Part shown: positions 1 to 64,000 of the stretch, piece by piece
How the letters are laid out: each line of letters starts with the position of its first letter
Position numbering within the stretch: position 1 is the stretch's first letter
The notes under the pieces: model-generated
The model's database searches: none
The model's input: only the letters and a program-made list of their open reading frames with translations
Told to the model about the DNA's origin: nothing
Made by a program: the position numbers and the translations under genes
From: Ginsengibacter hankyongi
GTDB lineage: Bacteria; Bacteroidota; Bacteroidia; Chitinophagales; Chitinophagaceae
NCBI RefSeq assembly: GCF_008710285.1
Contig: NZ_VYQF01000001.1
Coordinates: 62,001-126,000 of the forward strand
Length of the DNA stretch: 64,000 nucleotides
Direction of reading: 5' to 3'

Positions 1-227
1 TCAGGATCATCTTTTGTACAATCGGCCCAGGCTTTTATCATTTCCTTCTTTTCTTGCATATTGAGAGATACCCCTTCTCCTGTAGAGCCGCAAATAAATG
101 CGCCGGAAACATTATTGGCTGCAAGCATTTCATAATATGAGGGTATCGCTGATGTGTTCAGTGTGCCATCATTTTTCATAGGAGTAAATGGTGCGGCAAT
201 TAAGCCTTGTAAATGTTGAATATTCAT
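1..227 (-). CDS. DapA/NanA-family aldolase, N-terminal part (cut by window edge)
   Basis: The visible 75 residues are the N-terminus of a class I pyruvate-dependent aldolase of the dihydrodipicolinate synthase / N-acetylneuraminate lyase family. The conserved opening (GLIAAPFTPM) and the substrate-loop motif GAFICGSTGEG can be read directly; the catalytic Lys and Tyr lie outside the window. There is no signal peptide, so it is cytoplasmic. It follows a SusD gene by 84 bases on the same strand and probably cleaves or forms a keto-sugar acid imported by the neighbouring SusC/SusD pair. Sialic acid or a 2-keto-3-deoxy sugar acid is possible; the sequence seen here does not decide between them. 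Confidence 0.85.
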   Translation of the reverse strand, partial: MNIQHLQGLIAAPFTPMKNDGTLNTSAIPSYYEMLAANNVSGAFICGSTGEGVSLNMQEKKEMIKAWADCTKDDP

Positions 228-256
228 TTTAGAATAAAATATAGTTTAGTAAAAGC

Positions 257-276
257 CGGGGATATGAGTATCCCCG
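257..276 (-). terminator. Intercistronic hairpin between susD-like and aldolase genes
   Basis: A perfect 8-base stem (CGGGGATA with TATCCCCG) closes on a 4-base loop. On the minus strand it is followed by GCTTTTAC, a short U-rich tail. It lies in the 84-base gap downstream of the SusD gene. It may be a partial terminator or an mRNA-stabilising stem that lowers aldolase expression relative to SusC/SusD. Confidence 0.6.
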
Positions 277-311
277 ACGCAATTTATGATTGCTTATGAG
301 AATTTGCTTAA

Positions 312-1862
312 TTAATAACCTGGTGTCTGTTTATACAAGGGATCGAGATTTAACATCTGAACAGAAATGGGCAACTCAAGGGTGGGTCCTTTACCTGAGG
401 TAACGGTTGCCTCTGACAGATAAGCCGGGTTCACGTAATTATATACCCATTGATCGCCGCATCGTCTTAATGCCCACCAACGTTTACCTTCGCCAATTTC
501 TTCCCGTAATTGTTCTTCTAACGTCGCCCTGATATTATCATCAACACTGCCACTTACATAAGGCGTATATGTTGGGCCGTATGCTCTCGAACGTAGACTA
601 TCAATTTCCGGTGAAGGGTCTTGTCCTAGTTTGGACTTAGCTTCTGCCATTAGCAACAAAACATCAGCATAACGATAAATTGGAAAATCATTTGTAAAAA
701 CCTGGCTGGTGCCGGATGCAGTGCCAATCCATTTGTTCAGCAACACACCTCTTACGGCATAAGGAGCCGAAGTACTATACATCACTTTAAACGTACCGGC
801 TATCCTTTGGTCCGGAGGTCCACTTGTTAATTTCGTAATCATATCCTGGTTCATTCCCACCCGGTTGGAACCGCCAACATAAGGATAAACATAAGACACT
901 ACTTTAGTAGGATCACTTGATTTCTCAAAAGTTAGCGTATTTGCTTGTATGGAATTTACCGTAAACTCAGCGAATACAGTATTTTGCGCCTGGCTTAATT
1001 CATAGTTTAGTGCAAAAATAATTTCAGGATTGTTCGCTTTTTTTGTGGGATCAAAAATGTCGGAATATTTTGGATCCAATCTTAATGTGCCTCCCTGTAA
1101 ATCTTCTACCTGTTGCAGCGTAGATTGAGCTATCGTTAAATCAGCATTACCTCCTTTCAATAAAGTACCTGTCCAAAGATTTACATCTGCTTTTAAAACT
1201 AACGATGCCACAGCATTCCAATAAACACGTTTTCCTGCTGGGAAAGAATAGTTGCCATTAAATAAAGTAAGAGATTGCTCTATATCACTTTTTATTTGCA
1301 TAAAAACAGAGTCAACAGGCGTACGTGCCGCATAAGTTTGTGCGGTACTGTTGATCGTTGGTAAAGTTTTAGTAATTAAAGGAACGCTGCCCCATGTTTT
1401 AGCCATTGTGTAATAAATGTAGGCACGAATACCATACATCTCGGCTAAATATTGATTTTTAGTAGCGTCCGGTAAAACAGTAGTAGCGGTAAAATATTGA
1501 ATGGCATTGTTTATTTGGTATATCAGGCTGTAAAAATTTCCCCAGTTACTATAAGGTACATTTAAAGCACTTATATTTTGATCATAAAGCTGTTGATGCC
1601 CGCCGTCAACAGACTCTGTAAAAAGACCATCTGTCCAGATTTCTGAACGCATTTCTCCTAGCCCAAATAGAGTGCTGTTGTAATTTCTGAGTTGGGCGTA
1701 CACGCCGGTATATAATGTAACCAAAGCATTGGGGTTAGAAAGATCGGCAGCCGACAATACATCCTGGGGGACTGCCTCTGCTAATTGCTTTTTGCACGAG
1801 GTGATACTTATTATAAGTATCAAAACGGGCAGTAACTTAATAAATGATTTATATGTTTTCAT
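312..1862 (-). CDS. SusD/RagB-family nutrient-binding outer-membrane lipoprotein
   Basis: This 516-residue protein is the surface glycan-binding lid of a SusC/SusD uptake pair. The N-terminus is a lipoprotein signal peptide with the lipobox Cys at about residue 23 (ISITSC-KK). The body has the TPR-rich SusD fold, including the YGIRAYIYYTMAKTWG helix and the family C-terminal block REEIGEGKRWWALRR. Length is normal for the family. It lies 40 bases downstream of its SusC partner on the same strand, so the two are co-transcribed. The bound ligand cannot be read from the sequence; the adjoining aldolase and FadR-type regulator suggest a sugar acid or amino sugar. Confidence 0.93.
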   Translation of the reverse strand: MKTYKSFIKLLPVLILIISITSCKKQLAEAVPQDVLSAADLSNPNALVTLYTGVYAQLRNYNSTLFGLGEMRSEIWTDGLFTESVDGGHQQLYDQNISALNVPYSNWGNFYSLIYQINNAIQYFTATTVLPDATKNQYLAEMYGIRAYIYYTMAKTWGSVPLITKTLPTINSTAQTYAARTPVDSVFMQIKSDIEQSLTLFNGNYSFPAGKRVYWNAVASLVLKADVNLWTGTLLKGGNADLTIAQSTLQQVEDLQGGTLRLDPKYSDIFDPTKKANNPEIIFALNYELSQAQNTVFAEFTVNSIQANTLTFEKSSDPTKVVSYVYPYVGGSNRVGMNQDMITKLTSGPPDQRIAGTFKVMYSTSAPYAVRGVLLNKWIGTASGTSQVFTNDFPIYRYADVLLLMAEAKSKLGQDPSPEIDSLRSRAYGPTYTPYVSGSVDDNIRATLEEQLREEIGEGKRWWALRRCGDQWVYNYVNPAYLSEATVTSGKGPTLELPISVQMLNLDPLYKQTPGY

Positions 1863-1902
1863 TCTAAATTATTTTATGTTTTATTTTTTTGATTTAGCGG
1901 AA

Positions 1903-4900
1903 TTACAGCGTAACATTAACGCCTAAGGTGAGACGTCGTGGCAGCGGGAATTTTCCATTATCAACTCCGCCAGTCTCAGGGAAATTGCCGCTGTATTTGG
2001 TGAAATAAGCCAGGTTATTGCCTGTTATAAATAATCGGGCTCCCTTTATCCTGTTATGAAATGATTGCTCCAGTAAACTTCTTGCCAGGTCGTAACTTAA
2101 TGTTACTTCCCTTGCCATTAAATAATCTCCTTTCTCCCAAAAGTTCGCCGGAGGATTATTGCCGGAAGCATCTGTCGCATAATTTCTTCCCTGGTTCGCC
2201 CAGTAAAATCTTGGCAGTGTACCACTGGTGTTAGCAGGCGACCATGTCTTTAGAACATCAACGGTTGAATTCTGAGACCCTTGTACCTGGCTTAAGCCTC
2301 TTAGTTTTTCATTGTTAAGAATTACGAAGCCTACGGCAAAATCAAATTGTGCGTATAGGCTAAAACCCTTATAGCTGATAGCTCCCGAAAATCCGCCTGA
2401 TAACTGAGGAGTTGTTCTGCCGACATAAACAAACTGCCTTGAATCAATGGTATCGTTCGGATTTACCTGGTGCCAGCGGGCGTCGCCCAGTTGTTTTAAT
2501 GTTTTATGTGTATACGGCAAAAAGGAATTATATACATTCGCATCTTTATCAATTTCACCCTGTGACGTATAGATACCATCATACTTAGGTGCATAGACTT
2601 CGTCTAGCCCTACCCGTTGTCCTTCCTGCAGGCCGCCAACCTGTATTAGTTGAGTTGGATTTTTTGGATCCCAAACCTGCATAGTCCCCTGCCTGTTTCC
2701 GGGAAGCCCGTTGAACGGCAGCTTCACTACATAGCTTTTAACTTTAAAAAGATTAGCGCTGATATCAACACTTAGGCCGTCTGCTTTTACAGGCTGAATA
2801 ACCCGCGCTCTTACATCTAACTCAAATCCTTTGTTCTGCAATTGTCCGTTGTTATAGTATTGAATGCTTGAGAACCCAGAAGTAACGTCTAGAGGTAAGC
2901 CTGATATTTTGTTGAAAATATTTTTAATGAAATAATCACCGATAATAGTTACCCTGTTATCAAACAACCCTATGTCAGCACCAAGATTGGTGGTGGTGGA
3001 AGTTTCCCACTTCAAATTTGTATTGATATAGTTGGGATAATAGGTACCTCCAAGGCCATTGTACACCGATGTAGAAGGATAAGTTTGATCCGCAGCATAA
3101 TAATTTTGCGAACCGTCAGAATTGGTTAGCGACGCAAGATTACCTACCTGCCCCCAACTGATACGGGGTTTAAATACACTTATAAATTTACTCGCAGGGC
3201 TGCTTTTAAAGAACTTTTCGTTTTGCATATTCCAGCCTCCGGAAATTCCGGAGAATAATCCGTATTGATTATTGGCAAGCCTTGAAGTGCCATCGTAGCG
3301 GATATTTCCTGTTATGAAATATTTGCTTTTATAACTATAGTTTACCCTGCCAATGGCAGAAGCTAATCTTTCCCATGCATTAAAACTTGAATAGGCTCTT
3401 TGTGGGTTAGTAATTGTTCCATTTACAACCGCCGGCGGGACTGATGCAGACAGCCATGGGAATAAATCCGTCGGCGCTCCGGATCCGGACCCCGTAAAAG
3501 TATGTTCTTTAAAATCATAAAATTCGCCACCACCCAGGATAGTAATATTATGTACTTTATTGATGGTTCTGTCAAACTGTAAAAATGCATTATAAGTATA
3601 TGACACATCATTATAATTATTAAATGAAGCGGCCCTTGTTGTATTAATAGCCCCGTTGTTGCCTTGCTGGTACGAGGTATTGAAATTGTTTGCATTCTGA
3701 TAGAGCAGGTACCCGGAACCGGTAGCCAAGAATTTAAGCCACGGCAATATTGTATAATCAACATGCAGGCTTCCCATTAAACGTTGCTGGCCGGTATTGT
3801 TTTGAGGTATCTTGCTCCAATAAAGTGGGTTTCCCAGGGTATTATCATTCGGACCGGGCAATATGGCGCCGGAAGTATCATTGTAATACCTAACGGTAGG
3901 GGCTACCCCAACAAATCTTTGCATTAAGCCACCTGCAGCACCACCTGCAGGGTCAACATAAGGGAGCTTCTGATCTAATGTGTAACCGGATATCGTAGTA
4001 GTTACCTTTAAGTTTTTACCTACATTGAGCCCTCCGTTAAAATTGAGACTTAATCTTTTAAGTTGAGAACCTATTACCATACCATTATCATTAAGAATAC
4101 CGAGACCCAAAGCAAAACCACCCTGGTCATTTGCACCGGAAAAATTCAGATAATGTTCCTGTGTAGCATTTTGTTTTAAGATCATATCCTCCCTGGTTCT
4201 GACACCTAATTCATGGTAAAGAATTGTGTCCATTTGTCCCGATATAAAGGGATTAGGATCTATAAGCGTATTCCATCCGGACGTGCCAATAAGGCGCCGG
4301 TTGGCATTACTCAGTATCTGAGTAGTGTATAATCCGGTTGGTGATGTCCACCCATTATTTACTGCCCAGCCCCAGGAACCTACGTTCTGACCCTTATCGG
4401 TATTGGCAGCATTGGTATTACCATCTGCAACATCAGCCTCCCATCGGCTTTGAATGCCGCTTCTGTTCCAATGTATGAACTGAGCTGCGGTTAAATACTG
4501 CTCTGGATTGTAACGGATATAGTTTGTTGTATTTCTATAACTATAGTTTATTTGAGTCCTGCCCTTTTTGCCTTTTTTAGTGGTAATCAACAATACTCCA
4601 TTCGCGGCTCTTGCACCATAAATTGCTAGCGAACCTGCATCTTTCAAGAGATCCACACTTGCTACATCATCCATGTTAATACCATATAAAGTTGACAATA
4701 CAATACCATCTACAATGATCAATGGTGAACCCGTTCCATTGAAATTAGAGCCTCCCCGGAAGGAAATGCTGGGCGTGGTGCCGGGTTGGCCGGTCGATTG
4801 CTGAACCCTTAGTCCGGGCAATGTGCCCTGTAGTGCAGTACCAAGATTCGAGTTGGGCGAAGATTTTAAGACATTCTGATCTAAGCTCGCAACGGAACCC

Positions 4901-5259
4901 GTTAATGTTCTTCTTGTTTGCGTTCCATATCCTACCACCACCACTTCATCTAACTTACCGTTAGTAATTTTCAAAACCACATCAATCGCTGAAGAATTTT
5001 CCACCCTAACAGTTTTTGATAAAAAGCCAACCGAGGAAAATTTCAACTCGTCGTTGGGCGACGCGTCAAGATCATAGTTCCCATTAACATCGGTCTGAGT
5101 ACCTTCTGTTTTTCCTATTACACTAATACTCACACCCGAAAGCGGATTATTATTTTCATCTGTAACTTTTCCGGAAATTTTTTTCATTTGTGCCCAACCC
5201 GATGCCGCCGTGAAAATTAAAGCCGTTGAAAGCAGCAGTTTTAAACCAGTAGATTTCAT
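1903..5259 (-). CDS. SusC/RagA-family TonB-dependent outer-membrane transporter
   Basis: The protein is a TonB-dependent beta-barrel that imports oligomers captured by SusD. I start it at the ATG at 5259 (MKSTGLKLLL, 1118 residues); the upstream in-frame alternative at 5268 is TTG and would precede the signal peptide needlessly. After the signal peptide (ending near AASGWAQ) comes a carboxypeptidase-regulatory-like domain (KISGKVTDENNNPLSGV), then a TonB-box-like stretch (EVVVVGYGTQ), the plug with YGARAANGVLLITTKKG, and a long barrel ending in a hydrophobic residue. A palindrome just upstream (5286-5304) probably controls it through the divergent FadR-type regulator. Confidence 0.93.
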   Translation of the reverse strand: MKSTGLKLLLSTALIFTAASGWAQMKKISGKVTDENNNPLSGVSISVIGKTEGTQTDVNGNYDLDASPNDELKFSSVGFLSKTVRVENSSAIDVVLKITNGKLDEVVVVGYGTQTRRTLTGSVASLDQNVLKSSPNSNLGTALQGTLPGLRVQQSTGQPGTTPSISFRGGSNFNGTGSPLIIVDGIVLSTLYGINMDDVASVDLLKDAGSLAIYGARAANGVLLITTKKGKKGRTQINYSYRNTTNYIRYNPEQYLTAAQFIHWNRSGIQSRWEADVADGNTNAANTDKGQNVGSWGWAVNNGWTSPTGLYTTQILSNANRRLIGTSGWNTLIDPNPFISGQMDTILYHELGVRTREDMILKQNATQEHYLNFSGANDQGGFALGLGILNDNGMVIGSQLKRLSLNFNGGLNVGKNLKVTTTISGYTLDQKLPYVDPAGGAAGGLMQRFVGVAPTVRYYNDTSGAILPGPNDNTLGNPLYWSKIPQNNTGQQRLMGSLHVDYTILPWLKFLATGSGYLLYQNANNFNTSYQQGNNGAINTTRAASFNNYNDVSYTYNAFLQFDRTINKVHNITILGGGEFYDFKEHTFTGSGSGAPTDLFPWLSASVPPAVVNGTITNPQRAYSSFNAWERLASAIGRVNYSYKSKYFITGNIRYDGTSRLANNQYGLFSGISGGWNMQNEKFFKSSPASKFISVFKPRISWGQVGNLASLTNSDGSQNYYAADQTYPSTSVYNGLGGTYYPNYINTNLKWETSTTTNLGADIGLFDNRVTIIGDYFIKNIFNKISGLPLDVTSGFSSIQYYNNGQLQNKGFELDVRARVIQPVKADGLSVDISANLFKVKSYVVKLPFNGLPGNRQGTMQVWDPKNPTQLIQVGGLQEGQRVGLDEVYAPKYDGIYTSQGEIDKDANVYNSFLPYTHKTLKQLGDARWHQVNPNDTIDSRQFVYVGRTTPQLSGGFSGAISYKGFSLYAQFDFAVGFVILNNEKLRGLSQVQGSQNSTVDVLKTWSPANTSGTLPRFYWANQGRNYATDASGNNPPANFWEKGDYLMAREVTLSYDLARSLLEQSFHNRIKGARLFITGNNLAYFTKYSGNFPETGGVDNGKFPLPRRLTLGVNVTL

Positions 5260-5285
5260 AAATATCAATTTAAAATGTATATTTG

Positions 5286-5304
5286 TATTATGTATGACAT
5301 AATA
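5286..5304. promoter_or_regulatory. Palindromic operator between susC-like and fadR-like genes
   Basis: Eight-base arms TATTATGT and ACATAATA flank ATG, giving a perfect hyphenated palindrome with a GT-N3-AC core. FadR/FCD-type GntR regulators typically bind short palindromes with GT and AC separated by a few bases. The site lies 26 bases from the SusC start and 125 bases from the regulator start, so it could act on both. The assignment to this regulator is inference from position and symmetry. Confidence 0.6.
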
Positions 5305-5429
5305 AAATTATATTCCTTTTTTCAATTCACCAAAAAAAATTTAAAAAAAATTAAAAATTTATTGTTTATCATAAATTTACCGGCGGGATAATTCTTAAAT
5401 GACGTTTAAAAAAACCGAATACTATCAGT

Positions 5430-6137
5430 ATGAATATAGAAGCGATAAAAAATAATTTACGGATGGTGGATACCAGTTCCCTGGTTGATAAAGTAGAAGC
5501 CAAACTTGTCGAACTCCTGCAAAAAAGAAAGTTGAAGGTGGGTGATACTATTCCTAAAGAACTTGAGCTGGCCGAAACTCTGGGCGTAAGCCGCACCGTT
5601 ATCCGGGAAGCATTATTGCGTCTTCGTATGATGGGTTTAATAGAATCCAAGAAAAAAAAAGGTTCAGTGATCACCAGCCCGGATTTGTTTGGCATGATGA
5701 GCAAAAGCATGAACCCGCACGTACTCGACGAGGAAACACTAAAGGAAATTTTTGAAATAAGACTTGTATTGGAAATAGGAATGGCTGATCTTCTATTTAA
5801 AAGAGTGACCAAAGAAGATATTGTGGAACTTAAAGAAATAGTAAGAAATGAACCGCCGGCTGCGCAATATCATTTATTTAACATAGATCATGAAATCGCC
5901 TTTCATGGAAAACTATATGAAATAACAGGGAATGAAACTTTAAAGAAATTTCAAAAAATGCTTCTGCCGGTATTTGATTACGTGCACAAAAGTGGTTTAT
6001 TAAAAAAGCAGCCCTTACTTAAAACGTTTACCTCTCATAAAACGCTTGTAAATATTCTTGAAACCGGCACTCCGGAAGAATTCAGAAATGGGATGCGAAA
6101 TCATCTGGAAAATCATTTTGCGAGGATTTTTCAATAA
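5430..6137 (+). CDS. FadR-type GntR transcriptional regulator (FCD domain)
   Basis: This 235-residue cytoplasmic DNA-binding protein has an N-terminal GntR winged helix (about residues 20-90), with the family signature KELELAETLGVSRTVIREALLRL and the wing GLIESKKKKGS. The rest is an all-helical FCD ligand domain (about 100-230). FCD domains usually coordinate a metal through Asp/His; candidate residues are visible in FNIDHEIAFHGKLYE and in the C-terminal FRNGMRNHLENH. It is divergent from the SusC/SusD/aldolase operon and is probably its repressor, released by a sugar-acid ligand. A palindromic candidate operator sits between the two starts. Confidence 0.9.
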   Translation: MNIEAIKNNLRMVDTSSLVDKVEAKLVELLQKRKLKVGDTIPKELELAETLGVSRTVIREALLRLRMMGLIESKKKKGSVITSPDLFGMMSKSMNPHVLDEETLKEIFEIRLVLEIGMADLLFKRVTKEDIVELKEIVRNEPPAAQYHLFNIDHEIAFHGKLYEITGNETLKKFQKMLLPVFDYVHKSGLLKKQPLLKTFTSHKTLVNILETGTPEEFRNGMRNHLENHFARIFQ

Positions 6138-6382
6138 CAATCATCCATCATGTCATTTTTTTTATAAAAAGTATGACGCACTTTTATCCTCTTCAATGCG
6201 GAATCACTTGAAATTATCTTTTTATAGTAAATCGCAAAAGCCAATGCCGGAATTGAAAACATCAATGTCCAATAAAAGTTGGGGTTATATATATATGCAG
6301 TTTTTATAACTAAAACATTCATTAGTACGATCATTAAAAGAAATGGGCTGCTAAACGAAAAAACTTTTTGTTTTTGAAACAT
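6131..6382 (-). CDS. Small two-helix membrane protein, unknown function
   Basis: This is an 83-residue open frame with an ATG start. It encodes two hydrophobic segments (about residues 12-32 and 38-55) separated by a short polar turn, followed by a basic tail rich in Lys and Arg. That is a plausible small inner-membrane protein. Its end overlaps the FadR-like gene by seven bases on the opposite strand. I recognise no family. The composition looks like real protein, but nothing else supports expression, so it could be spurious. Confidence 0.4.
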   Translation of the reverse strand: MFQKQKVFSFSSPFLLMIVLMNVLVIKTAYIYNPNFYWTLMFSIPALAFAIYYKKIISSDSALKRIKVRHTFYKKNDMMDDCY

Positions 6383-6444
6383 GTTGACCCGAATTTAAAA
6401 TTTAGAAAATGAGAAGACGTTATCTCTTTGTAAGTTGCCTTGTT

Positions 6445-6720
6445 TTATTTCTTCTTAAAATTTCCCGCAAAGCATCTACTGACTGTGAAACAGATCTGAT
6501 AGCCTATGCTGCTTTTTTTTACATAATGATCATAGCCCGGCACCACCAATCTTATTTCGCATAATTTATTTTCAGGATTTTTACTGCTTCCCTTTCTTAG
6601 AATCACATTCGCACGGATAATGCTATTGCATTGTCTGAACAATTTCTTTACTTTTTCCCTTACAAATGTTTCCAAATTATTTCCTGCCTTAAAATCTGTC
6701 GATTTAATAATAATGTTCAT
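6445..6720 (-). CDS. Ribosome hibernation-promoting factor / RaiA-like protein
   Basis: The product is a 91-residue short-form HPF/YfiA (sigma-54 modulation) protein. It would bind the decoding region of the 30S subunit and inactivate or dimerise ribosomes in stress. The family pattern is clear: MNIIIKSTDFKAGNNL, FVREKVKKL, the strand NPENKLCEIRLVVPG and a basic C-terminal helix. I use the ATG at 6720 because homologs begin there; an upstream in-frame ATG at 6765 would add 15 hydrophobic residues. The usual C-terminal helix is shortened and has two Cys. It lies downstream of the kinase gene, facing the same way, and may belong to the same stress regulon. Confidence 0.8.
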   Translation of the reverse strand: MNIIIKSTDFKAGNNLETFVREKVKKLFRQCNSIIRANVILRKGSSKNPENKLCEIRLVVPGYDHYVKKSSIGYQICFTVSRCFAGNFKKK

Positions 6721-6836
6721 AAAATTTATTTTATTAGAGAATAATATAATTGTGACAATTTTCAATTGTTTATTTCTTCAAAACTAAGCCGCCGTTATTA
6801 GAAGGAGATTAAGAATAAATTAGAAAGCAATTAAAA

Positions 6837-8228
6837 TTATTTGGCTCGCACATTTTCGGCAATAGGCAGTTGTATTAGAACAGTAGTTCCTTTTCCAACA
6901 ACGGAACTAACTTTTATCTGGCCTTTGTGTAACTTTATTATGCGATAGACTAAGGGTAAGCCTACACCAAAACCAGTAATTGATTTGCTATCTTCAGTTC
7001 TGTAAAATGGCTGAAAAATATTCTTCAAATCAGTTTCAGAAATACCTTTACCGCTGTCTTCGACAGAAATAATTATTTCCTTTGGTTCAACCACTAATTT
7101 TATTGTAGCAAGATGATCTGGTGAGTATTTGCATGCGTTAGAAACAACATTTTTTATGGCTGTAAGTAATAATTCGGCATTGCCAAATACCAATAATCTT
7201 TCTTCGTTTTCAGGTAATTGATCAAACTGAAGTTTTACAGAATACTCCTTGTTCATTTTTGTAACCTCACCCGGAAGCTGCATTAGTATTTCATCAACCC
7301 TGATTGAATTAATTTCAATTCCCCCTTTAATACCCGATGCAGTTGCGAACTCTAATAGCGTCTGGGTTAGCCTGCTCAATTGACGTACATCCTGGTAAAC
7401 AGAATGCATTACTCCCTGGTATTCATTTGCATCCCTGGTTCTTTGAAGGGCCACCTCTAACTGGCTGGAAATAGAAGTCAACGGAGTCGATAATTCATGG
7501 GACGCCGACGAAATAAAGCGGCGCTGCATTTCAAAACTTTGTTGTAAGCGATCTAGCAATTCATTCAAAGTTTCAGTTAGATAGTTCCATTCATCATTCG
7601 CATTTCCTGATTTAATTCTATGTGCCAGGTTTTGCGCAGAAATATCCTTTACATCATCTGCAATCTTCCTGATAGGAATCAATAATTTTTTAGAGAAAAT
7701 ATAGCCTGAAGTAAACGCAATTAAATTGCCACAGAGGAAACTTATTAGTAAAATAATTTTAAGAAGATTAAGATTTCTTTTTCCTTCCTCATCAAAAGCA
7801 GCAGCCAGGATCACTCGCCGTTTATTATTTTTATTACGGTACAACGCGACCACGTCTCTGTTGCCAACAGTGAAAAAAGAAATCTCGTTCGATCTTACCT
7901 TATCCAATATTTCACCTGTAACATGTAAAGTATCAGATTGCTCATCATTATAGGCATATATTTTTTTATTTAAATTATTATACGCTTGAACGGCTTTATG
8001 TTTCAGAGGTATGATGGTTATCGAATCAATTTTATTTATCAGCCCCTGATCAAATATTTCAGGCTCGTTAAGCATATTTACAGTTGACATAGCATAATTG
8101 CTTAAATGCGCATTAGTATTTCTTAACCTGCTGTTATAAAAAAAATAATAAATAAAACCACAAAATAATGCAAGCAATAAGGACATTATAAGAGTAAAAA
8201 GCAATGTTATTTTAATTCTTACATGCAT
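6837..8228 (-). CDS. Sensor histidine kinase (HAMP, HisKA, HATPase)
   Basis: This 463-residue membrane kinase has two transmembrane helices (about residues 8-30 and 155-178) bracketing a periplasmic sensor of about 120 residues. A HAMP segment follows, then the phosphoacceptor box SSASHELSTPLTSI, then an HATPase domain with NACKYSPD, DSGKGI and FGVGLPLVYRI. Its ATG overlaps the stop codon of the upstream response regulator (TAATG), so the two are translationally coupled. The periplasmic sensor has no recognisable fold. Its regulator probably controls the hemerythrin/aconitase block, so the signal may be redox or nitrosative stress; that is inference. Confidence 0.93.
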   Translation of the reverse strand: MHVRIKITLLFTLIMSLLLALFCGFIYYFFYNSRLRNTNAHLSNYAMSTVNMLNEPEIFDQGLINKIDSITIIPLKHKAVQAYNNLNKKIYAYNDEQSDTLHVTGEILDKVRSNEISFFTVGNRDVVALYRNKNNKRRVILAAAFDEEGKRNLNLLKIILLISFLCGNLIAFTSGYIFSKKLLIPIRKIADDVKDISAQNLAHRIKSGNANDEWNYLTETLNELLDRLQQSFEMQRRFISSASHELSTPLTSISSQLEVALQRTRDANEYQGVMHSVYQDVRQLSRLTQTLLEFATASGIKGGIEINSIRVDEILMQLPGEVTKMNKEYSVKLQFDQLPENEERLLVFGNAELLLTAIKNVVSNACKYSPDHLATIKLVVEPKEIIISVEDSGKGISETDLKNIFQPFYRTEDSKSITGFGVGLPLVYRIIKLHKGQIKVSSVVGKGTTVLIQLPIAENVRAK

Positions 8229-8914
8229 TAATGGCCTTTTAATATATATCCCATACCAATGTGGGTTTGAATTAATTTGTGCTCAAATTGCTTGTCCACT
8301 TTATTTCGCAGGTAACTTATATAAACGTCAATAACATTGGTATTGGTTTCAAAGTCAACATCCCATACGTTAATTGCTATATCCACTCTTGAAACAACCC
8401 TGTTTTTATTGCGAAGCAGGTATTCAAGCAATTGAAATTCTTTTGCGGTAAGATTGATAATTTTATCGCTTCTTTTCACTTCTTTATTGTCAAGGTTCAT
8501 TTCCAGGTCAGCAGCTTTAAGAATATTTCCAACCGGCAGGCTTTGGTTTGTGGTACGTTTAAGCAATGCCCTTATTTTTAAAAGGAGTTCTTTAAATTCA
8601 AACGGCTTCACCATATAATCATCAGCGCCCGATTCATAGCCTTCAATTTTATCATTCAAACCGCTCATCGAGGTGAGCATAAGAACGGGAATATGTTGGT
8701 TTTGCGAACGAATAGCTTTGCACAAATCGTACCCATTCATACCAGGAAGATTTATGTCAAGAATAACCAGATCAAAATCTTTAGCGCAAAATAAATGATA
8801 GCCTAATTTACCATCATAGGCAACTTCCACATTAAAGCCAATTTCATCAAGCCCAAACTTAAGCGTATCGGCAATTTTTTTTTCATCTTCAACAATTAAT
8901 ATCCTTCTCTCCAT
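8228..8914 (-). CDS. OmpR/PhoB-family response regulator
   Basis: The 228-residue protein has a receiver domain (about 1-120) with the acidic pair in VEDEKK, the phosphoacceptor Asp in LVILDINLPGMNG, the LMLTSMSG switch and the Lys of VKPFEFKELL. A C-terminal winged helix follows (about 130-225: TAKEFQLLEYLL, VIDVYISYLRNKVD, GMGYIL). It is the first gene of a two-gene unit with the kinase. Regulators of this type bind direct repeats with an 11-base period. Exactly such an array lies 72 bases upstream, between this gene and the divergent hemerythrin gene, and a second copy lies at 19814-19857. Confidence 0.94.
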   Translation of the reverse strand: MERRILIVEDEKKIADTLKFGLDEIGFNVEVAYDGKLGYHLFCAKDFDLVILDINLPGMNGYDLCKAIRSQNQHIPVLMLTSMSGLNDKIEGYESGADDYMVKPFEFKELLLKIRALLKRTTNQSLPVGNILKAADLEMNLDNKEVKRSDKIINLTAKEFQLLEYLLRNKNRVVSRVDIAINVWDVDFETNTNVIDVYISYLRNKVDKQFEHKLIQTHIGMGYILKGH

Positions 8915-8985
8915 AAAGGTAGAACAGCTTTTAAATGTAGCAATTTACTCCTTATCATTTTAGATTAAAAAAATTCAATCCTTTT

Positions 8986-9042
8986 CTAATCACATTCTAA
9001 TGTCGTCTTAATGCCAAACTAATAGCCCGTGTATAATTTTGG
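8986..9042 (+). promoter_or_regulatory. Response-regulator operator array plus -7 promoter (copy 1)
   Basis: Four direct half-sites start at 8986, 8997, 9008 and 9019 (CTAAT, CTAAT, TTAAT, CTAAT), a strict 11-base period. They are followed by TAATTTTG at 9034-9041, which fits the Bacteroidota -7 element TAnnTTTG. The same arrangement, base for base in spacing, recurs at 19814-19870. An 11-base direct repeat placed right upstream of -7 is the layout of an activator site for OmpR/PhoB-type regulators. It would drive the gene starting at 9131; the adjacent regulator at 8228-8914 is the natural candidate. Confidence 0.75.
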
Positions 9043-9130
9043 TAAATAAAATTGATAATCATTACGGATTCAAATAAATATTGGTAATTATTCAGGGAAC
9101 ACTTAAATAATCCTGGTTAAAATTTTTGAT

Positions 9131-9847
9131 ATGAATACTAACCCTTTTGCTGAAACAGAAAACGACGTTATTAATGAAAGAATCCCCGCTCTTGAGTTTT
9201 TAAAAAACGAGGATACTGATCTCAGTCAAATTAAAACTGACATCACCCAAAAGAACGGCAATGAATTTTATGTGAACGCAGAATCTGTAAAAAGTGTATC
9301 TCAGCCTTTTAAAGCATTTAGGCCATTTTCAAGGAATAACTTTGGTAAATGGGAAACAGATTTCCTTATTGACTACATTATTAAAACACACCACAATTTT
9401 GCGAAAAAGAACGCCGTTATTATTTATAACCTGGCACAAAGAGCTTTTTACCACCATAGCAATACTCATCCCGAATTGCTAACACTCAATAAAATTATCT
9501 TTTTGTTCCTGCACGACTTATTAAATCAAATGAAAGAAGAGGAACAATTTATCTTTCCTTGCATCAGGCAAACAGCAAACGATATAAAATATGCCGAAAT
9601 AAACGATGCCAGCATTTCGCAGTCTTTAAAGGAAAAAATAAAGTTGCTGGAAAATGAACGTGCAAAAGCATTTACCTATCTGAAAACGCTCCGCAAGGTC
9701 ACCAATGATTTTGGCATACCTGCTGATGCCTGTGATTCCTATAAGACCTTGATTGAAAAAATGAAGGAGCTTGAAGATAATCTAAACATGCATTTTTACC
9801 TGGAAGATCATCTTTTCCAAAATGTAAATGTGCGCGTAGGGAAATAA
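9131..9847 (+). CDS. Hemerythrin-domain protein, RIC/YtfE-like
   Basis: This 238-residue cytoplasmic protein resembles the di-iron repair proteins of the YtfE/ScdA (RIC) family, which restore iron-sulfur clusters damaged by nitric oxide or peroxide. The helix WETDFLIDYIIKTHHNF carries the family HH pair. Further candidate iron ligands are the His/Glu of HHSNTHPELL, EEEQFIFPC and LNMHFYLEDHLF. The usual N-terminal Cys-containing ScdA_N domain is absent; about 65 residues of unrelated sequence replace it. It is the first gene after a probable response-regulator-activated promoter, and aconitase, an iron-sulfur enzyme, is encoded 2 kb downstream. Confidence 0.78.
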   Translation: MNTNPFAETENDVINERIPALEFLKNEDTDLSQIKTDITQKNGNEFYVNAESVKSVSQPFKAFRPFSRNNFGKWETDFLIDYIIKTHHNFAKKNAVIIYNLAQRAFYHHSNTHPELLTLNKIIFLFLHDLLNQMKEEEQFIFPCIRQTANDIKYAEINDASISQSLKEKIKLLENERAKAFTYLKTLRKVTNDFGIPADACDSYKTLIEKMKELEDNLNMHFYLEDHLFQNVNVRVGK

Positions 9848-9922
9848 AGTGATAATTATTTAAAAAATTTAGAAGCGTAACGAGATTCAGAAAACAAGTA
9901 AAATTAAAAAAATACAGACTAT

Positions 9923-10360
9923 ATGGTTAAACAATTTGAAACGTTAACAGAAGAAGAAAGACACCTTTTATATCAAGCGCCCGTACTAATATCTGTGCTG
10001 GCCTCATGTACGTTGAATGAAGTTAACAAAGGTCAAAAGGCAGATGCAATTAAATTAGCACATTTAAAAACTTTTACAGCCATCCCGTTATTATTACCGT
10101 ATTACTCTGAAGTAGAGAAAGGTTTTAAAGAGCAATTCGAATTTGCGGAAAAAAAATATTTTCCCTTTGATGACAATAAGCGCGACGAAATAAAAAAAGA
10201 ATTGCATAAAATCAATTTTATTATCAGCAAACTGGATAAAGATTATGCTTTTACATTGCATGCCGGCCTGGATAGATTCGCTAAGCATGTAAAGAAAGCC
10301 AGGCATAGTATTTTCCAGGATTTTATCTTCCCGCTACCAATAAAAGGATTATCATATTAG
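9923..10360 (+). CDS. Conserved-looking hypothetical protein, helical
   Basis: A 145-residue, mostly helical soluble protein without signal peptide or membrane segment. It starts EERHLLYQAPVLISVLAS and contains KADAIKLAHLKTF, a pattern reminiscent of TerB-like helical proteins, but I cannot assign the family with confidence. It is 75 bases downstream of the hemerythrin-like gene on the same strand, so it is probably co-expressed from the promoter at 9034. A role in redox or metal stress is inferred only from that position. Confidence 0.75.
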   Translation: MVKQFETLTEEERHLLYQAPVLISVLASCTLNEVNKGQKADAIKLAHLKTFTAIPLLLPYYSEVEKGFKEQFEFAEKKYFPFDDNKRDEIKKELHKINFIISKLDKDYAFTLHAGLDRFAKHVKKARHSIFQDFIFPLPIKGLSY

Positions 10361-10600
10361 CGATTATCGTATTAGTGTTTGAATATTTGATGCATGACGA
10401 AATAAAAATAAAAGCAATTCTTTGCTGTTTTAACGACGACTGCAACAGTATGCAGAAGCGCAGATTAGTATGGTAGCATTTAAATAGTCATGGAGGACTG
10501 CTGGTAAAATAAAATATGAACTCATGGTTAATCATTTCCTAATACCACCAGGCACCTGAAGGACAAAAAAGAAATTTTCCATGGAACTTAAATTGAGTAA

Positions 10601-11077
10601 ATGAAAAAAATATTAATAGCACTCGACAATAATGCCGACGCTAAAAAAGTTGCAGAAACCGGCTACGCATTATCTGAAGCTTTACATGCGCATACTACTT
10701 TGATGCACGTCACTCCAGGGTCAGCATTCTATGCTTCTCTTAATTATTCGCCGATAGCAGGATTTGATAGTTTTAGTAACTTAGATATAGTCCAAGCAGG
10801 TAGCGTTGAAGAATTGAAAATAACAGCAGAGAAATACCTCGATAATGTAAAACTTAGCCTGGGAGATGAAACAATTGAAACAGTGGTAAAAGAAGGAGGG
10901 TATGCAGAAAATATTTTGCAAACGGCAAAAGAAATGAAGGCGGATATGATAGTAATGGGAACGCACAGCCGCAAAGGACTAGATAAGGTATTACTGGGAA
11001 GCGTAGCCGAAAATGTTTTGCATCACACAACAATTCCGCTATTTATTATTCCAGTAAAATCTCCTGAAGAAAAATAA
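10601..11077 (+). CDS. Universal stress protein (UspA family)
   Basis: The 158-residue product is a single-domain Usp with the Rossmann-like fold. The first strand MKKILIALDNNADA and the ATP-binding loop GTHSRKGLDKVLLGSVAE are both present, so it belongs to the nucleotide-binding branch. It lies in the co-directional stress block, 240 bases after the preceding gene. A weak pair of half-sites resembling the regulator's array is visible at 10528-10549, so it may have its own promoter. Confidence 0.92.
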   Translation: MKKILIALDNNADAKKVAETGYALSEALHAHTTLMHVTPGSAFYASLNYSPIAGFDSFSNLDIVQAGSVEELKITAEKYLDNVKLSLGDETIETVVKEGGYAENILQTAKEMKADMIVMGTHSRKGLDKVLLGSVAENVLHHTTIPLFIIPVKSPEEK

Positions 11078-11170
11078 TGGCTTTAACCAAAGTGAATAAG
11101 ATAAATTACGAAAGAACAACTATATTATTTGGTTGCAAAAAAAAATAATTAAAATTAAAAATTTTTATTT

Positions 11171-11857
11171 ATGGAAGAATATCCGAATGAAGAACACATT
11201 GTAAAAATCCTGGAAACCGAATATGTAACGCACAATGTAAAACGATTCAACTTAAGCAAGCCGGACTCTTATAAATTTAAACCGGGGCAAGCTACAGATA
11301 TTGTTATCAATCTTCCCGATTGGAAAGAAGAGCGAAGGCCTTTTACGTTTACAAGTCTTAACGAATGGGACCACCTCGAATTCACTATTAAAATTTATAA
11401 TGATCACAATGGTGTAACCAATCAATTGGGAAAACTTCATGCAGGTGATGAATTGATTTTGCATGATGTATTTGGAGCTATTAATTACAAAGGCGAAGGT
11501 ACTTTTATTGCAGGCGGCGCAGGCGTTACGCCTTTCATCGCCATTTTCAGGCAATTGCAAAAAGATGAAAAGCTTCGAAATAATAAATTGATTTTTTCCA
11601 ACAGAACAACAAAGGATATTATTCTTAAAGACGAGTTTGAAAAAATGCTTGGCAAAAATTTTATCAATACAATTACTAACGAGAAAACAGAGAAGTATGA
11701 TAATCGAAAAATGGACGAACGTTATCTCTCGGAAAAAATAAAAGATCTGTCTCAATATTTCTATATCTGCGGCCCGGATGCAATGATAGAAAGCATTAAA
11801 GAAATTCTTTTGCATTTAGGAGCTGACAAAAATAAAATTGTGATAGAAGAATTTTAA
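11171..11857 (+). CDS. FAD/NAD(P)-binding flavodoxin-reductase-like oxidoreductase
   Basis: This 228-residue soluble flavoprotein belongs to the ferredoxin-NADP reductase superfamily. The FAD-binding barrel (about 1-100) has the RPFTFTS motif. The nucleotide domain (about 105-228) has GGAGVTPFIAIFRQL and the C-terminal YICGPDAMIESI. No iron-sulfur or globin domain is fused, so it must pass electrons to a separate partner that is not evident here. It sits between Usp and aconitase in the stress block. A role in reductive repair or detoxification is plausible. Confidence 0.88.
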   Translation: MEEYPNEEHIVKILETEYVTHNVKRFNLSKPDSYKFKPGQATDIVINLPDWKEERRPFTFTSLNEWDHLEFTIKIYNDHNGVTNQLGKLHAGDELILHDVFGAINYKGEGTFIAGGAGVTPFIAIFRQLQKDEKLRNNKLIFSNRTTKDIILKDEFEKMLGKNFINTITNEKTEKYDNRKMDERYLSEKIKDLSQYFYICGPDAMIESIKEILLHLGADKNKIVIEEF

Positions 11858-11907
11858 ATTGGGTCTGAAAATAAATTCACCCGAAATAAAATTAAAATTG
11901 TATAACC

Positions 11908-14685
11908 ATGTCCAAAGATCCTTATCAAATAAAAAAAATATTAACTACAAAAAATAATACGTTCACTTATTACAGTCTTGCAGAACTTGAAAAACAGGGA
12001 CACGGCATTAGCAAATTGCCTTTCTCTATCCGCATATTATTGGAAAATGCATTGCGCAATTTTGATGATTTTGCAATCACCAAAGAAAATATTGAAACCA
12101 TTCTTCATTGGCAACCTAAAGGTTCTGATAAAGATATTCCGTTTAAACCCGCACGTGTTCTTATGCAGGATTTCACAGGTGTACCTGCTGTTGTAGATAT
12201 TGCTTCATTACGTGCTGAAATAGCAAGGAAAGGAAAAAACCCTGATGAAATAAATCCATTAATACCTGTTGACCTTATCATTGATCATTCAGTGCAGGTT
12301 GATTATTTTGGAACAGAATATTCTTACGCCCGCAATATGGACGAAGAATATAAACGCAATAAGGAGCGCTACCAATTTTTAAAATGGGCACAAAAATCTT
12401 TTAATAATTTCAGCGTGGTCCCTCCCGGCATGGGTATTTGTCACCAGGTTAATTTGGAATATTTATCCAAAGGTGTAATTGAAAAAAGCGGAGAAATTTT
12501 TCCTGATACATTGGTAGGAACAGATAGCCATACGCCTATGGTAAATGGTATTGGTGTGGTAGCCTGGGGCGTTGGCGGCATTGAAGCCGAAGCTGCTTTA
12601 TTGGGTCAGCCAATTTATTTTATAATGCCCGAAGTGATAGGGTTGAAATTGACGGGCAAACTTCCGCTTGGTTCTACTGCTACTGATTTGGTATTAACCA
12701 TTGCAGAGCTTTTAAGAAAATATGGAGTAGTTGGAAAATTTGTTGAAGTACTTGGTTCAGGTCTTGATAATCTCTCTGTTCCCGACCGTGCTACTATCGG
12801 TAATATGTCTCCTGAATTTGGATGCACAATAACTTATTTCCCCATTGATGACAAGACGCTGGAATATATGCGTAAGAGCAATCGTACGGAAGAACAAATA
12901 CAATTGGTAGAAGATTATTGCAAAACAAATATGCTCTGGAGAACAGGCGATGAAACGATTCAATATTCTGATATTATTGAGTTAGATATTTCAACAATCG
13001 AACCTGCAGTAGCCGGGCCAAAACGTCCACAGGATAAAATTTTATTAAAGAATTTTAAATCAAAATTTATAAAGCTGTTAGACGAAACGTATGGCCGCAA
13101 ATACACGGAAGAAAAACAATTAAGCCGTTGGATGGCTGAAGGCGGCAGCCAGCCTGCAACACAACCAAAAGCTGAATTAACTCCAGAACTGGAAATTGAA
13201 GAAACCGTTGTAAATGGAATGAAAAATGTGTGGGTAACTATTGGCGAAGAAAGTTTTATGTTGGCTGATGGTGCCGTTGCTATTGCTGCAATTACTTCCT
13301 GTACAAATACATCCAACCCATTTGTAATGGTGGGTGCAGGTTTGGTTGCAAGAAAGGCAAGGGAACATGGATTGAAAACGAAACCCTGGGTGAAAACTTC
13401 AATGGCTCCCGGCTCAAAAGTGGTAACAGATTATCTTGAAAAAGCAGATTTGTTAGATGACCTCGAAGCCATGCAATTTCATACGGTGGGTTATGGTTGC
13501 ACTTCCTGCATTGGCAACTCGGGTCCATTGCCAACTTTTGTTGCAAAGGCCATTGATGAGCATGATATTGTAGTTGCTTCCGTGCTCTCCGGTAATCGAA
13601 ATTTTGAAGCAAGAATTCATCCGCAGGTAAGAATGAATTTTTTGATGTCACCAATGTTGGTAGTAGCGTATGCCATTGCAGGCAGGGTTGATATAGACCT
13701 TATCAATGAACCCATCAGTTATGACCCCAATCAACAACCTGTTTATCTAAAAGATATCTGGCCTTCTGATGATGAGATCAATAATGTTATGAGCAAAGTG
13801 CTTTCACCAAAAGACTTCGCAAAAAATTATGCAGAAATATTTGAAGGCAATGAAACCTGGAGAAACCTTGTCATTCCTGAAGATACTTTGTATGCTTGGG
13901 ATGATAGCTCAACCTACATTAAAGAAGCGCCTTTCTTTTATAACATTTCTGATAACGCAGAACCTTTAAAAGACATCGTTAACGCAAGAGCATTGTTGGT
14001 ATTGGGCAATAGCATCACTACTGATCACATCTCTCCTGCCGGTCAGTTTAATGAGTTCTCGGCAGCAGGAAAATATTTAATAAGCCGCAGTGTAAAAAAA
14101 GAAAACTTTAACTCTTACGGCTCGCGAAGGGGAAATGATGAAGTAATGGTTCGTGGCACTTTTGCCAATGTGCGTATTAAAAATAAGCTGGCGCAAAAAG
14201 AAGGCGGCTATACAAGGTATTTGCCTTCGGGTGAAGAAATGTCCGTGTATGATGCTTCAATAAAATATAAAGAAAATCAAACACCGTTAGTAGTGTTGGC
14301 AGGCAAAGAATATGGAAGTGGTTCATCAAGAGACTGGGCTGCGAAAGGCGCATTCCTGTTGGGTATTAAAGCAATACTTGCAGAAAGCTATGAACGGATA
14401 CACAGAAGTAATTTGGTAGGAATGGGTGTATTGCCACTTCAATATTTGGTTGGCGATACTGCAGAAAAATTAGGACTTACCGGAAATGAAAGTTTTACAA
14501 TAACTGGTATTGCACAAGATATTAAGCCTTTGAAAAAAGTGCAGCTCACCGCCAAAAAAGAAGATGGAACAGAAATTAAATTTGATGCCATTGCACGAAT
14601 GGATTCAAATATTGAAATAGAATATTACAGGCACGGCGGAATTTTGCAGTATGTGTTGAGACATTTTTTAGAAAAAACAAATTAA
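11908..14685 (+). CDS. acnA: Aconitate hydratase, AcnA type
   Basis: This 925-residue enzyme interconverts citrate and isocitrate through a [4Fe-4S] cluster in the TCA cycle. The cluster Cys are in AAITSCTNTSNP and GCTSCIGNSG. Other signatures are QDFTGVPAVVDIASLR, GTDSHTPMVNGIG, GNRNFEARIHPQ and the swivel-domain blocks SITTDHISPAG and EYGSGSSRDWAAKG. Length and domain order match the AcnA/IRP1 branch rather than AcnB or the shorter mitochondrial type. It follows the reductase by 50 bases. Its place beside a RIC-like di-iron protein and AhpD-like proteins suggests a stress-resistant or stress-induced aconitase rather than a simple housekeeping copy. Confidence 0.96.
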   Translation: MSKDPYQIKKILTTKNNTFTYYSLAELEKQGHGISKLPFSIRILLENALRNFDDFAITKENIETILHWQPKGSDKDIPFKPARVLMQDFTGVPAVVDIASLRAEIARKGKNPDEINPLIPVDLIIDHSVQVDYFGTEYSYARNMDEEYKRNKERYQFLKWAQKSFNNFSVVPPGMGICHQVNLEYLSKGVIEKSGEIFPDTLVGTDSHTPMVNGIGVVAWGVGGIEAEAALLGQPIYFIMPEVIGLKLTGKLPLGSTATDLVLTIAELLRKYGVVGKFVEVLGSGLDNLSVPDRATIGNMSPEFGCTITYFPIDDKTLEYMRKSNRTEEQIQLVEDYCKTNMLWRTGDETIQYSDIIELDISTIEPAVAGPKRPQDKILLKNFKSKFIKLLDETYGRKYTEEKQLSRWMAEGGSQPATQPKAELTPELEIEETVVNGMKNVWVTIGEESFMLADGAVAIAAITSCTNTSNPFVMVGAGLVARKAREHGLKTKPWVKTSMAPGSKVVTDYLEKADLLDDLEAMQFHTVGYGCTSCIGNSGPLPTFVAKAIDEHDIVVASVLSGNRNFEARIHPQVRMNFLMSPMLVVAYAIAGRVDIDLINEPISYDPNQQPVYLKDIWPSDDEINNVMSKVLSPKDFAKNYAEIFEGNETWRNLVIPEDTLYAWDDSSTYIKEAPFFYNISDNAEPLKDIVNARALLVLGNSITTDHISPAGQFNEFSAAGKYLISRSVKKENFNSYGSRRGNDEVMVRGTFANVRIKNKLAQKEGGYTRYLPSGEEMSVYDASIKYKENQTPLVVLAGKEYGSGSSRDWAAKGAFLLGIKAILAESYERIHRSNLVGMGVLPLQYLVGDTAEKLGLTGNESFTITGIAQDIKPLKKVQLTAKKEDGTEIKFDAIARMDSNIEIEYYRHGGILQYVLRHFLEKTN

Positions 14686-14706
14686 TAAAATAGCAAAAAA
14701 TATATC

Positions 14707-15039
14707 ATGGAAAACGACACTTTATATCCAATAACAACCAAAGAGCTGGCTGATAAAAAGGCAGCCTTGGCGCCTAAAAATTTAGAAGCATGGCGAAATT
14801 TTAGCAAAACTGTATTTGAAGCAGGAGCACTTGATGAAAAGACAAAGCAATTGATTGCGGTAGCCGTGGCGCATGTAACGCAATGTCCTTATTGCATCAG
14901 GTCGCATTCAAAATACGCTATGCGAAAGGGGGCCAGCAAAGAAGAAATTATGGAAGCTATTTGGGTAGCTGCTGAAATGCGTGCGGGTGCCGCTTATGCG
15001 CATGCAACCATAGCGATGGATGAAATGGAAAAACACTAA
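14707..15039 (+). CDS. Carboxymuconolactone decarboxylase family (AhpD-like) protein, short form
   Basis: This 110-residue helical protein has the AhpD core motif C-x2-C-x3-H (CPYCIRSH), the redox-active pair used by alkylhydroperoxidase D, with the following helix KYAMRKGASKEEIMEAIW. It begins 21 bases after aconitase, so it is in the same transcript. It probably acts as a small peroxidase or thiol-disulfide protein; the substrate is unknown. A second, unrelated-length family member follows directly. Confidence 0.88.
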   Translation: MENDTLYPITTKELADKKAALAPKNLEAWRNFSKTVFEAGALDEKTKQLIAVAVAHVTQCPYCIRSHSKYAMRKGASKEEIMEAIWVAAEMRAGAAYAHATIAMDEMEKH

Positions 15040-15069
15040 ATAATAGATTGAATCATGATAAATTAAAAA

Positions 15070-15525
15070 ATGATGAAAGAAAGATTAAACTATGCACAAG
15101 TTTCTCCCGATGCTTTAAAAGCTATGCGGGAACTTGAAAAATATGTAGCCGCTTCAGGACTTGAACGTTCGTTATATGAACTCGTTAAAACCAGGGCTTC
15201 TCAAATAAATGGCTGTGCCTATTGCCTTGATATGCACACTAAAGATGCCCGTAAAGCCGGTGAAACGGAACAACGCCTGTATGCTTTGAGCGCCTGGAAG
15301 GAAACTCCTTTTTTTACAGAGCGGGAACGTGCCGCTTTAGAATGGACTGAAGCGCTCACCCTGATTTCGGAAAATGATGTGCCTGATTCTTTATATGATG
15401 GGGTTCACAGGCATTTTGATGAAAAGGAAATGGTTGCTTTAACTATGGCGATAGTTGCAATAAACGGATGGAATCGTTTGGCAATTGGATTTCGAACTGT
15501 TCCGGGAAGCTATAAACCGCAATAA
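15070..15525 (+). CDS. Carboxymuconolactone decarboxylase family (AhpD-like) peroxidase
   Basis: A 151-residue member of the AhpD-like branch with C-x2-C-x3-H (CAYCLDMHTKDAR), an ERAALEWTEALT helix and the C-terminal NGWNRLAIGFRT block typical of this subfamily. It lies 30 bases after the short family member. Two ATG codons are in frame at 15070 and 15073, so the start is uncertain by one codon. The two neighbours are divergent in sequence and probably have different substrates or partners. Confidence 0.9.
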   Translation: MMKERLNYAQVSPDALKAMRELEKYVAASGLERSLYELVKTRASQINGCAYCLDMHTKDARKAGETEQRLYALSAWKETPFFTERERAALEWTEALTLISENDVPDSLYDGVHRHFDEKEMVALTMAIVAINGWNRLAIGFRTVPGSYKPQ

Positions 15526-15553
15526 AATGATTGAAAATTTTAAATGTGTATAA

Positions 15554-16267
15554 ATGGATATTGAAGGAAAGATAGCGGTGATAACCGGAGCCAGTAGCGG
15601 ATTGGGAGCTTCATTGGCTGATGCATTAATAACTAAAGGAGCCACTGTTTACGGGCTTGCCCGCAACATAGACAAACTCCGTGGTATTGAAAATAGATTG
15701 AGAAAAAATTTTATTCCTGTTAGTATAGATATTACTAACCAGAAAGATATTTCATCATGGGTACAAGATACTTTTTCCAATTCCCATATTCCTGATATGC
15801 TTATCAACAATGCAGGAGCGGGTTATTTTACAAAGATTGATGAGCTTTCGCTTGAACGATGGCATGAAATGATCAATACTAATTTAAACGGAGCATTCTA
15901 CATTACATCATCCATTGTTCCTTTCATGAAGAAGAATACAAACACTTATCATATCATCAACATTGGTTCAATACTTGGAAAAACAACGAGAGCTGAAAGC
16001 GCTGCTTATTCTGCCACAAAATATGGTATGCAGGGCTTTAGCGAAGCATTGTTCAAAGAGCTTCGTTCTTATAAAATAAAAGTTACTTGCGTAAACCCCG
16101 GTAGCATTGACACAGCCTTTTTTGAAGATTCAGGAATAAAACCACACAAAAATATGCTGCAGCCAAAAGATATTGCACAACTACTCATTCATATTTTAGA
16201 AACACCCGATAATTTTTTGGTAGATGAGATTACCGTGAGACCATTAATTCCCAATCCTCCTGCATAG
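15554..16267 (+). CDS. Short-chain dehydrogenase/reductase (SDR) family oxidoreductase
   Basis: This 237-residue soluble NAD(P)-dependent oxidoreductase is a classical SDR. It shows the nucleotide motif TGASSGLGASLADAL, the NNAGAGY structural motif, Ser in the INIGSILG strand and the catalytic YSATKYGMQGF (Tyr and Lys). The lack of an acidic residue right after the second strand would allow NADP. It is 28 bases downstream of the AhpD-like gene and in the same run. The substrate cannot be predicted. Confidence 0.92.
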   Translation: MDIEGKIAVITGASSGLGASLADALITKGATVYGLARNIDKLRGIENRLRKNFIPVSIDITNQKDISSWVQDTFSNSHIPDMLINNAGAGYFTKIDELSLERWHEMINTNLNGAFYITSSIVPFMKKNTNTYHIINIGSILGKTTRAESAAYSATKYGMQGFSEALFKELRSYKIKVTCVNPGSIDTAFFEDSGIKPHKNMLQPKDIAQLLIHILETPDNFLVDEITVRPLIPNPPA

Positions 16268-16378
16268 TTTTTATAAAACTCAGCTTAGAGATAACGAAGC
16301 AAAATGTTTGAAGATTCAACGATTTTAAAGTATTAAAATAATGATGGATATAAACTGATTTGAACAGAAGTTTTGAAA

Positions 16379-16798
16379 ATGAAAAATGATGTCTATTATA
16401 TTAAACACTGTGAGTTATTAGCTGAAGAAGCAGCCGCAAAAGGAGATGCGCCGGTTGGTTCTATCATTACCAAAGGTGATGAAATTATCGCTGAGTCAAT
16501 CGAAGCATCAAAAAATAAAAATGATATTACCTGCCATGCGGAATTAGAAGCCATCAGGCTTGCGGTAAAAAATTTAAAAACGAACGATCTGTCAGATTGT
16601 GTTATCTATTCAACACACGAGCCTTGTATCATGTGTTCTTACGCTATTCGATTTTATAAAATAAAAAAAGTAGTGTATCAACATGCGGTAAATTATTTAG
16701 GCGGAAACTCTTCTTCAATGCCCTTACTGATTAGTAAAGAAGTTCCACCGCATTGGGAAGAAGTTCCGGTTATCGTTCATTTAAAAACTTTTAAATAA
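16379..16798 (+). CDS. Nucleoside/guanine deaminase-like zinc enzyme
   Basis: A 139-residue cytidine-deaminase-superfamily protein with the zinc and catalytic motifs CHAELEAIRLA (His and Glu) and HEPCIMCSYAI (PCxxC). It could deaminate guanine or a modified base; tRNA adenosine deaminase is less likely, because the C-terminus is short and not basic. I choose the ATG at 16379; the frame also opens two codons earlier with TTG. It lies 111 bases after the SDR. Confidence 0.82.
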   Translation: MKNDVYYIKHCELLAEEAAAKGDAPVGSIITKGDEIIAESIEASKNKNDITCHAELEAIRLAVKNLKTNDLSDCVIYSTHEPCIMCSYAIRFYKIKKVVYQHAVNYLGGNSSSMPLLISKEVPPHWEEVPVIVHLKTFK

Positions 16799-16815
16799 AG
16801 AGGCGGAATTTTAAA

Positions 16816-17361
16816 TTGCAAAGATTGAAAGAAGTAAATAAAACGATATGGACCATTGGGCATTCCACCCGCTCTTTGGAGGAATTTGTCGGCATGCTGC
16901 ATTCATTCAACATTGAAATAATTGCAGACATCAGAAGTTTTCCCGGCTCACGCAAATTTCCTCAATTCAATAAAGAAGCACTGGAAATTTCGTTGCCTCA
17001 AAACAACATTCAATATATCCATATAAAAGCTCTTGGTGGAAGAAGAAAAGCAAACCCGGATTCAAAAAATACAGCCTGGCGGCATATTGCTTTTCGGAGC
17101 TATGCCGATTATATGGAAACAACTTCTTTTAAAGAGGGCATAAGAGAACTTGAACAAATTGCATTGAAACAAAGAACGGCTTATATGTGTTCGGAAGCAG
17201 TATGGTGGCGTTGTCACCGTTCTATGGTTTCTGATTATTTAAAGTTGCGCGGTTGGAAAGTAATGCACATAATGGGCATATCAAAAGAACAAGAACATCC
17301 TTATACTGCGCCGGCAAGAATTATAAATAATAAATTGAATTATGAAAAACAAGCGGAATGA
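16816..17361 (+). CDS. DUF488 family protein
   Basis: The 181-residue protein opens with IWTIGHSTRSLEEF and contains DIRSFPGSRKFPQF and the Cys/His-rich block YMCSEAVWWRCHRSMVSDYL, all hallmarks of DUF488. The biochemical role of the family is unsettled; the conserved Cys and His suggest metal or nucleotide chemistry. There is no in-frame ATG before the conserved region, so translation must begin at TTG (16816, or 16825). It is 17 bases downstream of the deaminase and 25 bases before a uracil-DNA glycosylase. Confidence 0.85.
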   Translation: MQRLKEVNKTIWTIGHSTRSLEEFVGMLHSFNIEIIADIRSFPGSRKFPQFNKEALEISLPQNNIQYIHIKALGGRRKANPDSKNTAWRHIAFRSYADYMETTSFKEGIRELEQIALKQRTAYMCSEAVWWRCHRSMVSDYLKLRGWKVMHIMGISKEQEHPYTAPARIINNKLNYEKQAE

Positions 17362-17386
17362 AATAAATGTGTTTTGATTTTTTACC

Positions 17387-17962
17387 ATGATTAAACTTTT
17401 AAATAAAATACAGCGATGTGAAGTTTGTAAAGAGCATTTACCGTTAGGTCCAAGACCTGTTATCCAATTAAATGCATACTCGAAAATTGTTATTATAAGC
17501 CAGGCTCCCGGCAGGCGTGTACACGAAACTGGAATTCCGTGGAATGATGCGAGTGGTAAAAAATTAAAGTCATGGATGAATGTAAGCGATGAAATATTTT
17601 ATAACCCTGCATGCTTGTCTATTTTGCCAATGGGCTTTTGTTATCCCGGCAAAGCAATTTCAGGCGATCTGCCACCAAGGCCTGAATGCGCTCCCTTATG
17701 GCATCCACAGATTTTAAAAAATTTTAAAAGCAAACCGCTTATTTTATTAATAGGACAATATGCGCAGCGCTATTATTTAAAGAATAGTTTCAAAGAAAGC
17801 CTTACAGAAACAGTCAGGAATTACAAGAAATATTTGCCAACCTATTTTCCATTGCCGCATCCTTCTCCCCGAAATCAAAACTGGGTGAAGATAAATCCAT
17901 GGTTTATGGAAGAAGTGGTTCCAGAATTACAAAAGAGAATACAGTTAGCAGTAAGTGGGTAA
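17387..17962 (+). CDS. Uracil-DNA glycosylase family protein
   Basis: This 191-residue protein has the fold and motifs of family 4/5-like uracil-DNA glycosylases: an N-terminal RCEVCKEHLPLG segment with two Cys, the active-site loop ISQAPGRRVHETGIPWNDASG, and the C-terminal LPHPSPRNQNW that contacts DNA. The full four-Cys iron-sulfur set of family 4 is not obvious; only one CxxC is seen, so it may be cluster-free. It would excise deaminated bases, which fits its place next to a deaminase-like gene in a stress block. Confidence 0.85.
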   Translation: MIKLLNKIQRCEVCKEHLPLGPRPVIQLNAYSKIVIISQAPGRRVHETGIPWNDASGKKLKSWMNVSDEIFYNPACLSILPMGFCYPGKAISGDLPPRPECAPLWHPQILKNFKSKPLILLIGQYAQRYYLKNSFKESLTETVRNYKKYLPTYFPLPHPSPRNQNWVKINPWFMEEVVPELQKRIQLAVSG

Positions 17963-17999
17963 ATTAATTGTTGCATTTCTTAATTAAAAAACTACAACC

Positions 18000-18218
18000 T
18001 TGAAACAGAAATTTAAAATCCGTGACCATGTAACCTGGAATTCAGAAGCTGGTCATGTGTCCGGTACGATAGTGAAAATACACAAAAGAGATTTTGATTA
18101 CAAAGGTTATACCCATCATGCCAGCAAAGAAGATCCGCAATATGAAATTAAGAGCGATAAAACAGACCATATTGCTGTTCATAAAGCAAGTGCACTTTCA
18201 AAAAAAATAGAAAGCTGA
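18000..18218 (+). CDS. DUF2945 / hypervirulence-associated TUDOR-domain protein
   Basis: A 72-residue basic protein with the family sequence DHVTWNSEAGHVSGTI, DFDYKGYTHHASKEDPQYEIKSDKTDHIA read in parts. The start is TTG at 18000, because no ATG precedes the conserved first residues. Its function is unknown; the Tudor-like barrel suggests nucleic-acid or protein binding. Genes of this family often lie beside DUF488 and stress genes, as here. Confidence 0.85.
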   Translation: MKQKFKIRDHVTWNSEAGHVSGTIVKIHKRDFDYKGYTHHASKEDPQYEIKSDKTDHIAVHKASALSKKIES

Positions 18219-18231
18219 TTAAAAACATACA

Positions 18232-18759
18232 ATGAAAACCATACTCATATTTGTTTCAACACTTGATGGTAAGGTAACAAAATGGGGAGCTTCTAATGTT
18301 AAGTTGTGGTCGTCTCACCAGGACCAGGATTATTATAAAAAGATTTTGAATGAATCGCAGCTTATTGTTATGGGGAGTAACACATTTAATGCTGACACAT
18401 TTAAGCCTTCGGCAGATCATCAGTTTATTATTATGACGGTACATCCTGATAAATATAAAAGTTTGGAAATTACTGGACAGATTGAATTTACAAACGAATC
18501 ACCTGTTGAGTTAATAGCCCGCTTTATAAGCAAGGGGCACAAGCATATATTGGTAGTTGGAGGACCGCATATTGCCACTTCATTTTTAAAAGAACAATTA
18601 ATTGATGAAGTATGGTTGACGATCGAACCTAAAATATTTGGAACAGGAGGTAATTTTGCAACAGAGATAAATCTGGATATCAATTTACATTTGATTCACT
18701 GCGAAAAAGTAAATGAACAGGGAACATTGATTACTAAATATGCAGTGTTGAAGAAATGA
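18232..18759 (+). CDS. Dihydrofolate reductase-like (RibD C-terminal) family protein
   Basis: A 175-residue RibD_C/DHFR-fold protein. It starts MKTILIFVSTLDGKVTKWG and has IVMGSNTFNAD, the nucleotide-binding VVGGPHIATSFL and VWLTIEPKIFGTG near the end. It would bind NADPH and reduce a pteridine- or pyrimidine-like substrate, but stand-alone members have mostly unknown substrates. It is 13 bases downstream of the DUF2945 gene and clearly co-transcribed. Confidence 0.88.
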   Translation: MKTILIFVSTLDGKVTKWGASNVKLWSSHQDQDYYKKILNESQLIVMGSNTFNADTFKPSADHQFIIMTVHPDKYKSLEITGQIEFTNESPVELIARFISKGHKHILVVGGPHIATSFLKEQLIDEVWLTIEPKIFGTGGNFATEINLDINLHLIHCEKVNEQGTLITKYAVLKK

Positions 18760-18844
18760 ATTGTATGGTTTCAAGAGTCTTCAATTATTGCATTCTCTCC
18801 TCACAGCAAATACAAAAATTTTTGAAAATAAAAAAGAAATTAAA

Positions 18845-19690
18845 ATGACAAAGCCAAATAATATACAACCTGAGAAAGGAAATTTATTGAACACAATTCA
18901 TCATAATGGTAAATTATTGGTGCTTCCAAACATCTGGGATCCTTTAGGGGCTATACTTTTGGAAAGTTTGGGTTATGCAGCTGTGGCTACTGCAAGCGCC
19001 TCCATCGCTTTTAGTAATGGCTATCCGGATGGAGAAAAAATTCCATTTAAAGAGCTGTTGCACATCCTGCGAAAAATAGTAAATAGTGTAACCATTCCCG
19101 TAACTGCTGATATTGAAAGTGGCTATGCAACAAATAGTGCTGGGCTCCAAGAAAACATTAAAATGCTCCTTGACGCAGGAATAGCCGGAATTAATTTTGA
19201 AGATACTAACAAGGAAGATAAAACAATTATTTCAATTGAAGCGCAATGTAAAAAGCTTAGCCTGATTAGAAATACAGCGTCGGGAATGGGAGTTTCTCTT
19301 TTTATCAATGCACGCACTGATGTGTATCTTAAAGCAAATGATTTATCGGATCAGGAAAAATTAGCTGAAACCATACTCCGGGGGAAGGCTTATAAAGATG
19401 CAGGTGCAGATGGTTTTTATCCAATTTTTCTTAAAGAAGAAACTGCGATGAAAAGCATAGTGAAAGAAGTAGGATTACCTGTAAATATTTTAATACTTCC
19501 GGGCATACCACGTTTTGAAGAACTACAGGATTTAGGTATAGCAAGAGTAAGTCTTGGTCCCGGCTTTTTAAAAATTGCTATCAATGCTATGAAAAATATT
19601 GCTGAAAAATTATTGCGTAATGAAGGGATGCAGGAAGTGACAGATAATCCTGTTACATCGGCGTATTTAAATACTTTAATTTCTAAATAA
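18845..19690 (+). CDS. Isocitrate lyase / PEP mutase family protein
   Basis: A 281-residue TIM-barrel protein of the PEP-mutase/isocitrate-lyase superfamily, with DIESGYA, GINFEDTNKED and FINARTDVYL, which carry the Mg-binding acidic residues. The KKCGH signature of true isocitrate lyase is absent, so it is more likely a C-C lyase or mutase acting on a small 2-oxo or hydroxy acid. The ATG at 18845 is preferred; the frame opens earlier at a TTG, but that extension has no family resemblance. It is the last gene of the run and is followed by a strong terminator. Confidence 0.88.
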   Translation: MTKPNNIQPEKGNLLNTIHHNGKLLVLPNIWDPLGAILLESLGYAAVATASASIAFSNGYPDGEKIPFKELLHILRKIVNSVTIPVTADIESGYATNSAGLQENIKMLLDAGIAGINFEDTNKEDKTIISIEAQCKKLSLIRNTASGMGVSLFINARTDVYLKANDLSDQEKLAETILRGKAYKDAGADGFYPIFLKEETAMKSIVKEVGLPVNILILPGIPRFEELQDLGIARVSLGPGFLKIAINAMKNIAEKLLRNEGMQEVTDNPVTSAYLNTLISK

Positions 19691-19714
19691 AACGGCTGAA
19701 CCGAAAGCCAATTG

Positions 19715-19740
19715 AAGACAGCGGTAACGTTGTCTTTTTT
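19715..19740 (+). terminator. Rho-independent terminator of the stress gene run
   Basis: A 9-base stem (AAGACAGCG with CGTTGTCTT, one G-U pair) closes on the tetraloop GTAA and is followed by a T-rich run that continues past 19740. It lies 25 bases after the stop of the PEP-mutase-like gene. Confidence 0.85.
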
Positions 19741-19813
19741 ATTTTTCAGGATCATTTAGAAACTATTATTTCACCGGATAGATGTGGTATAGTCTAATCT
19801 TTCAAACTGTTTT

Positions 19814-19870
19814 CTAATCACATTCTAACATTCCTTTAATATCAAACTAATGATCGGGGTATAATTTTGG
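19814..19870 (+). promoter_or_regulatory. Response-regulator operator array plus -7 promoter (copy 2)
   Basis: Half-sites start at 19814, 19825, 19836 and 19847 (CTAAT, CTAAC, TTAAT, CTAAT), again at an 11-base period. They are followed by TAATTTTG at 19862-19869. The distance from first half-site to -7 is the same as in copy 1 (48 bases). Much of the first and third repeat units and all of TATAATTTTGG are identical between copies, although the downstream genes are unrelated. It would direct transcription into the small frame at 19922. Confidence 0.75.
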
Positions 19871-19921
19871 GAACTGAAATAACAGGTATGTAATTGCATA
19901 CTTTTTTATTAGCTTTTTATA

Positions 19922-20116
19922 ATGAAAAACAGGAACTCAAAATTTAATAAGGTAAAATATTCTTTGTTGAGCAAACTCGGATCTATGTTTAATCTATCGT
20001 TTTCAAGCCATGAGCTGCTGGATGAGAAAATATTTAGTGTTGATGGAATTAAACGAAAAATATTGGTAGTGGAAGAAAACAATGGTTTAAATTCTTCATA
20101 CATCATACTCCTGTAA
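19922..20116 (+). CDS. Small hypothetical protein under the CTAAT-array promoter
   Basis: A 64-residue frame with an ATG start, 53 bases after the predicted -7 element. The sequence is basic at the N-terminus (MKNRNSKFNKVKYSLLSKL) and mixed thereafter, with no signal peptide or membrane helix and no family I recognise. Its only support is the strong promoter in front of it. The downstream sequence is a decayed fragment of another gene, so this frame may be real or may be the untranslated start of a small RNA. Confidence 0.45.
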   Translation: MKNRNSKFNKVKYSLLSKLGSMFNLSFSSHELLDEKIFSVDGIKRKILVVEENNGLNSSYIILL

Positions 20117-20285
20117 AATTCTTATTTCTGTCCCAACGGAAACCTTTTGCAGCCAAACTGAGGTGGTCATTTCACCCGGATGGTATATACCTTCTATGAT
20201 ACCGGTTGAGATGTGTTATTTAGGCTGGCAGGAATCTCTGGAAAAGTTAATGAAGTTAGTTGAGCCTGAGATCCCGGATATGTAA
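20112..20285 (+). pseudogene. C-terminal remnant of an SRPBCC (AHSA1-like) protein
   Basis: An open stretch without start codon translates to a 57-residue tail containing VVISPGWYIPSMIP and CYLGWQESLEKLMKLVEPEIPDM read in parts. This matches the C-terminal helix of SRPBCC/AHSA1-type ligand-binding proteins. The other two thirds of such a protein are missing upstream, where the small frame at 19922 lies instead. It is therefore a gene fragment left by deletion or rearrangement. Confidence 0.6.
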
Positions 20286-20556
20286 TGCGCACTTAAAAAG
20301 TGTGGAACCTCACCTCATCAATATTGATTTGAGAATCCATCATCGAGGATATATTGATTCGCTATCTAATGAATGATTTATTGTCATTAGGGATCGGTCG
20401 GTCTGCTCACTACAAACTTATAGAATATTTTCTAAGTGAAATTACAGTTTTCGCTACCACGAAATTCTGCAGGTAGCAGAAATTTGTAAACTACCCCATG
20501 AAAGACAATACCCATCAGCGCCTTATATTTTCCCCAAATTCCCGTATTTAAACACT
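20286..20556. other. Non-coding stretch before the PAS kinase
   Basis: No convincing frame is seen on either strand. Two small imperfect hairpins are present (around 20287-20304, and 20465-20481 with TTCTGC/GCAGAA), neither followed by a T-run. The kinase promoter is presumably here, but I could not identify a clear -7 element. Confidence 0.4.
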
Positions 20557-22515
20557 ATGAGAACCCTCCAAAACAAGATCAGTAAATTGCTGGGTAGCCG
20601 GAAAGGGGTGCTAAGCAATGATGTCGGCGGATTTTCCCAGCGCGAAGCGCTGCTGGCTGTCAGCGAAAATCTGAAAGTCAGCAACCGACGATTGAAAGAT
20701 GCCAACCGGGAACTCAATACTATCTTCAACAAAATAGACGAAGCGCTTTTTTCAGTAGACGTCGTCAATAATATAGTTACCCAGATGTCAATAGCATGCG
20801 AGAAAATTTCCGGCTATACTCCCCTGGAATTTAAGGCAGACTTCAACCTTGTAAGAAGAATAATAGATGATCCGCACAAATTTAGTAGCAGGAAGATCTG
20901 TTTGCAACTCATAAAAGGCGATGTAGTGGCAGGTATTTACCGGATTCGACGCCGCGATGAGGAAATGCGTTGGATTGAAGTAAAGATCATTCCTACGCTT
21001 GACGATGAAGGTGTCTTATACCGACTGGATGGAATTGCAAAAGATATTACTGACCAAAAATTGACTGCTGAAAAAAACAGGGAGACGGAGAGGCGCTACC
21101 GCCTCGTAAGCGAAAACCCGCTTTTGGGTATCGGCTGGTGCTCGACCGAAGGAAAACTCATCAATGCCAATGAAGCATTATGCAGCATGCTGGGATATAC
21201 CCGGGAGGAAATCGAAGGGAAACATTTTTGTGAATTTTCCTACGCGGAAGACCTTCATATAGAAAATCCGCTTTTTGAAAAAATACTGAATAAGGAAATT
21301 AACAATTACCAGGTAGAGAAAAGATATATAAGAAAAAACGAAGAGATTATCTGGGTACTGTTAAACCTGTCTTCTGTTTGGAAGGAAAACGGTGAAATCG
21401 ATTACTTTATCGGGATCGTGCAGGATATTAACCAAAGGAAAGAAGCAGAACAAAACCTGAAAGTAAGCTATGAAAGAATTGTAGCGAATGAAAATATGAT
21501 GAAGGCAGCCGAAGAACTGGCGCATTTTGGAAGCTGGGAGGCTATTTTGAAAACTAATATTACCAAATGGTCCGCAGGTACCTACCGCATCTTCGGCTAT
21601 GAACCAAACGTAATTCAACCTTCTCAGAATTTATTTATACAACACATTCACCCCGCAGATCGTGCAGGCGTTACGTTGTCTCTTGAGCAGGCTATTAAAG
21701 AACAGAAAATGCAAAAATTAAACTTCCGGATAATTGATGCCAAAGGTGCCGTGAAATACATTCATTCAGAATTAATAGTAGAATGTAGCCAGCAGGGAGA
21801 AACAATAAGACTGGTAGGATTCAACCAGGATGTCACAGAAAAAGTAAGGCTTGAAAACCGTCTTTTGGAAGAAAAAAGAAACCAGTTGCGGGAAGTTACA
21901 CAGGCAGTAATTACCACACAGGAAAATGAACGCACTTTCCTTGCAGGGGAATTGCATGATAACATTAATCCCACACTTGCCACCGCAAAGTTATATTTAG
22001 ACTGTGCAATTCAGGATGAGGGAGAACGAATCAACCGGTTACTTGAAAGCAAAGGATTTATCAATGATGCCATGAACGACATCCGGAAACTTTCCCGTTC
22101 ACTCGCGCCACCCTCTTTAGGTGAAAATAAATTAAGGGATGCGGTGGCTGACATAATTAAAAATATTGACCGGGTTCACCGGTTACAGTTTAATACTATC
22201 TGGGAAGGATTGGATGAACATTTCCTAAGTGAAAAACTTCAATTAGCTGTTTACCGGATTATCCAGGAACAATTCAATAACATTTTGAAATATGCAAGGG
22301 CGAAATCGGTAACACTGCATATCACGCAGCAGCCCGGAATCTTAAAAGTACGTATTAAAGATGATGGTGTCGGTTTCGACAAAGAGGTAAAAAGAAATGG
22401 CCTCGGGTTACGCAACATCAGTAACCGCGCCGCAGTATTCAACGGTAGCGCAACCGTTAACTCTCTACCGGGAGAAGGCTGTGAACTTCTTGTTACACTT
22501 ATGACACAATTGTAA
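20557..22515 (+). CDS. Three-PAS soluble sensor histidine kinase (HisKA_3 type)
   Basis: A 652-residue cytoplasmic kinase without membrane segments. A short coiled coil (about 1-55) is followed by three PAS/PAC units ending in DGIAKDITDQK, VQDINQRKEAEQ and NQDVTEKVRLENR. The NarX/DegS-type dimerisation box follows (ERTFLAGELHDNINPT, phosphoacceptor His about residue 468), then an HATPase domain with DDGVGFD and GLGLRNISNRA. Such kinases normally pair with a LuxR-type regulator, but none is encoded nearby, so it is an orphan here. The ligand or chromophore of the PAS domains cannot be read. Confidence 0.92.
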   Translation: MRTLQNKISKLLGSRKGVLSNDVGGFSQREALLAVSENLKVSNRRLKDANRELNTIFNKIDEALFSVDVVNNIVTQMSIACEKISGYTPLEFKADFNLVRRIIDDPHKFSSRKICLQLIKGDVVAGIYRIRRRDEEMRWIEVKIIPTLDDEGVLYRLDGIAKDITDQKLTAEKNRETERRYRLVSENPLLGIGWCSTEGKLINANEALCSMLGYTREEIEGKHFCEFSYAEDLHIENPLFEKILNKEINNYQVEKRYIRKNEEIIWVLLNLSSVWKENGEIDYFIGIVQDINQRKEAEQNLKVSYERIVANENMMKAAEELAHFGSWEAILKTNITKWSAGTYRIFGYEPNVIQPSQNLFIQHIHPADRAGVTLSLEQAIKEQKMQKLNFRIIDAKGAVKYIHSELIVECSQQGETIRLVGFNQDVTEKVRLENRLLEEKRNQLREVTQAVITTQENERTFLAGELHDNINPTLATAKLYLDCAIQDEGERINRLLESKGFINDAMNDIRKLSRSLAPPSLGENKLRDAVADIIKNIDRVHRLQFNTIWEGLDEHFLSEKLQLAVYRIIQEQFNNILKYARAKSVTLHITQQPGILKVRIKDDGVGFDKEVKRNGLGLRNISNRAAVFNGSATVNSLPGEGCELLVTLMTQL

Positions 22516-22538
22516 CGCCAATAAGGCCCTTCGAAAAG

Positions 22539-22563
22539 CCGTTAATAATTTAACGGGATTTTT
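22539..22563 (+). terminator. Rho-independent terminator of the PAS kinase gene
   Basis: A perfect 7-base stem (CCGTTAA with TTAACGG) around the loop TAAT is followed by GATTTTT. It lies 24 bases after the kinase stop codon. Confidence 0.75.
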
Positions 22564-22706
22564 GCTTGTTTTGAGACCGCGGAATTTTCAATTACTCAAA
22601 AAAGGCTCTTCTCGCTCCATGCCCCATGTTGTATAATTTTCCGGAAGCTTTTTTCTATGGCTTTCTGCCATTGCCGCTACACTATATATTTACTTTCTTT
22701 ATCAGG

Positions 22707-23129
22707 TTACTTTGTAATTAAATTTTTTACAGTATCCCAATATTCTTGGCCATAACTAATAAATATCTCCGCCCCGGCCGGAATATCTCTCATCGCTTCC
22801 ATAAAAACCCTTCCATTGTCTTCCACATACCTGACATTGTTAACTTTTCCTTTAGCCCTACCTAAACCAGTTGCATCATTGGCATACCGGGCTAAAGCAT
22901 TGGGGTGATCGGCGGCATCAATTACATGATCACTGTCCAGATAATAGAGGTACCTGTTTATAATTTTAGTGTCTTGTTCAATTTGCAAAATCCTGTTCCA
23001 GGTAGTAATTCTTCCAATGTATTCTATGATACGCACTCCCTTCCTAATAAGCACTTTAGTGAATAAACCTTTTCCGGCTGCGGGTATTCCAGATGTTTTT
23101 ATAAATAATTTTTTTTGTAATAAAGCCAT
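22707..23129 (-). CDS. SET-domain protein (putative protein-lysine methyltransferase)
   Basis: This 140-residue protein is a minimal SET domain. It has the N-terminal GKGLFTKVLIRKGVRIIEYIG strand (read in parts), the ARYANDATG block equivalent to the R-x-x-N-H-S motif of the SAM and active site, VNNVRYVEDNGRVFMEA, and the C-terminal GAEIFISYGQEYW that supplies the catalytic Tyr. It would transfer methyl from SAM to protein lysines. The His of N-H is replaced by Asp (ANDA), which is common in bacterial members. It is monocistronic, with no obvious partner nearby. Confidence 0.88.
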   Translation of the reverse strand: MALLQKKLFIKTSGIPAAGKGLFTKVLIRKGVRIIEYIGRITTWNRILQIEQDTKIINRYLYYLDSDHVIDAADHPNALARYANDATGLGRAKGKVNNVRYVEDNGRVFMEAMRDIPAGAEIFISYGQEYWDTVKNLITK

Positions 23130-23537
23130 AGAAACAAATTTAAATTAAAGTTTATTTTAAAAGCCAGTTTACTTGTAATGCTGTTTGTGCGTAGGTTTTA
23201 GCTTTTCGGATTGACCGTATCTACATGGAAATCATGATAACCCATTTTTGTCTAAGTACTTTTTTGTCAATACTCCACGCTTATGGGACTACGCTTCCAA
23301 GCCGATACATCGTGTCTCTCGCCTATTCGGTGGACGTGATGAACTGAATTTAATTGAATAAGTCTACGCAGGGTATGGTATAATTTATTCTATACCACAT
23401 GTGCCGTTTTAAATAATTTAATTGCAAGGAATATAACGGAAAGGAGTAAACGAAAATATGGGGTACTATTATTATTTGATTTTTTAAATTCCACACTTGC
23501 GTTCGTAGCATCTATAAGTCTCGTGTGTTGCGCCGTC
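23130..23537. other. Gene-free stretch with one palindrome
   Basis: No convincing coding frame is seen. An inverted repeat TGGTATA / TATACCA at 23376-23397 (8-base spacer) is the only structure noticed. It lies downstream of the kinase operon and upstream of the SET gene's 5' side. It could be a weak operator or a terminator-like stem; nothing decides. Confidence 0.35.
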
Positions 23538-24863
23538 CTAATTGACTATCATTTCAGGTGGAATCACTATACTGAAAACGGTGCCTTCCCCGTAAACGGA
23601 ACTCACTTTTATATCAAATCCGTGAAAGGTCGAAATGCTTTGGACAATAGATAGGCCCAGTCCATATCCCTCGCTGATTGCGTGACCGGACTTTTTGAAC
23701 CTGTTAAAAATTGTTCCGATTTCTCCCTCCCTGATACCTATGCCTGTATCTTTTAAGTACAGGATATAAGGTTCTCCCAGCACATAGTGGTCACTTAGAT
23801 CGATGGCCCCATTTTCTTTGTTATACCTTATCGAATTATTAATAAGGTTGTAGAGAAGTTGAAAAAACAAATCATGATTTACCTTCTGCAGTATCACCCC
23901 TTTCGTAATTTCATTTGTAAAACGAATCGATTTCGTCTCCAGCCGGTGGGAAAGCTCTTCCATAACCTCTATGGTCAAGTTTTGTACATTGACGGTATCA
24001 GCTTTAGCAAACTGGTCATTTTCAATCCGTGAAATATACAGCAGGGAATGTACAATTTTCTTAAGGCGGTTAACCGTTTTCATTACGGCTGATAACTTTT
24101 CCTGCAGCTCTTCACTAACATCTTCCTCCATCATCATGTTTTCTATATTGGTTTGCAGGATACTGATGGGAGTCATCAGTTCATGTGAAGCATTCGAAGT
24201 AAACTCCCTTTCTTTATCAAAAGCTTCATGTATTTTTTCCATCAGGCTAATGAGTGAACTATCCAGGAATTTGAAATCGGTTGTTGATGTTTTTACAGGT
24301 GATAACGGCTCCCTGAAAGGGAATTTCCGGTTCAGCAATTTGGTTCGGACGATCTTTGCAAGCGGCCTCAGCAACAAGTTCGTATATACTAGGTCCACAA
24401 CGATACTTAGCAGGATCAATCCAATTAAAATATAGAGCGTAAAGCGTTGCAAAAGACTATTGTATTCGCCTATAGTCGCGGTAGTTTTCCCAATTTCAAG
24501 AATATATTTTTTGTTATCGAAATTTAATTCGTGTATCAGTATCCTGTAATTTAGTGTGTCCTCTTCCACTATGCGGTGAGAAGTTTCTATTGTGTCCCGT
24601 AAATTATTATATGCAGGAACCAGCGAAATATACTCTTCCTTAAGCATAGTATAACTTGCATAAGCACTATCGCCCTGCAGATAATAATCCACTCCGTTTT
24701 TATCAATTACATTCAGCACCTTCTTCTTTTGTTGCCTCAGATAATAATTTGTGTACTGCGAACTGACTACGCTGACCAAAGAAGGAAGAAGTAATACAAA
24801 AAGTACCACTATCAACAGTTTGGAGAGCGTAATAAAAAGGGTCAGTTTAGTCAGCAGTTTCAA
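23538..24863 (-). CDS. Sensor histidine kinase, second two-component system
   Basis: A 441-residue membrane kinase with helices at about 9-32 and 140-163 and a periplasmic region of about 105 residues. The HisKA box is SNASHELMTPISILQ, followed by HATPase motifs NSIRYNKENG, KDTGIGI and GYGLGLSIVQSI. No clear HAMP domain is seen. It begins at TTG (24863), six bases after the regulator's stop and in the same frame as it; no ATG is available before the signal-anchor helix. It is the last gene of a five-gene operon with three exported proteins. Confidence 0.92.
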   Translation of the reverse strand: MKLLTKLTLFITLSKLLIVVLFVLLLPSLVSVVSSQYTNYYLRQQKKKVLNVIDKNGVDYYLQGDSAYASYTMLKEEYISLVPAYNNLRDTIETSHRIVEEDTLNYRILIHELNFDNKKYILEIGKTTATIGEYNSLLQRFTLYILIGLILLSIVVDLVYTNLLLRPLAKIVRTKLLNRKFPFREPLSPVKTSTTDFKFLDSSLISLMEKIHEAFDKEREFTSNASHELMTPISILQTNIENMMMEEDVSEELQEKLSAVMKTVNRLKKIVHSLLYISRIENDQFAKADTVNVQNLTIEVMEELSHRLETKSIRFTNEITKGVILQKVNHDLFFQLLYNLINNSIRYNKENGAIDLSDHYVLGEPYILYLKDTGIGIREGEIGTIFNRFKKSGHAISEGYGLGLSIVQSISTFHGFDIKVSSVYGEGTVFSIVIPPEMIVN

Positions 24864-24869
24864 GAGGTA

Positions 24870-25544
24870 TTATATTTTAATTTTATAACCGATACCCCGA
24901 AGGGTTTGTAACCAGTCCACAGGAGCATATGCGGTCATTTTTTTTCTGATATTTTTAATATGTACATCAATGTAGTTGGAATCATAATCATCATCTGAAA
25001 AGTTACCCCAGATATGTTCACTCAACTGTAGCCGCGTAAGGGGCCTGTTTTTGTGTAATACCATATAACTGAGCAAATCAAACTCTTTCCGTGATAAGTC
25101 AATTTCTTTTTCTTCGAAGCGCACCGCTCTTTTATTGAGGTCGATGTTAAAGTCCCCCAGTTCCAATACCGGGTCATTGTTGCCGGATTTTCGACGTGAA
25201 ATGGCCTGCATCCTCGATTGTAATTCCAACAATGAAAATGGCTTGGGAAGATAGTCGTCAGCGCCAAGATCGAGTCCTTTTATCCGGTCTTCCAGTTTAC
25301 CCCTTGCCGTTAGAATAATGTAAGAAGCATCAGGGCACATTTTCTTAGTGGCATTCAAAAGGTCGAGGCCATCACTATCGGGCAATCCCAGGTCGAGCAG
25401 GATAAAATCGTATGCATTTTCTATCATCAGGGTTCTCGCCTCTGCCGCAGTGAAGGCCGTATCGCATAGATAAAATGACTTCTCTAAAAAAACCTTTATT
25501 TCCCGGGTAAGCGTTCTTTCATCTTCAATGATCAATACTTTCAT
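24870..25544 (-). CDS. OmpR-family response regulator, second two-component system
   Basis: A 224-residue regulator: receiver domain with IEDERT, the phosphoacceptor in FILLDLGLPDSDGLD, the IILTARG switch and KPFSLLEL, then a winged helix with SRKEFDLLSYMV, DVHIKNIRKKM and LRGIGYKI. It starts four bases after the stop of the 288-residue exported protein, so regulator, kinase and exported proteins share one transcript. Autoregulation is likely: TTCAT repeats at an 11-base step lie just upstream of a -7 element at the operon promoter (27532-27572). Confidence 0.93.
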   Translation of the reverse strand: MKVLIIEDERTLTREIKVFLEKSFYLCDTAFTAAEARTLMIENAYDFILLDLGLPDSDGLDLLNATKKMCPDASYIILTARGKLEDRIKGLDLGADDYLPKPFSLLELQSRMQAISRRKSGNNDPVLELGDFNIDLNKRAVRFEEKEIDLSRKEFDLLSYMVLHKNRPLTRLQLSEHIWGNFSDDDYDSNYIDVHIKNIRKKMTAYAPVDWLQTLRGIGYKIKI

Positions 25545-25548
25545 GGTC

Positions 25549-26415
25549 TCAGAATTGGTAGTAAAAACTGAAAGTTAAAAAGGAATTTATTTTTCCTGCA
25601 CCCGCCTGTGCCTGCTTGCTTAATACCGATAACTGGTAAGCCGCTTCCAACACATAGTGCGCCCTGTTGTAGGCAATCGGGCATTTAAAATTATACGACA
25701 GTACATTGAAGGACGTGGTGGCGACCGTATCGGTAGTATTGGAAGAGGAGGAGCTGCCAAAAAGAGGATCCGTAAATATACCCAACACACTGTCACGCAG
25801 TTTTTGTTCTGTGAGATACGTTTTATAAAAATGTTGAGTACCTCCAACTACATCCGCCGAGGGACCGATCGTGATGATATCTTTATTCCCTATACTAAAA
25901 AGATTAATCATTTTAGAGAGGCCTCCGGTTACAAACGCATCACTGGTTTTCCCGAAAGCATAATCGCCGGTCAGCGTAGGTTTTATCCAACTATCGAATG
26001 AAAATACAATACTGGCATTATCTGCATTACCCGCCTGCAGCAATGGTGAATATTTGGGATAAAAACTATGGCTATAGCTTAAGTCGGTTGAAAATCTTTT
26101 GCCCACCTTAAAGTTGAATCCTGCACCGAGGCTCGCCGCTGATACGGTGGAACTATTTTCATTCAGGAGTTTATAGGTCTGGCCGGTAAAATAAAATCCC
26201 GAAGTAAGCTGGTAGTTGGCGGCTATGGCGGCATAAGGAGTGTTTACGGCTGACCGCTGCCCATAATAGCTAACGTTGTTGGAATAAACCGCCGCAAGGG
26301 TTAAGGTTGATTTGGCTGGCGTGCTTCCCGAAGCGTCATCGGCAGTACTATCGGTTTGCCCGAAACAAAATGGGCCGCTTATTGCCAATAGTGCAATTAA
26401 TAATAATGATTTCAT
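25549..26415 (-). CDS. Exported protein, probably an outer-membrane beta-barrel, unknown function
   Basis: The 288-residue product has a clear signal peptide (MKSLLLIALLAISGPFCFGQ). The mature part has alternating hydrophobic/polar strands and Gly/Ser/Thr/Tyr-rich turns, and it ends in an aromatic residue (SFLTFSFYYQF). Those are features of a small outer-membrane barrel. I recognise no family. It sits directly before the regulator and kinase genes, so it may be the sensed or regulated surface protein. Confidence 0.8.
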   Translation of the reverse strand: MKSLLLIALLAISGPFCFGQTDSTADDASGSTPAKSTLTLAAVYSNNVSYYGQRSAVNTPYAAIAANYQLTSGFYFTGQTYKLLNENSSTVSAASLGAGFNFKVGKRFSTDLSYSHSFYPKYSPLLQAGNADNASIVFSFDSWIKPTLTGDYAFGKTSDAFVTGGLSKMINLFSIGNKDIITIGPSADVVGGTQHFYKTYLTEQKLRDSVLGIFTDPLFGSSSSSNTTDTVATTSFNVLSYNFKCPIAYNRAHYVLEAAYQLSVLSKQAQAGAGKINSFLTFSFYYQF

Positions 26416-26433
26416 GAGGTTTTTTCTTTTGGT

Positions 26434-26757
26434 TTAGTGAAGTACCCTGATCACAGGTTTAATTATTTTTATGTTCGGTTTGATTATTTTAACAGGTTTT
26501 ATTTTTACCAACGGTACAGGTACCTGCTGCCTGCGGGCTTTTGGAACCGTTTTAATGGTCACCGCTCCGACGTCATCTTTTGTATCTTCATTAGGCTTTT
26601 GAGGTGGTGGTATAGTATCAGTTTGTATTAGGTGAATGGCAGCATGATTAAATAAAATTTTACCTGTAGGTTTACCACCGCATGCCCGCGCCCGGTTAGG
26701 CAGGCTCATCATAAAAATTATTCCAATAAAACATTCCAATATAAGTGCCCCTTTCAT
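26434..26757 (-). CDS. Small exported protein with KIKP/KIIKP repeats
   Basis: A 107-residue protein with an N-terminal hydrophobic signal (about 1-25). A middle section rich in Pro and Thr follows, and the C-terminus is built from the repeated unit K-I-(I)-K-P (KIKPVKIIKPNIKIIKP), ending IRVLH. Such Lys/Pro repeats are extended and strongly basic and could bind polyanions or the cell surface. No known family is recognised. It is 18 bases before the barrel-like gene in the same operon. Confidence 0.65.
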   Translation of the reverse strand: MKGALILECFIGIIFMMSLPNRARACGGKPTGKILFNHAAIHLIQTDTIPPPQKPNEDTKDDVGAVTIKTVPKARRQQVPVPLVKIKPVKIIKPNIKIIKPVIRVLH

Positions 26758-26812
26758 AATATTATTTTAAAACAGGTTTTGCAAAATAATTGCAAAACCT
26801 GCTATGGTATTC

Positions 26813-27496
26813 CTATCTAATCCTGATTCCTGTATTTGTTTTCACCATGGTATTCATCTTTATAGCTGCTGGCCTTGGCTTAACCATGTGTGCCGTTGCT
26901 ACTCCGGATTTTACCGCGGCTGCGGAAGTTGCGCTTATTTTTTCACCTCCTTTCACCGCGGTTTTATTTACGTTGGCCGCTACCTTGGTCCCGCTTTCCA
27001 TTGTGGCATTGGTTTTCGCAATGACTACAGCTTTACCGTCATTTTTAACTTGCGTTCCCTCGCTTTTTAACCGGGCTGTAGATACCGTCGCGCCGTCATT
27101 TATAGACGCATTATTACTATAATTATTGTCCGCCGCCGACGCCTTCACGCTGGTATTTGAATGAGCGGAAGCGGAAACGCTATGATCTTTTGAAGCCATC
27201 TTTTCAGACTTTTGCTCTTTATCGTTAGCCTGCATCACCAGGTTTTGTTTTGCCTTGGCTGCTTCTTTGTTTTCTTCTTTTAATTCAGCATAGGATTTGC
27301 TCTCCGCTTTTGTGGCGGTGTGGGACTGAATACTGGTTGCAGCACTGGCGTTACCTGAAGTGTTCACCTTACTACCACTCTTGTTGCTTTGGAGGGTGGT
27401 ATTATCCTTAATGGCCTCGCTGCTTTTCACGGTGGTTTGCGCAAACATAGCAGCTGAAAATAATAATGCAGTCGAAATCAATAATGTCTTTTTCAT
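26813..27496 (-). CDS. Exported low-complexity Ala/Lys/Ser-rich protein
   Basis: A 227-residue protein with a signal peptide (MKKTLLISTALLFSAAMFAQ). The long mature part is rich in Ala, Lys, Ser, Asn and Thr and ends PAAIKMNTMVKTNTGIRIR; it is probably helical or disordered. The ATG at 27496 is preferred over the one at 27538, because the predicted -7 element (27532-27539) overlaps the latter. It is the first gene of the operon and therefore likely the most highly expressed. No family recognised; a periplasmic stress or surface role is conjecture. Confidence 0.75.
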   Translation of the reverse strand: MKKTLLISTALLFSAAMFAQTTVKSSEAIKDNTTLQSNKSGSKVNTSGNASAATSIQSHTATKAESKSYAELKEENKEAAKAKQNLVMQANDKEQKSEKMASKDHSVSASAHSNTSVKASAADNNYSNNASINDGATVSTARLKSEGTQVKNDGKAVVIAKTNATMESGTKVAANVNKTAVKGGEKISATSAAAVKSGVATAHMVKPRPAAIKMNTMVKTNTGIRIR

Positions 27497-27531
27497 AAAG
27501 TTTTTTTTAAGTGTAATAATTAATGACAAGA

Positions 27532-27572
27532 CAAACATAGAAACCGAAGATGAAGGGAAAATGAAAAATGAA
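27532..27572 (-). promoter_or_regulatory. Promoter of the second two-component operon with TTCAT repeats
   Basis: On the minus strand TATGTTTG (27539-27532) fits TAnnTTTG. Upstream lie TTCAT boxes ending at 27550, 27561 and 27568; the first two are 11 bases apart, the third is 7 away. The 11-base step suggests an OmpR-type regulator site, perhaps autoregulatory. The match is weaker than the CTAAT arrays elsewhere. Confidence 0.45.
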
Positions 27573-27775
27573 AATTCTTTTTTAGAATGATATTTTGCTC
27601 CTGGGGTTTAATAGTTAGGTTTTCGAACGTCGTTACTGACTTGTAACAGTTTCTTATTGGTAAAAAACGCCTCCATGTTAGGTGAGACGACTCCTATTCA
27701 GGAAAACAGCAACGTGATTACAAAAAAATATGACCACTTTTCAAAATATAATTTCTATTTCTTTCATGAAACGGG

Positions 27776-30304
27776 TCAATTAACTTCTTCCATAATTCTT
27801 ACCGGTCCCATCAATCCTGATGAAACTAGCGGTGATTCTCTTGTAAAATAATTCCAGGTGGTAAAACAGTATCTACCCTTTGCTGGACGGGGTTGCTTTT
27901 TAAGAAACCAATCGGGGAATTCCTTTAACGAGTAGCCACCGCCAAGATAGCCTGGAACAAACTCACAATCTGACGGCTGTTGCTCATCTCCTATTAACCT
28001 GTTGGCCCAAACATTCGTTACTTCAATCTTTAAATAATTGTTCCCTTGTCTCAGCAAACCTGCAGGAATTTTTACTTTCCATGGAGCAGTCCATATTACG
28101 CCAAGGTCTTCATTATTTATGTACACTCTTGCAATATGTTTTACGGTACCCAAATCAAGATATAATAGCTGCTTATTCTTAATTGCATCAGCGGAGACAC
28201 TAACTGTTTTTTTATAAACTGCAGTACCACTAAAATATTTTATTCCGGGATCTTCACTTGTTGTCCAATCTTTAAGTGAAGGAAAGATTACAGGTTTTGC
28301 AGGGCCACCCCATGCCGGATCAAATTGAACCACCCATTCGCCATTTAACTTTGTCAATTCTTTCCATGAAGGGAAATTTCTTGTGTTGCTTTTTACATTT
28401 ATTATAACATTCTTACGGAATACGATAAAGAAGCTTTGAGCCGTATCGAAATTCAATGGGATAGAAATATTTCCATTCTCATATTTAAAATCGGGAAGGT
28501 ATCGCATAGCTGCCGTTACCGGATCCCAAATTTCCGGTTGCCTCCCAGATACTTTAAAAGTGCAATTTGCATCGCCTGCATTTCGCGATACATTCGCGAC
28601 AAAATAAATATCTGTATTACCGCTATGGCGATGTATGTATTTCAAATTGATATTGCCGTGAATATCTGCTGCAACAAAATCCCCGCTATCAGCTTTAGCG
28701 ATTGTTCCCCATTGCAATAATGCCTGGCAACGCTGCCAATACAATACCATTGCTCTGGCCGGTTTCCACCAGGTTTGTGTACGATCAAAATGAGTTCCCC
28801 ATCTTCCCATTGTTGCACCAGGCTTATATCGATCATCAAAAGCCTGTTCAACAAAACGGTGCAATACCAACCGGTTTACACCGGCGCAGAAAGCCTCGTC
28901 ACCAATGGGTTTCAGCCATGCGGGTGTTTCATCCCATTTACTATCTGCCGGGTCGCCGGTAAACGCTTCAGCTTCAATAATATTTTGTCCTGACTTTCTT
29001 AAAGCAGCAACAGTAGATTCTAATTCATAGGGAGAATATCGTCCTCCATGCGTCCAGAACTCCGTCATAACACGGGGTATCAAAGGCATAATTTCGTCCT
29101 GCCTCCACGGACCGCCGTAAGGTTCACATAAGAAAGTAAGATTTGCGGCTTTTAGCTTTTCCGATATTATTTTAAAATAGACGTCGCGGTAAAGGTCTTC
29201 AATCGTTGCCTGAAAATCATTTTTGAATTTTAATGAATCCTGTTTGTTCCCCATCGTTCGACCTGCAAATGTGGGCAGGTAAGCCAACAGGTCGTATCCC
29301 CGTCTTTTTAAAAACTCTTCCCGCATTTTCGGTGTCCAGTCAGGAGTACCTGCTTCATAACTATCAAAATGAACATGTGTGAAACCAGTCCCAATTAAAT
29401 CACCAAGATGTTTTTGTATCTCGCTTATTATATGATCCATATGGAAGGTGACCGCCTCTTCACTCATCTTATCGCATTCCAATCCTGTAGCTTTCCATTG
29501 TGCAGGCTGAATTAAAGTTCCTGATGTGGTATGTCCAAAACGGTAAATAATCCATTCGCCTGATGGCGCATCCCAATCTAGCGTTCCGTCGGGCAACATC
29601 TTGCCTGTTAAATTAATTACACTATCTGTTGCAACTATTCCATTTGCCGGTAATGCCAATACTGCCACATCTTTATAATAAGTTTTCCTTGCCTCAATTT
29701 CCGGGATGTCCACTGAGTCGCTGTTTCCATCATAAATGGGATAGGGTGTATGTCCACGCAGGTCTACCGTCGGCCGTTTTAAAAGTATATGCAAACTTCG
29801 GTTACCCGTAACCGTGTCAAGAGACCAGCAAAGCTCCTGCATAGAAAGTTCAGGTGTGATCCAAACACCACCACTTGCCTCATAACCGGCACCGTTATAC
29901 ATGCCGAAATCCATACCAAGTCGTTTGGATTCCTGCGCTGCAAATCGAACTAGCTGCCACCAGGGTTCCGTCCAAGAAATAATTTCAGGTGTGGGACTTT
30001 TTCCGATGACTCCTGCCCATGGAGTTGTAATATCAGCAAGGCTAAACATCGTTGTCCGGTTGAAGCCTTCATCCTTTAATGCCTCCAGATCTTTTGTAAT
30101 TCCTTCTTTACTGATGTTGCAACCCATCCACATCCATAAAACACCAGGCTTCGCACTTTCAGGAGGATTGATGAAATCTTTTGCAGGGTCATCTTCTTTT
30201 TCAGAGTGGTTTACAACTTGTATTTTAGTCGTTTGGGATTGTGTTTTCGCAGAAAAGGTAATGATGAATAAAGAGAGACTAAATGAAAGAAATGTTATTT
30301 TCAA
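27776..30304 (-). CDS. GH106-type alpha-L-rhamnosidase
   Basis: A large exported glycoside hydrolase (842 residues from the chosen start) with the GH106 opening FINPPESAKPGVLWMWMGCNIS and the repeated (beta/alpha) segments GFNRTTMFSLADI, MDFGMYNGAGYEASGG and GFTHVHFDSYEAGTPDW. C-terminal beta-sandwich regions end with a GH2-like jelly-roll (YINNEDLGVIWTAPWKV). GH106 enzymes remove terminal alpha-L-rhamnose, often from rhamnogalacturonan. There is no ATG before the fold. I choose TTG at 30304 because it gives a good signal peptide (MKITFLSFSLSLFIITFSA); the frame opens at another TTG at 30376. It is divergent from a GH78 rhamnosidase. Confidence 0.88.
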   Translation of the reverse strand: MKITFLSFSLSLFIITFSAKTQSQTTKIQVVNHSEKEDDPAKDFINPPESAKPGVLWMWMGCNISKEGITKDLEALKDEGFNRTTMFSLADITTPWAGVIGKSPTPEIISWTEPWWQLVRFAAQESKRLGMDFGMYNGAGYEASGGVWITPELSMQELCWSLDTVTGNRSLHILLKRPTVDLRGHTPYPIYDGNSDSVDIPEIEARKTYYKDVAVLALPANGIVATDSVINLTGKMLPDGTLDWDAPSGEWIIYRFGHTTSGTLIQPAQWKATGLECDKMSEEAVTFHMDHIISEIQKHLGDLIGTGFTHVHFDSYEAGTPDWTPKMREEFLKRRGYDLLAYLPTFAGRTMGNKQDSLKFKNDFQATIEDLYRDVYFKIISEKLKAANLTFLCEPYGGPWRQDEIMPLIPRVMTEFWTHGGRYSPYELESTVAALRKSGQNIIEAEAFTGDPADSKWDETPAWLKPIGDEAFCAGVNRLVLHRFVEQAFDDRYKPGATMGRWGTHFDRTQTWWKPARAMVLYWQRCQALLQWGTIAKADSGDFVAADIHGNINLKYIHRHSGNTDIYFVANVSRNAGDANCTFKVSGRQPEIWDPVTAAMRYLPDFKYENGNISIPLNFDTAQSFFIVFRKNVIINVKSNTRNFPSWKELTKLNGEWVVQFDPAWGGPAKPVIFPSLKDWTTSEDPGIKYFSGTAVYKKTVSVSADAIKNKQLLYLDLGTVKHIARVYINNEDLGVIWTAPWKVKIPAGLLRQGNNYLKIEVTNVWANRLIGDEQQPSDCEFVPGYLGGGYSLKEFPDWFLKKQPRPAKGRYCFTTWNYFTRESPLVSSGLMGPVRIMEEVN

Positions 30305-30449
30305 TGTTGCTATTTTGTATTTATTAATTGAATCAAAAAACAGCCTGTTCCTTCGCGATAAAATATACAGTTGCAATTTAATTGTGTTGTAAGTTTGAAT
30401 TGCATTATACTTTAACCGAAGATTTTACAAACGTAATTTTTTTTAGCTA

Positions 30450-33209
30450 TTGAATAAGAATATTCTTTTCATTTTACTGCTGCTACAGGTTATAAACACA
30501 CAAGCACAAATTTCTGTGGAGAGATTATTATGCGACTACCAGGAAAATCCAATTGGAATAGATAATAAAAGACCGTCGCTGAGCTGGCAACTTCAATCTT
30601 CTCAAAGGTTTGTACAGCAAACTGCTTACAGAATATTGATTGCTGATGATTCCTCATTGCTTCAGAAGAATGAAGGCAATATATGGGACACAAAAAAACT
30701 ATTATCGCGACAATCATTATATATCCGGTTTGCAGGTCAAAAATTATTGCCGGTAAAAAATTATTACTGGAAGGTGATGGTGTGGGACAACCGTGGGAAT
30801 GTTTCTTCCTGGAGCCACATGGCCAAATGGCAAATGGGTTTGTTGTCAACAGGTGATTGGAAGGATGCAAAATGGATCGGGTACAATAAACTCCCCGACT
30901 CACTGCGGCTGGTGCCTGCAATTGATAATGCCGGCGATAAAAGATGGACGGAAGGCGCAGACACTCTGCCGCTGTTAAGAAAAGAGTTTACCATAAACAA
31001 GCAAATAAAAAAAGCAACTGTGTTTATAACAGGCCTAGGACAATTTGAAATGTGCCTGAATGGAAAAAAAGTTGGCGATCATTTTTTAGATCCGGGATGG
31101 ACGAAATTTGATCAACAGGTTTTATATGTAACCTTTGATGTAACCAGTAAATTACGGCAAGGAGTAAACGCTATTGGTGTTATGTTGGGCAATGGATTTT
31201 ACTATATGCCCGGAGAGAGATATCATAAGTTGAAAGGCGCTTATGGTTATCCTAAAATTATTTGCAGGTTAATAATTGCCTTTGCTGATGGCAGCGAACA
31301 AAATATTATCAGCGATCAAAGTTGGAAAGCATGCCCCGGTCCGGTTACTTTCTCAAGTATTTATGGTGGTGAAGACTACAATGCAACCTTGGAACAAAAA
31401 GGATGGAATGAGCCGGGATTCAATGATAACTCATGGCGACAAGCAATTATCGTTAATAGTCCGGAAAATTTGGAAGCACAATCAGCATATCCATTGAAAA
31501 TAATGGATGAATTTAGGGTTCAAAAAATTACAGAACCCAAGCCCGGTACGTGGGTTTACGACATGGGCCAAAACGCATCGGCTATTCCGCTGATTAAGGT
31601 TGAAGGTAAAAGAGGTGACGTAGTCAAAATTATCCCGGCAGAATTATTAGATGATAGCGGCCTTGTAATGCAGACTCCCGTTGGTACTCCCGTCTATTTT
31701 AAGTACACGCTCAAAGGTGATGGCGTTGAAACGTGGCACCCTCAATTTATGTATTATGGTTTTCGATATATCCAGTTGGAAGGGGGCGTACCAGAAAATA
31801 AAACAAATAAAAATGAAGTGCCCGTGATAAGAGAACTAACGAGCCTCCATACCCGAAACAGTGCCCCTACTATTGGACGCTTTACCTGTTCCAATGAATT
31901 ATTCAACAGAATTTTTAAGTTGATCGGTTGGGCCATCAAAAGCAATACCGCAAGCATTTTTACAGATTGTCCGCATCGCGAAAAATTGGGTTGGCTGGAG
32001 GAAGCTCACCTGGTTGGTAGCTCCATTCGATATAATTATGACATTGCAACTTTATGTCGCAAAGTGGTAAGAGATATGATGCATTCGCAAACAGTAGATG
32101 GATTGATACCGGATATAGCACCGGAGTATGTGACATTTGCAGGAGGCTTTCGTGATTCCCCTGAATGGGGAAGCAGCGGAATTATTTTGCCATATTATCT
32201 GTACCAATGGTACGGCGATAAACAAATATTGGAAGAAAGCTATAGCATGATGAAGCGCTACGCGGCTTATCTCGAAAAGAAATCAAAAAGTCATCTCCTT
32301 TATTTTGGTCTCGGCGATTGGTACGATATAGGACCTAATAATTTAGGGCCATCGCAACTAACACCCGAAGGTATGACCAGTACGGCTTACTATTATTATG
32401 ACCTGACAATCCTTTCAAAAGTAGCCGTCCTTTTGCATAAAAATGAAGATGCAAAATTCTATGAGGCATTAAGTGAACAGGTTAAAAAAGCCTATAACGA
32501 TACATTCTTTAATAAACAAACAAAGCAGTATGGCGCCGGCAGCCAAACTGCTAATGCCATATCACTTTATATGGGCCTTGCAAATGTGGCTGATAAGAAA
32601 AAAATAATTGATAATATTATAGAAGACATCCGTAAACATAACAACGGCGTTACTTCCGGCGATATAGGATTCCGGTATCTGTTACAGGTGCTGGACGAAG
32701 CTGGCCGCTCTGATGTAATATTTGATATGAACAGCCGCGCAGATGTTCCGGGCTACGGGTACCAGTTAGCCCAGGGAGCAACATCGCTTACAGAATCGTG
32801 GCAGGGCAACAGGATATCATCAAATAATCATTTTATGCTGGGGCATTTAATGGAATGGTTTTACAGCGGGCTTGGCGGAATTAAACAAGCAAAGAATACG
32901 AAAGCATTCAGCCACATTATCATTCGCCCTGAAGTGGTTGGTGACATTACTTTTTCCAAAGTAAGTTTTTTATCACCTTTTGGAATGATTACAAATAACT
33001 GGGAAAAGAAAAAAGGACTATTTACAATGAATACAAAAATTCCGGTTAACACAACCGCCATAATTTATCTGCCTGCAACTATTGGTAAATCAATAACTGA
33101 AAATGGCAAACCCATATTGAACCGCAATGACATAAAGTTTCTCGGATTTGAAGAAGGAAAGGCACTATTAAAGGTTGGTTCCGGAAGTTATTTATTTATT
33201 GTTAAGTAA
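30450..33209 (+). CDS. GH78 alpha-L-rhamnosidase
   Basis: A 919-residue exported enzyme with the full Bac_rhamnosid architecture: an N-terminal beta domain (PIGIDNKRPSLSWQL), a carbohydrate-binding jelly-roll with FEMCLNGKKVGDHFLDPGWT, the concanavalin-like domain, and the (alpha/alpha)6 catalytic barrel with FTDCPHREKLGWLEEAH and SPEWGSSGIILPYYLYQWYGD, then a C-terminal beta domain. The start is TTG at 30450; an in-frame TAG lies two codons upstream and no ATG precedes the signal peptide (NILFILLLLQVINTQAQ), so TTG is forced. It probably acts with the divergent GH106 on rhamnose-capped oligosaccharides. Confidence 0.93.
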   Translation: MNKNILFILLLLQVINTQAQISVERLLCDYQENPIGIDNKRPSLSWQLQSSQRFVQQTAYRILIADDSSLLQKNEGNIWDTKKLLSRQSLYIRFAGQKLLPVKNYYWKVMVWDNRGNVSSWSHMAKWQMGLLSTGDWKDAKWIGYNKLPDSLRLVPAIDNAGDKRWTEGADTLPLLRKEFTINKQIKKATVFITGLGQFEMCLNGKKVGDHFLDPGWTKFDQQVLYVTFDVTSKLRQGVNAIGVMLGNGFYYMPGERYHKLKGAYGYPKIICRLIIAFADGSEQNIISDQSWKACPGPVTFSSIYGGEDYNATLEQKGWNEPGFNDNSWRQAIIVNSPENLEAQSAYPLKIMDEFRVQKITEPKPGTWVYDMGQNASAIPLIKVEGKRGDVVKIIPAELLDDSGLVMQTPVGTPVYFKYTLKGDGVETWHPQFMYYGFRYIQLEGGVPENKTNKNEVPVIRELTSLHTRNSAPTIGRFTCSNELFNRIFKLIGWAIKSNTASIFTDCPHREKLGWLEEAHLVGSSIRYNYDIATLCRKVVRDMMHSQTVDGLIPDIAPEYVTFAGGFRDSPEWGSSGIILPYYLYQWYGDKQILEESYSMMKRYAAYLEKKSKSHLLYFGLGDWYDIGPNNLGPSQLTPEGMTSTAYYYYDLTILSKVAVLLHKNEDAKFYEALSEQVKKAYNDTFFNKQTKQYGAGSQTANAISLYMGLANVADKKKIIDNIIEDIRKHNNGVTSGDIGFRYLLQVLDEAGRSDVIFDMNSRADVPGYGYQLAQGATSLTESWQGNRISSNNHFMLGHLMEWFYSGLGGIKQAKNTKAFSHIIIRPEVVGDITFSKVSFLSPFGMITNNWEKKKGLFTMNTKIPVNTTAIIYLPATIGKSITENGKPILNRNDIKFLGFEEGKALLKVGSGSYLFIVK

Positions 33210-33466
33210 TATGATAATATATAACCGCCCGCTTGTTTAAGATTTGTCGCATAGTCTTTCACGTTAGCCGCATTAATATACTTCTTTCTATTTCCAGGTT
33301 TGCCGGGTAATATAAGACAGGCAGGTCCTGGGGTAACCCTCAGATCATCATCAACTGAAAAATCATAAATAAATTATCGTAGTTGAAAATAATTCTCTTC
33401 TTTTGTCAAGACATTGATGTTATTGTTGCTACAGAAAAAGTACTGCATAAACCTTTAATTTGTATA

Positions 33467-35245
33467 ATGAATCCAAGAATATGTATTGCTATTTTATTAA
33501 TAGCAACTTTTCAATTTTGTTTTTCACAAAATAAAACCGCGTATATAACCTGGAACCCTGCCGATGATAGCGTTCAGGTATTGGAAGGACAGGCATGGTC
33601 CCATGAGGTGAAAGATTTTTATGATCGCCTGCCCGCAAGGGCTGAGCAGTCCGTTCGTGAGCCCCTGTGGAAACTCTCAAAAAACAGCGCTGGCTTGCAA
33701 ATTCGTTTTCAAACCAATGCCAGTGAACTCATCATCAAATACCAGGTAACAGGTATATTGCAAATGCCGCACATGCCTGCCACGGGTGTGAGTGGAATAG
33801 ATTTGTATTCAAAAACAATTGATGGCGCATGGCTTTGGGCAGCGGGAAGATATTCATTCGGAGATACAATTACTTATCATTTCACAAACCTCCTGCCTAA
33901 CGACCAGCATGTAAGTAACAGGGAATATACTTTGTATTTGCCTTTGTATAATTCAGTAAAATGGATGGAGATATCGGTTCCAAAGGAAGCTTCGTTTAAA
34001 CCATTGCCCGTTCGTGCCGATAAACCCATCGTTGTGTATGGAACGTCGATTGCGCAAGGTGGTTGCGCTTCCAGGCCCGGGCTCGCATGGACTAATATTT
34101 TAGGAAGGAAATTAGACAGACCCGTTATCAACCTTGCCTTTTCAGGCAATGGAAAATTGGAAAAAGAATTGATAGACCTGTTATCAGAAATCGATGCCAA
34201 AATGTATGTACTGGATTGTTTGCCCAATCTTACTTCACCTGATTATTATGCAACAGGCGAACTCAGGAAAAGAATTGTGAGTTCCGTCACTGAACTTCAA
34301 AGGAAGAGGCCACATACTCCGATTCTTCTTACAGATCATGATGGATACACCGACGGAGACATGAACCCTGTGAGAAAAAACGAATATGTTTCAACCAACA
34401 AAGTTTTGAGAGAAACTTTTGATTCATTAATTGCGGCAGGGGTAAAGAATATATTCCGGTTGTCTAAAGAAGCCATCAACCAGGATATTGAATCCACCGT
34501 AGATGGAACTCATCCCAATGATATCGGTATGATGCATTATGCAGACGCTTATGAAAAAGAGATAAAGAACATTCTGGGAGAAACCGAAGGGTCCGTTTCA
34601 ACAACGATCCCTGTTACCCAACGACGGGATGCCAACAGTTATGATTGGGAAACAAGGCACCGTGAAGTGATGCAGTATAACAAACTGCATCCGCCAAGAC
34701 TTATTTTAATTGGCAACTCTATAACTCATTATTGGGGCGGCCAACCTGCGGAACCAAGGCATAACGGCAGCGCTTCATGGGAGCAGTATTTTACTCCCCG
34801 AATAACAACTAACATGGGCTTTGGATGGGATAGAATTGAAAACGTTTTATGGCGGGTATATCATGGTGAACTGGATAGTATCGCCCCGAAACAAATTGTA
34901 CTGATGATAGGCACAAACAACCTGCAATTGAATACAAATAAGGAAATAGCAACAGGATTACAATTTTTAATAAAAGTGATCAGGGCAAAGGAACCTAATG
35001 CTCATATATTAATGATGGGGATTTTTCCGCGAAGGAATATGGAAGATAGGGTTGTGAGGCTAAATAAAATGCTGGCTAACGTAGCCGCACAATCGAAAAT
35101 AAATTACGCCGATGCCGGAAACCTTCTTGTTAAGAAAGATGGAAAAATTGATGAGTCGCTTTTTTTAGACGGATTACATCCTAATGCAGTTGGCTATGGG
35201 AAGCTGGGTTTTTTTATAACTGCTCATTTGGATAAGATGAAATGA
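33467..35245 (+). CDS. Tandem two-domain SGNH hydrolase (putative carbohydrate esterase)
   Basis: A 592-residue exported protein with two complete SGNH hydrolase domains. After the signal peptide (MNPRICIAILLIATFQFCFSQ, read in parts) and a beta-sandwich of about 130 residues, domain 1 shows the nucleophile block VYGTSIAQGG and the acid/His block VDGTHPNDIG. Domain 2 (from about residue 415) shows LIGNSITHYWGG, the GTNN block and LDGLHPNAVG. Both catalytic Ser-Asp-His sets appear intact, which implies two ester cleavages in one chain. The ATG at 33467 begins the signal peptide; the frame opens earlier at TTG. It likely removes acetyl groups that block the rhamnosidases encoded upstream. Confidence 0.9.
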   Translation: MNPRICIAILLIATFQFCFSQNKTAYITWNPADDSVQVLEGQAWSHEVKDFYDRLPARAEQSVREPLWKLSKNSAGLQIRFQTNASELIIKYQVTGILQMPHMPATGVSGIDLYSKTIDGAWLWAAGRYSFGDTITYHFTNLLPNDQHVSNREYTLYLPLYNSVKWMEISVPKEASFKPLPVRADKPIVVYGTSIAQGGCASRPGLAWTNILGRKLDRPVINLAFSGNGKLEKELIDLLSEIDAKMYVLDCLPNLTSPDYYATGELRKRIVSSVTELQRKRPHTPILLTDHDGYTDGDMNPVRKNEYVSTNKVLRETFDSLIAAGVKNIFRLSKEAINQDIESTVDGTHPNDIGMMHYADAYEKEIKNILGETEGSVSTTIPVTQRRDANSYDWETRHREVMQYNKLHPPRLILIGNSITHYWGGQPAEPRHNGSASWEQYFTPRITTNMGFGWDRIENVLWRVYHGELDSIAPKQIVLMIGTNNLQLNTNKEIATGLQFLIKVIRAKEPNAHILMMGIFPRRNMEDRVVRLNKMLANVAAQSKINYADAGNLLVKKDGKIDESLFLDGLHPNAVGYGKLGFFITAHLDKMK

Positions 35246-35304
35246 AATTGTTCTCTCTTTTAATTAACATGCTAAAGAAATAATAACCGATAAATAAATT
35301 AATA

Positions 35305-35997
35305 ATGAAAAGAAATCTATTTTTTTGCCTGCTGCTACCGGCTGTAGCTTTTATTTCATGCACTGCATCCAAAAGCTCTGTGCTAAACCAGCTGTCAAAA
35401 AAGGAAAAGAAACAACGCTACACTTTATTATTCGATGGCAAAACGATGGATCAATGGACCGGCAATACTCAAAGTTATGTCCCTGAAGATGGCACCATAA
35501 CCATACACCCTGAAAAAGGTAGTGGAGGAAATGTTTACACCAAACAGGAATACAGCGATTTTGATTTTCGTTTTGAATTTAAGCTTACGCCGGGAGCAAA
35601 TAATGGAGTGGGCATCAGGGCTCCCTTAGAAGGCGATGCAGCATATGTAGGAATGGAGATACAGGTACTCGATAATACAGCTGATGTATATAAGGATCTC
35701 CATCCCTATCAATATCACGGCTCTATTTATGGTGTTGTTCCGGCAAAACGAGGTTATTTAAAACCTGTTGGGGAATGGAACTACGAAGAAATAATTGCAA
35801 AGGGACCAAAAATTAAAGTGATATTAAATGGTACCGTTATTACTGATGTGGATATCACCAATGCCAGGGAAAATGGAACCATGGATGGAAAACAGCATCC
35901 TGGTTTGAAACGCGATAAAGGGCATATCGGTTTCCTGGGACATGGCTCGGTAGTACAGTTTAGAAACATCCGGGTAAAAGATTTATCGGTACACTAA
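35305..35997 (+). CDS. DUF1080 (3-keto-disaccharide hydrolase-like) lipoprotein
   Basis: A 230-residue protein with a lipoprotein signal (lipobox Cys at about residue 19, FISC-TA). One LamG/concanavalin-like DUF1080 domain follows: LFDGKTMDQWTGN, VYTKQEYSDFDFRFEFKL, NNGVGIRAP, and the C-terminal HIGFLGHGSVVQFRNIRVK. Family members include hydrolases of 3-keto-glycosides, paired with 3-dehydrogenases, and some act only as binding proteins. It follows the SGNH gene by 59 bases and completes the rhamnosidase group. Confidence 0.9.
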   Translation: MKRNLFFCLLLPAVAFISCTASKSSVLNQLSKKEKKQRYTLLFDGKTMDQWTGNTQSYVPEDGTITIHPEKGSGGNVYTKQEYSDFDFRFEFKLTPGANNGVGIRAPLEGDAAYVGMEIQVLDNTADVYKDLHPYQYHGSIYGVVPAKRGYLKPVGEWNYEEIIAKGPKIKVILNGTVITDVDITNARENGTMDGKQHPGLKRDKGHIGFLGHGSVVQFRNIRVKDLSVH

Positions 35998-36006
35998 TAT
36001 ACCAGA

Positions 36007-36153
36007 CTATTTGAAAATATTACATTTAATTAGGCAGGTGAACTTGTTTTCTGTTGATTTACTTATTGTTACCGGGTGATCCTCCCCGATGAGTTCATCC
36101 AGTGAAGGAGGGAGAAGTATGCCCTGTTGTTGATGGTAGGCTTTGAAAGCCAC
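36007..36153 (-). pseudogene. N-terminal fragment of an IS1182-like transposase
   Basis: A 48-residue frame, opening at GTG, reads VAFKAYHQQQGILLPPSLDELIGEDHPV in parts. This is the characteristic N-terminus of IS1182/IS1181-type DDE transposases. The similarity then ends within a few residues and the frame stops ten bases after the DUF1080 gene's stop codon. The remaining 400 or so residues of the transposase are missing. It is an insertion-sequence remnant. Confidence 0.65.
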
Positions 36154-36276
36154 ACTCAGTATGCGTTTTTACATATAACTAAGTTAACAATAACATACGC
36201 TCCTATGTAAAGCGGTTCTAAGAGAGGCTGACATTTAATAAAGTTACTACATAATATGTTTTTAAAACGATGTGGA

Positions 36277-36338
36277 TTTGAATGATTGTAATTGGGTGCA
36301 GCTGAGTTATGTTATAAAAGCTGATACAATCATTCAAA
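36277..36338. repeat. Perfect 14-base inverted repeat around a 34-base spacer
   Basis: TTTGAATGATTGTA at 36277-36290 is matched by its exact reverse complement at 36325-36338. Inside, CAGCT and AGCTG form a second, smaller pair, so a long cruciform or RNA hairpin is possible. It lies in the gene-free region beside the transposase fragment and may be an element end, a miniature transposable element or a bidirectional terminator. Confidence 0.7.
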
Positions 36339-37082
36339 GGCGCAGCGGAACATTTTGTTTTTTAATAATCAGCTCCGCATCCTTAATTGATGGCGGAAAG
36401 TAATTCATGACATTATCTTCACTATTTTACGAGCGTTACATTAAGGCTGAATTTTGTCCGATAACAGTCTAACTCAACAGCTGCTGCAACAATTTGAAAA
36501 ATGTTCCTGCTTAAAAATTCCTAACCGAAAAAGCAATCATTTACTCAACAAGTATTTTTATTATTTAAAAAGAGTTGTGTTATTAAACCCTTCTAACAAA
36601 ATGTAAAACAAATTTACCATCCGGCGCAGGTAGGCAGAATCGACGTTCTTAGCATTTTATTATATGATTTTAGCAAACAAATGTTTTTTTCCTGCGCCGG
36701 CATGAATAGCAGACTTCGACATTAGAATTTTTCTATTGTACGGAATTGGTGGGCCTTTAACGATGAGTTTCCGCTTTAATTAATTTTTTTAGCATAAGCA
36801 GAAAACCTGCGCCGGCTGCATCGGCATGCTTAAAATATTCATTAACAACAATCGGGGATTGCGAGGGGAAAGAATTATTGTTACCTCTAATAAAAACATA
36901 CCGGAACAACAAAAGTAAGCTGAATAAGCAAAGCCGGTTTGCTTAATATTTTCAGGTGTTAAATTTTGCATTTTAACCAATAATTAACCTATATTATCTT
37001 TTAAAGTTAAAATTCTTGGCCAGATGGAATATATACGATAACCTTTCGACAGAAGTTTTTTACAAGATTGCTAAAAACTGAT
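36339..37082. other. Gene-poor stretch with three copies of a CCTGCGCCGG decamer
   Basis: I see no convincing gene. A 10-base GC-rich word occurs three times in otherwise AT-rich DNA: as CCGGCGCAGG at 36621-36630 and as CCTGCGCCGG at 36691-36700 and 36806-36815. The first two form an inverted pair 60 bases apart. The promoter of the AraC-type gene must lie at the right end. Confidence 0.45.
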
Positions 37083-37952
37083 ATGAAACCACAACTATTG
37101 AAAGTATCTGCTGAACCCGCATGTTCCTTCAGCGTTAGACAAGACAGGGTCCCTTATGTAAATAACCGTTGGCATTACCATCCTGAAATTGAATTGATTT
37201 ATTTTAAGGAGGGGCGCGGAACTCAATTTATAGGCGACAGTATCAGCCTCTTTAATTCAGGCGATGTGATTTTAGTAGGCGCCAACCTTCCCCATTACTG
37301 GAGTTTTGATGAAACGTATTTTAATTCTCCAATCGAGGAACCGAATGTATTTGTCACTCACTTCTGCGATTATTTTTGGGGAAAGGATTTTTTGACCATT
37401 CCTGAAAACCTGCCCATAAAAAACATTTTGGAAACCGCTAAAAGAGGGATACAAATAATGAGGCCAACAAGACAATTTATCGGAAATCTTTTAGAGAAGA
37501 TGCTTATATCAGATGGGTGCAATAAAATAATATTAATACTCGAAGCGCTCGTTAATATTGCTCATTCCGGCAATTATAAAATACTCTCATCCATTGGATT
37601 TCAATATAATGTCCATCAAACAGGAAATGACCGGATCAATTCCATTTATGAATTTTCTTTAGCGAATTACAAGAGAAAAATTCTAATGGAAGAAGCAGCA
37701 GCGATAGCCTGCATGAGTCCCAATTCTTTCTGCCGGTATTTTAAATCCAAAACAAGAAAAACATACTCCAATTTCCTGATTGAAATCAGGGTTGGGATTG
37801 CCTGTAAATTATTGATTGGGAATAATTTAAGTATAAAGCAAATTTGCTTTGAAAGTGGGTTCAATAACTTTGCAAGCTTTCACAAATATTTCAAAATGAT
37901 AACTGGCAAAACTCCGTTGAATTATCAAAGAGAGTTTATCTCAAAAAATTAG
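37083..37952 (+). CDS. AraC-family transcriptional regulator with cupin-type sensor
   Basis: The 289-residue protein has an N-terminal cupin-like ligand domain (NNRWHYHPEIELIYFKEGRGTQFIGD in parts, then GDVILVGANLPHYW) and a C-terminal double helix-turn-helix (about 190-285) with ACMSPNSFCRYFKSKT and the signature ESGFNNFASFHKYFKMITGKTPLNYQ read in parts. The ATG at 37083 is chosen; the frame opens five codons earlier with TTG. It lies about 1 kb downstream of the rhamnosidase group and may control it, but no shared operator was found. Confidence 0.92.
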   Translation: MKPQLLKVSAEPACSFSVRQDRVPYVNNRWHYHPEIELIYFKEGRGTQFIGDSISLFNSGDVILVGANLPHYWSFDETYFNSPIEEPNVFVTHFCDYFWGKDFLTIPENLPIKNILETAKRGIQIMRPTRQFIGNLLEKMLISDGCNKIILILEALVNIAHSGNYKILSSIGFQYNVHQTGNDRINSIYEFSLANYKRKILMEEAAAIACMSPNSFCRYFKSKTRKTYSNFLIEIRVGIACKLLIGNNLSIKQICFESGFNNFASFHKYFKMITGKTPLNYQREFISKN

Positions 37953-38394
37953 CGTCGGATGGTTACCGTGGGAATCTAACCTACTAAATATACCTTTAGG
38001 ATCCTGGCACCGTGAGCTCATTTGGCTAGAAGGATATATGTTGGATAATACGCATCATAAAGCATCTATATTCATGAAGCATTTATCCTATTCCCATTAT
38101 TGAATATATGGAAGCAGTTGGTACAAGATTTTACTTTACGAATATTACAATAAGTGCAAAATTATTTTATGATTTATTCATTAGATTCCTTCAAAAAAAC
38201 TTCCGCAGGGTAAATGTAGAAGCTCATGAAGATTAACCTTCAAAGAATTAATTACATCGCTGAGTACAATTCTTTCTAAAAATGGGTTGAATACATGTTT
38301 TACCGGTGGGGCCTTCATCAAGATATTTAGTTGTTTTAAACCCCAGTGAGCATCTATTTAAATGATTTATGAATGGATACACTTTCCTTTAAAT
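37953..38394. other. Gap with an unidentified coding remnant
   Basis: From 37951 to 38103 a frame without a start codon reads on for 50 residues, including ELIWLEGYMLDNTHHKASIF and ending SYSHY. It begins inside the last codons of the AraC gene. Its composition looks like real protein, but I do not recognise it, so it is probably a 3' fragment of a lost gene. The rest of the gap shows nothing. Confidence 0.4.
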
Positions 38395-38421
38395 AAAAAA
38401 GGCTGCCCTTTAAGACAACCT
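38395..38421 (-). terminator. Rho-independent terminator of the His-rich protein gene
   Basis: On the minus strand AGGTTGTC, a 6-base loop and GGCAGCCT pair over 8 positions with two G-U pairs. They are followed by TTTTTT. It lies 25 bases after the stop codon of the gene at 38446. Confidence 0.75.
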
Positions 38422-38445
38422 CTTTAAGTATCAGTTTAAGAGAAA

Positions 38446-38673
38446 TTATTTAGTTGTTTCCTCTTTCTCATTCATTTTCTTCTCTCTCTTAGATTTTTCT
38501 TTTTTATCTTTTTTCCTATCTGCTTTTGAATCTTCTTTCTTCATGTGTTTGTGATGCTTTTTATGATGCATTGCAGTAGAATGATGATGCTTAGATTTAG
38601 TGCTTTCCTGGCTGAAAGCAGAGAAGGAAATAACAAGAGCACAGATAGCAATTAATAAACTTTTAATCTTCAT
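38446..38673 (-). CDS. Small exported His/Lys-rich protein
   Basis: A 75-residue protein with a signal peptide (MKIKSLLIAICALVISFSAFSQ in parts). It is followed by a His cluster (HHHSTAMHHKKHHKHMKK) and a tail of alternating Lys, Arg, Glu and Asp. The His cluster could bind nickel, zinc or copper in the periplasm. No named family is recognised. It has its own terminator and is probably monocistronic. Confidence 0.7.
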   Translation of the reverse strand: MKIKSLLIAICALVISFSAFSQESTKSKHHHSTAMHHKKHHKHMKKEDSKADRKKDKKEKSKREKKMNEKEETTK

Positions 38674-38850
38674 GATGTTTAAATTTTAGTGTTAATTTTT
38701 TTATTTACAATACACCAGTGCTCGTGTATCTAACAATATGCCACATTTTTTTACCGGAGTTTTATATGCATTGCTTCACGAATGGCCGATAATATACATA
38801 TCGGGGAATGGGACTGAAACCTCGCGGGGCTTAGTTAATGAGTTGAATTA

Positions 38851-39234
38851 TTAGTCCCTGTCATCATCACGGTATATCCTATGGCGCCTTGATTCTCTTC
38901 CCCAAGATCTGCAAGAATGATCTTCCCATCCTCTTTGATTACCGCGTGGATAATCGTATTGATTTCTCCTCATATCTCCTCTCTCCTGATTATCTCTGTC
39001 TTTATGATATCCGTAGTCATTTTGATTATTCCGGCTATTCCATTGATTATCGCTATAACCTCCATTACCATCACGAGAGTGTTGTGAATATTGATCACGA
39101 TTGTATCCGCCACTTTGTTGCGACTGGTATCCGTTACCATCAGTTTGATCGTTGCTTTGTCGACGGTGACCGGATTGTGCAAATCCAGTGGTTAAACAAC
39201 CAGCAAAGAATACTAGTGTAATAATTTTTTTCAT
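38851..39234 (-). CDS. Small exported Gln/Asn/Arg/Tyr-rich low-complexity protein
   Basis: A 127-residue protein with a signal peptide (MKKIITLVFFAGCLTTGFAQ). The mature sequence is almost entirely Gly, Asn, Gln, Asp, Ser, Tyr and Arg and turns strongly Arg-rich at the C-terminus (RESRRHRIYRDDDRD). It is probably disordered. Such composition favours phase separation or binding to anionic surface polymers, which is speculation. It neighbours the His-rich exported protein. Confidence 0.65.
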   Translation of the reverse strand: MKKIITLVFFAGCLTTGFAQSGHRRQSNDQTDGNGYQSQQSGGYNRDQYSQHSRDGNGGYSDNQWNSRNNQNDYGYHKDRDNQERGDMRRNQYDYPRGNQRGWEDHSCRSWGRESRRHRIYRDDDRD

Positions 39235-39443
39235 AATTGTATTTTTAAGATTGGTGATTTAATACGTATATGACAATGCATTTATGAGTATGTTTACCAA
39301 TGAAACGTTAATACAGAATTGCTACAGAATCGAGCATAGATCAGGATTTTGGTTAACGTCATAGAGAGAATATTAAAATGTCTGAAAGACAAGGTTAGGG
39401 CCGGTAATGTAATATGCAGGTCCCAGCAATGAACTGTATGAGA

Positions 39444-39990
39444 TTAAGCAGGTAGGTTTATAATAAATTCAGATCCTTCCCGTTCAATTGTACTTACCCT
39501 AATTTCACCGCCATGTGCTTTGAGATATCATAGCTCAATGATAAACCTAACCCTGTTCCTTCACCAGTTGGTTTTGTGGTAAAAAATGGCTGGAAGATTT
39601 TATCTATTACTTTTTGTGGGATGCCATTACCATTATCCTTCACTGTTAGTATTACTTTATCGCCTTCCTTCTTTGTAGTTGCGGAAATCGTGGGCTCATA
39701 TCCGTTAGGCTGTTGTTTTGCTTTTTCATTTATTGCATAAAATGCATTGTTATATAAATTCAATAATACTCTTCCAATGTCCTGCGGAACGATGTCGATC
39801 TTTCGAATGCCATTATCAAAATCTGTTTTAAAGCCTGCGTTGAACGGTTTATCCTTTGCTCTTAGTCCATGATAACTTAACTGCAAATATTCGTCAGCCA
39901 AAGCATTAATATCTGTTGGTTCTTTTACACCTGTGCTTATCAGTGAGTGTTGCAGCATACCTTTACAATAGCATCTGCACGCTTGCACGC
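39444..39990 (-). pseudogene. Broken sensor histidine kinase, C-terminal half with two frameshifts
   Basis: Reading leftward, the catalytic half of a soluble Bacteroidota kinase is recognisable: KRADAIVK, then GMLQHSLISTGVKEPTDIN, LLNLYNNAFYAINEKAK, VKDNGNGIP, FFTTKPTGEGTGLGLSLSYDI, then KAHGGEIRVSTIEREGSEFI. These pieces lie in three frames. One base is missing near 39966 and another near 39522, and the final part ends at a stop at 39444-39446. Everything before KRADA, including the sensor domains, is absent, because the sequence switches abruptly to the element relic at about 39992. Confidence 0.85.
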
Positions 39991-39992
39991 AC

Positions 39993-40484
39993 AATTTTAA
40001 TGGGATTCAACCAGGAATGGATAAGGCGGCAGGGTGACTTTTTCGTGGAATCACCGATCAACTTTTTAACGGCTATTATCTGGTTTCTTCGCCGCTACCA
40101 GAATGGTGAATTTTGCACTCTTTCCCACGTCATCGAGTTAAAGCAGGTTGAATATGATAAGCTGTTTACCGTCTTAAAAACTGAAAAGGAAATTGAGGTG
40201 CTAATCAATCCTTTTGTAACGGCTTATGTCAATGATGTAATGGAACAGTTAGAAGGAAAGATAGCGACCGCGAAAGTAGCCATGGCCCGATTATCTTCGC
40301 CGCAACTTATTACGTGCTCTCAGGGAACGACTTTACATTGGATATTAATAATCCACAAGCACCTAAGATCGTTTGCATGGGTAACAACCCACAGAAGCTG
40401 CAGGTATATGGGGCTGTGCTTTCGTTATACATTTCCCGGCTGATCAAAATGGTAAATAAGAAAGGGAACCTGAAAAGCAGTTGA
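39993..40484 (+). pseudogene. Relic of a conjugative-element coupling protein (TraG/MobC-like)
   Basis: The plus strand encodes the middle of a type IV secretion coupling ATPase of Bacteroides-type conjugative elements: WIRRQGDFFVESPINFLTAI, HVIELKQVEYDKLF, VLINPFVTAYVNDVMEQLEG, ARLSSPQL, then after a one-base loss near 40307, YYVLSGNDFTLDINNP, KIVCMGNNPQKLQVYGAVL and SRLIKMVNKKG. It stops at 40482-40484. The N-terminal membrane part, Walker A and C-terminus are missing. It marks the site of a lost integrative conjugative element. Confidence 0.85.
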
Positions 40485-40796
40485 TTTTATCAACCGCATC
40501 TTTGACGTTTTTCTATTGGACTATTCTGCGTCCGCCACTTTAAATCTTCAAAATAAAAGCATCAACAATAAACTAAATATATGTTTAAATTATAAAATTT
40601 AGAAATTATACCGATTTTATTTAAAACCATGTACAACCAGTTTAATACCAGAAATAATATTGATCATTTTTTAGAACTATGCGAAAGGCTGTTAGTAGTG
40701 CCAGCCTCTCGCATAGAGACAAAATTTAATAAACAGCAATCAGTATCAATTAAATAAATGCCTCAGTTCTCCTTCGATTAAATGAATTTCAAAAAA
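40485..40796. other. Gap between element relic and SusD gene
   Basis: Apart from the hairpin at 40677-40716 I see no gene or clear remnant. The first hundred bases may be further decayed coupling-protein sequence, but no motif is readable. Confidence 0.4.
40677..40716 (-). terminator. Strong hairpin ending the SusC/SusD transcript
   Basis: Arms of 15 bases (CTATGCGAAAGGCTG at 40677-40691; CAGCCTCTCGCATAG at 40702-40716) pair with a single mismatch around a 10-base loop. It lies 80 bases beyond the SusD stop on the minus strand. The tail is A/T-rich without a long T-run, so it may also act as an mRNA-protecting stem. Confidence 0.7.
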
Positions 40797-42497
40797 TTAC
40801 CAACCGGGATTTTGCTTTAATCCCGGGTTGAGGTTCAGTTCAGTTTCAGGAATTGGCCATAAATAATCACGGTTCTTATTGAAGTTTGGCCGAATCAACA
40901 CTCGGTAATCACTGGATGGAGAACCTACATAATTTGTCTCATCATATACCGGATCTCCAAAGGAGTCAAATGCTACATCAGGATATTGACTATATTCCCC
41001 CAAAAGTGGTCTGCCGAAAATAGGTCTGGTCATAATTACTTCTGCCCGTTTCCAGCGAAGAAGATCGTCCCAGCGCAAGTTTTCGTTCCAAAGTTCAATT
41101 TTGCGCTCATAACGCACAAGATTCCTCATTTCGGACTGGCCTAATGCTACAGTTACTATGGGCATGTGCACATCGCTACGCCCCCGTACCAGGTTGATAG
41201 CGTTTAAACAATCAGCATCAATCTGATTCAGTTCAATCTTTGCTTCGGCATAGGTTAATAATACTTCTGCATACCGGCATAGCATGAATGGCGTTTCACA
41301 CTGGGTCAGACTGCCTAAGTACTTGAAATCGTAATATTTACGCACCAAATAACCGGTAAATGAAGTAAATACAGTGGATGCATAACTATCCAGATTCTTT
41401 ACCGACACGCCTTGACTGTTCAATGTAGTGGGTTTATCCGCACGTGTTTCATAAATGTAACCATTCCACATATCTCCTGGCAGCACAAAACAATAACGCA
41501 GGCGTGGATCACGGTTATCATAAGGCTTTGACTTGTCATAAAGGGGAGATTTACTTATGTCCAGTCCGTCAGTGCATTGATAAGAATCTAGCATATTTTG
41601 GGTTGGTACAATGGTTGTATAACCACCAGAAACAGAACGGGCAGATGTATATTGAGGAAAAGCCGTTGCATTACCCGCAGTATAAAGGTGCATATTTGTC
41701 AAAATTTGCTCCGTATTGGCTGGGCTATTTAAGATGGCCTCTGTAAATAAAGTTGAATAATTAGGCATCAAACTGTATTGCTTGGAATCGATAACAATTT
41801 TTGCGGCGGCGGCGGCTGTAGCCCAGTCATTATTTTGTAGGGCAGCACGTGCTTTGTAGGCCATAGCTGCACCAGCTGTAACACGCCCCAGTGTTTTCAC
41901 CGCGGAGCCGGTTAACAAAGCGTAGGATTGATCAAAGTCTGCGTAGATTTTTTTCAACACTTCAGCCCTGGGAGTACGCGTAACAGACTTTCCTTCTCCA
42001 ACTGAGGAAACAGGTTTATCAAGATAGACCACGTCACCGAACATATTTGTCAGACGCAGATAATAGTTCGCACGCAGGAAATAAACTTCACCTTCGAACT
42101 GTTTGATTTTGTCAGCAGTCAGTGCACTTTTATTTTCTTCAATCTTTTGTAACATCAGGTTACATTGAGCAATTCCCTGGTACATATTGAGCCATAGAGT
42201 CCTGAAATGTCCTTCTTTGAAATCCAGGACAGACATCATCACATTTTGTGCAAAACCGCCGCCACGGATGAAAACCGTTTCAGCCAATGCATCATAACTA
42301 AACTCAGGTGCAAAATAGCCGTTGTTTCCGGCTACTATAAATTTGTAACAAGCATTAACTCCTCCTTGAACTTCAGTTTCGTTGGTATAGAAAGTACTTG
42401 CAGAAGGGGAATCCAGTGGATAGCGCTCGAGCGCCTTATCACAACCAGTAAAAAGCATAAACACCATAAGGGGCATATATATTAAGTTCTTCTTCAT
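40797..42497 (-). CDS. SusD/RagB-family lipoprotein of the large PUL
   Basis: A 566-residue surface glycan-binding lipoprotein with its lipobox Cys at about residue 19 (MLFTGC-DK). Family features include the early helix NETEVQGGVNACY, GEVYFLRANYYLRLTNMFG and the C-terminal RNLVRYERKIELWNENLRWDDLLRW block, ending LNPGLKQNPGW. It starts 25 bases after the SusC stop, so the two are co-transcribed and a stem-loop follows it. It differs strongly from the SusD at 312-1862 and has its own ligand. Confidence 0.94.
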   Translation of the reverse strand: MKKNLIYMPLMVFMLFTGCDKALERYPLDSPSASTFYTNETEVQGGVNACYKFIVAGNNGYFAPEFSYDALAETVFIRGGGFAQNVMMSVLDFKEGHFRTLWLNMYQGIAQCNLMLQKIEENKSALTADKIKQFEGEVYFLRANYYLRLTNMFGDVVYLDKPVSSVGEGKSVTRTPRAEVLKKIYADFDQSYALLTGSAVKTLGRVTAGAAMAYKARAALQNNDWATAAAAAKIVIDSKQYSLMPNYSTLFTEAILNSPANTEQILTNMHLYTAGNATAFPQYTSARSVSGGYTTIVPTQNMLDSYQCTDGLDISKSPLYDKSKPYDNRDPRLRYCFVLPGDMWNGYIYETRADKPTTLNSQGVSVKNLDSYASTVFTSFTGYLVRKYYDFKYLGSLTQCETPFMLCRYAEVLLTYAEAKIELNQIDADCLNAINLVRGRSDVHMPIVTVALGQSEMRNLVRYERKIELWNENLRWDDLLRWKRAEVIMTRPIFGRPLLGEYSQYPDVAFDSFGDPVYDETNYVGSPSSDYRVLIRPNFNKNRDYLWPIPETELNLNPGLKQNPGW

Positions 42498-42522
42498 CTT
42501 TATCTTTTTTAGTTATCTATTG

Positions 42523-45500
42523 TTATAAAAATTCTATTTCCACTCCAAATGTGTAAGTTGACAGTATCGGTACATAATTATTTGTACTTTCAGGCGATTC
42601 CGGGTCTATCCCTACCGGCATTTTACTCCATGTAACAACGTTATTGCCGCTTACAAAGAATCGTACATCCGCGATGCCGGCCTTTTTCACCAGTTGAGCT
42701 GGCAAAGTATATCCTAGCTGAATATTTTTCAAACGCAAATAGGCTGCATTGATAAGCCAGAAGGAAGATGGCTGTAGGTTGTTTGACTGCTGATTAATTG
42801 ACAGGCGGGGTGTGGTTGCATTTGGATTAGGGTTTGCTTCTGACCACCGATCAAGGTGTTGTACCAGCAGTGTGGATGCATTTTGGAATGGATAAGCATC
42901 CCAACCCGCATCATAGGAATCATGTTTTCCCACTCCCTGTAAAAACAGGGCAAAGTCAAATCCTTTATAGGCAGTATATAGATCAAGAGAATAAGTATAC
43001 CGGGGAATTGGATTTCCAAGAACAACGCGGTCACTACCTGTTATTTTATTATCAGCATTTAAATCTTTATAACGAACATCCCCACCCTGCAATTTTCCAA
43101 ACTGCGCCACCGGATAAGTTCTCGCATCCTTGAAGGAAGGGAAAAGACCATCTGCTTGTAAACCGTAATAGGCATCAATTGGTGAACCTACCTGTAATAC
43201 ATGGGTGCCATTTATCTGCGGGCCAAGCCCGCCCAGATTAGTGATCTGATTTTTTACGTCAGACAAAATACCCGTAACCTTGTAATAGAATTTTCCAATG
43301 GTATTGTTGTGTGAAATAGTTATATCATAACCTTTGTTTTCTACAGAACCTGCATTTTGCTTTGGCGAGTTGGCATAACCCATTACTCCGGGGATAGCCA
43401 TATTGAGCAGAATATTTTCTGTTTGCTTCTTGAACCAGTCAAAGCTTACCTCTAGTTTTCCTTTAAAGAAAGATAAGTCGGTACCAAGGTCAATCATGCT
43501 GGTCGTCTCCCAGGTAATATCATTCAAAGCATAATTAACGGGAGCGTATCCGGGATTCAGCACACCACCAAAAACTGTGTATCGATTGGTTGCGATGTTC
43601 ATGGCAAAAGGGTAATTTGATCCCAAGCCGGATTGATTTCCCAGCTTACCCCAGGAAGCACGCAACTTACCATTTTGCAGCCAATTGATATTATTCATAA
43701 AATTCTCTGAAGAGAAGCGCCAAGCACCGGAGAAAGATGGGAAAATTCCCCATTTATAACCGTTGGCAAAACGGGAAGAGCCATCATATCTAACATTGGC
43801 TTCAAACAGGTACTTACCAGAATAGGCATAGTTCAAACGACCAAAGTACGACTGTAAAGCCCATTGGGTGGTATATCCGTTCGTAATTTGTCCGGTAGGA
43901 TCATATGCATTGATCTCTTCAAACTGCTGGAAATTATTTCCCTGCCTGCTTCCGTATAATTCATTAAAATTATTGGTAAGGTACTGGTAACCTGATAACA
44001 AAGTTATATCATGCCGACCAATGGATTTAGTATAGGTCGCCAGTGCGTTGAGATCATTTTCATTCGTTACATCCCTTGTTTCATACATACTTGCCAGTGC
44101 ACTCGGTTTATATATCACAACGCCGGTTTTGTAATCATAAAGAGATGTCTGTTTGGTAACACCCTTGTAAGCGTCAGTATTTATTTTCGGGGTGTATGAA
44201 AAAAGAAATTGCATTCCTTTAAAAGGAGTTATTTTGGTATAGATCCTCGCAAGGATTTCCTGATAATCTTCGTATCTCATGTTCAGCTTATCAAATATCG
44301 TTTGCATAGTGTGGGGTGTTCCTGCATAACTAGATCCCCAGACGCCATTTGAATAACGTGTAGGGTAGATGGCAGGTTGTCTTAGCATCCCTTCAATTTC
44401 AGTACCGGGGGCCGCATCATTTATATGCGTATTGCGAGAGGAAAGATCGAAGCCAAATTCTAAGTATTTACTTACCGTGTAACTGTTGTTGGACCTAATA
44501 CCATAACGCTTGTAGTCCGTGTTGGGTAGATTTGAATTCTGCATAGTGAAGTTCAATGAAGTATTTGAATTAAACTTCCCATTACCTACAGAGAACCCCA
44601 GGTATTGTTGGGTCTGGGCTGCGGTATTCTTATAAGTTTCCCGTATCATGTCAGAATTTGGATAGGCATCGCGATCCGTTGCATTTTTCCATGTATTGAT
44701 TTTATCAGTGCTATACACAGCCCCACCTGCAACACCTGCATCATTGCGCAAATCATTCCCGTTGGCTTCATTATAGAGCGTCATATAATCCCATGCGGTG
44801 GCATTTTTAGGAAGGTTCAAAGGCTTTGTAAAACCAACGGAACCTTTATAGGTTACCATAACCTTGTCGGATTTCCCTCGTTTGGTGGTAATCAGAATTA
44901 CACCATTTGCCGCACGTGAACCGTAAATAGAGGAGGAAGCTGCATCCTTTAGGATGGATATACTTTCAATGTCGTTCGGATCTACCGCATCTACGGAAGA
45001 AGCAACTCCATCAACTAACACCAACGGATTGTTATCATTGATAGTACCAATACCCCTGATACGAATTGAAGTGTTCTCTTTACCGGGCTTACCATTATTA
45101 GAAGTAACTGTTACCCCGGCTGCCATGCCTTGCAAAGCCTGCGAGGTCTGAAGCGTGTTTCTTCTTGCAAGTGATTCACCCTTTAATGCTACGATAGAAC
45201 CCGACAAGTTAACCTTCTTTTGGGAACCATAACCTACTACCACCACCTCGTCCAAATTACCATTTGCCCGAATAAGCTCTACGGATAATTCTTTGCCGAA
45301 AACGGGCTTTATTTCCACAGTTTGATAACCTATCCCGGAAATAACAATTAATTTACCGTGTGGTACACTAATAGCAAATGCACCATTACCATCAGTAATG
45401 ACTCCTGATGTTTCTCCTTTAATTGAAACAGAAGCACCATCCACGGCTTTTCCATCAACTGTTTTTACAGTACCCTTAATTACAGCATTTTGGGAAAACA

Positions 45501-45570
45501 CTTTTACGGTACTTAGCTGAAAGAGTAAAAAGAAAATAGTTAGTGCAAATAAAGGAGTCAATTTTTTCAT
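42523..45570 (-). CDS. SusC/RagA-family TonB-dependent transporter of the large PUL
   Basis: A 1015-residue outer-membrane importer. A signal peptide (to about VKVFSQ) is followed by a carboxypeptidase-regulatory-like domain (AVIKGTVKTVDGKAVDGASV), the TonB-box region DEVVVVGYGSQKKVNLSG, the plug with YGSRAANGVILITTKRG and a barrel ending VEIEFL. It is the first gene of the transporter transcript. A 40-base palindrome at 45706-45745, shared with the promoter of the PUL's LacI-type regulator, lies 136 bases upstream. A single further arm (TTTTCGATA) is at 45614-45622. Confidence 0.94.
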   Translation of the reverse strand: MKKLTPLFALTIFFLLFQLSTVKVFSQNAVIKGTVKTVDGKAVDGASVSIKGETSGVITDGNGAFAISVPHGKLIVISGIGYQTVEIKPVFGKELSVELIRANGNLDEVVVVGYGSQKKVNLSGSIVALKGESLARRNTLQTSQALQGMAAGVTVTSNNGKPGKENTSIRIRGIGTINDNNPLVLVDGVASSVDAVDPNDIESISILKDAASSSIYGSRAANGVILITTKRGKSDKVMVTYKGSVGFTKPLNLPKNATAWDYMTLYNEANGNDLRNDAGVAGGAVYSTDKINTWKNATDRDAYPNSDMIRETYKNTAAQTQQYLGFSVGNGKFNSNTSLNFTMQNSNLPNTDYKRYGIRSNNSYTVSKYLEFGFDLSSRNTHINDAAPGTEIEGMLRQPAIYPTRYSNGVWGSSYAGTPHTMQTIFDKLNMRYEDYQEILARIYTKITPFKGMQFLFSYTPKINTDAYKGVTKQTSLYDYKTGVVIYKPSALASMYETRDVTNENDLNALATYTKSIGRHDITLLSGYQYLTNNFNELYGSRQGNNFQQFEEINAYDPTGQITNGYTTQWALQSYFGRLNYAYSGKYLFEANVRYDGSSRFANGYKWGIFPSFSGAWRFSSENFMNNINWLQNGKLRASWGKLGNQSGLGSNYPFAMNIATNRYTVFGGVLNPGYAPVNYALNDITWETTSMIDLGTDLSFFKGKLEVSFDWFKKQTENILLNMAIPGVMGYANSPKQNAGSVENKGYDITISHNNTIGKFYYKVTGILSDVKNQITNLGGLGPQINGTHVLQVGSPIDAYYGLQADGLFPSFKDARTYPVAQFGKLQGGDVRYKDLNADNKITGSDRVVLGNPIPRYTYSLDLYTAYKGFDFALFLQGVGKHDSYDAGWDAYPFQNASTLLVQHLDRWSEANPNPNATTPRLSINQQSNNLQPSSFWLINAAYLRLKNIQLGYTLPAQLVKKAGIADVRFFVSGNNVVTWSKMPVGIDPESPESTNNYVPILSTYTFGVEIEFL

Positions 45571-45705
45571 ACAGCAATTGTTTAGTTATTTAGTTATTAT
45601 AATGCAATAAATCTTTTCGATATACCTATCTTGAAGATTAGTACATAATAAAGGTATTCTTAATCATATTACCATATTAAAAGGAAGTAAAGCAATAATC
45701 AATAA

Positions 45706-45745
45706 TATCTATCGAAAACGATTCCGCAATCCTTTTCGATAGATA
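45706..45745. promoter_or_regulatory. 40-base CpG-centred palindromic operator (susC side)
   Basis: Of the 20 base pairs of symmetry positions, 18 are self-complementary. The outer arms are CTATCGAAA (45709-45717) and TTTCGATAG (45734-45742), with a 16-base spacer. The centre, GATTCCGCAATC, is itself near-palindromic around CpG, as in typical LacI-family operators. The same design and spacing occurs at 62440-62479 in front of the LacI-type regulator. It is therefore probably that regulator's binding site controlling SusC/SusD. Confidence 0.8.
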
Positions 45746-46019
45746 TACTATTTTTTTGAAGGGGATTATTATTGGAAAAATTCAAGGGGAAGTGATAAAA
45801 AAAATGAAAACGCTTCTGGATTTATCACAATATTATTTCCATGTTAACCTCAAAGTCTTTTCCAATAGGGATCACACAAAACTACAACACCGCCAAAAGC
45901 GACTAGCTAGTGTACACAAAAATGAATAATTCTTCCTGACTGCTAATTAACGTATCACATACACCACCAGCGAATCCTCGCTCTTACTGAGTTGTTTCCT
46001 TTTTCTTTACGCCAAATGG

Positions 46020-46745
46020 ATAAGTTAAATTTTATTTGACTTTGGTTTGCAGCAGTGGTTGGAAATTTTCTTTACTCACCAGCAGGATAATTTCTGCGTT
46101 TTCTATATACTTTAGAGCCTATATATTAAAGGATGTAACTGGTGGTAATTGATGAGCATTTACGGATTTAATTATAAAAGGCTCGCCTGTAAGGATTTCC
46201 ATCTTCAGCCAACACAATCGTTTATTTTTCATAGCCACACTTACCAGGACTTGCCTTCGGCTCAGGTCATTAAAATATGCAATTATCAGCCATTAGGTAA
46301 AGCAGAAAATACCCGTCTTTCACCGTCGCAACTTGGTAGCAACATTCCGGTATTGAGTCGACATCACTCAACGACGTTTCCATAACTAGATTTTTACCTT
46401 CTCTTCAGTATAAAAAGTATTTGCATTAAACTACCTGACACCCTTACTGTCAGTTAAAAATTGTTGCCGGTTTTTAATGGCATCATCTCCCTGCCCAATG
46501 CAGATATAAGATGCTGTACCCGTATAGTTAGAGCTGTCTGATTAACTTGAGTCAATTTTCGGCCAGTGGTCCACAGATTTTCTACCAAAATACTGTCTTT
46601 ATTGATATGGGGTGGGAGTGGAACAAAGCATACAAAGCCAATAAATGCGAACAGTGGCGGTGCGACATATACGGACTGGCAACTTCCTTATCGGGCGTTC
46701 GCCGAAGATCAGTAACATCAGTTCTACCTACATGAAAATTAATTC
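46020..46745 (-). pseudogene. Decayed 3' part of a GH95-like glycoside hydrolase
   Basis: The 1.25-kb gap between SusC and the first propeller gene contains a leftward, frame-broken sequence. Readable pieces in order are SPYMSHRHCSHLLALYALF, YTGTASYICIGQGDDAI, NANTFYTEE, MLLPSCDGERRVFSALPNG, AEGKSW and ILTGEPFIIKSVN. They match in order the C-terminal third of GH95-type proteins (HRH-SHL, MLLQS-G-RVFPALP, LAGEP). Several stops and frame changes separate them, and the first two thirds are gone. Coordinates are approximate; faint similarity may continue to about 45985. An intact GH95 remains at 57510-59750. Confidence 0.65.
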
Positions 46746-46822
46746 CGTTATGTTTTTGAGAAGCATACACTACCATACCTATATGACCTATATGACCACT
46801 ACCTGTAAACTTTTCCTCGGTA

Positions 46823-47980
46823 CTATTTCCCCCCAACAGCAGGTATTTTCAGTGGAACCGCGACATTAATGGAATATTGCCTATGATTTATCCCCAATGC
46901 GCCAAACAATAAAACCGGCAATCCATTTTCGGTGTATAAGCAGGGCCGTTCCAGTTTGTCTTCTGAAAGAGTTCCATCATCCATCTGTACGTGATTGGGC
47001 ATTACTTTGGGATATTTTGTTGGCAGCCAATCAATCCCATTTGTCGAACTAAGCAAGGCCAACGCACCTGCCTCCCCTGTAAACTTTCCTACCACATCCC
47101 TTACGATGGCATAATTGCTTTTTTTGTAGCTCCATAAATAAGGGTCTTCTGCAACCATCCATTCTTTGCCTCCATCCTTCGCTTCAAAAACAGGTGACGG
47201 GTGTTTCACAAAAGGTCCCAATAACGATTTTGAAAAGGCTACACCAAATCTTACCCGGCCTCCTTTCATGGTGCCATTTTTCGCTACTTGTTTGTAGATC
47301 AGGATTACTTCCCCCTTTGAATCAACCGTGATAGCAGGATTGGATACCAACAATGCATCATAAGCAGTTGAATCTTTACTGACATCCAAGACGGGCTGAT
47401 CAAAGCGTTGCCAATCTCCTTCAGGATCATCCGTTACTGCTACGCCTATTCGCTGGTTGTTTCGGTATTCCCACCAGTTGGGGTTATCGTATGATGTGTT
47501 TGGTTGAACAAAAGATCTGCCTGTTGACCCCATGTAAAAAAGATAGTATTTCCCATTATACTGAATGACGGCTGGATTATGGGTACAAACGCCATCCCAA
47601 TATTGATTGCCACGTGCCGGAAAAACTACTTTTACATGGCGATAAGGACCTTCGGGTTTGTCTGATTTTGCCAGGGCTATTTCAGAATTTGTAATCCAGG
47701 CTTCATGGCCACACGCTTTTGGCCATCGGCTATACAACATATAAAACTTTCCGTTTTTGCCCTTTGTAACAGAACCGCACCAAATATTGTAGTTGGAGTC
47801 AACGAACTTATTTTTTTCAGGAAGCGGTTGCACCATGGAACTGATATCAACTTCATCCATTGAAACCAGGTTGCCTTTTTTGTCCAGTTTAGGATACTGA
47901 GCAAATGAGGGAATACAAAAACCAATCTGCAAAAACGTAAATACAATTTTCAGGGCATTTTTAAACTGTAAAGAAAACAT
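46823..47980 (-). CDS. Exported five-bladed beta-propeller glycosidase (GH43/GH117-like), paralog A
   Basis: A 385-residue exported protein with repeated blade motifs typical of the GH43/GH117-like propeller clan: GKFYMLYSRWP, THNPAVIQYNGKYYLFYMG, NNQRIGVAVTDDPEG, VSNPAITV and MVAEDPYLW. The N-terminus has a signal peptide ending near PSFAQ. It resembles the next gene throughout, so the two arose by duplication. The exact family and linkage specificity cannot be assigned by eye; an exo-acting uronidase, galactosidase or arabinosidase is possible. Confidence 0.82.
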   Translation of the reverse strand: MFSLQFKNALKIVFTFLQIGFCIPSFAQYPKLDKKGNLVSMDEVDISSMVQPLPEKNKFVDSNYNIWCGSVTKGKNGKFYMLYSRWPKACGHEAWITNSEIALAKSDKPEGPYRHVKVVFPARGNQYWDGVCTHNPAVIQYNGKYYLFYMGSTGRSFVQPNTSYDNPNWWEYRNNQRIGVAVTDDPEGDWQRFDQPVLDVSKDSTAYDALLVSNPAITVDSKGEVILIYKQVAKNGTMKGGRVRFGVAFSKSLLGPFVKHPSPVFEAKDGGKEWMVAEDPYLWSYKKSNYAIVRDVVGKFTGEAGALALLSSTNGIDWLPTKYPKVMPNHVQMDDGTLSEDKLERPCLYTENGLPVLLFGALGINHRQYSINVAVPLKIPAVGGK

Positions 47981-48234
47981 GTCTTAAAAGTTTATATTTA
48001 ATAAAAATTTGCTTCAGGTAATAGCTTCAAAAGCACTATTTTACAAATTCTGGCTGAAGAGACGTCCATATTGCATTCTTCCTGGGTCCATTGGCAGTCC
48101 GCAAAATTAATGTTCATCCATCTGTATCTTCTGTTGATCGAGTTTCAGGTTTCCAGAAGTCTAACATCGAAATATACGCATCGTTTTGCCTAAAAGGAAT
48201 GACGACGAATTTGCTCCGTATGCTTTCCACGCCT

Positions 48235-49335
48235 TTATTTTAAGGGTATCTGTACATTGTACGAATGTCCCTGCGTTTCATTTACGGCACAAAGCAAAGC
48301 CACCAGTTTGCCATTTTCGAAGAACAACTGCGGCCTTTCCAACGCTTCCAGTTTTTGGGTGCTTCCATCTGCCCATTTAATATTTAAGTCAGACACCAGA
48401 GGGTGTTTGGCCAGTTTCCAGTCCAATCCATCAAACGAATAAAAAAGCACCAGGCTTCGGCCTGCATTCGTAAAAGAGCCTTTCATATCTTTTACTATGG
48501 CATAATAGCAATTATCCTGATACCAAACAAAAGGGTCCTCTGCCGGAAAGTCAACATCTTCGACGGTAAAAACGGGTTTGTTTTGCTTTAGGAATGGCCC
48601 TTCCGGACGATCGGCAATAGCTGTGAGATGAACCACAGGGCCACCAAAAGGTTGTGGTTTTTTACGGGCAACTGCTTTATAAACCATCAGGAAGCGGCCA
48701 TCAGGCATTTGTGTCACCGAAGGATTGGCCACCATCTGTGCATCATGGGCAGTGGTGTCAGAAGAAATATCAATGATAGGTTTATCAAACCGTTTCCAAG
48801 GTCCGTTAGGGTCATCGGCAATGGCTACCCCGATGCGCTGATTGTTGCGATGTGTCCAGTTCAATTGCGGGCTGGTTATTTTCCCATCTCCAAAATTTCC
48901 CACATAGTAGAGGTAATATTTCCCGTTGAAGAAATGAACCGTCGGATTGTGTGTGTACATTCCATCCCAGTATTCAGCGCCACGATGTGGTAACGCGATA
49001 TCTTTAAACTTAAACGGGCCAAAAGGCGAATCGGAAACAGCATGAGCAACTTCTGAACTAGTGACCCAGGCCGACATTCCATACCTACGTGGCCATCGGG
49101 AATAAAAGAGATGGTATTTCTGGTCGATATGCGATTTGACAAGCGTACCGCCCCAGATATAAGAAGTATCGCTTATGAATTTCGCCGACATGGGTATGGG
49201 TTGAATCATACTACCAATATTTAAATCCTGAGCCTGGGTATTTACCACCGCAAACGACAAAACAATGCAACATAATGCTAGCGGATTTACATTAACTATG
49301 CGCTTCCTATTCATTTCTATTTTTTCATTTTTCAT
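48235..49335 (-). CDS. Exported five-bladed beta-propeller glycosidase (GH43/GH117-like), paralog B
   Basis: This protein is a paralog of the gene at 46823-47980, with corresponding blades KYHLFYSRWPRRYG, THNPTVHFFNGKYYLYYVG, NNQRIGVAIADDPNG, VANPSVTQ and PAEDPFVWY. I start it at the ATG at 49335 (366 residues); an ATG seven codons later (49314) would also yield a signal peptide ending AVVNTQAQ. The frame continues upstream to 49476, but that extension is unlike a signal region. Key segments differ between A and B, so they may act on different sugars. The 254 bases between them hold no clear gene. Confidence 0.82.
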   Translation of the reverse strand: MKNEKIEMNRKRIVNVNPLALCCIVLSFAVVNTQAQDLNIGSMIQPIPMSAKFISDTSYIWGGTLVKSHIDQKYHLFYSRWPRRYGMSAWVTSSEVAHAVSDSPFGPFKFKDIALPHRGAEYWDGMYTHNPTVHFFNGKYYLYYVGNFGDGKITSPQLNWTHRNNQRIGVAIADDPNGPWKRFDKPIIDISSDTTAHDAQMVANPSVTQMPDGRFLMVYKAVARKKPQPFGGPVVHLTAIADRPEGPFLKQNKPVFTVEDVDFPAEDPFVWYQDNCYYAIVKDMKGSFTNAGRSLVLFYSFDGLDWKLAKHPLVSDLNIKWADGSTQKLEALERPQLFFENGKLVALLCAVNETQGHSYNVQIPLK

Positions 49336-49659
49336 GCTAAATATTTTAAAATTTCTGTTATTTAAAGTGTGGCTTAAAACATTCTGGGGCTTTATTTTAA
49401 ACCTCTTATTAACGATCTGCTTCACTACTTGCTCTTCCCCTTCGAGCTGCCAAAATACTACTTCAAATCTAACCATCGACTAACTACGCTACATTCATCG
49501 ACTTTTCGAGTCTCAACATAGACTGCAGGGGATAGTGCCATAAGTCATCTTCGAAAAATACTTACACTATTTTAACTTCACTTTCATAATCCTCTGCAAA
49601 GCATAAGACAATGAAGTTTTTTAGAGATGCTCAATTCTGAAAGGAAATAATGCACGAGT

Positions 49660-51042
49660 TTAACTTTTTGACAGTTTTTGCATCCCACCAAATTTCAATA
49701 TCAACCATCCAACTGGATGCAGAAACGCCATTACAATAAACCACCATGAATACCCTTGACCCTGAACAGCATCTAACACTGGACTAAGAAGAGCATGCAA
49801 CCCTTTATCTAAAAATCCAGTTGCTTTTGAAGAAGTTCCGGAAACCATTGCCGCCACTATTGTGTTCATGAGAATCCCCCCAATTGTACTACCTGCTGCT
49901 ACAATACTAAATACGGTTCCGAGGGAATGCTTTGGTACTACATCTAATACCAACGAGCTGATATTAATTAACCAAGCCAGAGAAGCCATTACCGCACATA
50001 TAGTAATTGTCATTGCGAAATTCAAACCTGTTACCTGGCTGATTAATGGAGAAAGTGGCATTATACAAGCGCAGCCAAGCATGACCCATAACCTGCTTTT
50101 TACAGGCGCTACTCCTTTCTTCACAAGACGGCCCGACAGCCACCCTCCGAGCAAACTTCCAACACCCGCAGCTGCATAAATAACCCAGGTGATTTTCAAC
50201 TCCTCTTGTGAAAGATGCCTGTCACTGCTTAAATATTTGGGAAACCAAAACTGATAAAAATACCAAACCGGGTCAGTGACCAATCTTCCAATCAACAACA
50301 ACCATGTACCCCTGAATAAGAATACCTGCTTCCACGACCAGGTATTTTCTTTTGCTGAATCTGCCGGATCATCTGATGCAGCATCATCGTTGATGAGTTG
50401 AAGTTCAGCTTCAGTAATCAATTTAGATTTTTTCGGTTGCCGATATACCATTATCCATGGAATCAGCCACACCAATCCAGCCATACCGGTGAGTATGAAA
50501 GCCAGCCGCCAACCGGTCCCCTGTCCAAGCCAATTAGCAATAGCGGGCAAAGTGGAAGCATAATTGTAAGTGGCCAGCGGAATTACAATATAAGGCGCTA
50601 TTGTTGCTCCAATGGTTGCTCCCATTGTATAAAGCCCGATAGCAAAAGCCCTTTCCTTTTTTGGAAACCATTCAGACACGGCCTTAGATGCAGCCGGCCA
50701 AATACCTGCCTCCCCTAAACCTAACGCAAATCTGTAAACACTTAAAGAAGCGATACTACTTGCTGCAGCGGTAAGGGTATTTGCAATAGACCACCATGCT
50801 ACAAAAACAAACATGCCTTTTCTTGTTCCTATTTTATCAGAAATGCGTCCGGACAATAAATACGCTATGGTGTATGCAATAAGGAAGATGTTTACTACAT
50901 TGGCATAGTCCTGCTCATTCATATTCAAATCCTTTTGAATAGTAGGCGCTAATGACGACAAGGTTTGCCTATCAATATAATTCAGTACTGCGGCAAAGAA
51001 AAGCAGCACCACAATCCACCAACGCAAATTTTTTATTTTCAT
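49660..51042 (-). CDS. MFS transporter, ExuT-like hexuronate/sugar-acid:H+ symporter
   Basis: A 460-residue inner-membrane protein with about 12 hydrophobic helices. It starts WWIVVLLFFAAVLNYIDRQTLSSLAP, read in parts, and has the MFS loop motif GRISDKIGTRKG and the ACS-family block LGLGEAGIWPAASKAVSEWF. This branch carries galacturonate, glucuronate and related acids. Its presence in the locus suggests that the degraded polysaccharide yields a uronic or aldonic acid. A 183-base gap separates it from the propeller gene downstream. Confidence 0.9.
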   Translation of the reverse strand: MKIKNLRWWIVVLLFFAAVLNYIDRQTLSSLAPTIQKDLNMNEQDYANVVNIFLIAYTIAYLLSGRISDKIGTRKGMFVFVAWWSIANTLTAAASSIASLSVYRFALGLGEAGIWPAASKAVSEWFPKKERAFAIGLYTMGATIGATIAPYIVIPLATYNYASTLPAIANWLGQGTGWRLAFILTGMAGLVWLIPWIMVYRQPKKSKLITEAELQLINDDAASDDPADSAKENTWSWKQVFLFRGTWLLLIGRLVTDPVWYFYQFWFPKYLSSDRHLSQEELKITWVIYAAAGVGSLLGGWLSGRLVKKGVAPVKSRLWVMLGCACIMPLSPLISQVTGLNFAMTITICAVMASLAWLINISSLVLDVVPKHSLGTVFSIVAAGSTIGGILMNTIVAAMVSGTSSKATGFLDKGLHALLSPVLDAVQGQGYSWWFIVMAFLHPVGWLILKFGGMQKLSKS

Positions 51043-51533
51043 TTATTGTCTTTTAATCATTATTGAGCATACATTATTAAGTTAATCGTAAACTGTCATA
51101 GTGAATAGTCACTGGTGAGTGGGCAAAATATGAGAAGTCTGCAATCATCGACCGCTATTCACCATTCACGAGCCATAAACCGATGCGCCAATTCTCACTT
51201 TATGTAGCATTAGTTCCAAATCGGGCGTAATACCGACTTTTGAAAGGTTGCATCCCACCCGGTGTCGTTACAAAAAGGCTTTGAGGAGGTAGGTATATCG
51301 AAGAAATATGCTTTCAACCCAGCTTTCGAAGCAGATATATTCTGCGCCAGCAATATAAGTGAAAGCATAGCAAAACACATACACCTACGAATCTCAGTAT
51401 GGCAATTTTTATTAGAAAGAGTTTAATCATAATATCTTTTAATTTGCTTAAGCTAAAGCAGATCGCTAAAAAACCAACTAGCACATATTTGCTGATTGTA
51501 CGTAATACTATGCATTCAGCTTAACTTTAAAGT
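51043..51533. other. Gap with a short signal-peptide-like frame (51210-51380, minus)
   Basis: On the minus strand a 56-residue frame opens MCFAMLSLILLAQNISASKAG and ends RPIWN. The hydrophobic start resembles a secretion signal. The rest is unrecognised, so this may be the 5' stump of a lost exported enzyme. Nothing else is visible in the gap; a new promoter for the MFS and propeller genes could lie here. Confidence 0.35.
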
Positions 51534-54131
51534 TTACAACTTAACCTTATAACTTTCACTCCATTCACTTTGTATTTCGTATTGTTCAAACACGCACATC
51601 CTTACATAATAAGTTACCCCTTGCTCAAGATCGGGTATATAACAGGCGCCTTTATTTTTTATCTGCACGGTATGTGTATTCAATGAAAAATCCGGCTTGG
51701 TACTGTATTGCACTTCATAGCGATATTCGCCTTTTTCACTACTATAACCTATGCTGATTCCATTTTGAAATGCAGTCACGCCCTTAATTACAGGTGGCAA
51801 CTTACCATAGCTTTTAATGGCTTCATTGTGAATACTCGATTTGGCTTCACCAAAACTATTGATGGCTAAAAGTTGTATTTGGTAAACCTTGCCAATATTA
51901 TTTCCGCCTGATAATTTATCAGTTTCAATATAGTTATCAATGGTATTTACTGTTGAAATATTGAGTTCATTTTCGCCATACAACAATTTATATTCGGTTG
52001 CAAAATTTACGTGGTCAAAAACAACCCGTATTTTGTTTCCATCGTTAAAAACTGCTCTTATAACCGGTTTCTGTGGAACAACATAATAGATGGTGGTATC
52101 CATCAATGTATAGTTGGTAGGACTTACCAATGATATTTTTCTTGCAGCGATTTCCTGGTTAGTTGCTTCATGTTCAAATGATTTGGTAAAAGCAGCATCT
52201 CCGGGATTTACTGTTTCGATGATAATGGTGGATTTCTTTATTGACTGCCCCTCCTTTCCAATATCTTCACAAACCAATTTATATTCCCTTAAAGTGTAAG
52301 CGGGTAAATCCAATTTGTTTCGTGGCTGAAGATTCACTTCGGTATTATTGTTATTATTTTTTACAGTCAGCAACCTGAAGGGTGCGAATTCTTTTCTGAT
52401 AATTTCAAATGCCCTTTTTTTATTCCCGTAAACATCCACCAAGCCCCAATCCCTATTTTGATCTATTTTACTATCCCATGAAATATTGGAAGTACGGTAA
52501 TCACTTCTGTAATCATTGTATGTCCATAAGGAAGCCCCAAAGCAATACTCCCTGTCACGAAACTCGTTGAACATTTTTGGAAAATTTCCGGTGGAAGTAT
52601 TGATGTCTTCACCGATTAAATTACCTCCACATTCCGAAATAAAAATTAATTTACCCGGCTGGTTGTTATGCACTAATTCAACATTCTTCCCCCACCCGCC
52701 ATAGGTATTATAGGGAACAAAATCTCCAAATTGGGAAGGATCTTCCTTTTGATTATTTGCCGTATGGGAAACCAACACCACCAGTCGTGAATTGTCGAGA
52801 CTATCTTTCACAAACTGTATCGCCTTTTCTCCATATTCCATCACTTTTGTATTCCTTCTTTTGTCACCAATTTCGTTGCCTACACACCAGCCGATAATAG
52901 AAGGATGATTGAAGTGATTGCTGACCAATTGACGCATCCATTGCCTTGCAATTGGATTGGCAGGATCCGTTAGTTTGGTAGTACCCCAAAGCGGTATCTC
53001 AGCAATTACCAATATGCCTTTTTCATCCAGGTAATCATACACATCTTTGGGCAGGGGCATATGTGAAAGCCGCGTAATGTTTACACCGAGTGTTTTCATA
53101 TTATCAATGTCCCGTTTAAAAACCTCCGGTTGTAGCGTATTACCTGTAAGCCGGTCATCAGCTACCCAGTTAAGTCCCATCGCCCTTACGGATTCTCCGT
53201 TCAGTAAAAACTTGCCATCGGCAATTTCCACTTTACGGATACCAAAACGATCTTTTATTTCATGAATGATGGTATTTCCTTTTTTTATTTGAACTTTCAG
53301 GTTATACAAATTTGGAAAATCGAAGTGCCATAATTGAACATCTTTTGCGGCGAGCGAAAAATTAATTTCCGCGTTATTAAGATTACTATTCACTACTGAT
53401 ATTTTCTTCGAACCGCTTTTAATCAGCTTGCCTTTAAAACTAAGTTCATACATTAAATCAACCACTTCATTTACCTTGTTACCATTAAAGATAGCCGCAT
53501 TGAAAGTTATTGCAGCAGTGCCCTTTTTAAGATCCGGTGTAGCTGTTATTTTTACAGATTCAATGTGTATTGGATCATCCACCAGCAATGTTACCGGACG
53601 CCTGATGCCACCCCAACTCCAGTAAGCACCACTTCTAAAACTATTGTCGGCACATACCACCAAACAGTTTTTTGCCCCAGTCTTTAATTGTTCGCTGATG
53701 TCAAAATATGTGGAAAAGAATCCACCGGTAACATCGCCAATCAATTGATCATTCAACCAAACTTTGTAGTTGATGCCGACTGCTTCAAAATTCAACCGCA
53801 CGCTTTTTCCGGTTATACCAGCAGGCGAATTAAACACCGTTCTATACCATCCCTTACCTGTAAAATCGGCGTACTCATTTCGGATATCCCAATTACCCGG
53901 CACGGGCAACTGATCCCAACCGGCATCGTTATAGCTGCGGTTAAACCATTGCTGCGTTTCTCCCTTGTCGTAATAATCTGCTTTAAAATTCCACATTCCA
54001 TTGAGGGAAATTTTTTGTCCGGAAATTGATTCCATATTTAAACCTGGTGGAATTTGCTGCGCAAAAAGAAATGACAGACTCCCAATAAAATACGCAAGCA
54101 GAAAAACACTGATTGAAATTATTCGTTTCAT
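51534..54131 (-). CDS. GH2-family glycoside hydrolase with C-terminal FnIII-like domain
   Basis: An 865-residue exported enzyme with the GH2 order: signal peptide, sugar-binding jelly roll (SLNGMWNFKADYYDKG, DFTGKGWYRTVF, VRLNFEAVGINYKVWLNDQ), Ig-like domain, and TIM barrel with the acid/base Glu in GWCVGNEIGD and the nucleophile Glu in FISECGGNL. A C-terminal fibronectin-type-III-like module follows (about 775-865, ending SEWSESYKVKL). The overall pattern is nearest beta-glucuronidase/beta-galactosidase types. It is 65 bases after the esterase gene, in the same transcript. Confidence 0.92.
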   Translation of the reverse strand: MKRIISISVFLLAYFIGSLSFLFAQQIPPGLNMESISGQKISLNGMWNFKADYYDKGETQQWFNRSYNDAGWDQLPVPGNWDIRNEYADFTGKGWYRTVFNSPAGITGKSVRLNFEAVGINYKVWLNDQLIGDVTGGFFSTYFDISEQLKTGAKNCLVVCADNSFRSGAYWSWGGIRRPVTLLVDDPIHIESVKITATPDLKKGTAAITFNAAIFNGNKVNEVVDLMYELSFKGKLIKSGSKKISVVNSNLNNAEINFSLAAKDVQLWHFDFPNLYNLKVQIKKGNTIIHEIKDRFGIRKVEIADGKFLLNGESVRAMGLNWVADDRLTGNTLQPEVFKRDIDNMKTLGVNITRLSHMPLPKDVYDYLDEKGILVIAEIPLWGTTKLTDPANPIARQWMRQLVSNHFNHPSIIGWCVGNEIGDKRRNTKVMEYGEKAIQFVKDSLDNSRLVVLVSHTANNQKEDPSQFGDFVPYNTYGGWGKNVELVHNNQPGKLIFISECGGNLIGEDINTSTGNFPKMFNEFRDREYCFGASLWTYNDYRSDYRTSNISWDSKIDQNRDWGLVDVYGNKKRAFEIIRKEFAPFRLLTVKNNNNNTEVNLQPRNKLDLPAYTLREYKLVCEDIGKEGQSIKKSTIIIETVNPGDAAFTKSFEHEATNQEIAARKISLVSPTNYTLMDTTIYYVVPQKPVIRAVFNDGNKIRVVFDHVNFATEYKLLYGENELNISTVNTIDNYIETDKLSGGNNIGKVYQIQLLAINSFGEAKSSIHNEAIKSYGKLPPVIKGVTAFQNGISIGYSSEKGEYRYEVQYSTKPDFSLNTHTVQIKNKGACYIPDLEQGVTYYVRMCVFEQYEIQSEWSESYKVKL

Positions 54132-54196
54132 GATATTGTAAAAATTAATTTTTATACCGTTTTTAAATTTGTCAAAGAGGAATGATGCACCAATAA

Positions 54197-55012
54197 TTAT
54201 TTAGCTAAACATTTGTAAACATATTTCGCCACCTTTTCTCCAATATCATTTAATCCATCCTGGTTGTAATGCACATTGTCTTTCATCCAATTTCGTTCAA
54301 AGAACAGGTTGGTGTCTTCATACGCTACATATACCCGTTTCATTTTTTTGGCAACGGCCGCCTGTATCTCCCTAACGATATCATTGCCTGCTTTGGGCCT
54401 GCCTGACTGGTATCCTGTTTGAACAATAAAGAAAGGAAGTCTTTTACCATACCTGTTCTTGAAACGTTTGATCAAACTTTCTAAGGATGCTTTAAATGCT
54501 TCGCCTGTTTCTTTGCCATCGTTGATGGCATTGGCATCCCGCTCGCCCTGCATCCAGATGATACCCGTTAATAGAATGCCTGATTTATTGATTGCCTTGT
54601 TTGTTTTTTCAACGGCATCAGTAAACAATTTCCCACTGGTATCCCATGTGCCGTAATTGTCCAGTTCTGCATTTTTGCTACAGGAACTTCCACCCCTTGC
54701 TGCCATTAACACAACTACTTTTTCCTGAGTTAATCCATTCAACGCTTTTGCAAAAGAAGGAAGCATGGTTCCTCCTTTGTTAGTCGTTTCCAGGCTTTTC
54801 CACTTTTGTCCGGCAGGATCTTTTAATAATTTTATTGAATCCAACAACACATCGTATTCATAGGCATTTATACATACATTCAGGTTACTCTTTCTGCTAT
54901 CGCCGTGCCCAACTGCATTGCTTTGTCCGGCCAATAGAAACGACTGCTGTGCATGCACATGATTACTTATCAATAAGAAAATAAACAATAGGTTTTTAAA
55001 TGCAAGTTTCAT
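54197..55012 (-). CDS. SGNH/SASA-domain carbohydrate acetylesterase (CE6-like)
   Basis: A 271-residue exported esterase. The nucleophile block FLLAGQSNAVGHG follows the signal peptide directly. Also seen are the oxyanion Gly/Asn region (MAARGGSSC), IIWMQGERDAN and the C-terminal Asp/His block KDNVHYNQDGLNDIGE. This fits CE6-type or sialate-O-acetylesterase-like enzymes that deacetylate xylan, pectin or similar glycans. The ATG at 55012 begins the signal peptide (MKLAFKNLLFIFLL); the frame opens earlier, but that extension is not signal-like. Confidence 0.87.
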   Translation of the reverse strand: MKLAFKNLLFIFLLISNHVHAQQSFLLAGQSNAVGHGDSRKSNLNVCINAYEYDVLLDSIKLLKDPAGQKWKSLETTNKGGTMLPSFAKALNGLTQEKVVVLMAARGGSSCSKNAELDNYGTWDTSGKLFTDAVEKTNKAINKSGILLTGIIWMQGERDANAINDGKETGEAFKASLESLIKRFKNRYGKRLPFFIVQTGYQSGRPKAGNDIVREIQAAVAKKMKRVYVAYEDTNLFFERNWMKDNVHYNQDGLNDIGEKVAKYVYKCLAK

Positions 55013-55131
55013 GATCGGTATTAGTATTGATCCATCTTTATTGAAATAGCAACATTGTAATTTTCGTCTTTCCCATATACTGCACAAAACAACATCTTAG
55101 GTACACCGTTCTCAATCCATCACTGCGACCT

Positions 55132-55428
55132 TTAGAGCAATGAATTTTTATTTTCCGCTAAATGATACTCTCCTCCCCGAATTAAAATAAAAATATCTCT
55201 ATATACCCCGTTTTTAAAACTCTTTACTGCTGCTTTTGCTTTTTTAATACTTGCAAAAGGTCCATCCGTTCTATCAGCATTTGGCTCGGATAATTTCCCG
55301 GACCACCGATCATTCCCAATGGTTGAAACAAAAAAATCTGCATAGGGCTTATTTGTATTTTGAGCAACACAAACTGAGGCTATTACAAATGAAAAAAATG
55401 AAATAATGATCGATTTAAAAATGGTCAT
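55132..55428 (-). pseudogene. Truncated N-terminus of an exported right-handed beta-helix enzyme
   Basis: A signal peptide (MTIFKSIIISFFSF) is followed by ADFFVSTIGNDRWSGKL, DGPFASIKKAKAAVKSFK and RDIFILIRGGEYHLAE. This is the standard first rungs of right-handed parallel beta-helix proteins (pectate-lyase or glycosidase-like, normally 500-900 residues). The frame then stops after KNSLL at 55132. No further beta-helix sequence exists before the esterase gene, so at least four fifths of the protein has been deleted. Confidence 0.8.
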
Positions 55429-55576
55429 TTTCCTGATTTTCACTCTATACATGCAAGTAATTATTTTTGAATCCATATCCTATAACATTTTTGAATGTTA
55501 TAAAAAATATTAATTAAGTTTATATTTTAAGAAACTGTTAGATTTTTCATTTGGCTCTATCCACCCATTGATAGTA

Positions 55577-57523
55577 TTATTTTTTCACCTCCAATACTGC
55601 CTGTTTTTTAAACCCCGAGTATCCGTAGGAAGCAGTTACCTTATGAAATTGCCCTGGCGTGTAGGCTGCACTGAAAGTACCGGTATCAGGTCCTGTCTCT
55701 TTTAATTGGTATTTAATTGTTGGCGCATCTTCCTCTTTTAGTTCAACCCAAGCTTCATCTACTTTATCAGGATGAAGATTTAATGGCGCCTTTAGGCGAA
55801 TAAATACCTTTTTAAGCTTACCTACATGTGTTATTTTTTTGCCTGCGGCATTAACGAAATAAATGGCAGTACTGTGTAAAGATGAAAAAGTCAATGTTGC
55901 CATCCAGCCTCTATTGGAGATAGCCCATCCTTCAGTGGCGTAAGCGTTTTTTCCAATTTTATCCGTGGCCGTATCTGCCATTTTACCATCTACCTTTTGA
56001 TTCATTCTTGGAAAATCTTTATCCAGCGGTGTGCCATCTAACGTGCCTCTTACAAGGCCCAATTGACCATATCCATTTGGATGCGAATCAGGCCATCCGT
56101 ATTCTACGCCTTCCCAATATCCATTGAGCGCTACTCTTTCTTTACTTTTATTACTTAAGTGAGCTCCCAGAGGATTCAGGCCAAATACAAAATTCACCTG
56201 GCTCCATGCCAGTTCCCTTAATTGTGGTTGATTAAGTAAATAGGCTGCAGCAAATAAACTCCCCCCCAATGCAGGAGCGCCACCCAGTTCTTTGGTCTTT
56301 GGGTGAGCCCTTTCCGTATCATTGTGTACCCTGTATTGCCAGGGATTGGTGGTTTTAGCACTAATATGATTGGCCCAGGCTGTCAACTTTTCTTTCGTAC
56401 CTTTTGGTGCCTTATCGGGTACCGTTAGTAGAAAAAAAGCCAGCGCTTGTGGTGTAATATGTTCGGCATTTCTAATCCACCACATATGCCTGGGATTGTT
56501 AAAATCCCAGTTTTTAATAATATCTTCAGCACTTAGCTGTGCCCATTTTAAAAACTGTTCCGGCTTGCCATCAGCTTCGTTTTTTTCGCAGAGGTACATG
56601 AATAGATTGCTGAATACCGATTGCCCGAACGCATTGCCCATCTCATTGAATTCCTGGTACCCCGAGTCAACCCATTTGGTACTATAAGTCCAATACCTTA
56701 CTACCTTATGCCGGTCGTAAGCGGTCCATTTTTCGAGGCATACCTTTCTGTATGCCTGGTATTTTTCTGCTGACAAGTATGGCTTTAAAAAACTATGGTA
56801 AGCAGCACAGACTGCTGCAAGCTGATCGAGTGTATTCCAATAATCATAATTCATTTTGGCGCTATCCTTATATCCCAACCAGCCATGCCTTTCTGCAACG
56901 GGCCCGTTATAATTTATATGATTGTACGCAAATTCGGCATGCCATAAAATCAGTGCCACCAGGTCCGGCATCTTCCCTTCGCCCATTTCATTTTTCCAGT
57001 TATCAAACAACGCAGGGTTACTGGCATAAAACATGGTTTCAAAAACAGTTTCCAATCCGTAAGCGCCACAGTCTCTTGAAGGTCCTCCACCGTACACCTT
57101 TGCTTCATTTGAATGAACCGGATCTGTTGAACCTCGAACATCCACAAAAAAATCATAGGCTAATTTGGAGGAGATTAATTCGAGGTAAAAGGGGGCAATT
57201 TTAAAGGGAACCGACGACTGCAAACCATTCACCTTGATTATATATTCAGATACATGATCAACCGGATTGAACAAAGAAAAATCCCCGCTGTAATTTTTAA
57301 TGATTCCTTTAAAGACCGTTTTACCAGTGGTAGCAGATACGATTTCAAAGCCGGTTTTATCAGCAATACCCCAGGCAACAAAACGTTTGGATTCACCTGA
57401 ATTATACCCTGCCTGGTTTACCAACACTCTTTTGAGGGCTGATTGCTGGGCAGAAATACTTTGGTTGGCGGCAAAAAGGAGTATAAAAATAACAATGCGG
57501 GTGATAAATTTATTTTTCAACAT
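55577..57523 (-). CDS. GH9-related exported protein with N-terminal Ig domain
   Basis: A 648-residue exported protein. After the signal peptide comes a CelD_N-type Ig domain (VNQAGYNSGESKRFVAW, EYIIKVNGLQSSVPFKI), then an (alpha/alpha)6-type region with SSKLAYDFFVDVRG, AYHSFLKPYLSAEKYQAY, VFGLNPLGAHLSNKS and GWMATLTFSSLHS, and a beta tail. The order matches GH9. However, the DAGDY motif that carries the catalytic base in cellulases is not present at the expected place (VYGGGPSRDCGAYG stands there). It may be a distinct enzyme class. Its start overlaps the GH95 stop by 14 bases, suggesting translational coupling. Confidence 0.75.
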   Translation of the reverse strand: MLKNKFITRIVIFILLFAANQSISAQQSALKRVLVNQAGYNSGESKRFVAWGIADKTGFEIVSATTGKTVFKGIIKNYSGDFSLFNPVDHVSEYIIKVNGLQSSVPFKIAPFYLELISSKLAYDFFVDVRGSTDPVHSNEAKVYGGGPSRDCGAYGLETVFETMFYASNPALFDNWKNEMGEGKMPDLVALILWHAEFAYNHINYNGPVAERHGWLGYKDSAKMNYDYWNTLDQLAAVCAAYHSFLKPYLSAEKYQAYRKVCLEKWTAYDRHKVVRYWTYSTKWVDSGYQEFNEMGNAFGQSVFSNLFMYLCEKNEADGKPEQFLKWAQLSAEDIIKNWDFNNPRHMWWIRNAEHITPQALAFFLLTVPDKAPKGTKEKLTAWANHISAKTTNPWQYRVHNDTERAHPKTKELGGAPALGGSLFAAAYLLNQPQLRELAWSQVNFVFGLNPLGAHLSNKSKERVALNGYWEGVEYGWPDSHPNGYGQLGLVRGTLDGTPLDKDFPRMNQKVDGKMADTATDKIGKNAYATEGWAISNRGWMATLTFSSLHSTAIYFVNAAGKKITHVGKLKKVFIRLKAPLNLHPDKVDEAWVELKEEDAPTIKYQLKETGPDTGTFSAAYTPGQFHKVTASYGYSGFKKQAVLEVKK

Positions 57524-59750
57524 ACGACTTATTGATTTTATTTAATTCCTGATTCAAAACATATTCTTTTCCTGCAACCAGGTAGATTTCTTTTACCAGT
57601 TGCCCATACCTGATTTTAGCAGTAGCATTTTCTGCTGCTTTGAAAATTACATTTTCCAGATTTCCTTTTTTCCAGGTGATATCCACCCGAACATTTCCGC
57701 GTGCTATCAGTCCTTTTACTGAGCCCTCCTGCCAGGCATCCGGCAAGGCAGGTAACAGGTGGATTTCACCCAAATGGCTTTGCAGCAGCATCTCCACTAC
57801 CGCTGCCGTGTAGCCGAAGTTGCCATCTATCTGAAAGGGCGTATGCGCATCAAACAAATTAGGGTACAAGCCGCCATCAAACGAAAAACCTGAGCGCTCT
57901 ACCGGCACTGGTTTTAACAACGTTCTCAATAATTGATATGCTTTGTTACCCTCCAATAAACGGGCATAAATATTCATCTTCCAGGCAGTGCTCCACCCGG
58001 TACTGACATTGCCTCTTGAGTCCAAAGATTTCTTTGCTGCCCTCGCCCAATCGGGCGTATAAATGGGACTGATTTGTTTGCCGGGATACACGGCAAACAG
58101 GTGTGAATTGTGCCGGTGATGGTCGGTAGAATCATCTACGTCATCCATCCATTCCTGCAATTGCCCCCACCGGCCAACCTGGGGACCCAACAAGCGTTTT
58201 TGCATGGAGGTTATTTTAGCACAGTAAGCCTGGTCTATTCCTAGTTTTGTTGCAGCCGCGATGTAATTACCAAACAGGTCGTATACAATTTGCTGATCAT
58301 AGGATGCACCGGGGTAAGGTGATTTATCGCCTTCGTTTTTTCCTGGACCATGTTCCGGTGACCAGCCATATGGTGTAATTAATTTGTGATTTGGCCCTTC
58401 AACGAGGTGATCTTCCCAATATTCCGTAATCTCTTTTAATAGGGGATAGGCCCTTTTACGCAGGAAGGCAGTGTCATTTGTAAACGCAACATGTTCCCAG
58501 AGATGCTGACTCAACCAGGCGCTGCCGGGACGATGGATCCGCCAGGCTGAAGGCCCTCCCATGATATTATTGGTGTTGTAAATGATCCAACCTTTTTTTG
58601 TCTTCAGTGCGGAATCTGTTGATTTTTTTTGAATATATCCGATGTGTTCAATCCAATCGAAAAGAGGTAAATGGCATTCAGATAAACCTGTTGGTTCAGC
58701 CAGCCAATAATTCATTTCCACATTAATATTGGTGGTGTATTGTGCATACCAGGCCGGTTTAAATTCATCATTCCAGATTCCCTGGAGATTGGCGGGCAGT
58801 CCACCAGGCCTCGAAGAACTGATGAGCAGGTATCTTCCATATTGAAATAATAATGCTTCAAAATCAGGATCGATGGCGCCTTTGTTGTAGGCTGTAAATC
58901 GTTCTGTGATATCCAGGTTATTTTGTTTCCCCAACTTTAATTCCACCTTGTTAAACAGGCGACTAAAATCAGTGACGTGGCTGGCAAATAATTGAGCATA
59001 TGTTTTTGTAACAGCGCCCAACAGTTGTTGTTCGAGCTTATTGTGCGGTGCTTCGCCTTTGAATTGAACCAATGGATCATTCACAAATGAAGTTCCTGCA
59101 ACAAGGTATAATTCGATCTCGTTTGCATTTTTAACCTCAATACCCGTGCTGTCTTCAGTCATGCGGCCGCCTTTTAGTTTCACCAGCAGTTGGGCTTCAT
59201 ATTCCATGTTATTTTCTAGAAGTTTCCCTTTAAAAATTAATTTGGAACCATTTACAATAGTTTTTGACTGGTGCGCATCATTAAGCATGATCTTGCAGGA
59301 AATTTTTGCATTGCCCTGGGAAGTATATTTCATAACCATTACCCGATCTGGGTTACTAATAAAATAAGTTCGGTAAAATTTGTTCTTCCCTGCGCTATAA
59401 CTTATTTTATGAACCCCCTCATTTAATAGCAATTCTCTATGATAACCAACGACCTCCCCATGATTAAAATTAATCAGCACATTACCGAAAGGCTGATAAT
59501 AACCCACCTTATTTGTTGTGCCGGTAATAAGTGATGATTCATTAAACTGGATGCGTTCATGGTTGGCGCCGCCAAAAACCATCGCACCTAAAAAGCCATT
59601 CCCCAGCGGTAAAGCTTCCAGCCAGTTATTTGCCGGAATATTAAATTTCATGGCCACCGGGATGGGCTTGGTTACCTGGCCCTGCAAACCTGCATTTAAT
59701 AATAAAAATATTACCCCTAAAAAAAGCAATCGATGAGCCGGTTTATTCAT
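57510..59750 (-). CDS. GH95 alpha-L-fucosidase / alpha-L-galactosidase
   Basis: A 746-residue exported enzyme with the GH95 plan: N-terminal beta domain (NNWLEALPLGNGFLGAMVFGG in parts, RIQFNESSLITGT), then the (alpha/alpha)6 barrel with TTNINVEMNYWLAEP, the acid-bearing YGWSPEHGPG, HHRHNSHLFAVYPG and FQIDGNFGYTAAVVEMLLQSH in parts. The two Asn and the Asp/Glu that form the family's unusual catalytic set appear intact. It would remove terminal alpha-L-fucose or alpha-L-galactose from side chains. It lies between the FAD protein and the GH9-related gene in one transcript. Confidence 0.93.
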   Translation of the reverse strand: MNKPAHRLLFLGVIFLLLNAGLQGQVTKPIPVAMKFNIPANNWLEALPLGNGFLGAMVFGGANHERIQFNESSLITGTTNKVGYYQPFGNVLINFNHGEVVGYHRELLLNEGVHKISYSAGKNKFYRTYFISNPDRVMVMKYTSQGNAKISCKIMLNDAHQSKTIVNGSKLIFKGKLLENNMEYEAQLLVKLKGGRMTEDSTGIEVKNANEIELYLVAGTSFVNDPLVQFKGEAPHNKLEQQLLGAVTKTYAQLFASHVTDFSRLFNKVELKLGKQNNLDITERFTAYNKGAIDPDFEALLFQYGRYLLISSSRPGGLPANLQGIWNDEFKPAWYAQYTTNINVEMNYWLAEPTGLSECHLPLFDWIEHIGYIQKKSTDSALKTKKGWIIYNTNNIMGGPSAWRIHRPGSAWLSQHLWEHVAFTNDTAFLRKRAYPLLKEITEYWEDHLVEGPNHKLITPYGWSPEHGPGKNEGDKSPYPGASYDQQIVYDLFGNYIAAATKLGIDQAYCAKITSMQKRLLGPQVGRWGQLQEWMDDVDDSTDHHRHNSHLFAVYPGKQISPIYTPDWARAAKKSLDSRGNVSTGWSTAWKMNIYARLLEGNKAYQLLRTLLKPVPVERSGFSFDGGLYPNLFDAHTPFQIDGNFGYTAAVVEMLLQSHLGEIHLLPALPDAWQEGSVKGLIARGNVRVDITWKKGNLENVIFKAAENATAKIRYGQLVKEIYLVAGKEYVLNQELNKINKSYVEK

Positions 59751-59835
59751 TTGGTTTGTACTTTTTTTGTTATCAATATACCAGCTGGCAATAAAACACC
59801 ATCACTATAAAATCCAAACGTTCCATGATTGCATG

Positions 59836-62118
59836 TTAGTTTTCGTAACACCTGATCGCAAAAATGGCTACTGGTGTATCTTTTGAAGGGTGATCACATT
59901 TCAATTGGAGCATGTCTGTAACCAGTGCCTCATCAAATAGGATGGTATTAAGCGATTGATAATTGTCTTCTTTTTTATACACTACGTTGCCCGACTGGTC
60001 GATGATTGAATAGTTTCTTACGCAAAAAGGCATTACCCGTTCGGGGTGGCCCAGCAATACCGATTCCATTGGATGGTCAAAATCTGTGTCGAAACAAATC
60101 TCAATGCATTTAATACGCTTCGGTCCACTCCAATTTAGTGTAACCGAGGGGGAAGGATCATTGTAATCTGCCACCCAAGCGTTCGGATGAGTCGTTGGCC
60201 TGCCAATACCATTGCGAATATTTTCAACTGAAAAAGGATAAAGGCCGTCTTCAATCTTAATGGCTAAATTTTGCCCCTCAGGCCTTCTTTTTGGGCACCA
60301 GAATTCAAATGCCTCTACTCCAATATCGTCGGTTGGAGATTGCTTTCCGTAATTGGATACTGCAACATTGATATGGTTAAAAACAGATAAAATTCCTGTA
60401 ACCCTTTGTTCTGAAAAATGCAACGAAACCTGCGGGTTTTTGAGAAAGCAAATAAAAGCATACCCCTTTTCAGGCATTAACTGGTTAAAATTGAGTTGGA
60501 TACAATTACGCCCTGGCGACATTTCAAATGACAATGTTTCCAAAATTGTTTCGGGAGTATAATTGTTAATGTTTCGGCTGATCCTTAGTTGCACTTCCAG
60601 CTTTGTCTCAATTTCCGCTTCCGTTTGAACAATCAATGTTGGAACTTTACCGGGTAACAAAGGAATTAGCTGACCAAAAGAAACTTCTAAAGTTTTAAAC
60701 AAATTATCATCCCTCAGTTCATTTAAATGCAGTTCACTACTGGCAGTAAGTGTAGCGGCTGCGACAAGGTCGAACGAATCATTATGTATAATACCCGGTA
60801 TAAAATGACCTGCTCTTAACAATGCCTGTTGTAGATTATTGATGTTTTCTTTTACCAAAAGCGTTGCGGGAATTAGACTTTTTGATTTGCACAACCAGGC
60901 AGCAGTACCTACCGCTTGACCAATACAACCGCAGGTTGCCATTACCCTTGTAGATGCGAAAGCAACGTGCGTTGAACTGATGATACGGCCTGCAAGAAAA
61001 AGATTTTTGACATTTCGACTGTATAAGGATCGCAATGGAATTTGATAAATACCTTTACTATGCCATTGATTACATCCGGGCTTTTCACTAAACACCCCAT
61101 CCGCTGGATGAAGATCGATGCTCCATCCACCAAAGGCCACCGCATCAGCATGTACCCTTTGTTCAACAATATCTTGCTGGCGAATTATATAGTCACCTTC
61201 GAACCGCCTGCTTTCCCTTTTACCCGGGATGGTACCTACCCATTCAAGTGTTAAGTTTTCAGCATCCGGAAATTCCCCCGAATTTTTTATATGATTCCAA
61301 ACTCCATACACCACTTTCCAAAGTTCCCATTTTATTTTTTCGGTGTCATGCACTGTATCCAGTCTGCCACCATACTCGATCCACCAGAGCCTGCATCCAA
61401 ATTCATTTGTATTAAATCCTCTGTAACGTGGTATTGCTGTAATATCCTTTAATGCATATGAAGGCGGAATATATTTCACCTTTTTACCCGTATCCTTTGT
61501 ATAAAAATATAAGGAATGTCCCAGCAATTCACCATACTCTTTTGATGGAGCAAATTTTTCTCCAAATTCTTCCGTAGATTCGGCTCCCATTCTAAAAGCT
61601 GCGCCGGATAAAAAGCCAACTATCCCATCTCCCGATGCGTCTACAAATAGGGGCGCACTTAATGTATATTTAATCTGATTCTGACTGCAGAAACCTTCTA
61701 CTGCGTAAATCCTGTCTTCTTCCTTTTTGAGCACATGATAGACTGACGTGTTTAGTAACAATGTAATATTATTTTCTTGAATCACTTTATCGAGGATAAT
61801 GGTATCAAATATCACAGCGTTACCCTCCGGATTACGGTACATGTTTTCTACCAATAATTCATCAATAATTCCGCCCTCCCGTGACCATCGGTTGTTATTA
61901 CCCATGTGAGAGGTTGCTCCCAGTACCCACAACCTTACCTCACTGGACGCATTCCCTCCTAAAACCGGTCTGTCGTTAACAAGCACAACTTTGAGCCCCA
62001 ATCTTGCGGCCGCAATTGACGCACAAACCCCCGCAATACCGCCGCCTACAACAACCAAGTCGGATTCAATTTCCTTTTTTTTCAGATCCCTAAACAATTT
62101 TTCCGCATTAGTTATCAT
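59836..62118 (-). CDS. FAD-dependent oxidoreductase (FAD_oxidored family), PUL-associated
   Basis: A 760-residue protein with an N-terminal dinucleotide fold (LVVVGGGIAGVCASIAAARLG), the family motif VLGGNASSEVRLWVLGA, FVDASGDGIVGFLSGA and GRIISSTHVAFASTRVMATCG in parts. It has no signal peptide, so it is cytoplasmic, unlike its hydrolase neighbours. The C-terminal 250 residues are beta-rich and unassigned. Members are frequent in PULs and are sometimes mislabelled as xanthan lyases; oxidation of an imported sugar or glycoside is likely. It is the first gene of the leftward enzyme transcript and divergent from the LacI-type regulator. Confidence 0.87.
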   Translation of the reverse strand: MITNAEKLFRDLKKKEIESDLVVVGGGIAGVCASIAAARLGLKVVLVNDRPVLGGNASSEVRLWVLGATSHMGNNNRWSREGGIIDELLVENMYRNPEGNAVIFDTIILDKVIQENNITLLLNTSVYHVLKKEEDRIYAVEGFCSQNQIKYTLSAPLFVDASGDGIVGFLSGAAFRMGAESTEEFGEKFAPSKEYGELLGHSLYFYTKDTGKKVKYIPPSYALKDITAIPRYRGFNTNEFGCRLWWIEYGGRLDTVHDTEKIKWELWKVVYGVWNHIKNSGEFPDAENLTLEWVGTIPGKRESRRFEGDYIIRQQDIVEQRVHADAVAFGGWSIDLHPADGVFSEKPGCNQWHSKGIYQIPLRSLYSRNVKNLFLAGRIISSTHVAFASTRVMATCGCIGQAVGTAAWLCKSKSLIPATLLVKENINNLQQALLRAGHFIPGIIHNDSFDLVAAATLTASSELHLNELRDDNLFKTLEVSFGQLIPLLPGKVPTLIVQTEAEIETKLEVQLRISRNINNYTPETILETLSFEMSPGRNCIQLNFNQLMPEKGYAFICFLKNPQVSLHFSEQRVTGILSVFNHINVAVSNYGKQSPTDDIGVEAFEFWCPKRRPEGQNLAIKIEDGLYPFSVENIRNGIGRPTTHPNAWVADYNDPSPSVTLNWSGPKRIKCIEICFDTDFDHPMESVLLGHPERVMPFCVRNYSIIDQSGNVVYKKEDNYQSLNTILFDEALVTDMLQLKCDHPSKDTPVAIFAIRCYEN

Positions 62119-62439
62119 GTTTCGAATTATTGTAAATAAATAAAGTTTTTTAAGCCTCGAGCCGGTCAGCTACTCTCCAATATGCCTTCAGCATTTGCAG
62201 GATAGCGATAAAATTGTCTAGATAACACTGAAAAAATAAACGAAAAATACCAGTCAGTATGCCGTGATAACAAAGAAAGTATAAAAGCCAAAAAAAGTAC
62301 CGAGACATAGGGAGGCAATTTAAATTTTCACAAATAAAATATATGATAACAAAATATTTTACCATTGTTATAAATAAACCTGTTAAAAGTATCATCATTA
62401 GCATAAATTTGAACTAACTAAAATATGCATTCCAAAATT
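62119..62439. other. Divergent promoter region left of the operator
   Basis: No convincing gene is present. An 84-codon hydrophobic frame on the minus strand (62150-62404) is judged spurious. The promoter of the leftward FAD-oxidoreductase transcript must lie here, but no clear -7 element was recognised. Confidence 0.4.
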
Positions 62440-62479
62440 TACCTATCGAAATCATTTGCGAAATCGTTTTCGATAGATA
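62440..62479. promoter_or_regulatory. 40-base CpG-centred palindromic operator (regulator side)
   Basis: Arms CTATCGAAA (62443-62451) and TTTCGATAG (62468-62476) are separated by 16 bases, exactly as at 45706-45745. The centre ATTTGCGAAAT again has CpG at the dyad. Fifteen of 20 symmetry positions are complementary, and the right arm with its flank (TTTTCGATAGATA) is identical to the other copy. It ends 15 bases before the regulator's ATG, so autorepression is likely. It may also act on the divergent enzyme transcript. Confidence 0.8.
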
Positions 62480-62494
62480 CATAAATTAAATAGT

Positions 62495-63673
62495 ATGCCA
62501 AGAGTTGTCTGCCCCAGGTGTGAAAAAGCTGAAACCGTTCAGAAGTCGGGTATCGTTCGCAAAAAGCAACGTTTCTATTGTAAGGATTGTAATTATCATT
62601 TCACAATATATCATGAAAGCATAAAATCAAGAAAAAAACAAAAGCCTAATTCAGGAGGTCAAACATCCTTATTGGATATTGCGAAAGCGGTGGGGGTATC
62701 TGTTTCAACCGTATCAAGGGCACTGAATAACCATCCTGATATCAGCGAAAAAACAAAAGTAGCAATAAAGAGCATTGCTAAAGAATTGGCATATGAACCG
62801 AACGCGCTTGCACAAAGTCTAGTTACAAGATCAACGCATACATTGGGTGTCATCATTCCAAATTTACATACTACCTTTTTTGCCACGATGCTAAGCGGTA
62901 TTCAGCACGTTTCATCACAGGCAGGATACCGGGTAGTGATTTGCCAGTCAGATGACTTACATCAAACTGAAGTCGCCAATGTTCAGGCATTGATGAACAA
63001 TATGATTGACGGATTATTATTCTGCCATTCGTTGGAAACTTCAACTTTTGATCATATAAAAATACAGTTGAGGCGAGGTATTCCAATTGTTCAATTTTAC
63101 AGGGTATCACTGGAAGTAGAAACGCCCTGCGTTTTCTGCGAGGATGAAAACGGGGCTATCCAGGTAACGGAACACCTGATTGAAATGGGCTGTAGGCGTA
63201 TTGGAATATTATTGGGGCCACCACATTTAATGATTTCTAAAAAACGATTAGAGGGGTACTACAAGGCCTTAAATAAATTCAAAATTCCCTTAGATCCAAA
63301 ACTTGTAGCCAATGTTGATTTCAGCACCAAATCGGTACACTCTTCCGTAGATAATTGGTTGCATTTAGATGTTCCCGTTGATGCTGTTTTTTCCATTTCT
63401 GACAAAAGTGCCGTACAAACCATACAGTACTTAAAAAAACTCCACATCAAGGTTCCAGATACTGTTTGTGTAGCAGGATTTGGTAATGAGTATACTGGCG
63501 AAATCATTGAACCTCAGTTAACAACTTTTGATGTGCGTACGGGATTAATAGGTGAAAAAACCGCAAAGCTTTTATTGAACAGGATCATTGATCAAAATAG
63601 CACTTCAGAAAATGTTACAGTAAAAGGACACCTGATCGTAAGAGATTCTTCAAAGAGAGTGCAGCATTTATAG
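62495..63673 (+). CDS. LacI-family regulator with N-terminal IS1/InsA-like zinc ribbon
   Basis: A 392-residue regulator with an unusual three-part architecture. Residues 1-40 form a zinc ribbon with CPRC (6-9) and CKDC (29-32), plus the KSGIVRKKQRFYCKDCNYHFT pattern of the IS1 InsA N-terminus (read in parts). A basic linker follows (KSRKKQKPNSGG). Residues 58-105 are a classical LacI helix-turn-helix (LLDIAKAVGVSVSTVSRALN), the hinge ends near LVTRSTHTLGVIIPN, and the rest is a periplasmic-binding-like sugar sensor domain (MIDGLLFC, GCRRIGILLGPP, VCVAGFGNE). It is about 50 residues longer than usual because of the ribbon. It probably controls the large PUL through the palindromes at 62440 and 45706. 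Confidence 0.92.
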   Translation: MPRVVCPRCEKAETVQKSGIVRKKQRFYCKDCNYHFTIYHESIKSRKKQKPNSGGQTSLLDIAKAVGVSVSTVSRALNNHPDISEKTKVAIKSIAKELAYEPNALAQSLVTRSTHTLGVIIPNLHTTFFATMLSGIQHVSSQAGYRVVICQSDDLHQTEVANVQALMNNMIDGLLFCHSLETSTFDHIKIQLRRGIPIVQFYRVSLEVETPCVFCEDENGAIQVTEHLIEMGCRRIGILLGPPHLMISKKRLEGYYKALNKFKIPLDPKLVANVDFSTKSVHSSVDNWLHLDVPVDAVFSISDKSAVQTIQYLKKLHIKVPDTVCVAGFGNEYTGEIIEPQLTTFDVRTGLIGEKTAKLLLNRIIDQNSTSENVTVKGHLIVRDSSKRVQHL

Positions 63674-64000
63674 AACAATCTAATCTAATAATTAGATACA
63701 ATGAATCATTAAGTCAATTAATCTGTCTTTTGGAGGTATGCTATTTCTTCTTATTTCAGCATATAGACTCTACGCTCACGGAGGTATGGGGCAAAGCCAC
63801 ATCAGGCAACAATAGCCCCGTTGTTAATGTTTGGATGCCTTGACTTCCGATTAACATTTGTTATTGTTGCTGTTCTTAAGTAATATAGAAAAAACACAAA
63901 GAACTGCAACAAATGAGCTTGGACATTTATCACCTACTGATAAACTGACGTTCCTGCAATTGAGCATTAAATTGATACGCCTTTCCACCTAAAAGCTCAA
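63674..64000. other. Gene-free end of window
   Basis: No convincing coding frame or remnant is seen on either strand. A short palindrome (ATCTAAT, A, ATTAGAT at 63683-63697) lies 10 bases after the regulator's stop. It could form part of a weak transcription end, but no T-run follows. Confidence 0.4.

Follow-up and report, generated by a model that had tools for sequence, protein, structure and literature searches.

The window, the whole 64 000 nt stretch of Ginsengibacter hankyongi DNA that was analysed, contains a block of eight minus-strand genes headed by a FAD-dependent oxidoreductase gene, a divergently oriented gene for a LacI-type regulator with an N-terminal zinc ribbon, and a susC/susD pair, these being the next genes on the minus strand after the eight-gene block (Table 1). 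Two 40-base palindromes, sites A and B, lie upstream of these genes. The start of site B is 321 bp from the start of the FAD-dependent oxidoreductase gene and its end is 15 bp from the regulator ATG, while site A is 135 bp from the susC start. As site B lies at one end of the eight-gene block and site A at the other, there is one copy per block end, and from this position the sites would be expected to control both flanking promoters. A promoter search found exact TAnnTTTG sequences at 62404 (upstream of the regulator) and 45884 (near susC), with no convincing −33 box. An adjoining stretch at 27776–37952 contains GH106 and GH78 alpha-L-rhamnosidase genes, a GDSL esterase gene and an AraC-type regulator gene (37068–37952); these neighbours of the cluster suggest a rhamnose-containing glycan. 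A second susC/susD pair is present on the minus strand at 312–5268, where no copy of the motif occurs.

Table 1. Coordinates of the genes, protein domains and operator elements in the window
Feature	Position	Strand	Remark
susD	40797..42497	-	
susC (TonB-dependent receptor)	42523..45570	-	Site A upstream
Site A, 40-bp palindrome	45706..45745	.	32-bp core 45710–45741, upstream of susC
Rest of minus-strand block: GH95, CelD_N protein, SASA esterase, GH2, MFS transporter, two GH43 proteins	46823..59750	-	
FAD-dependent oxidoreductase	59836..62118	-	Heads the eight minus-strand genes that run away from site B (46823–62118)
Site B, 40-bp palindrome	62440..62479	.	32-bp conserved core 62444–62475, between the divergent FAD-oxidoreductase and regulator genes
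Site B left ribbon-associated TAT (−16 to −14)	62444..62446	.	
Site B left LacI-type unit CGAAATCATTTGCG	62447..62460	.	Centre between 62453 and 62454; partly degenerate
Site B right LacI-type unit CGAAATCGTTTTCG	62459..62472	.	Centre between 62465 and 62466, 12 bp from left centre
Site B right ribbon-associated ATA (+14 to +16)	62473..62475	.	
Ribbon-LacI regulator, 392 aa	62495..63673	+	
N-terminal IS1/IS1595-type zinc ribbon, aa 1–39 (Cys 6, 9, 29, 32)	62495..62611	+	NF050000
LacI HTH and hinge, aa 58–109	62666..62821	+	Pfam PF00356, aa 59–103

The original prediction described sites A and B as sharing identical arms around a 16-base spacer, with symmetry about a central CpG, and this description was accurate. 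Exact matches to CTATCGAAA-N16-TTTCGATAG were found at 45709–45742 and 62443–62476, with no further place in the window at up to three mismatches. Recounting gave the same symmetry as predicted, 18 of 20 pairs for site A (mismatched at −2 and −7) and 15 of 20 for site B (mismatched at −2, −5, −6, −8 and −18), and a CpG is present at the centre of both. The number of matches expected by chance in the window was 0.03, and a count of two was not attained in any of 100 shuffles. Across the full 5.5-Mb genome (5 505 520 bases, 33 contigs) sites A and B were the only perfect places, with three additional places at three mismatches each. A chance origin of the two arm-sharing sites was rejected on the basis of the window shuffles and the whole-genome search.

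The regulator is a member of the LacI/GalR family, combining a LacI HTH (PF00356, 60.1 bits) with a periplasmic-binding-protein-like sensor (Peripla_BP_1, PF00532, 98.7 bits). The recognition residues are V70 and S71, TVSR occupies positions 72–75, and the hinge contains Ala106 and Leu109. The N-terminal ribbon has a CxxC...CxxC arrangement and scored 28.6 bits against NCBIfam NF050000, over the curated cut-off of 28, assigning it to the IS1/IS1595 ribbons; the score for Pfam Zn_ribbon_InsA was 17.3 bits, under its cut-off of 26.1. NF050000 matched 19 of 19 ribbon-LacI proteins in one alignment (E≤0.001), and Cys 6, 9, 29 and 32 were invariant in alignments of 14 and 19 sequences. Transposase zinc ribbons bind DNA, and family membership suggests that the regulator ribbon binds both zinc and DNA. 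Hinge residues A106 and L109, which we equated with AA-51 and AA-54 in the numbering of PMC2978694, were invariant in 19 sequences; in that study a hinge Ala/Leu goes with CpG insertion at the operator centre, and the hinge is thus of the type expected for a central CG. Mean pLDDT per block of an AlphaFold2 model was 72–82 in the ribbon (aa 1–40) and below 50 in the linker (aa 40–54), with low confidence for the hinge (105–111) and a confident LacI body. Top Foldseek matches of the model among solved structures included CcpA, CelR, RbsR and PurR. None of the 41 distinct matches of residues 1–110 to sequences of solved structures aligned before residue 45, so that none of them covers the ribbon.

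Ribbon-LacI proteins were identified, with the first 110 residues as query, in 14 of 394 genomes of the window's family, its own genome included. Among the matches listed, they were also present in named Chitinophaga, Dyadobacter, Chryseolinea, Filimonas, Niabella, Runella and Paraflavitalea and in several MAGs, and a phylum sample contributed four more loci (L131–L134). No match to this query starting before residue 32 was found in the 19 other genomes of the window's genus. Identical alignment rows were given by G274 and Paraflavitalea, and likewise by G202 and Filimonas; both genera belong to Chitinophagaceae, which is thus probably the family of the window. Footprinting upstream of the orthologous regulators confirmed that the element is conserved, with a 32-bp core in one register at 31 of 35 Bacteroidota ribbon-regulator loci (29 of 33 once two duplicate genomes are excluded). 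A clear site near the regulator was absent at four loci (L046, L050, L065 and L131), and the regulator of L038/L204, which starts at a contig end without any upstream sequence, was dropped. Distances upstream of the regulator included 359 bp (L040) and 884 bp (L041). The consensus of the ribbon sites was TATCGGGAACGnTTnC to the left and GnAAnCGTTCCCGATA to the right of the centre. Sites scored 25.5–47.1 bits with a matrix built from most of the same sites, with centres picked by hand from a palindrome scan; column-shuffled matrices gave at most 12.4 bits. Among the outermost four bases on each side, conservation was moderate at −19 (A in 40 of 54 half-sites) and −17 (C in 37 of 54) and weak at −18 and −20; the part kept across orthologues is 32 bp.

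In 15 of 18 named loci (L049–L066) the regulator has a susC-like match immediately to its left on the other strand; at loci outside this set the flanks covered were in most cases too short to show this. Most named relatives have one site near a divergent susC and regulator, while the window has a divided cluster with a separate copy for each part. Genome G105 resembles the window, with susC set apart and supplied with its own site, and in Niabella a site was located upstream of susC and no site close to the regulator. FAD-oxidoreductase-like genes were also detected near several ribbon regulators. The motif search also brought up operators (L194:8560–8591 and L195:7981–8012) located just upstream of two more ribbon-LacI genes of VAPSTVSR type (8712–9854 and 6706–7860, minus strand, respectively).

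The distribution of the element across genomes was assessed with a 32-bp pattern. With up to three mismatches there were one or two matches in each of 28 ribbon-regulator genomes, compared with matches in 2 of 28 for the reversed pattern; those away from known ribbon regulators were in G095 and G794 and, as second matches, in G789, G791, G562 and G778. Within the 394 family genomes, 27 had a match, comprising 13 of the 14 ribbon-regulator genomes and 14 of 380 others. Among the 14, the G095 match is located elsewhere than the regulator and the G348 regulator is at a contig end. All ten places with two or fewer mismatches were within eight ribbon genomes, and every place in a genome without a ribbon regulator had three mismatches, as did four of the ribbon sites. 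Three-mismatch places in G026, G144, G293 and G335 stand upstream of non-ribbon LacI genes, and the reversed control matched 13 genomes (hand count). Since the pattern was derived from ribbon sites, its rarity elsewhere is the informative part. The confinement of the closest matches to ribbon-regulator genomes indicates that the element goes with the regulator family, as originally predicted.

The core reads as two units of the form CGNAANC/GNTTNCG (slash, unit centre) spaced 12 bp from centre to centre, with the central CpG common to both; in the ribbon consensus a CpG recurs every 6 bp and the units are centred at ±6.5. This form is that of LacI operators, in which A is found where the centre of the element has T at −4 and −3. 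The inner 12 bases had been predicted to resemble an ordinary LacI operator, a claim that was not upheld, as T occurred at −4 in 52 of 54 and at −3 in 43 of 54 half-sites and the usual order was found instead in the ±6.5 units. Inner half-sites were about as informative as outer half-sites in the 27 non-redundant ribbon sites. A double-unit score, which is independent of the hand-picked matrix and blind to the ends, was ≥23 at 25 of 35 ribbon loci (site B, 23) and in none of 105 shuffles, and at 28 of 66 non-ribbon loci and in none of 198 shuffles. By this score and the 27 non-redundant sites, the element belongs with overlapping pairs, two unit operators approximately 12–13 bp apart. Scoring pairs of single units favoured 12 bp at only 13 of 35 ribbon loci, owing to the degeneracy of the inner halves; at site B the left unit is poor and the pair falls below the unit cut-off of that scan.

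Among the 66 loci of non-ribbon relatives, where the paired units are of the GGGAAC/GTTCCC type, the best unit-pair distance was 12 bp in 20, 19 bp in 14 and any other distance in one or two each, with no pair in 15; two of the twenty 12-bp loci (L207 and L220) are doubtful, with the pair ~300 bp upstream. The group typified by SISTVSRAM has the same paired architecture without a ribbon (CCGGTAAC, GTTACCGGCAAC and GCTGCCGG in succession). As non-ribbon LacI regulators own the same 12-bp pair, the ribbon is not the cause of the enlargement, and the proposal of one ordinary operator with extra arms read by the ribbon fails on this point. In G041 a core fitting the ribbon consensus at every specified position occurs twice near a non-ribbon LacI gene. 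These near-perfect pairs without TA ends (L287:6354–6385 and 15577–15608, separated by 9.2 kb), of which one closely follows the 3′ end of the LacI gene and the other is upstream of a susC-like gene, form a good no-ribbon control. At L289 a paired site without TA ends also precedes a non-ribbon LacI gene by ~40 bp, and the G041 and L289 sites are presumably bound by those non-ribbon LacI proteins.

For other Bacteroidota LacI proteins among the loci listed, a strong 12-bp pair was found in 6 of 24 usable regions (from 33 loci), with other distances in none or one. In Bacillota and others among the loci listed (24 usable of 28), the counts were three at 12 bp, three at 24 bp and two at 31 bp, giving no single distance peak. 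Strong 12-bp pairs occurred in 1 of 480 and 0 of 480 shuffles, respectively. The Bacillota pairs at L069, L083 and L084 (Paenibacillus, Chengkuizengella) consist of GGTAAC/GTTACC-type units 12 bp apart upstream of LacI genes. A second fixed arrangement, GGGAAC/GTTCCC-type units 18–20 bp apart, was observed at 23 non-ribbon LacI loci (L206–L208, L210, L212, L214–L225, L227, L228, L230 and L234–L236), with a spacing of 19 bp in 20 of the 23, which is a non-integer number of helix turns. Half-site spacing did not vary as in CytR-like operators, the 32-bp register being constant in all ribbon sites found; the scans presupposed this register, and other spacings are possible at the four loci without a site.

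In the work of Camas et al. (PMC2978694), the half-site bases NT-5 and NT-4 are linked to residues 15 and 16, which immediately precede TVSR. The equivalent positions are −11/−10 (outer) and −2/−3 (inner) if the units are read as a pair, and −5/−4 if the centre is read as one operator. Mutual information with the residue pair was calculated for 56 of 60 sites overall and 31 of 34 ribbon sites, exact repeats having been removed. For the 56 sites, z was 9.8 at −10, 9.6 at −2, 7.8 at −3, 6.0 at −5, 5.4 at −11 and 1.4 at −4. Flanking positions −14, −17 and −18 were at 5.3–5.6, equal to the −11 level, which shows that common descent inflates the scores; the scores ignore descent, so their ranking counts more than their size. 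For the 31 ribbon sites z was 7.1 at −10, 6.3 at −11, 4.1 at −14, 3.8 at −2, 3.6 at −1, 2.4 at −5, 1.8 at −4 and 0.3 at −3. Residue classes followed the outer half-sites, with KS going with GG in 34 of 46, VS with AA in 7 of 8 and NS with GT in 8 of 8 (four Dyadobacter), while IS and PS were mixed. KS-class inner half-sites (−3, −2) had GG in only 6 of 46, for which looser reading, the sole explanation offered, may account; together with the low −3 score in ribbon sites, this indicates that the centre is perhaps read loosely or by something else.

Because −10 and −11 vary with the HTH recognition residues, also when ribbon proteins alone are considered, the HTH most likely reads the arms. The predicted placement of the HTH at the centre is at odds with this result, as the specificity residues vary with −10 and −11 and hardly with −4, the NT-4 equivalent in a central register. 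The reverse arrangement, which had been offered as the other option, gains support for an HTH on the arms, with no sign of ribbons reading the centre. The centre as a LacI site was disfavoured by both the non-ribbon controls and the covariation test.

The ends of the core were compared between 27 of the 34 ribbon sites (seven near-copies left out) and 26 non-ribbon sites, namely those of the 28 with a double score ≥23 that lie no more than 190 bp from where the match begins (this omits L207 and L220; five of the 26 were shifted six bases to their best register). The proportions of ribbon and non-ribbon half-sites were 52 of 54 vs 19 of 52 for A at −15, 52 of 54 vs 35 of 52 for T at −16, 41 of 54 vs 6 of 52 for T at −14, and 50 of 54 vs 12 of 52 for TA at −16,−15. 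TA was present at both ends of 23 of 27 ribbon and 2 of 26 non-ribbon sites. When near-copies and 18–20-bp pairs were included, these figures were 28 of 32 and 2 of 49, with TA at one end in 4 of 32 and 14 of 49; three of the 32 ribbon sites (Niabella and the second regulators of Runella and G586) had been found with a pattern already holding TA ends. The non-ribbon regulators with TA at both ends were L245 and L254, while L232, from a sister group of the window's clade and below the count cut-off, had TA at one end. On trees constructed without the ribbon, the ribbon label required two changes in 97 rows and three in 92 (two duplicate and ten long-branch rows removed, seven added), with at least two changes forced by supported branches. 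Averaged across 200 pairings, TA ends and the ribbon coincided in 1.7 of 2 contrasts, and three pairings contained one contrary contrast; with only two to three independent contrasts, a sign test is unable to reach significance. Of the predicted link between the ribbon and the outer bases, the part that remains plausible concerns the outermost TA(T/C) at ±14 to 16, which is what is left for the ribbon.

These sequence comparisons indicate that the 40-base element is a real conserved operator and that the original division into a LacI-bound centre and ribbon-bound arms is mostly wrong. The operator probably consists of two abutting LacI-type sites, with HTHs on the arms and centre and ribbons on the TA ends, and would block promoters when occupied. 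The ribbon-LacI encoded beside site B would bind the element as a double operator. Its HTHs would read the inner portion of each arm and, with less stringency, the half-sites at the centre, while leucines of the hinge would be inserted at both unit CpGs. The ribbon, held on a flexible linker N-terminal of the HTH, would most likely touch the TA(T/C) beyond the outer half-sites and steady the ends. Bound repressor would be predicted to block its own promoter and those of susCD (site A) and the eight-gene FAD-oxidoreductase block (site B), a putative operon. A sugar released from the glycan may free the repressor, as suggested by its membership of the LacI family and the neighbouring glycosidases. 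By B-DNA arithmetic, 12 bp is 1.14 turns and would separate two dimers by 41 Angstrom along the helix axis, with a rotation of ~50 degrees between them. Contact between dimers ~13 bp apart has been judged impossible and their DNA contacts to overlap, and partial unwinding has been proposed (PMC4052901). The element may be occupied by two dimers together, by dimers in turn or by one dimer across the outer halves, and we give simultaneous binding of two dimers a roughly even chance.

A different explanation, which we consider unlikely, is that the operator is paired but the ribbon stays off the DNA, serving in oligomerisation, zinc or redox sensing or partner binding, and that TA ends are a lineage habit of the HTHs or promoters. 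TA does occur in non-ribbon sites, at one end more often than at both, T at −16 is common without a ribbon and the independent contrasts are few, all of which fit this explanation. The excess of A at −15 with a ribbon does not, nor does the presence of TA ends in both ribbon groups of the tree when adjoining non-ribbon groups mostly lack TA at both ends; the ribbon also matches transposase ribbons, which are known DNA binders. The stronger covariation of HTH residues with outer than with inner bases in ribbon proteins would suit a single dimer with HTHs on the outer half-sites and a long spacer, the centre being spacer or read by the ribbon, and CytR is cited for such relaxed half-site spacing (PMC5263246, PMC12051234). 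This is improbable, however, given that conservation is about equal in inner and outer half-sites, that the same centre is present without any ribbon, that other relatives hold whole separate units at 18–20 bp and that the hinge Ala/Leu is intact. The main version of the original prediction, one LacI dimer at the centre with ribbons reading the whole arms, accounts for a palindrome centred on CpG and uses a plausible DNA-binding domain, but we regard it as very improbable, since the arms are present without a ribbon and arm bases follow the HTH residues while central −4 does not.

Ordinary LacI/GalR operators are even palindromes, mostly of 16–22 nt with a central CG, and autoregulation is common (PMC4052901). 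The units described here share the CG centre and, in the paired reading, the G at NT-6 that goes with TVSR proteins (PMC2978694); the 32-bp conserved core and two unit centres are unlike such operators. In their survey, which included Bacteroides as one taxonomic group, Ravcheev et al. (2014, PMC4052901) reported overlapping LacI-family sites ~13 bp apart upstream of 110 operons, conserved in some orthologous groups, and named GntR at gntKU as a demonstrated case. In the available sections of that paper such sites are described as hard to reconcile with known LacI–DNA structures and are left unexplained. The present operators resemble those pairs in having two overlapping LacI-type sites at a preferred distance of ~12–13 bp, where our 12 bp is centre to centre and the ~13 bp may be counted otherwise, and differ from them, as described there, in the ribbon-fused LacI group, the palindromic symmetry of the whole and the TA(T/C) ends. 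CytR and CcpA cre-var are likewise LacI-family proteins on sites possibly longer than 20 bp (PMC3454398, PMC5263246), but the spacing of those sites varies and one register fits all ribbon sites found here. The ribbon is of the type found in IS1/IS1595 transposases (NF050000), fused here to a LacI repressor instead of a transposase. The NrdR zinc ribbon binds DNA. NrdR is also a repressor with a zinc ribbon and needs the right spacing of its two boxes (PMC12051234), but unlike ribbon-LacI it has no LacI HTH or sugar-sensor body. Overlapping LacI sites are thus already known, while the literature searched, mostly outside subscription journals, contained no report of the ribbon fusion or its TA ends.

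The ribbon-LacI group is a widely conserved case of overlapping sites, with a single register and natural controls in the form of near-identical cores without a ribbon or TA ends, which makes the overlapping-site question directly testable. If the ribbon reads the TA ends, a transposase-type ribbon would extend the specificity of a repressor; each of the 28 ribbon-regulator genomes, several megabases in size, has one or two copies of the extended site. It is possible, if rather doubtful, that the transposase-type ribbon was acquired at least twice or repeatedly lost, and that it extends the outer half-sites by TA(T/C) and clamps two dimers on the double operator. If true, this would explain for a first time, in structural terms, the use of overlapping sites by LacI dimers.
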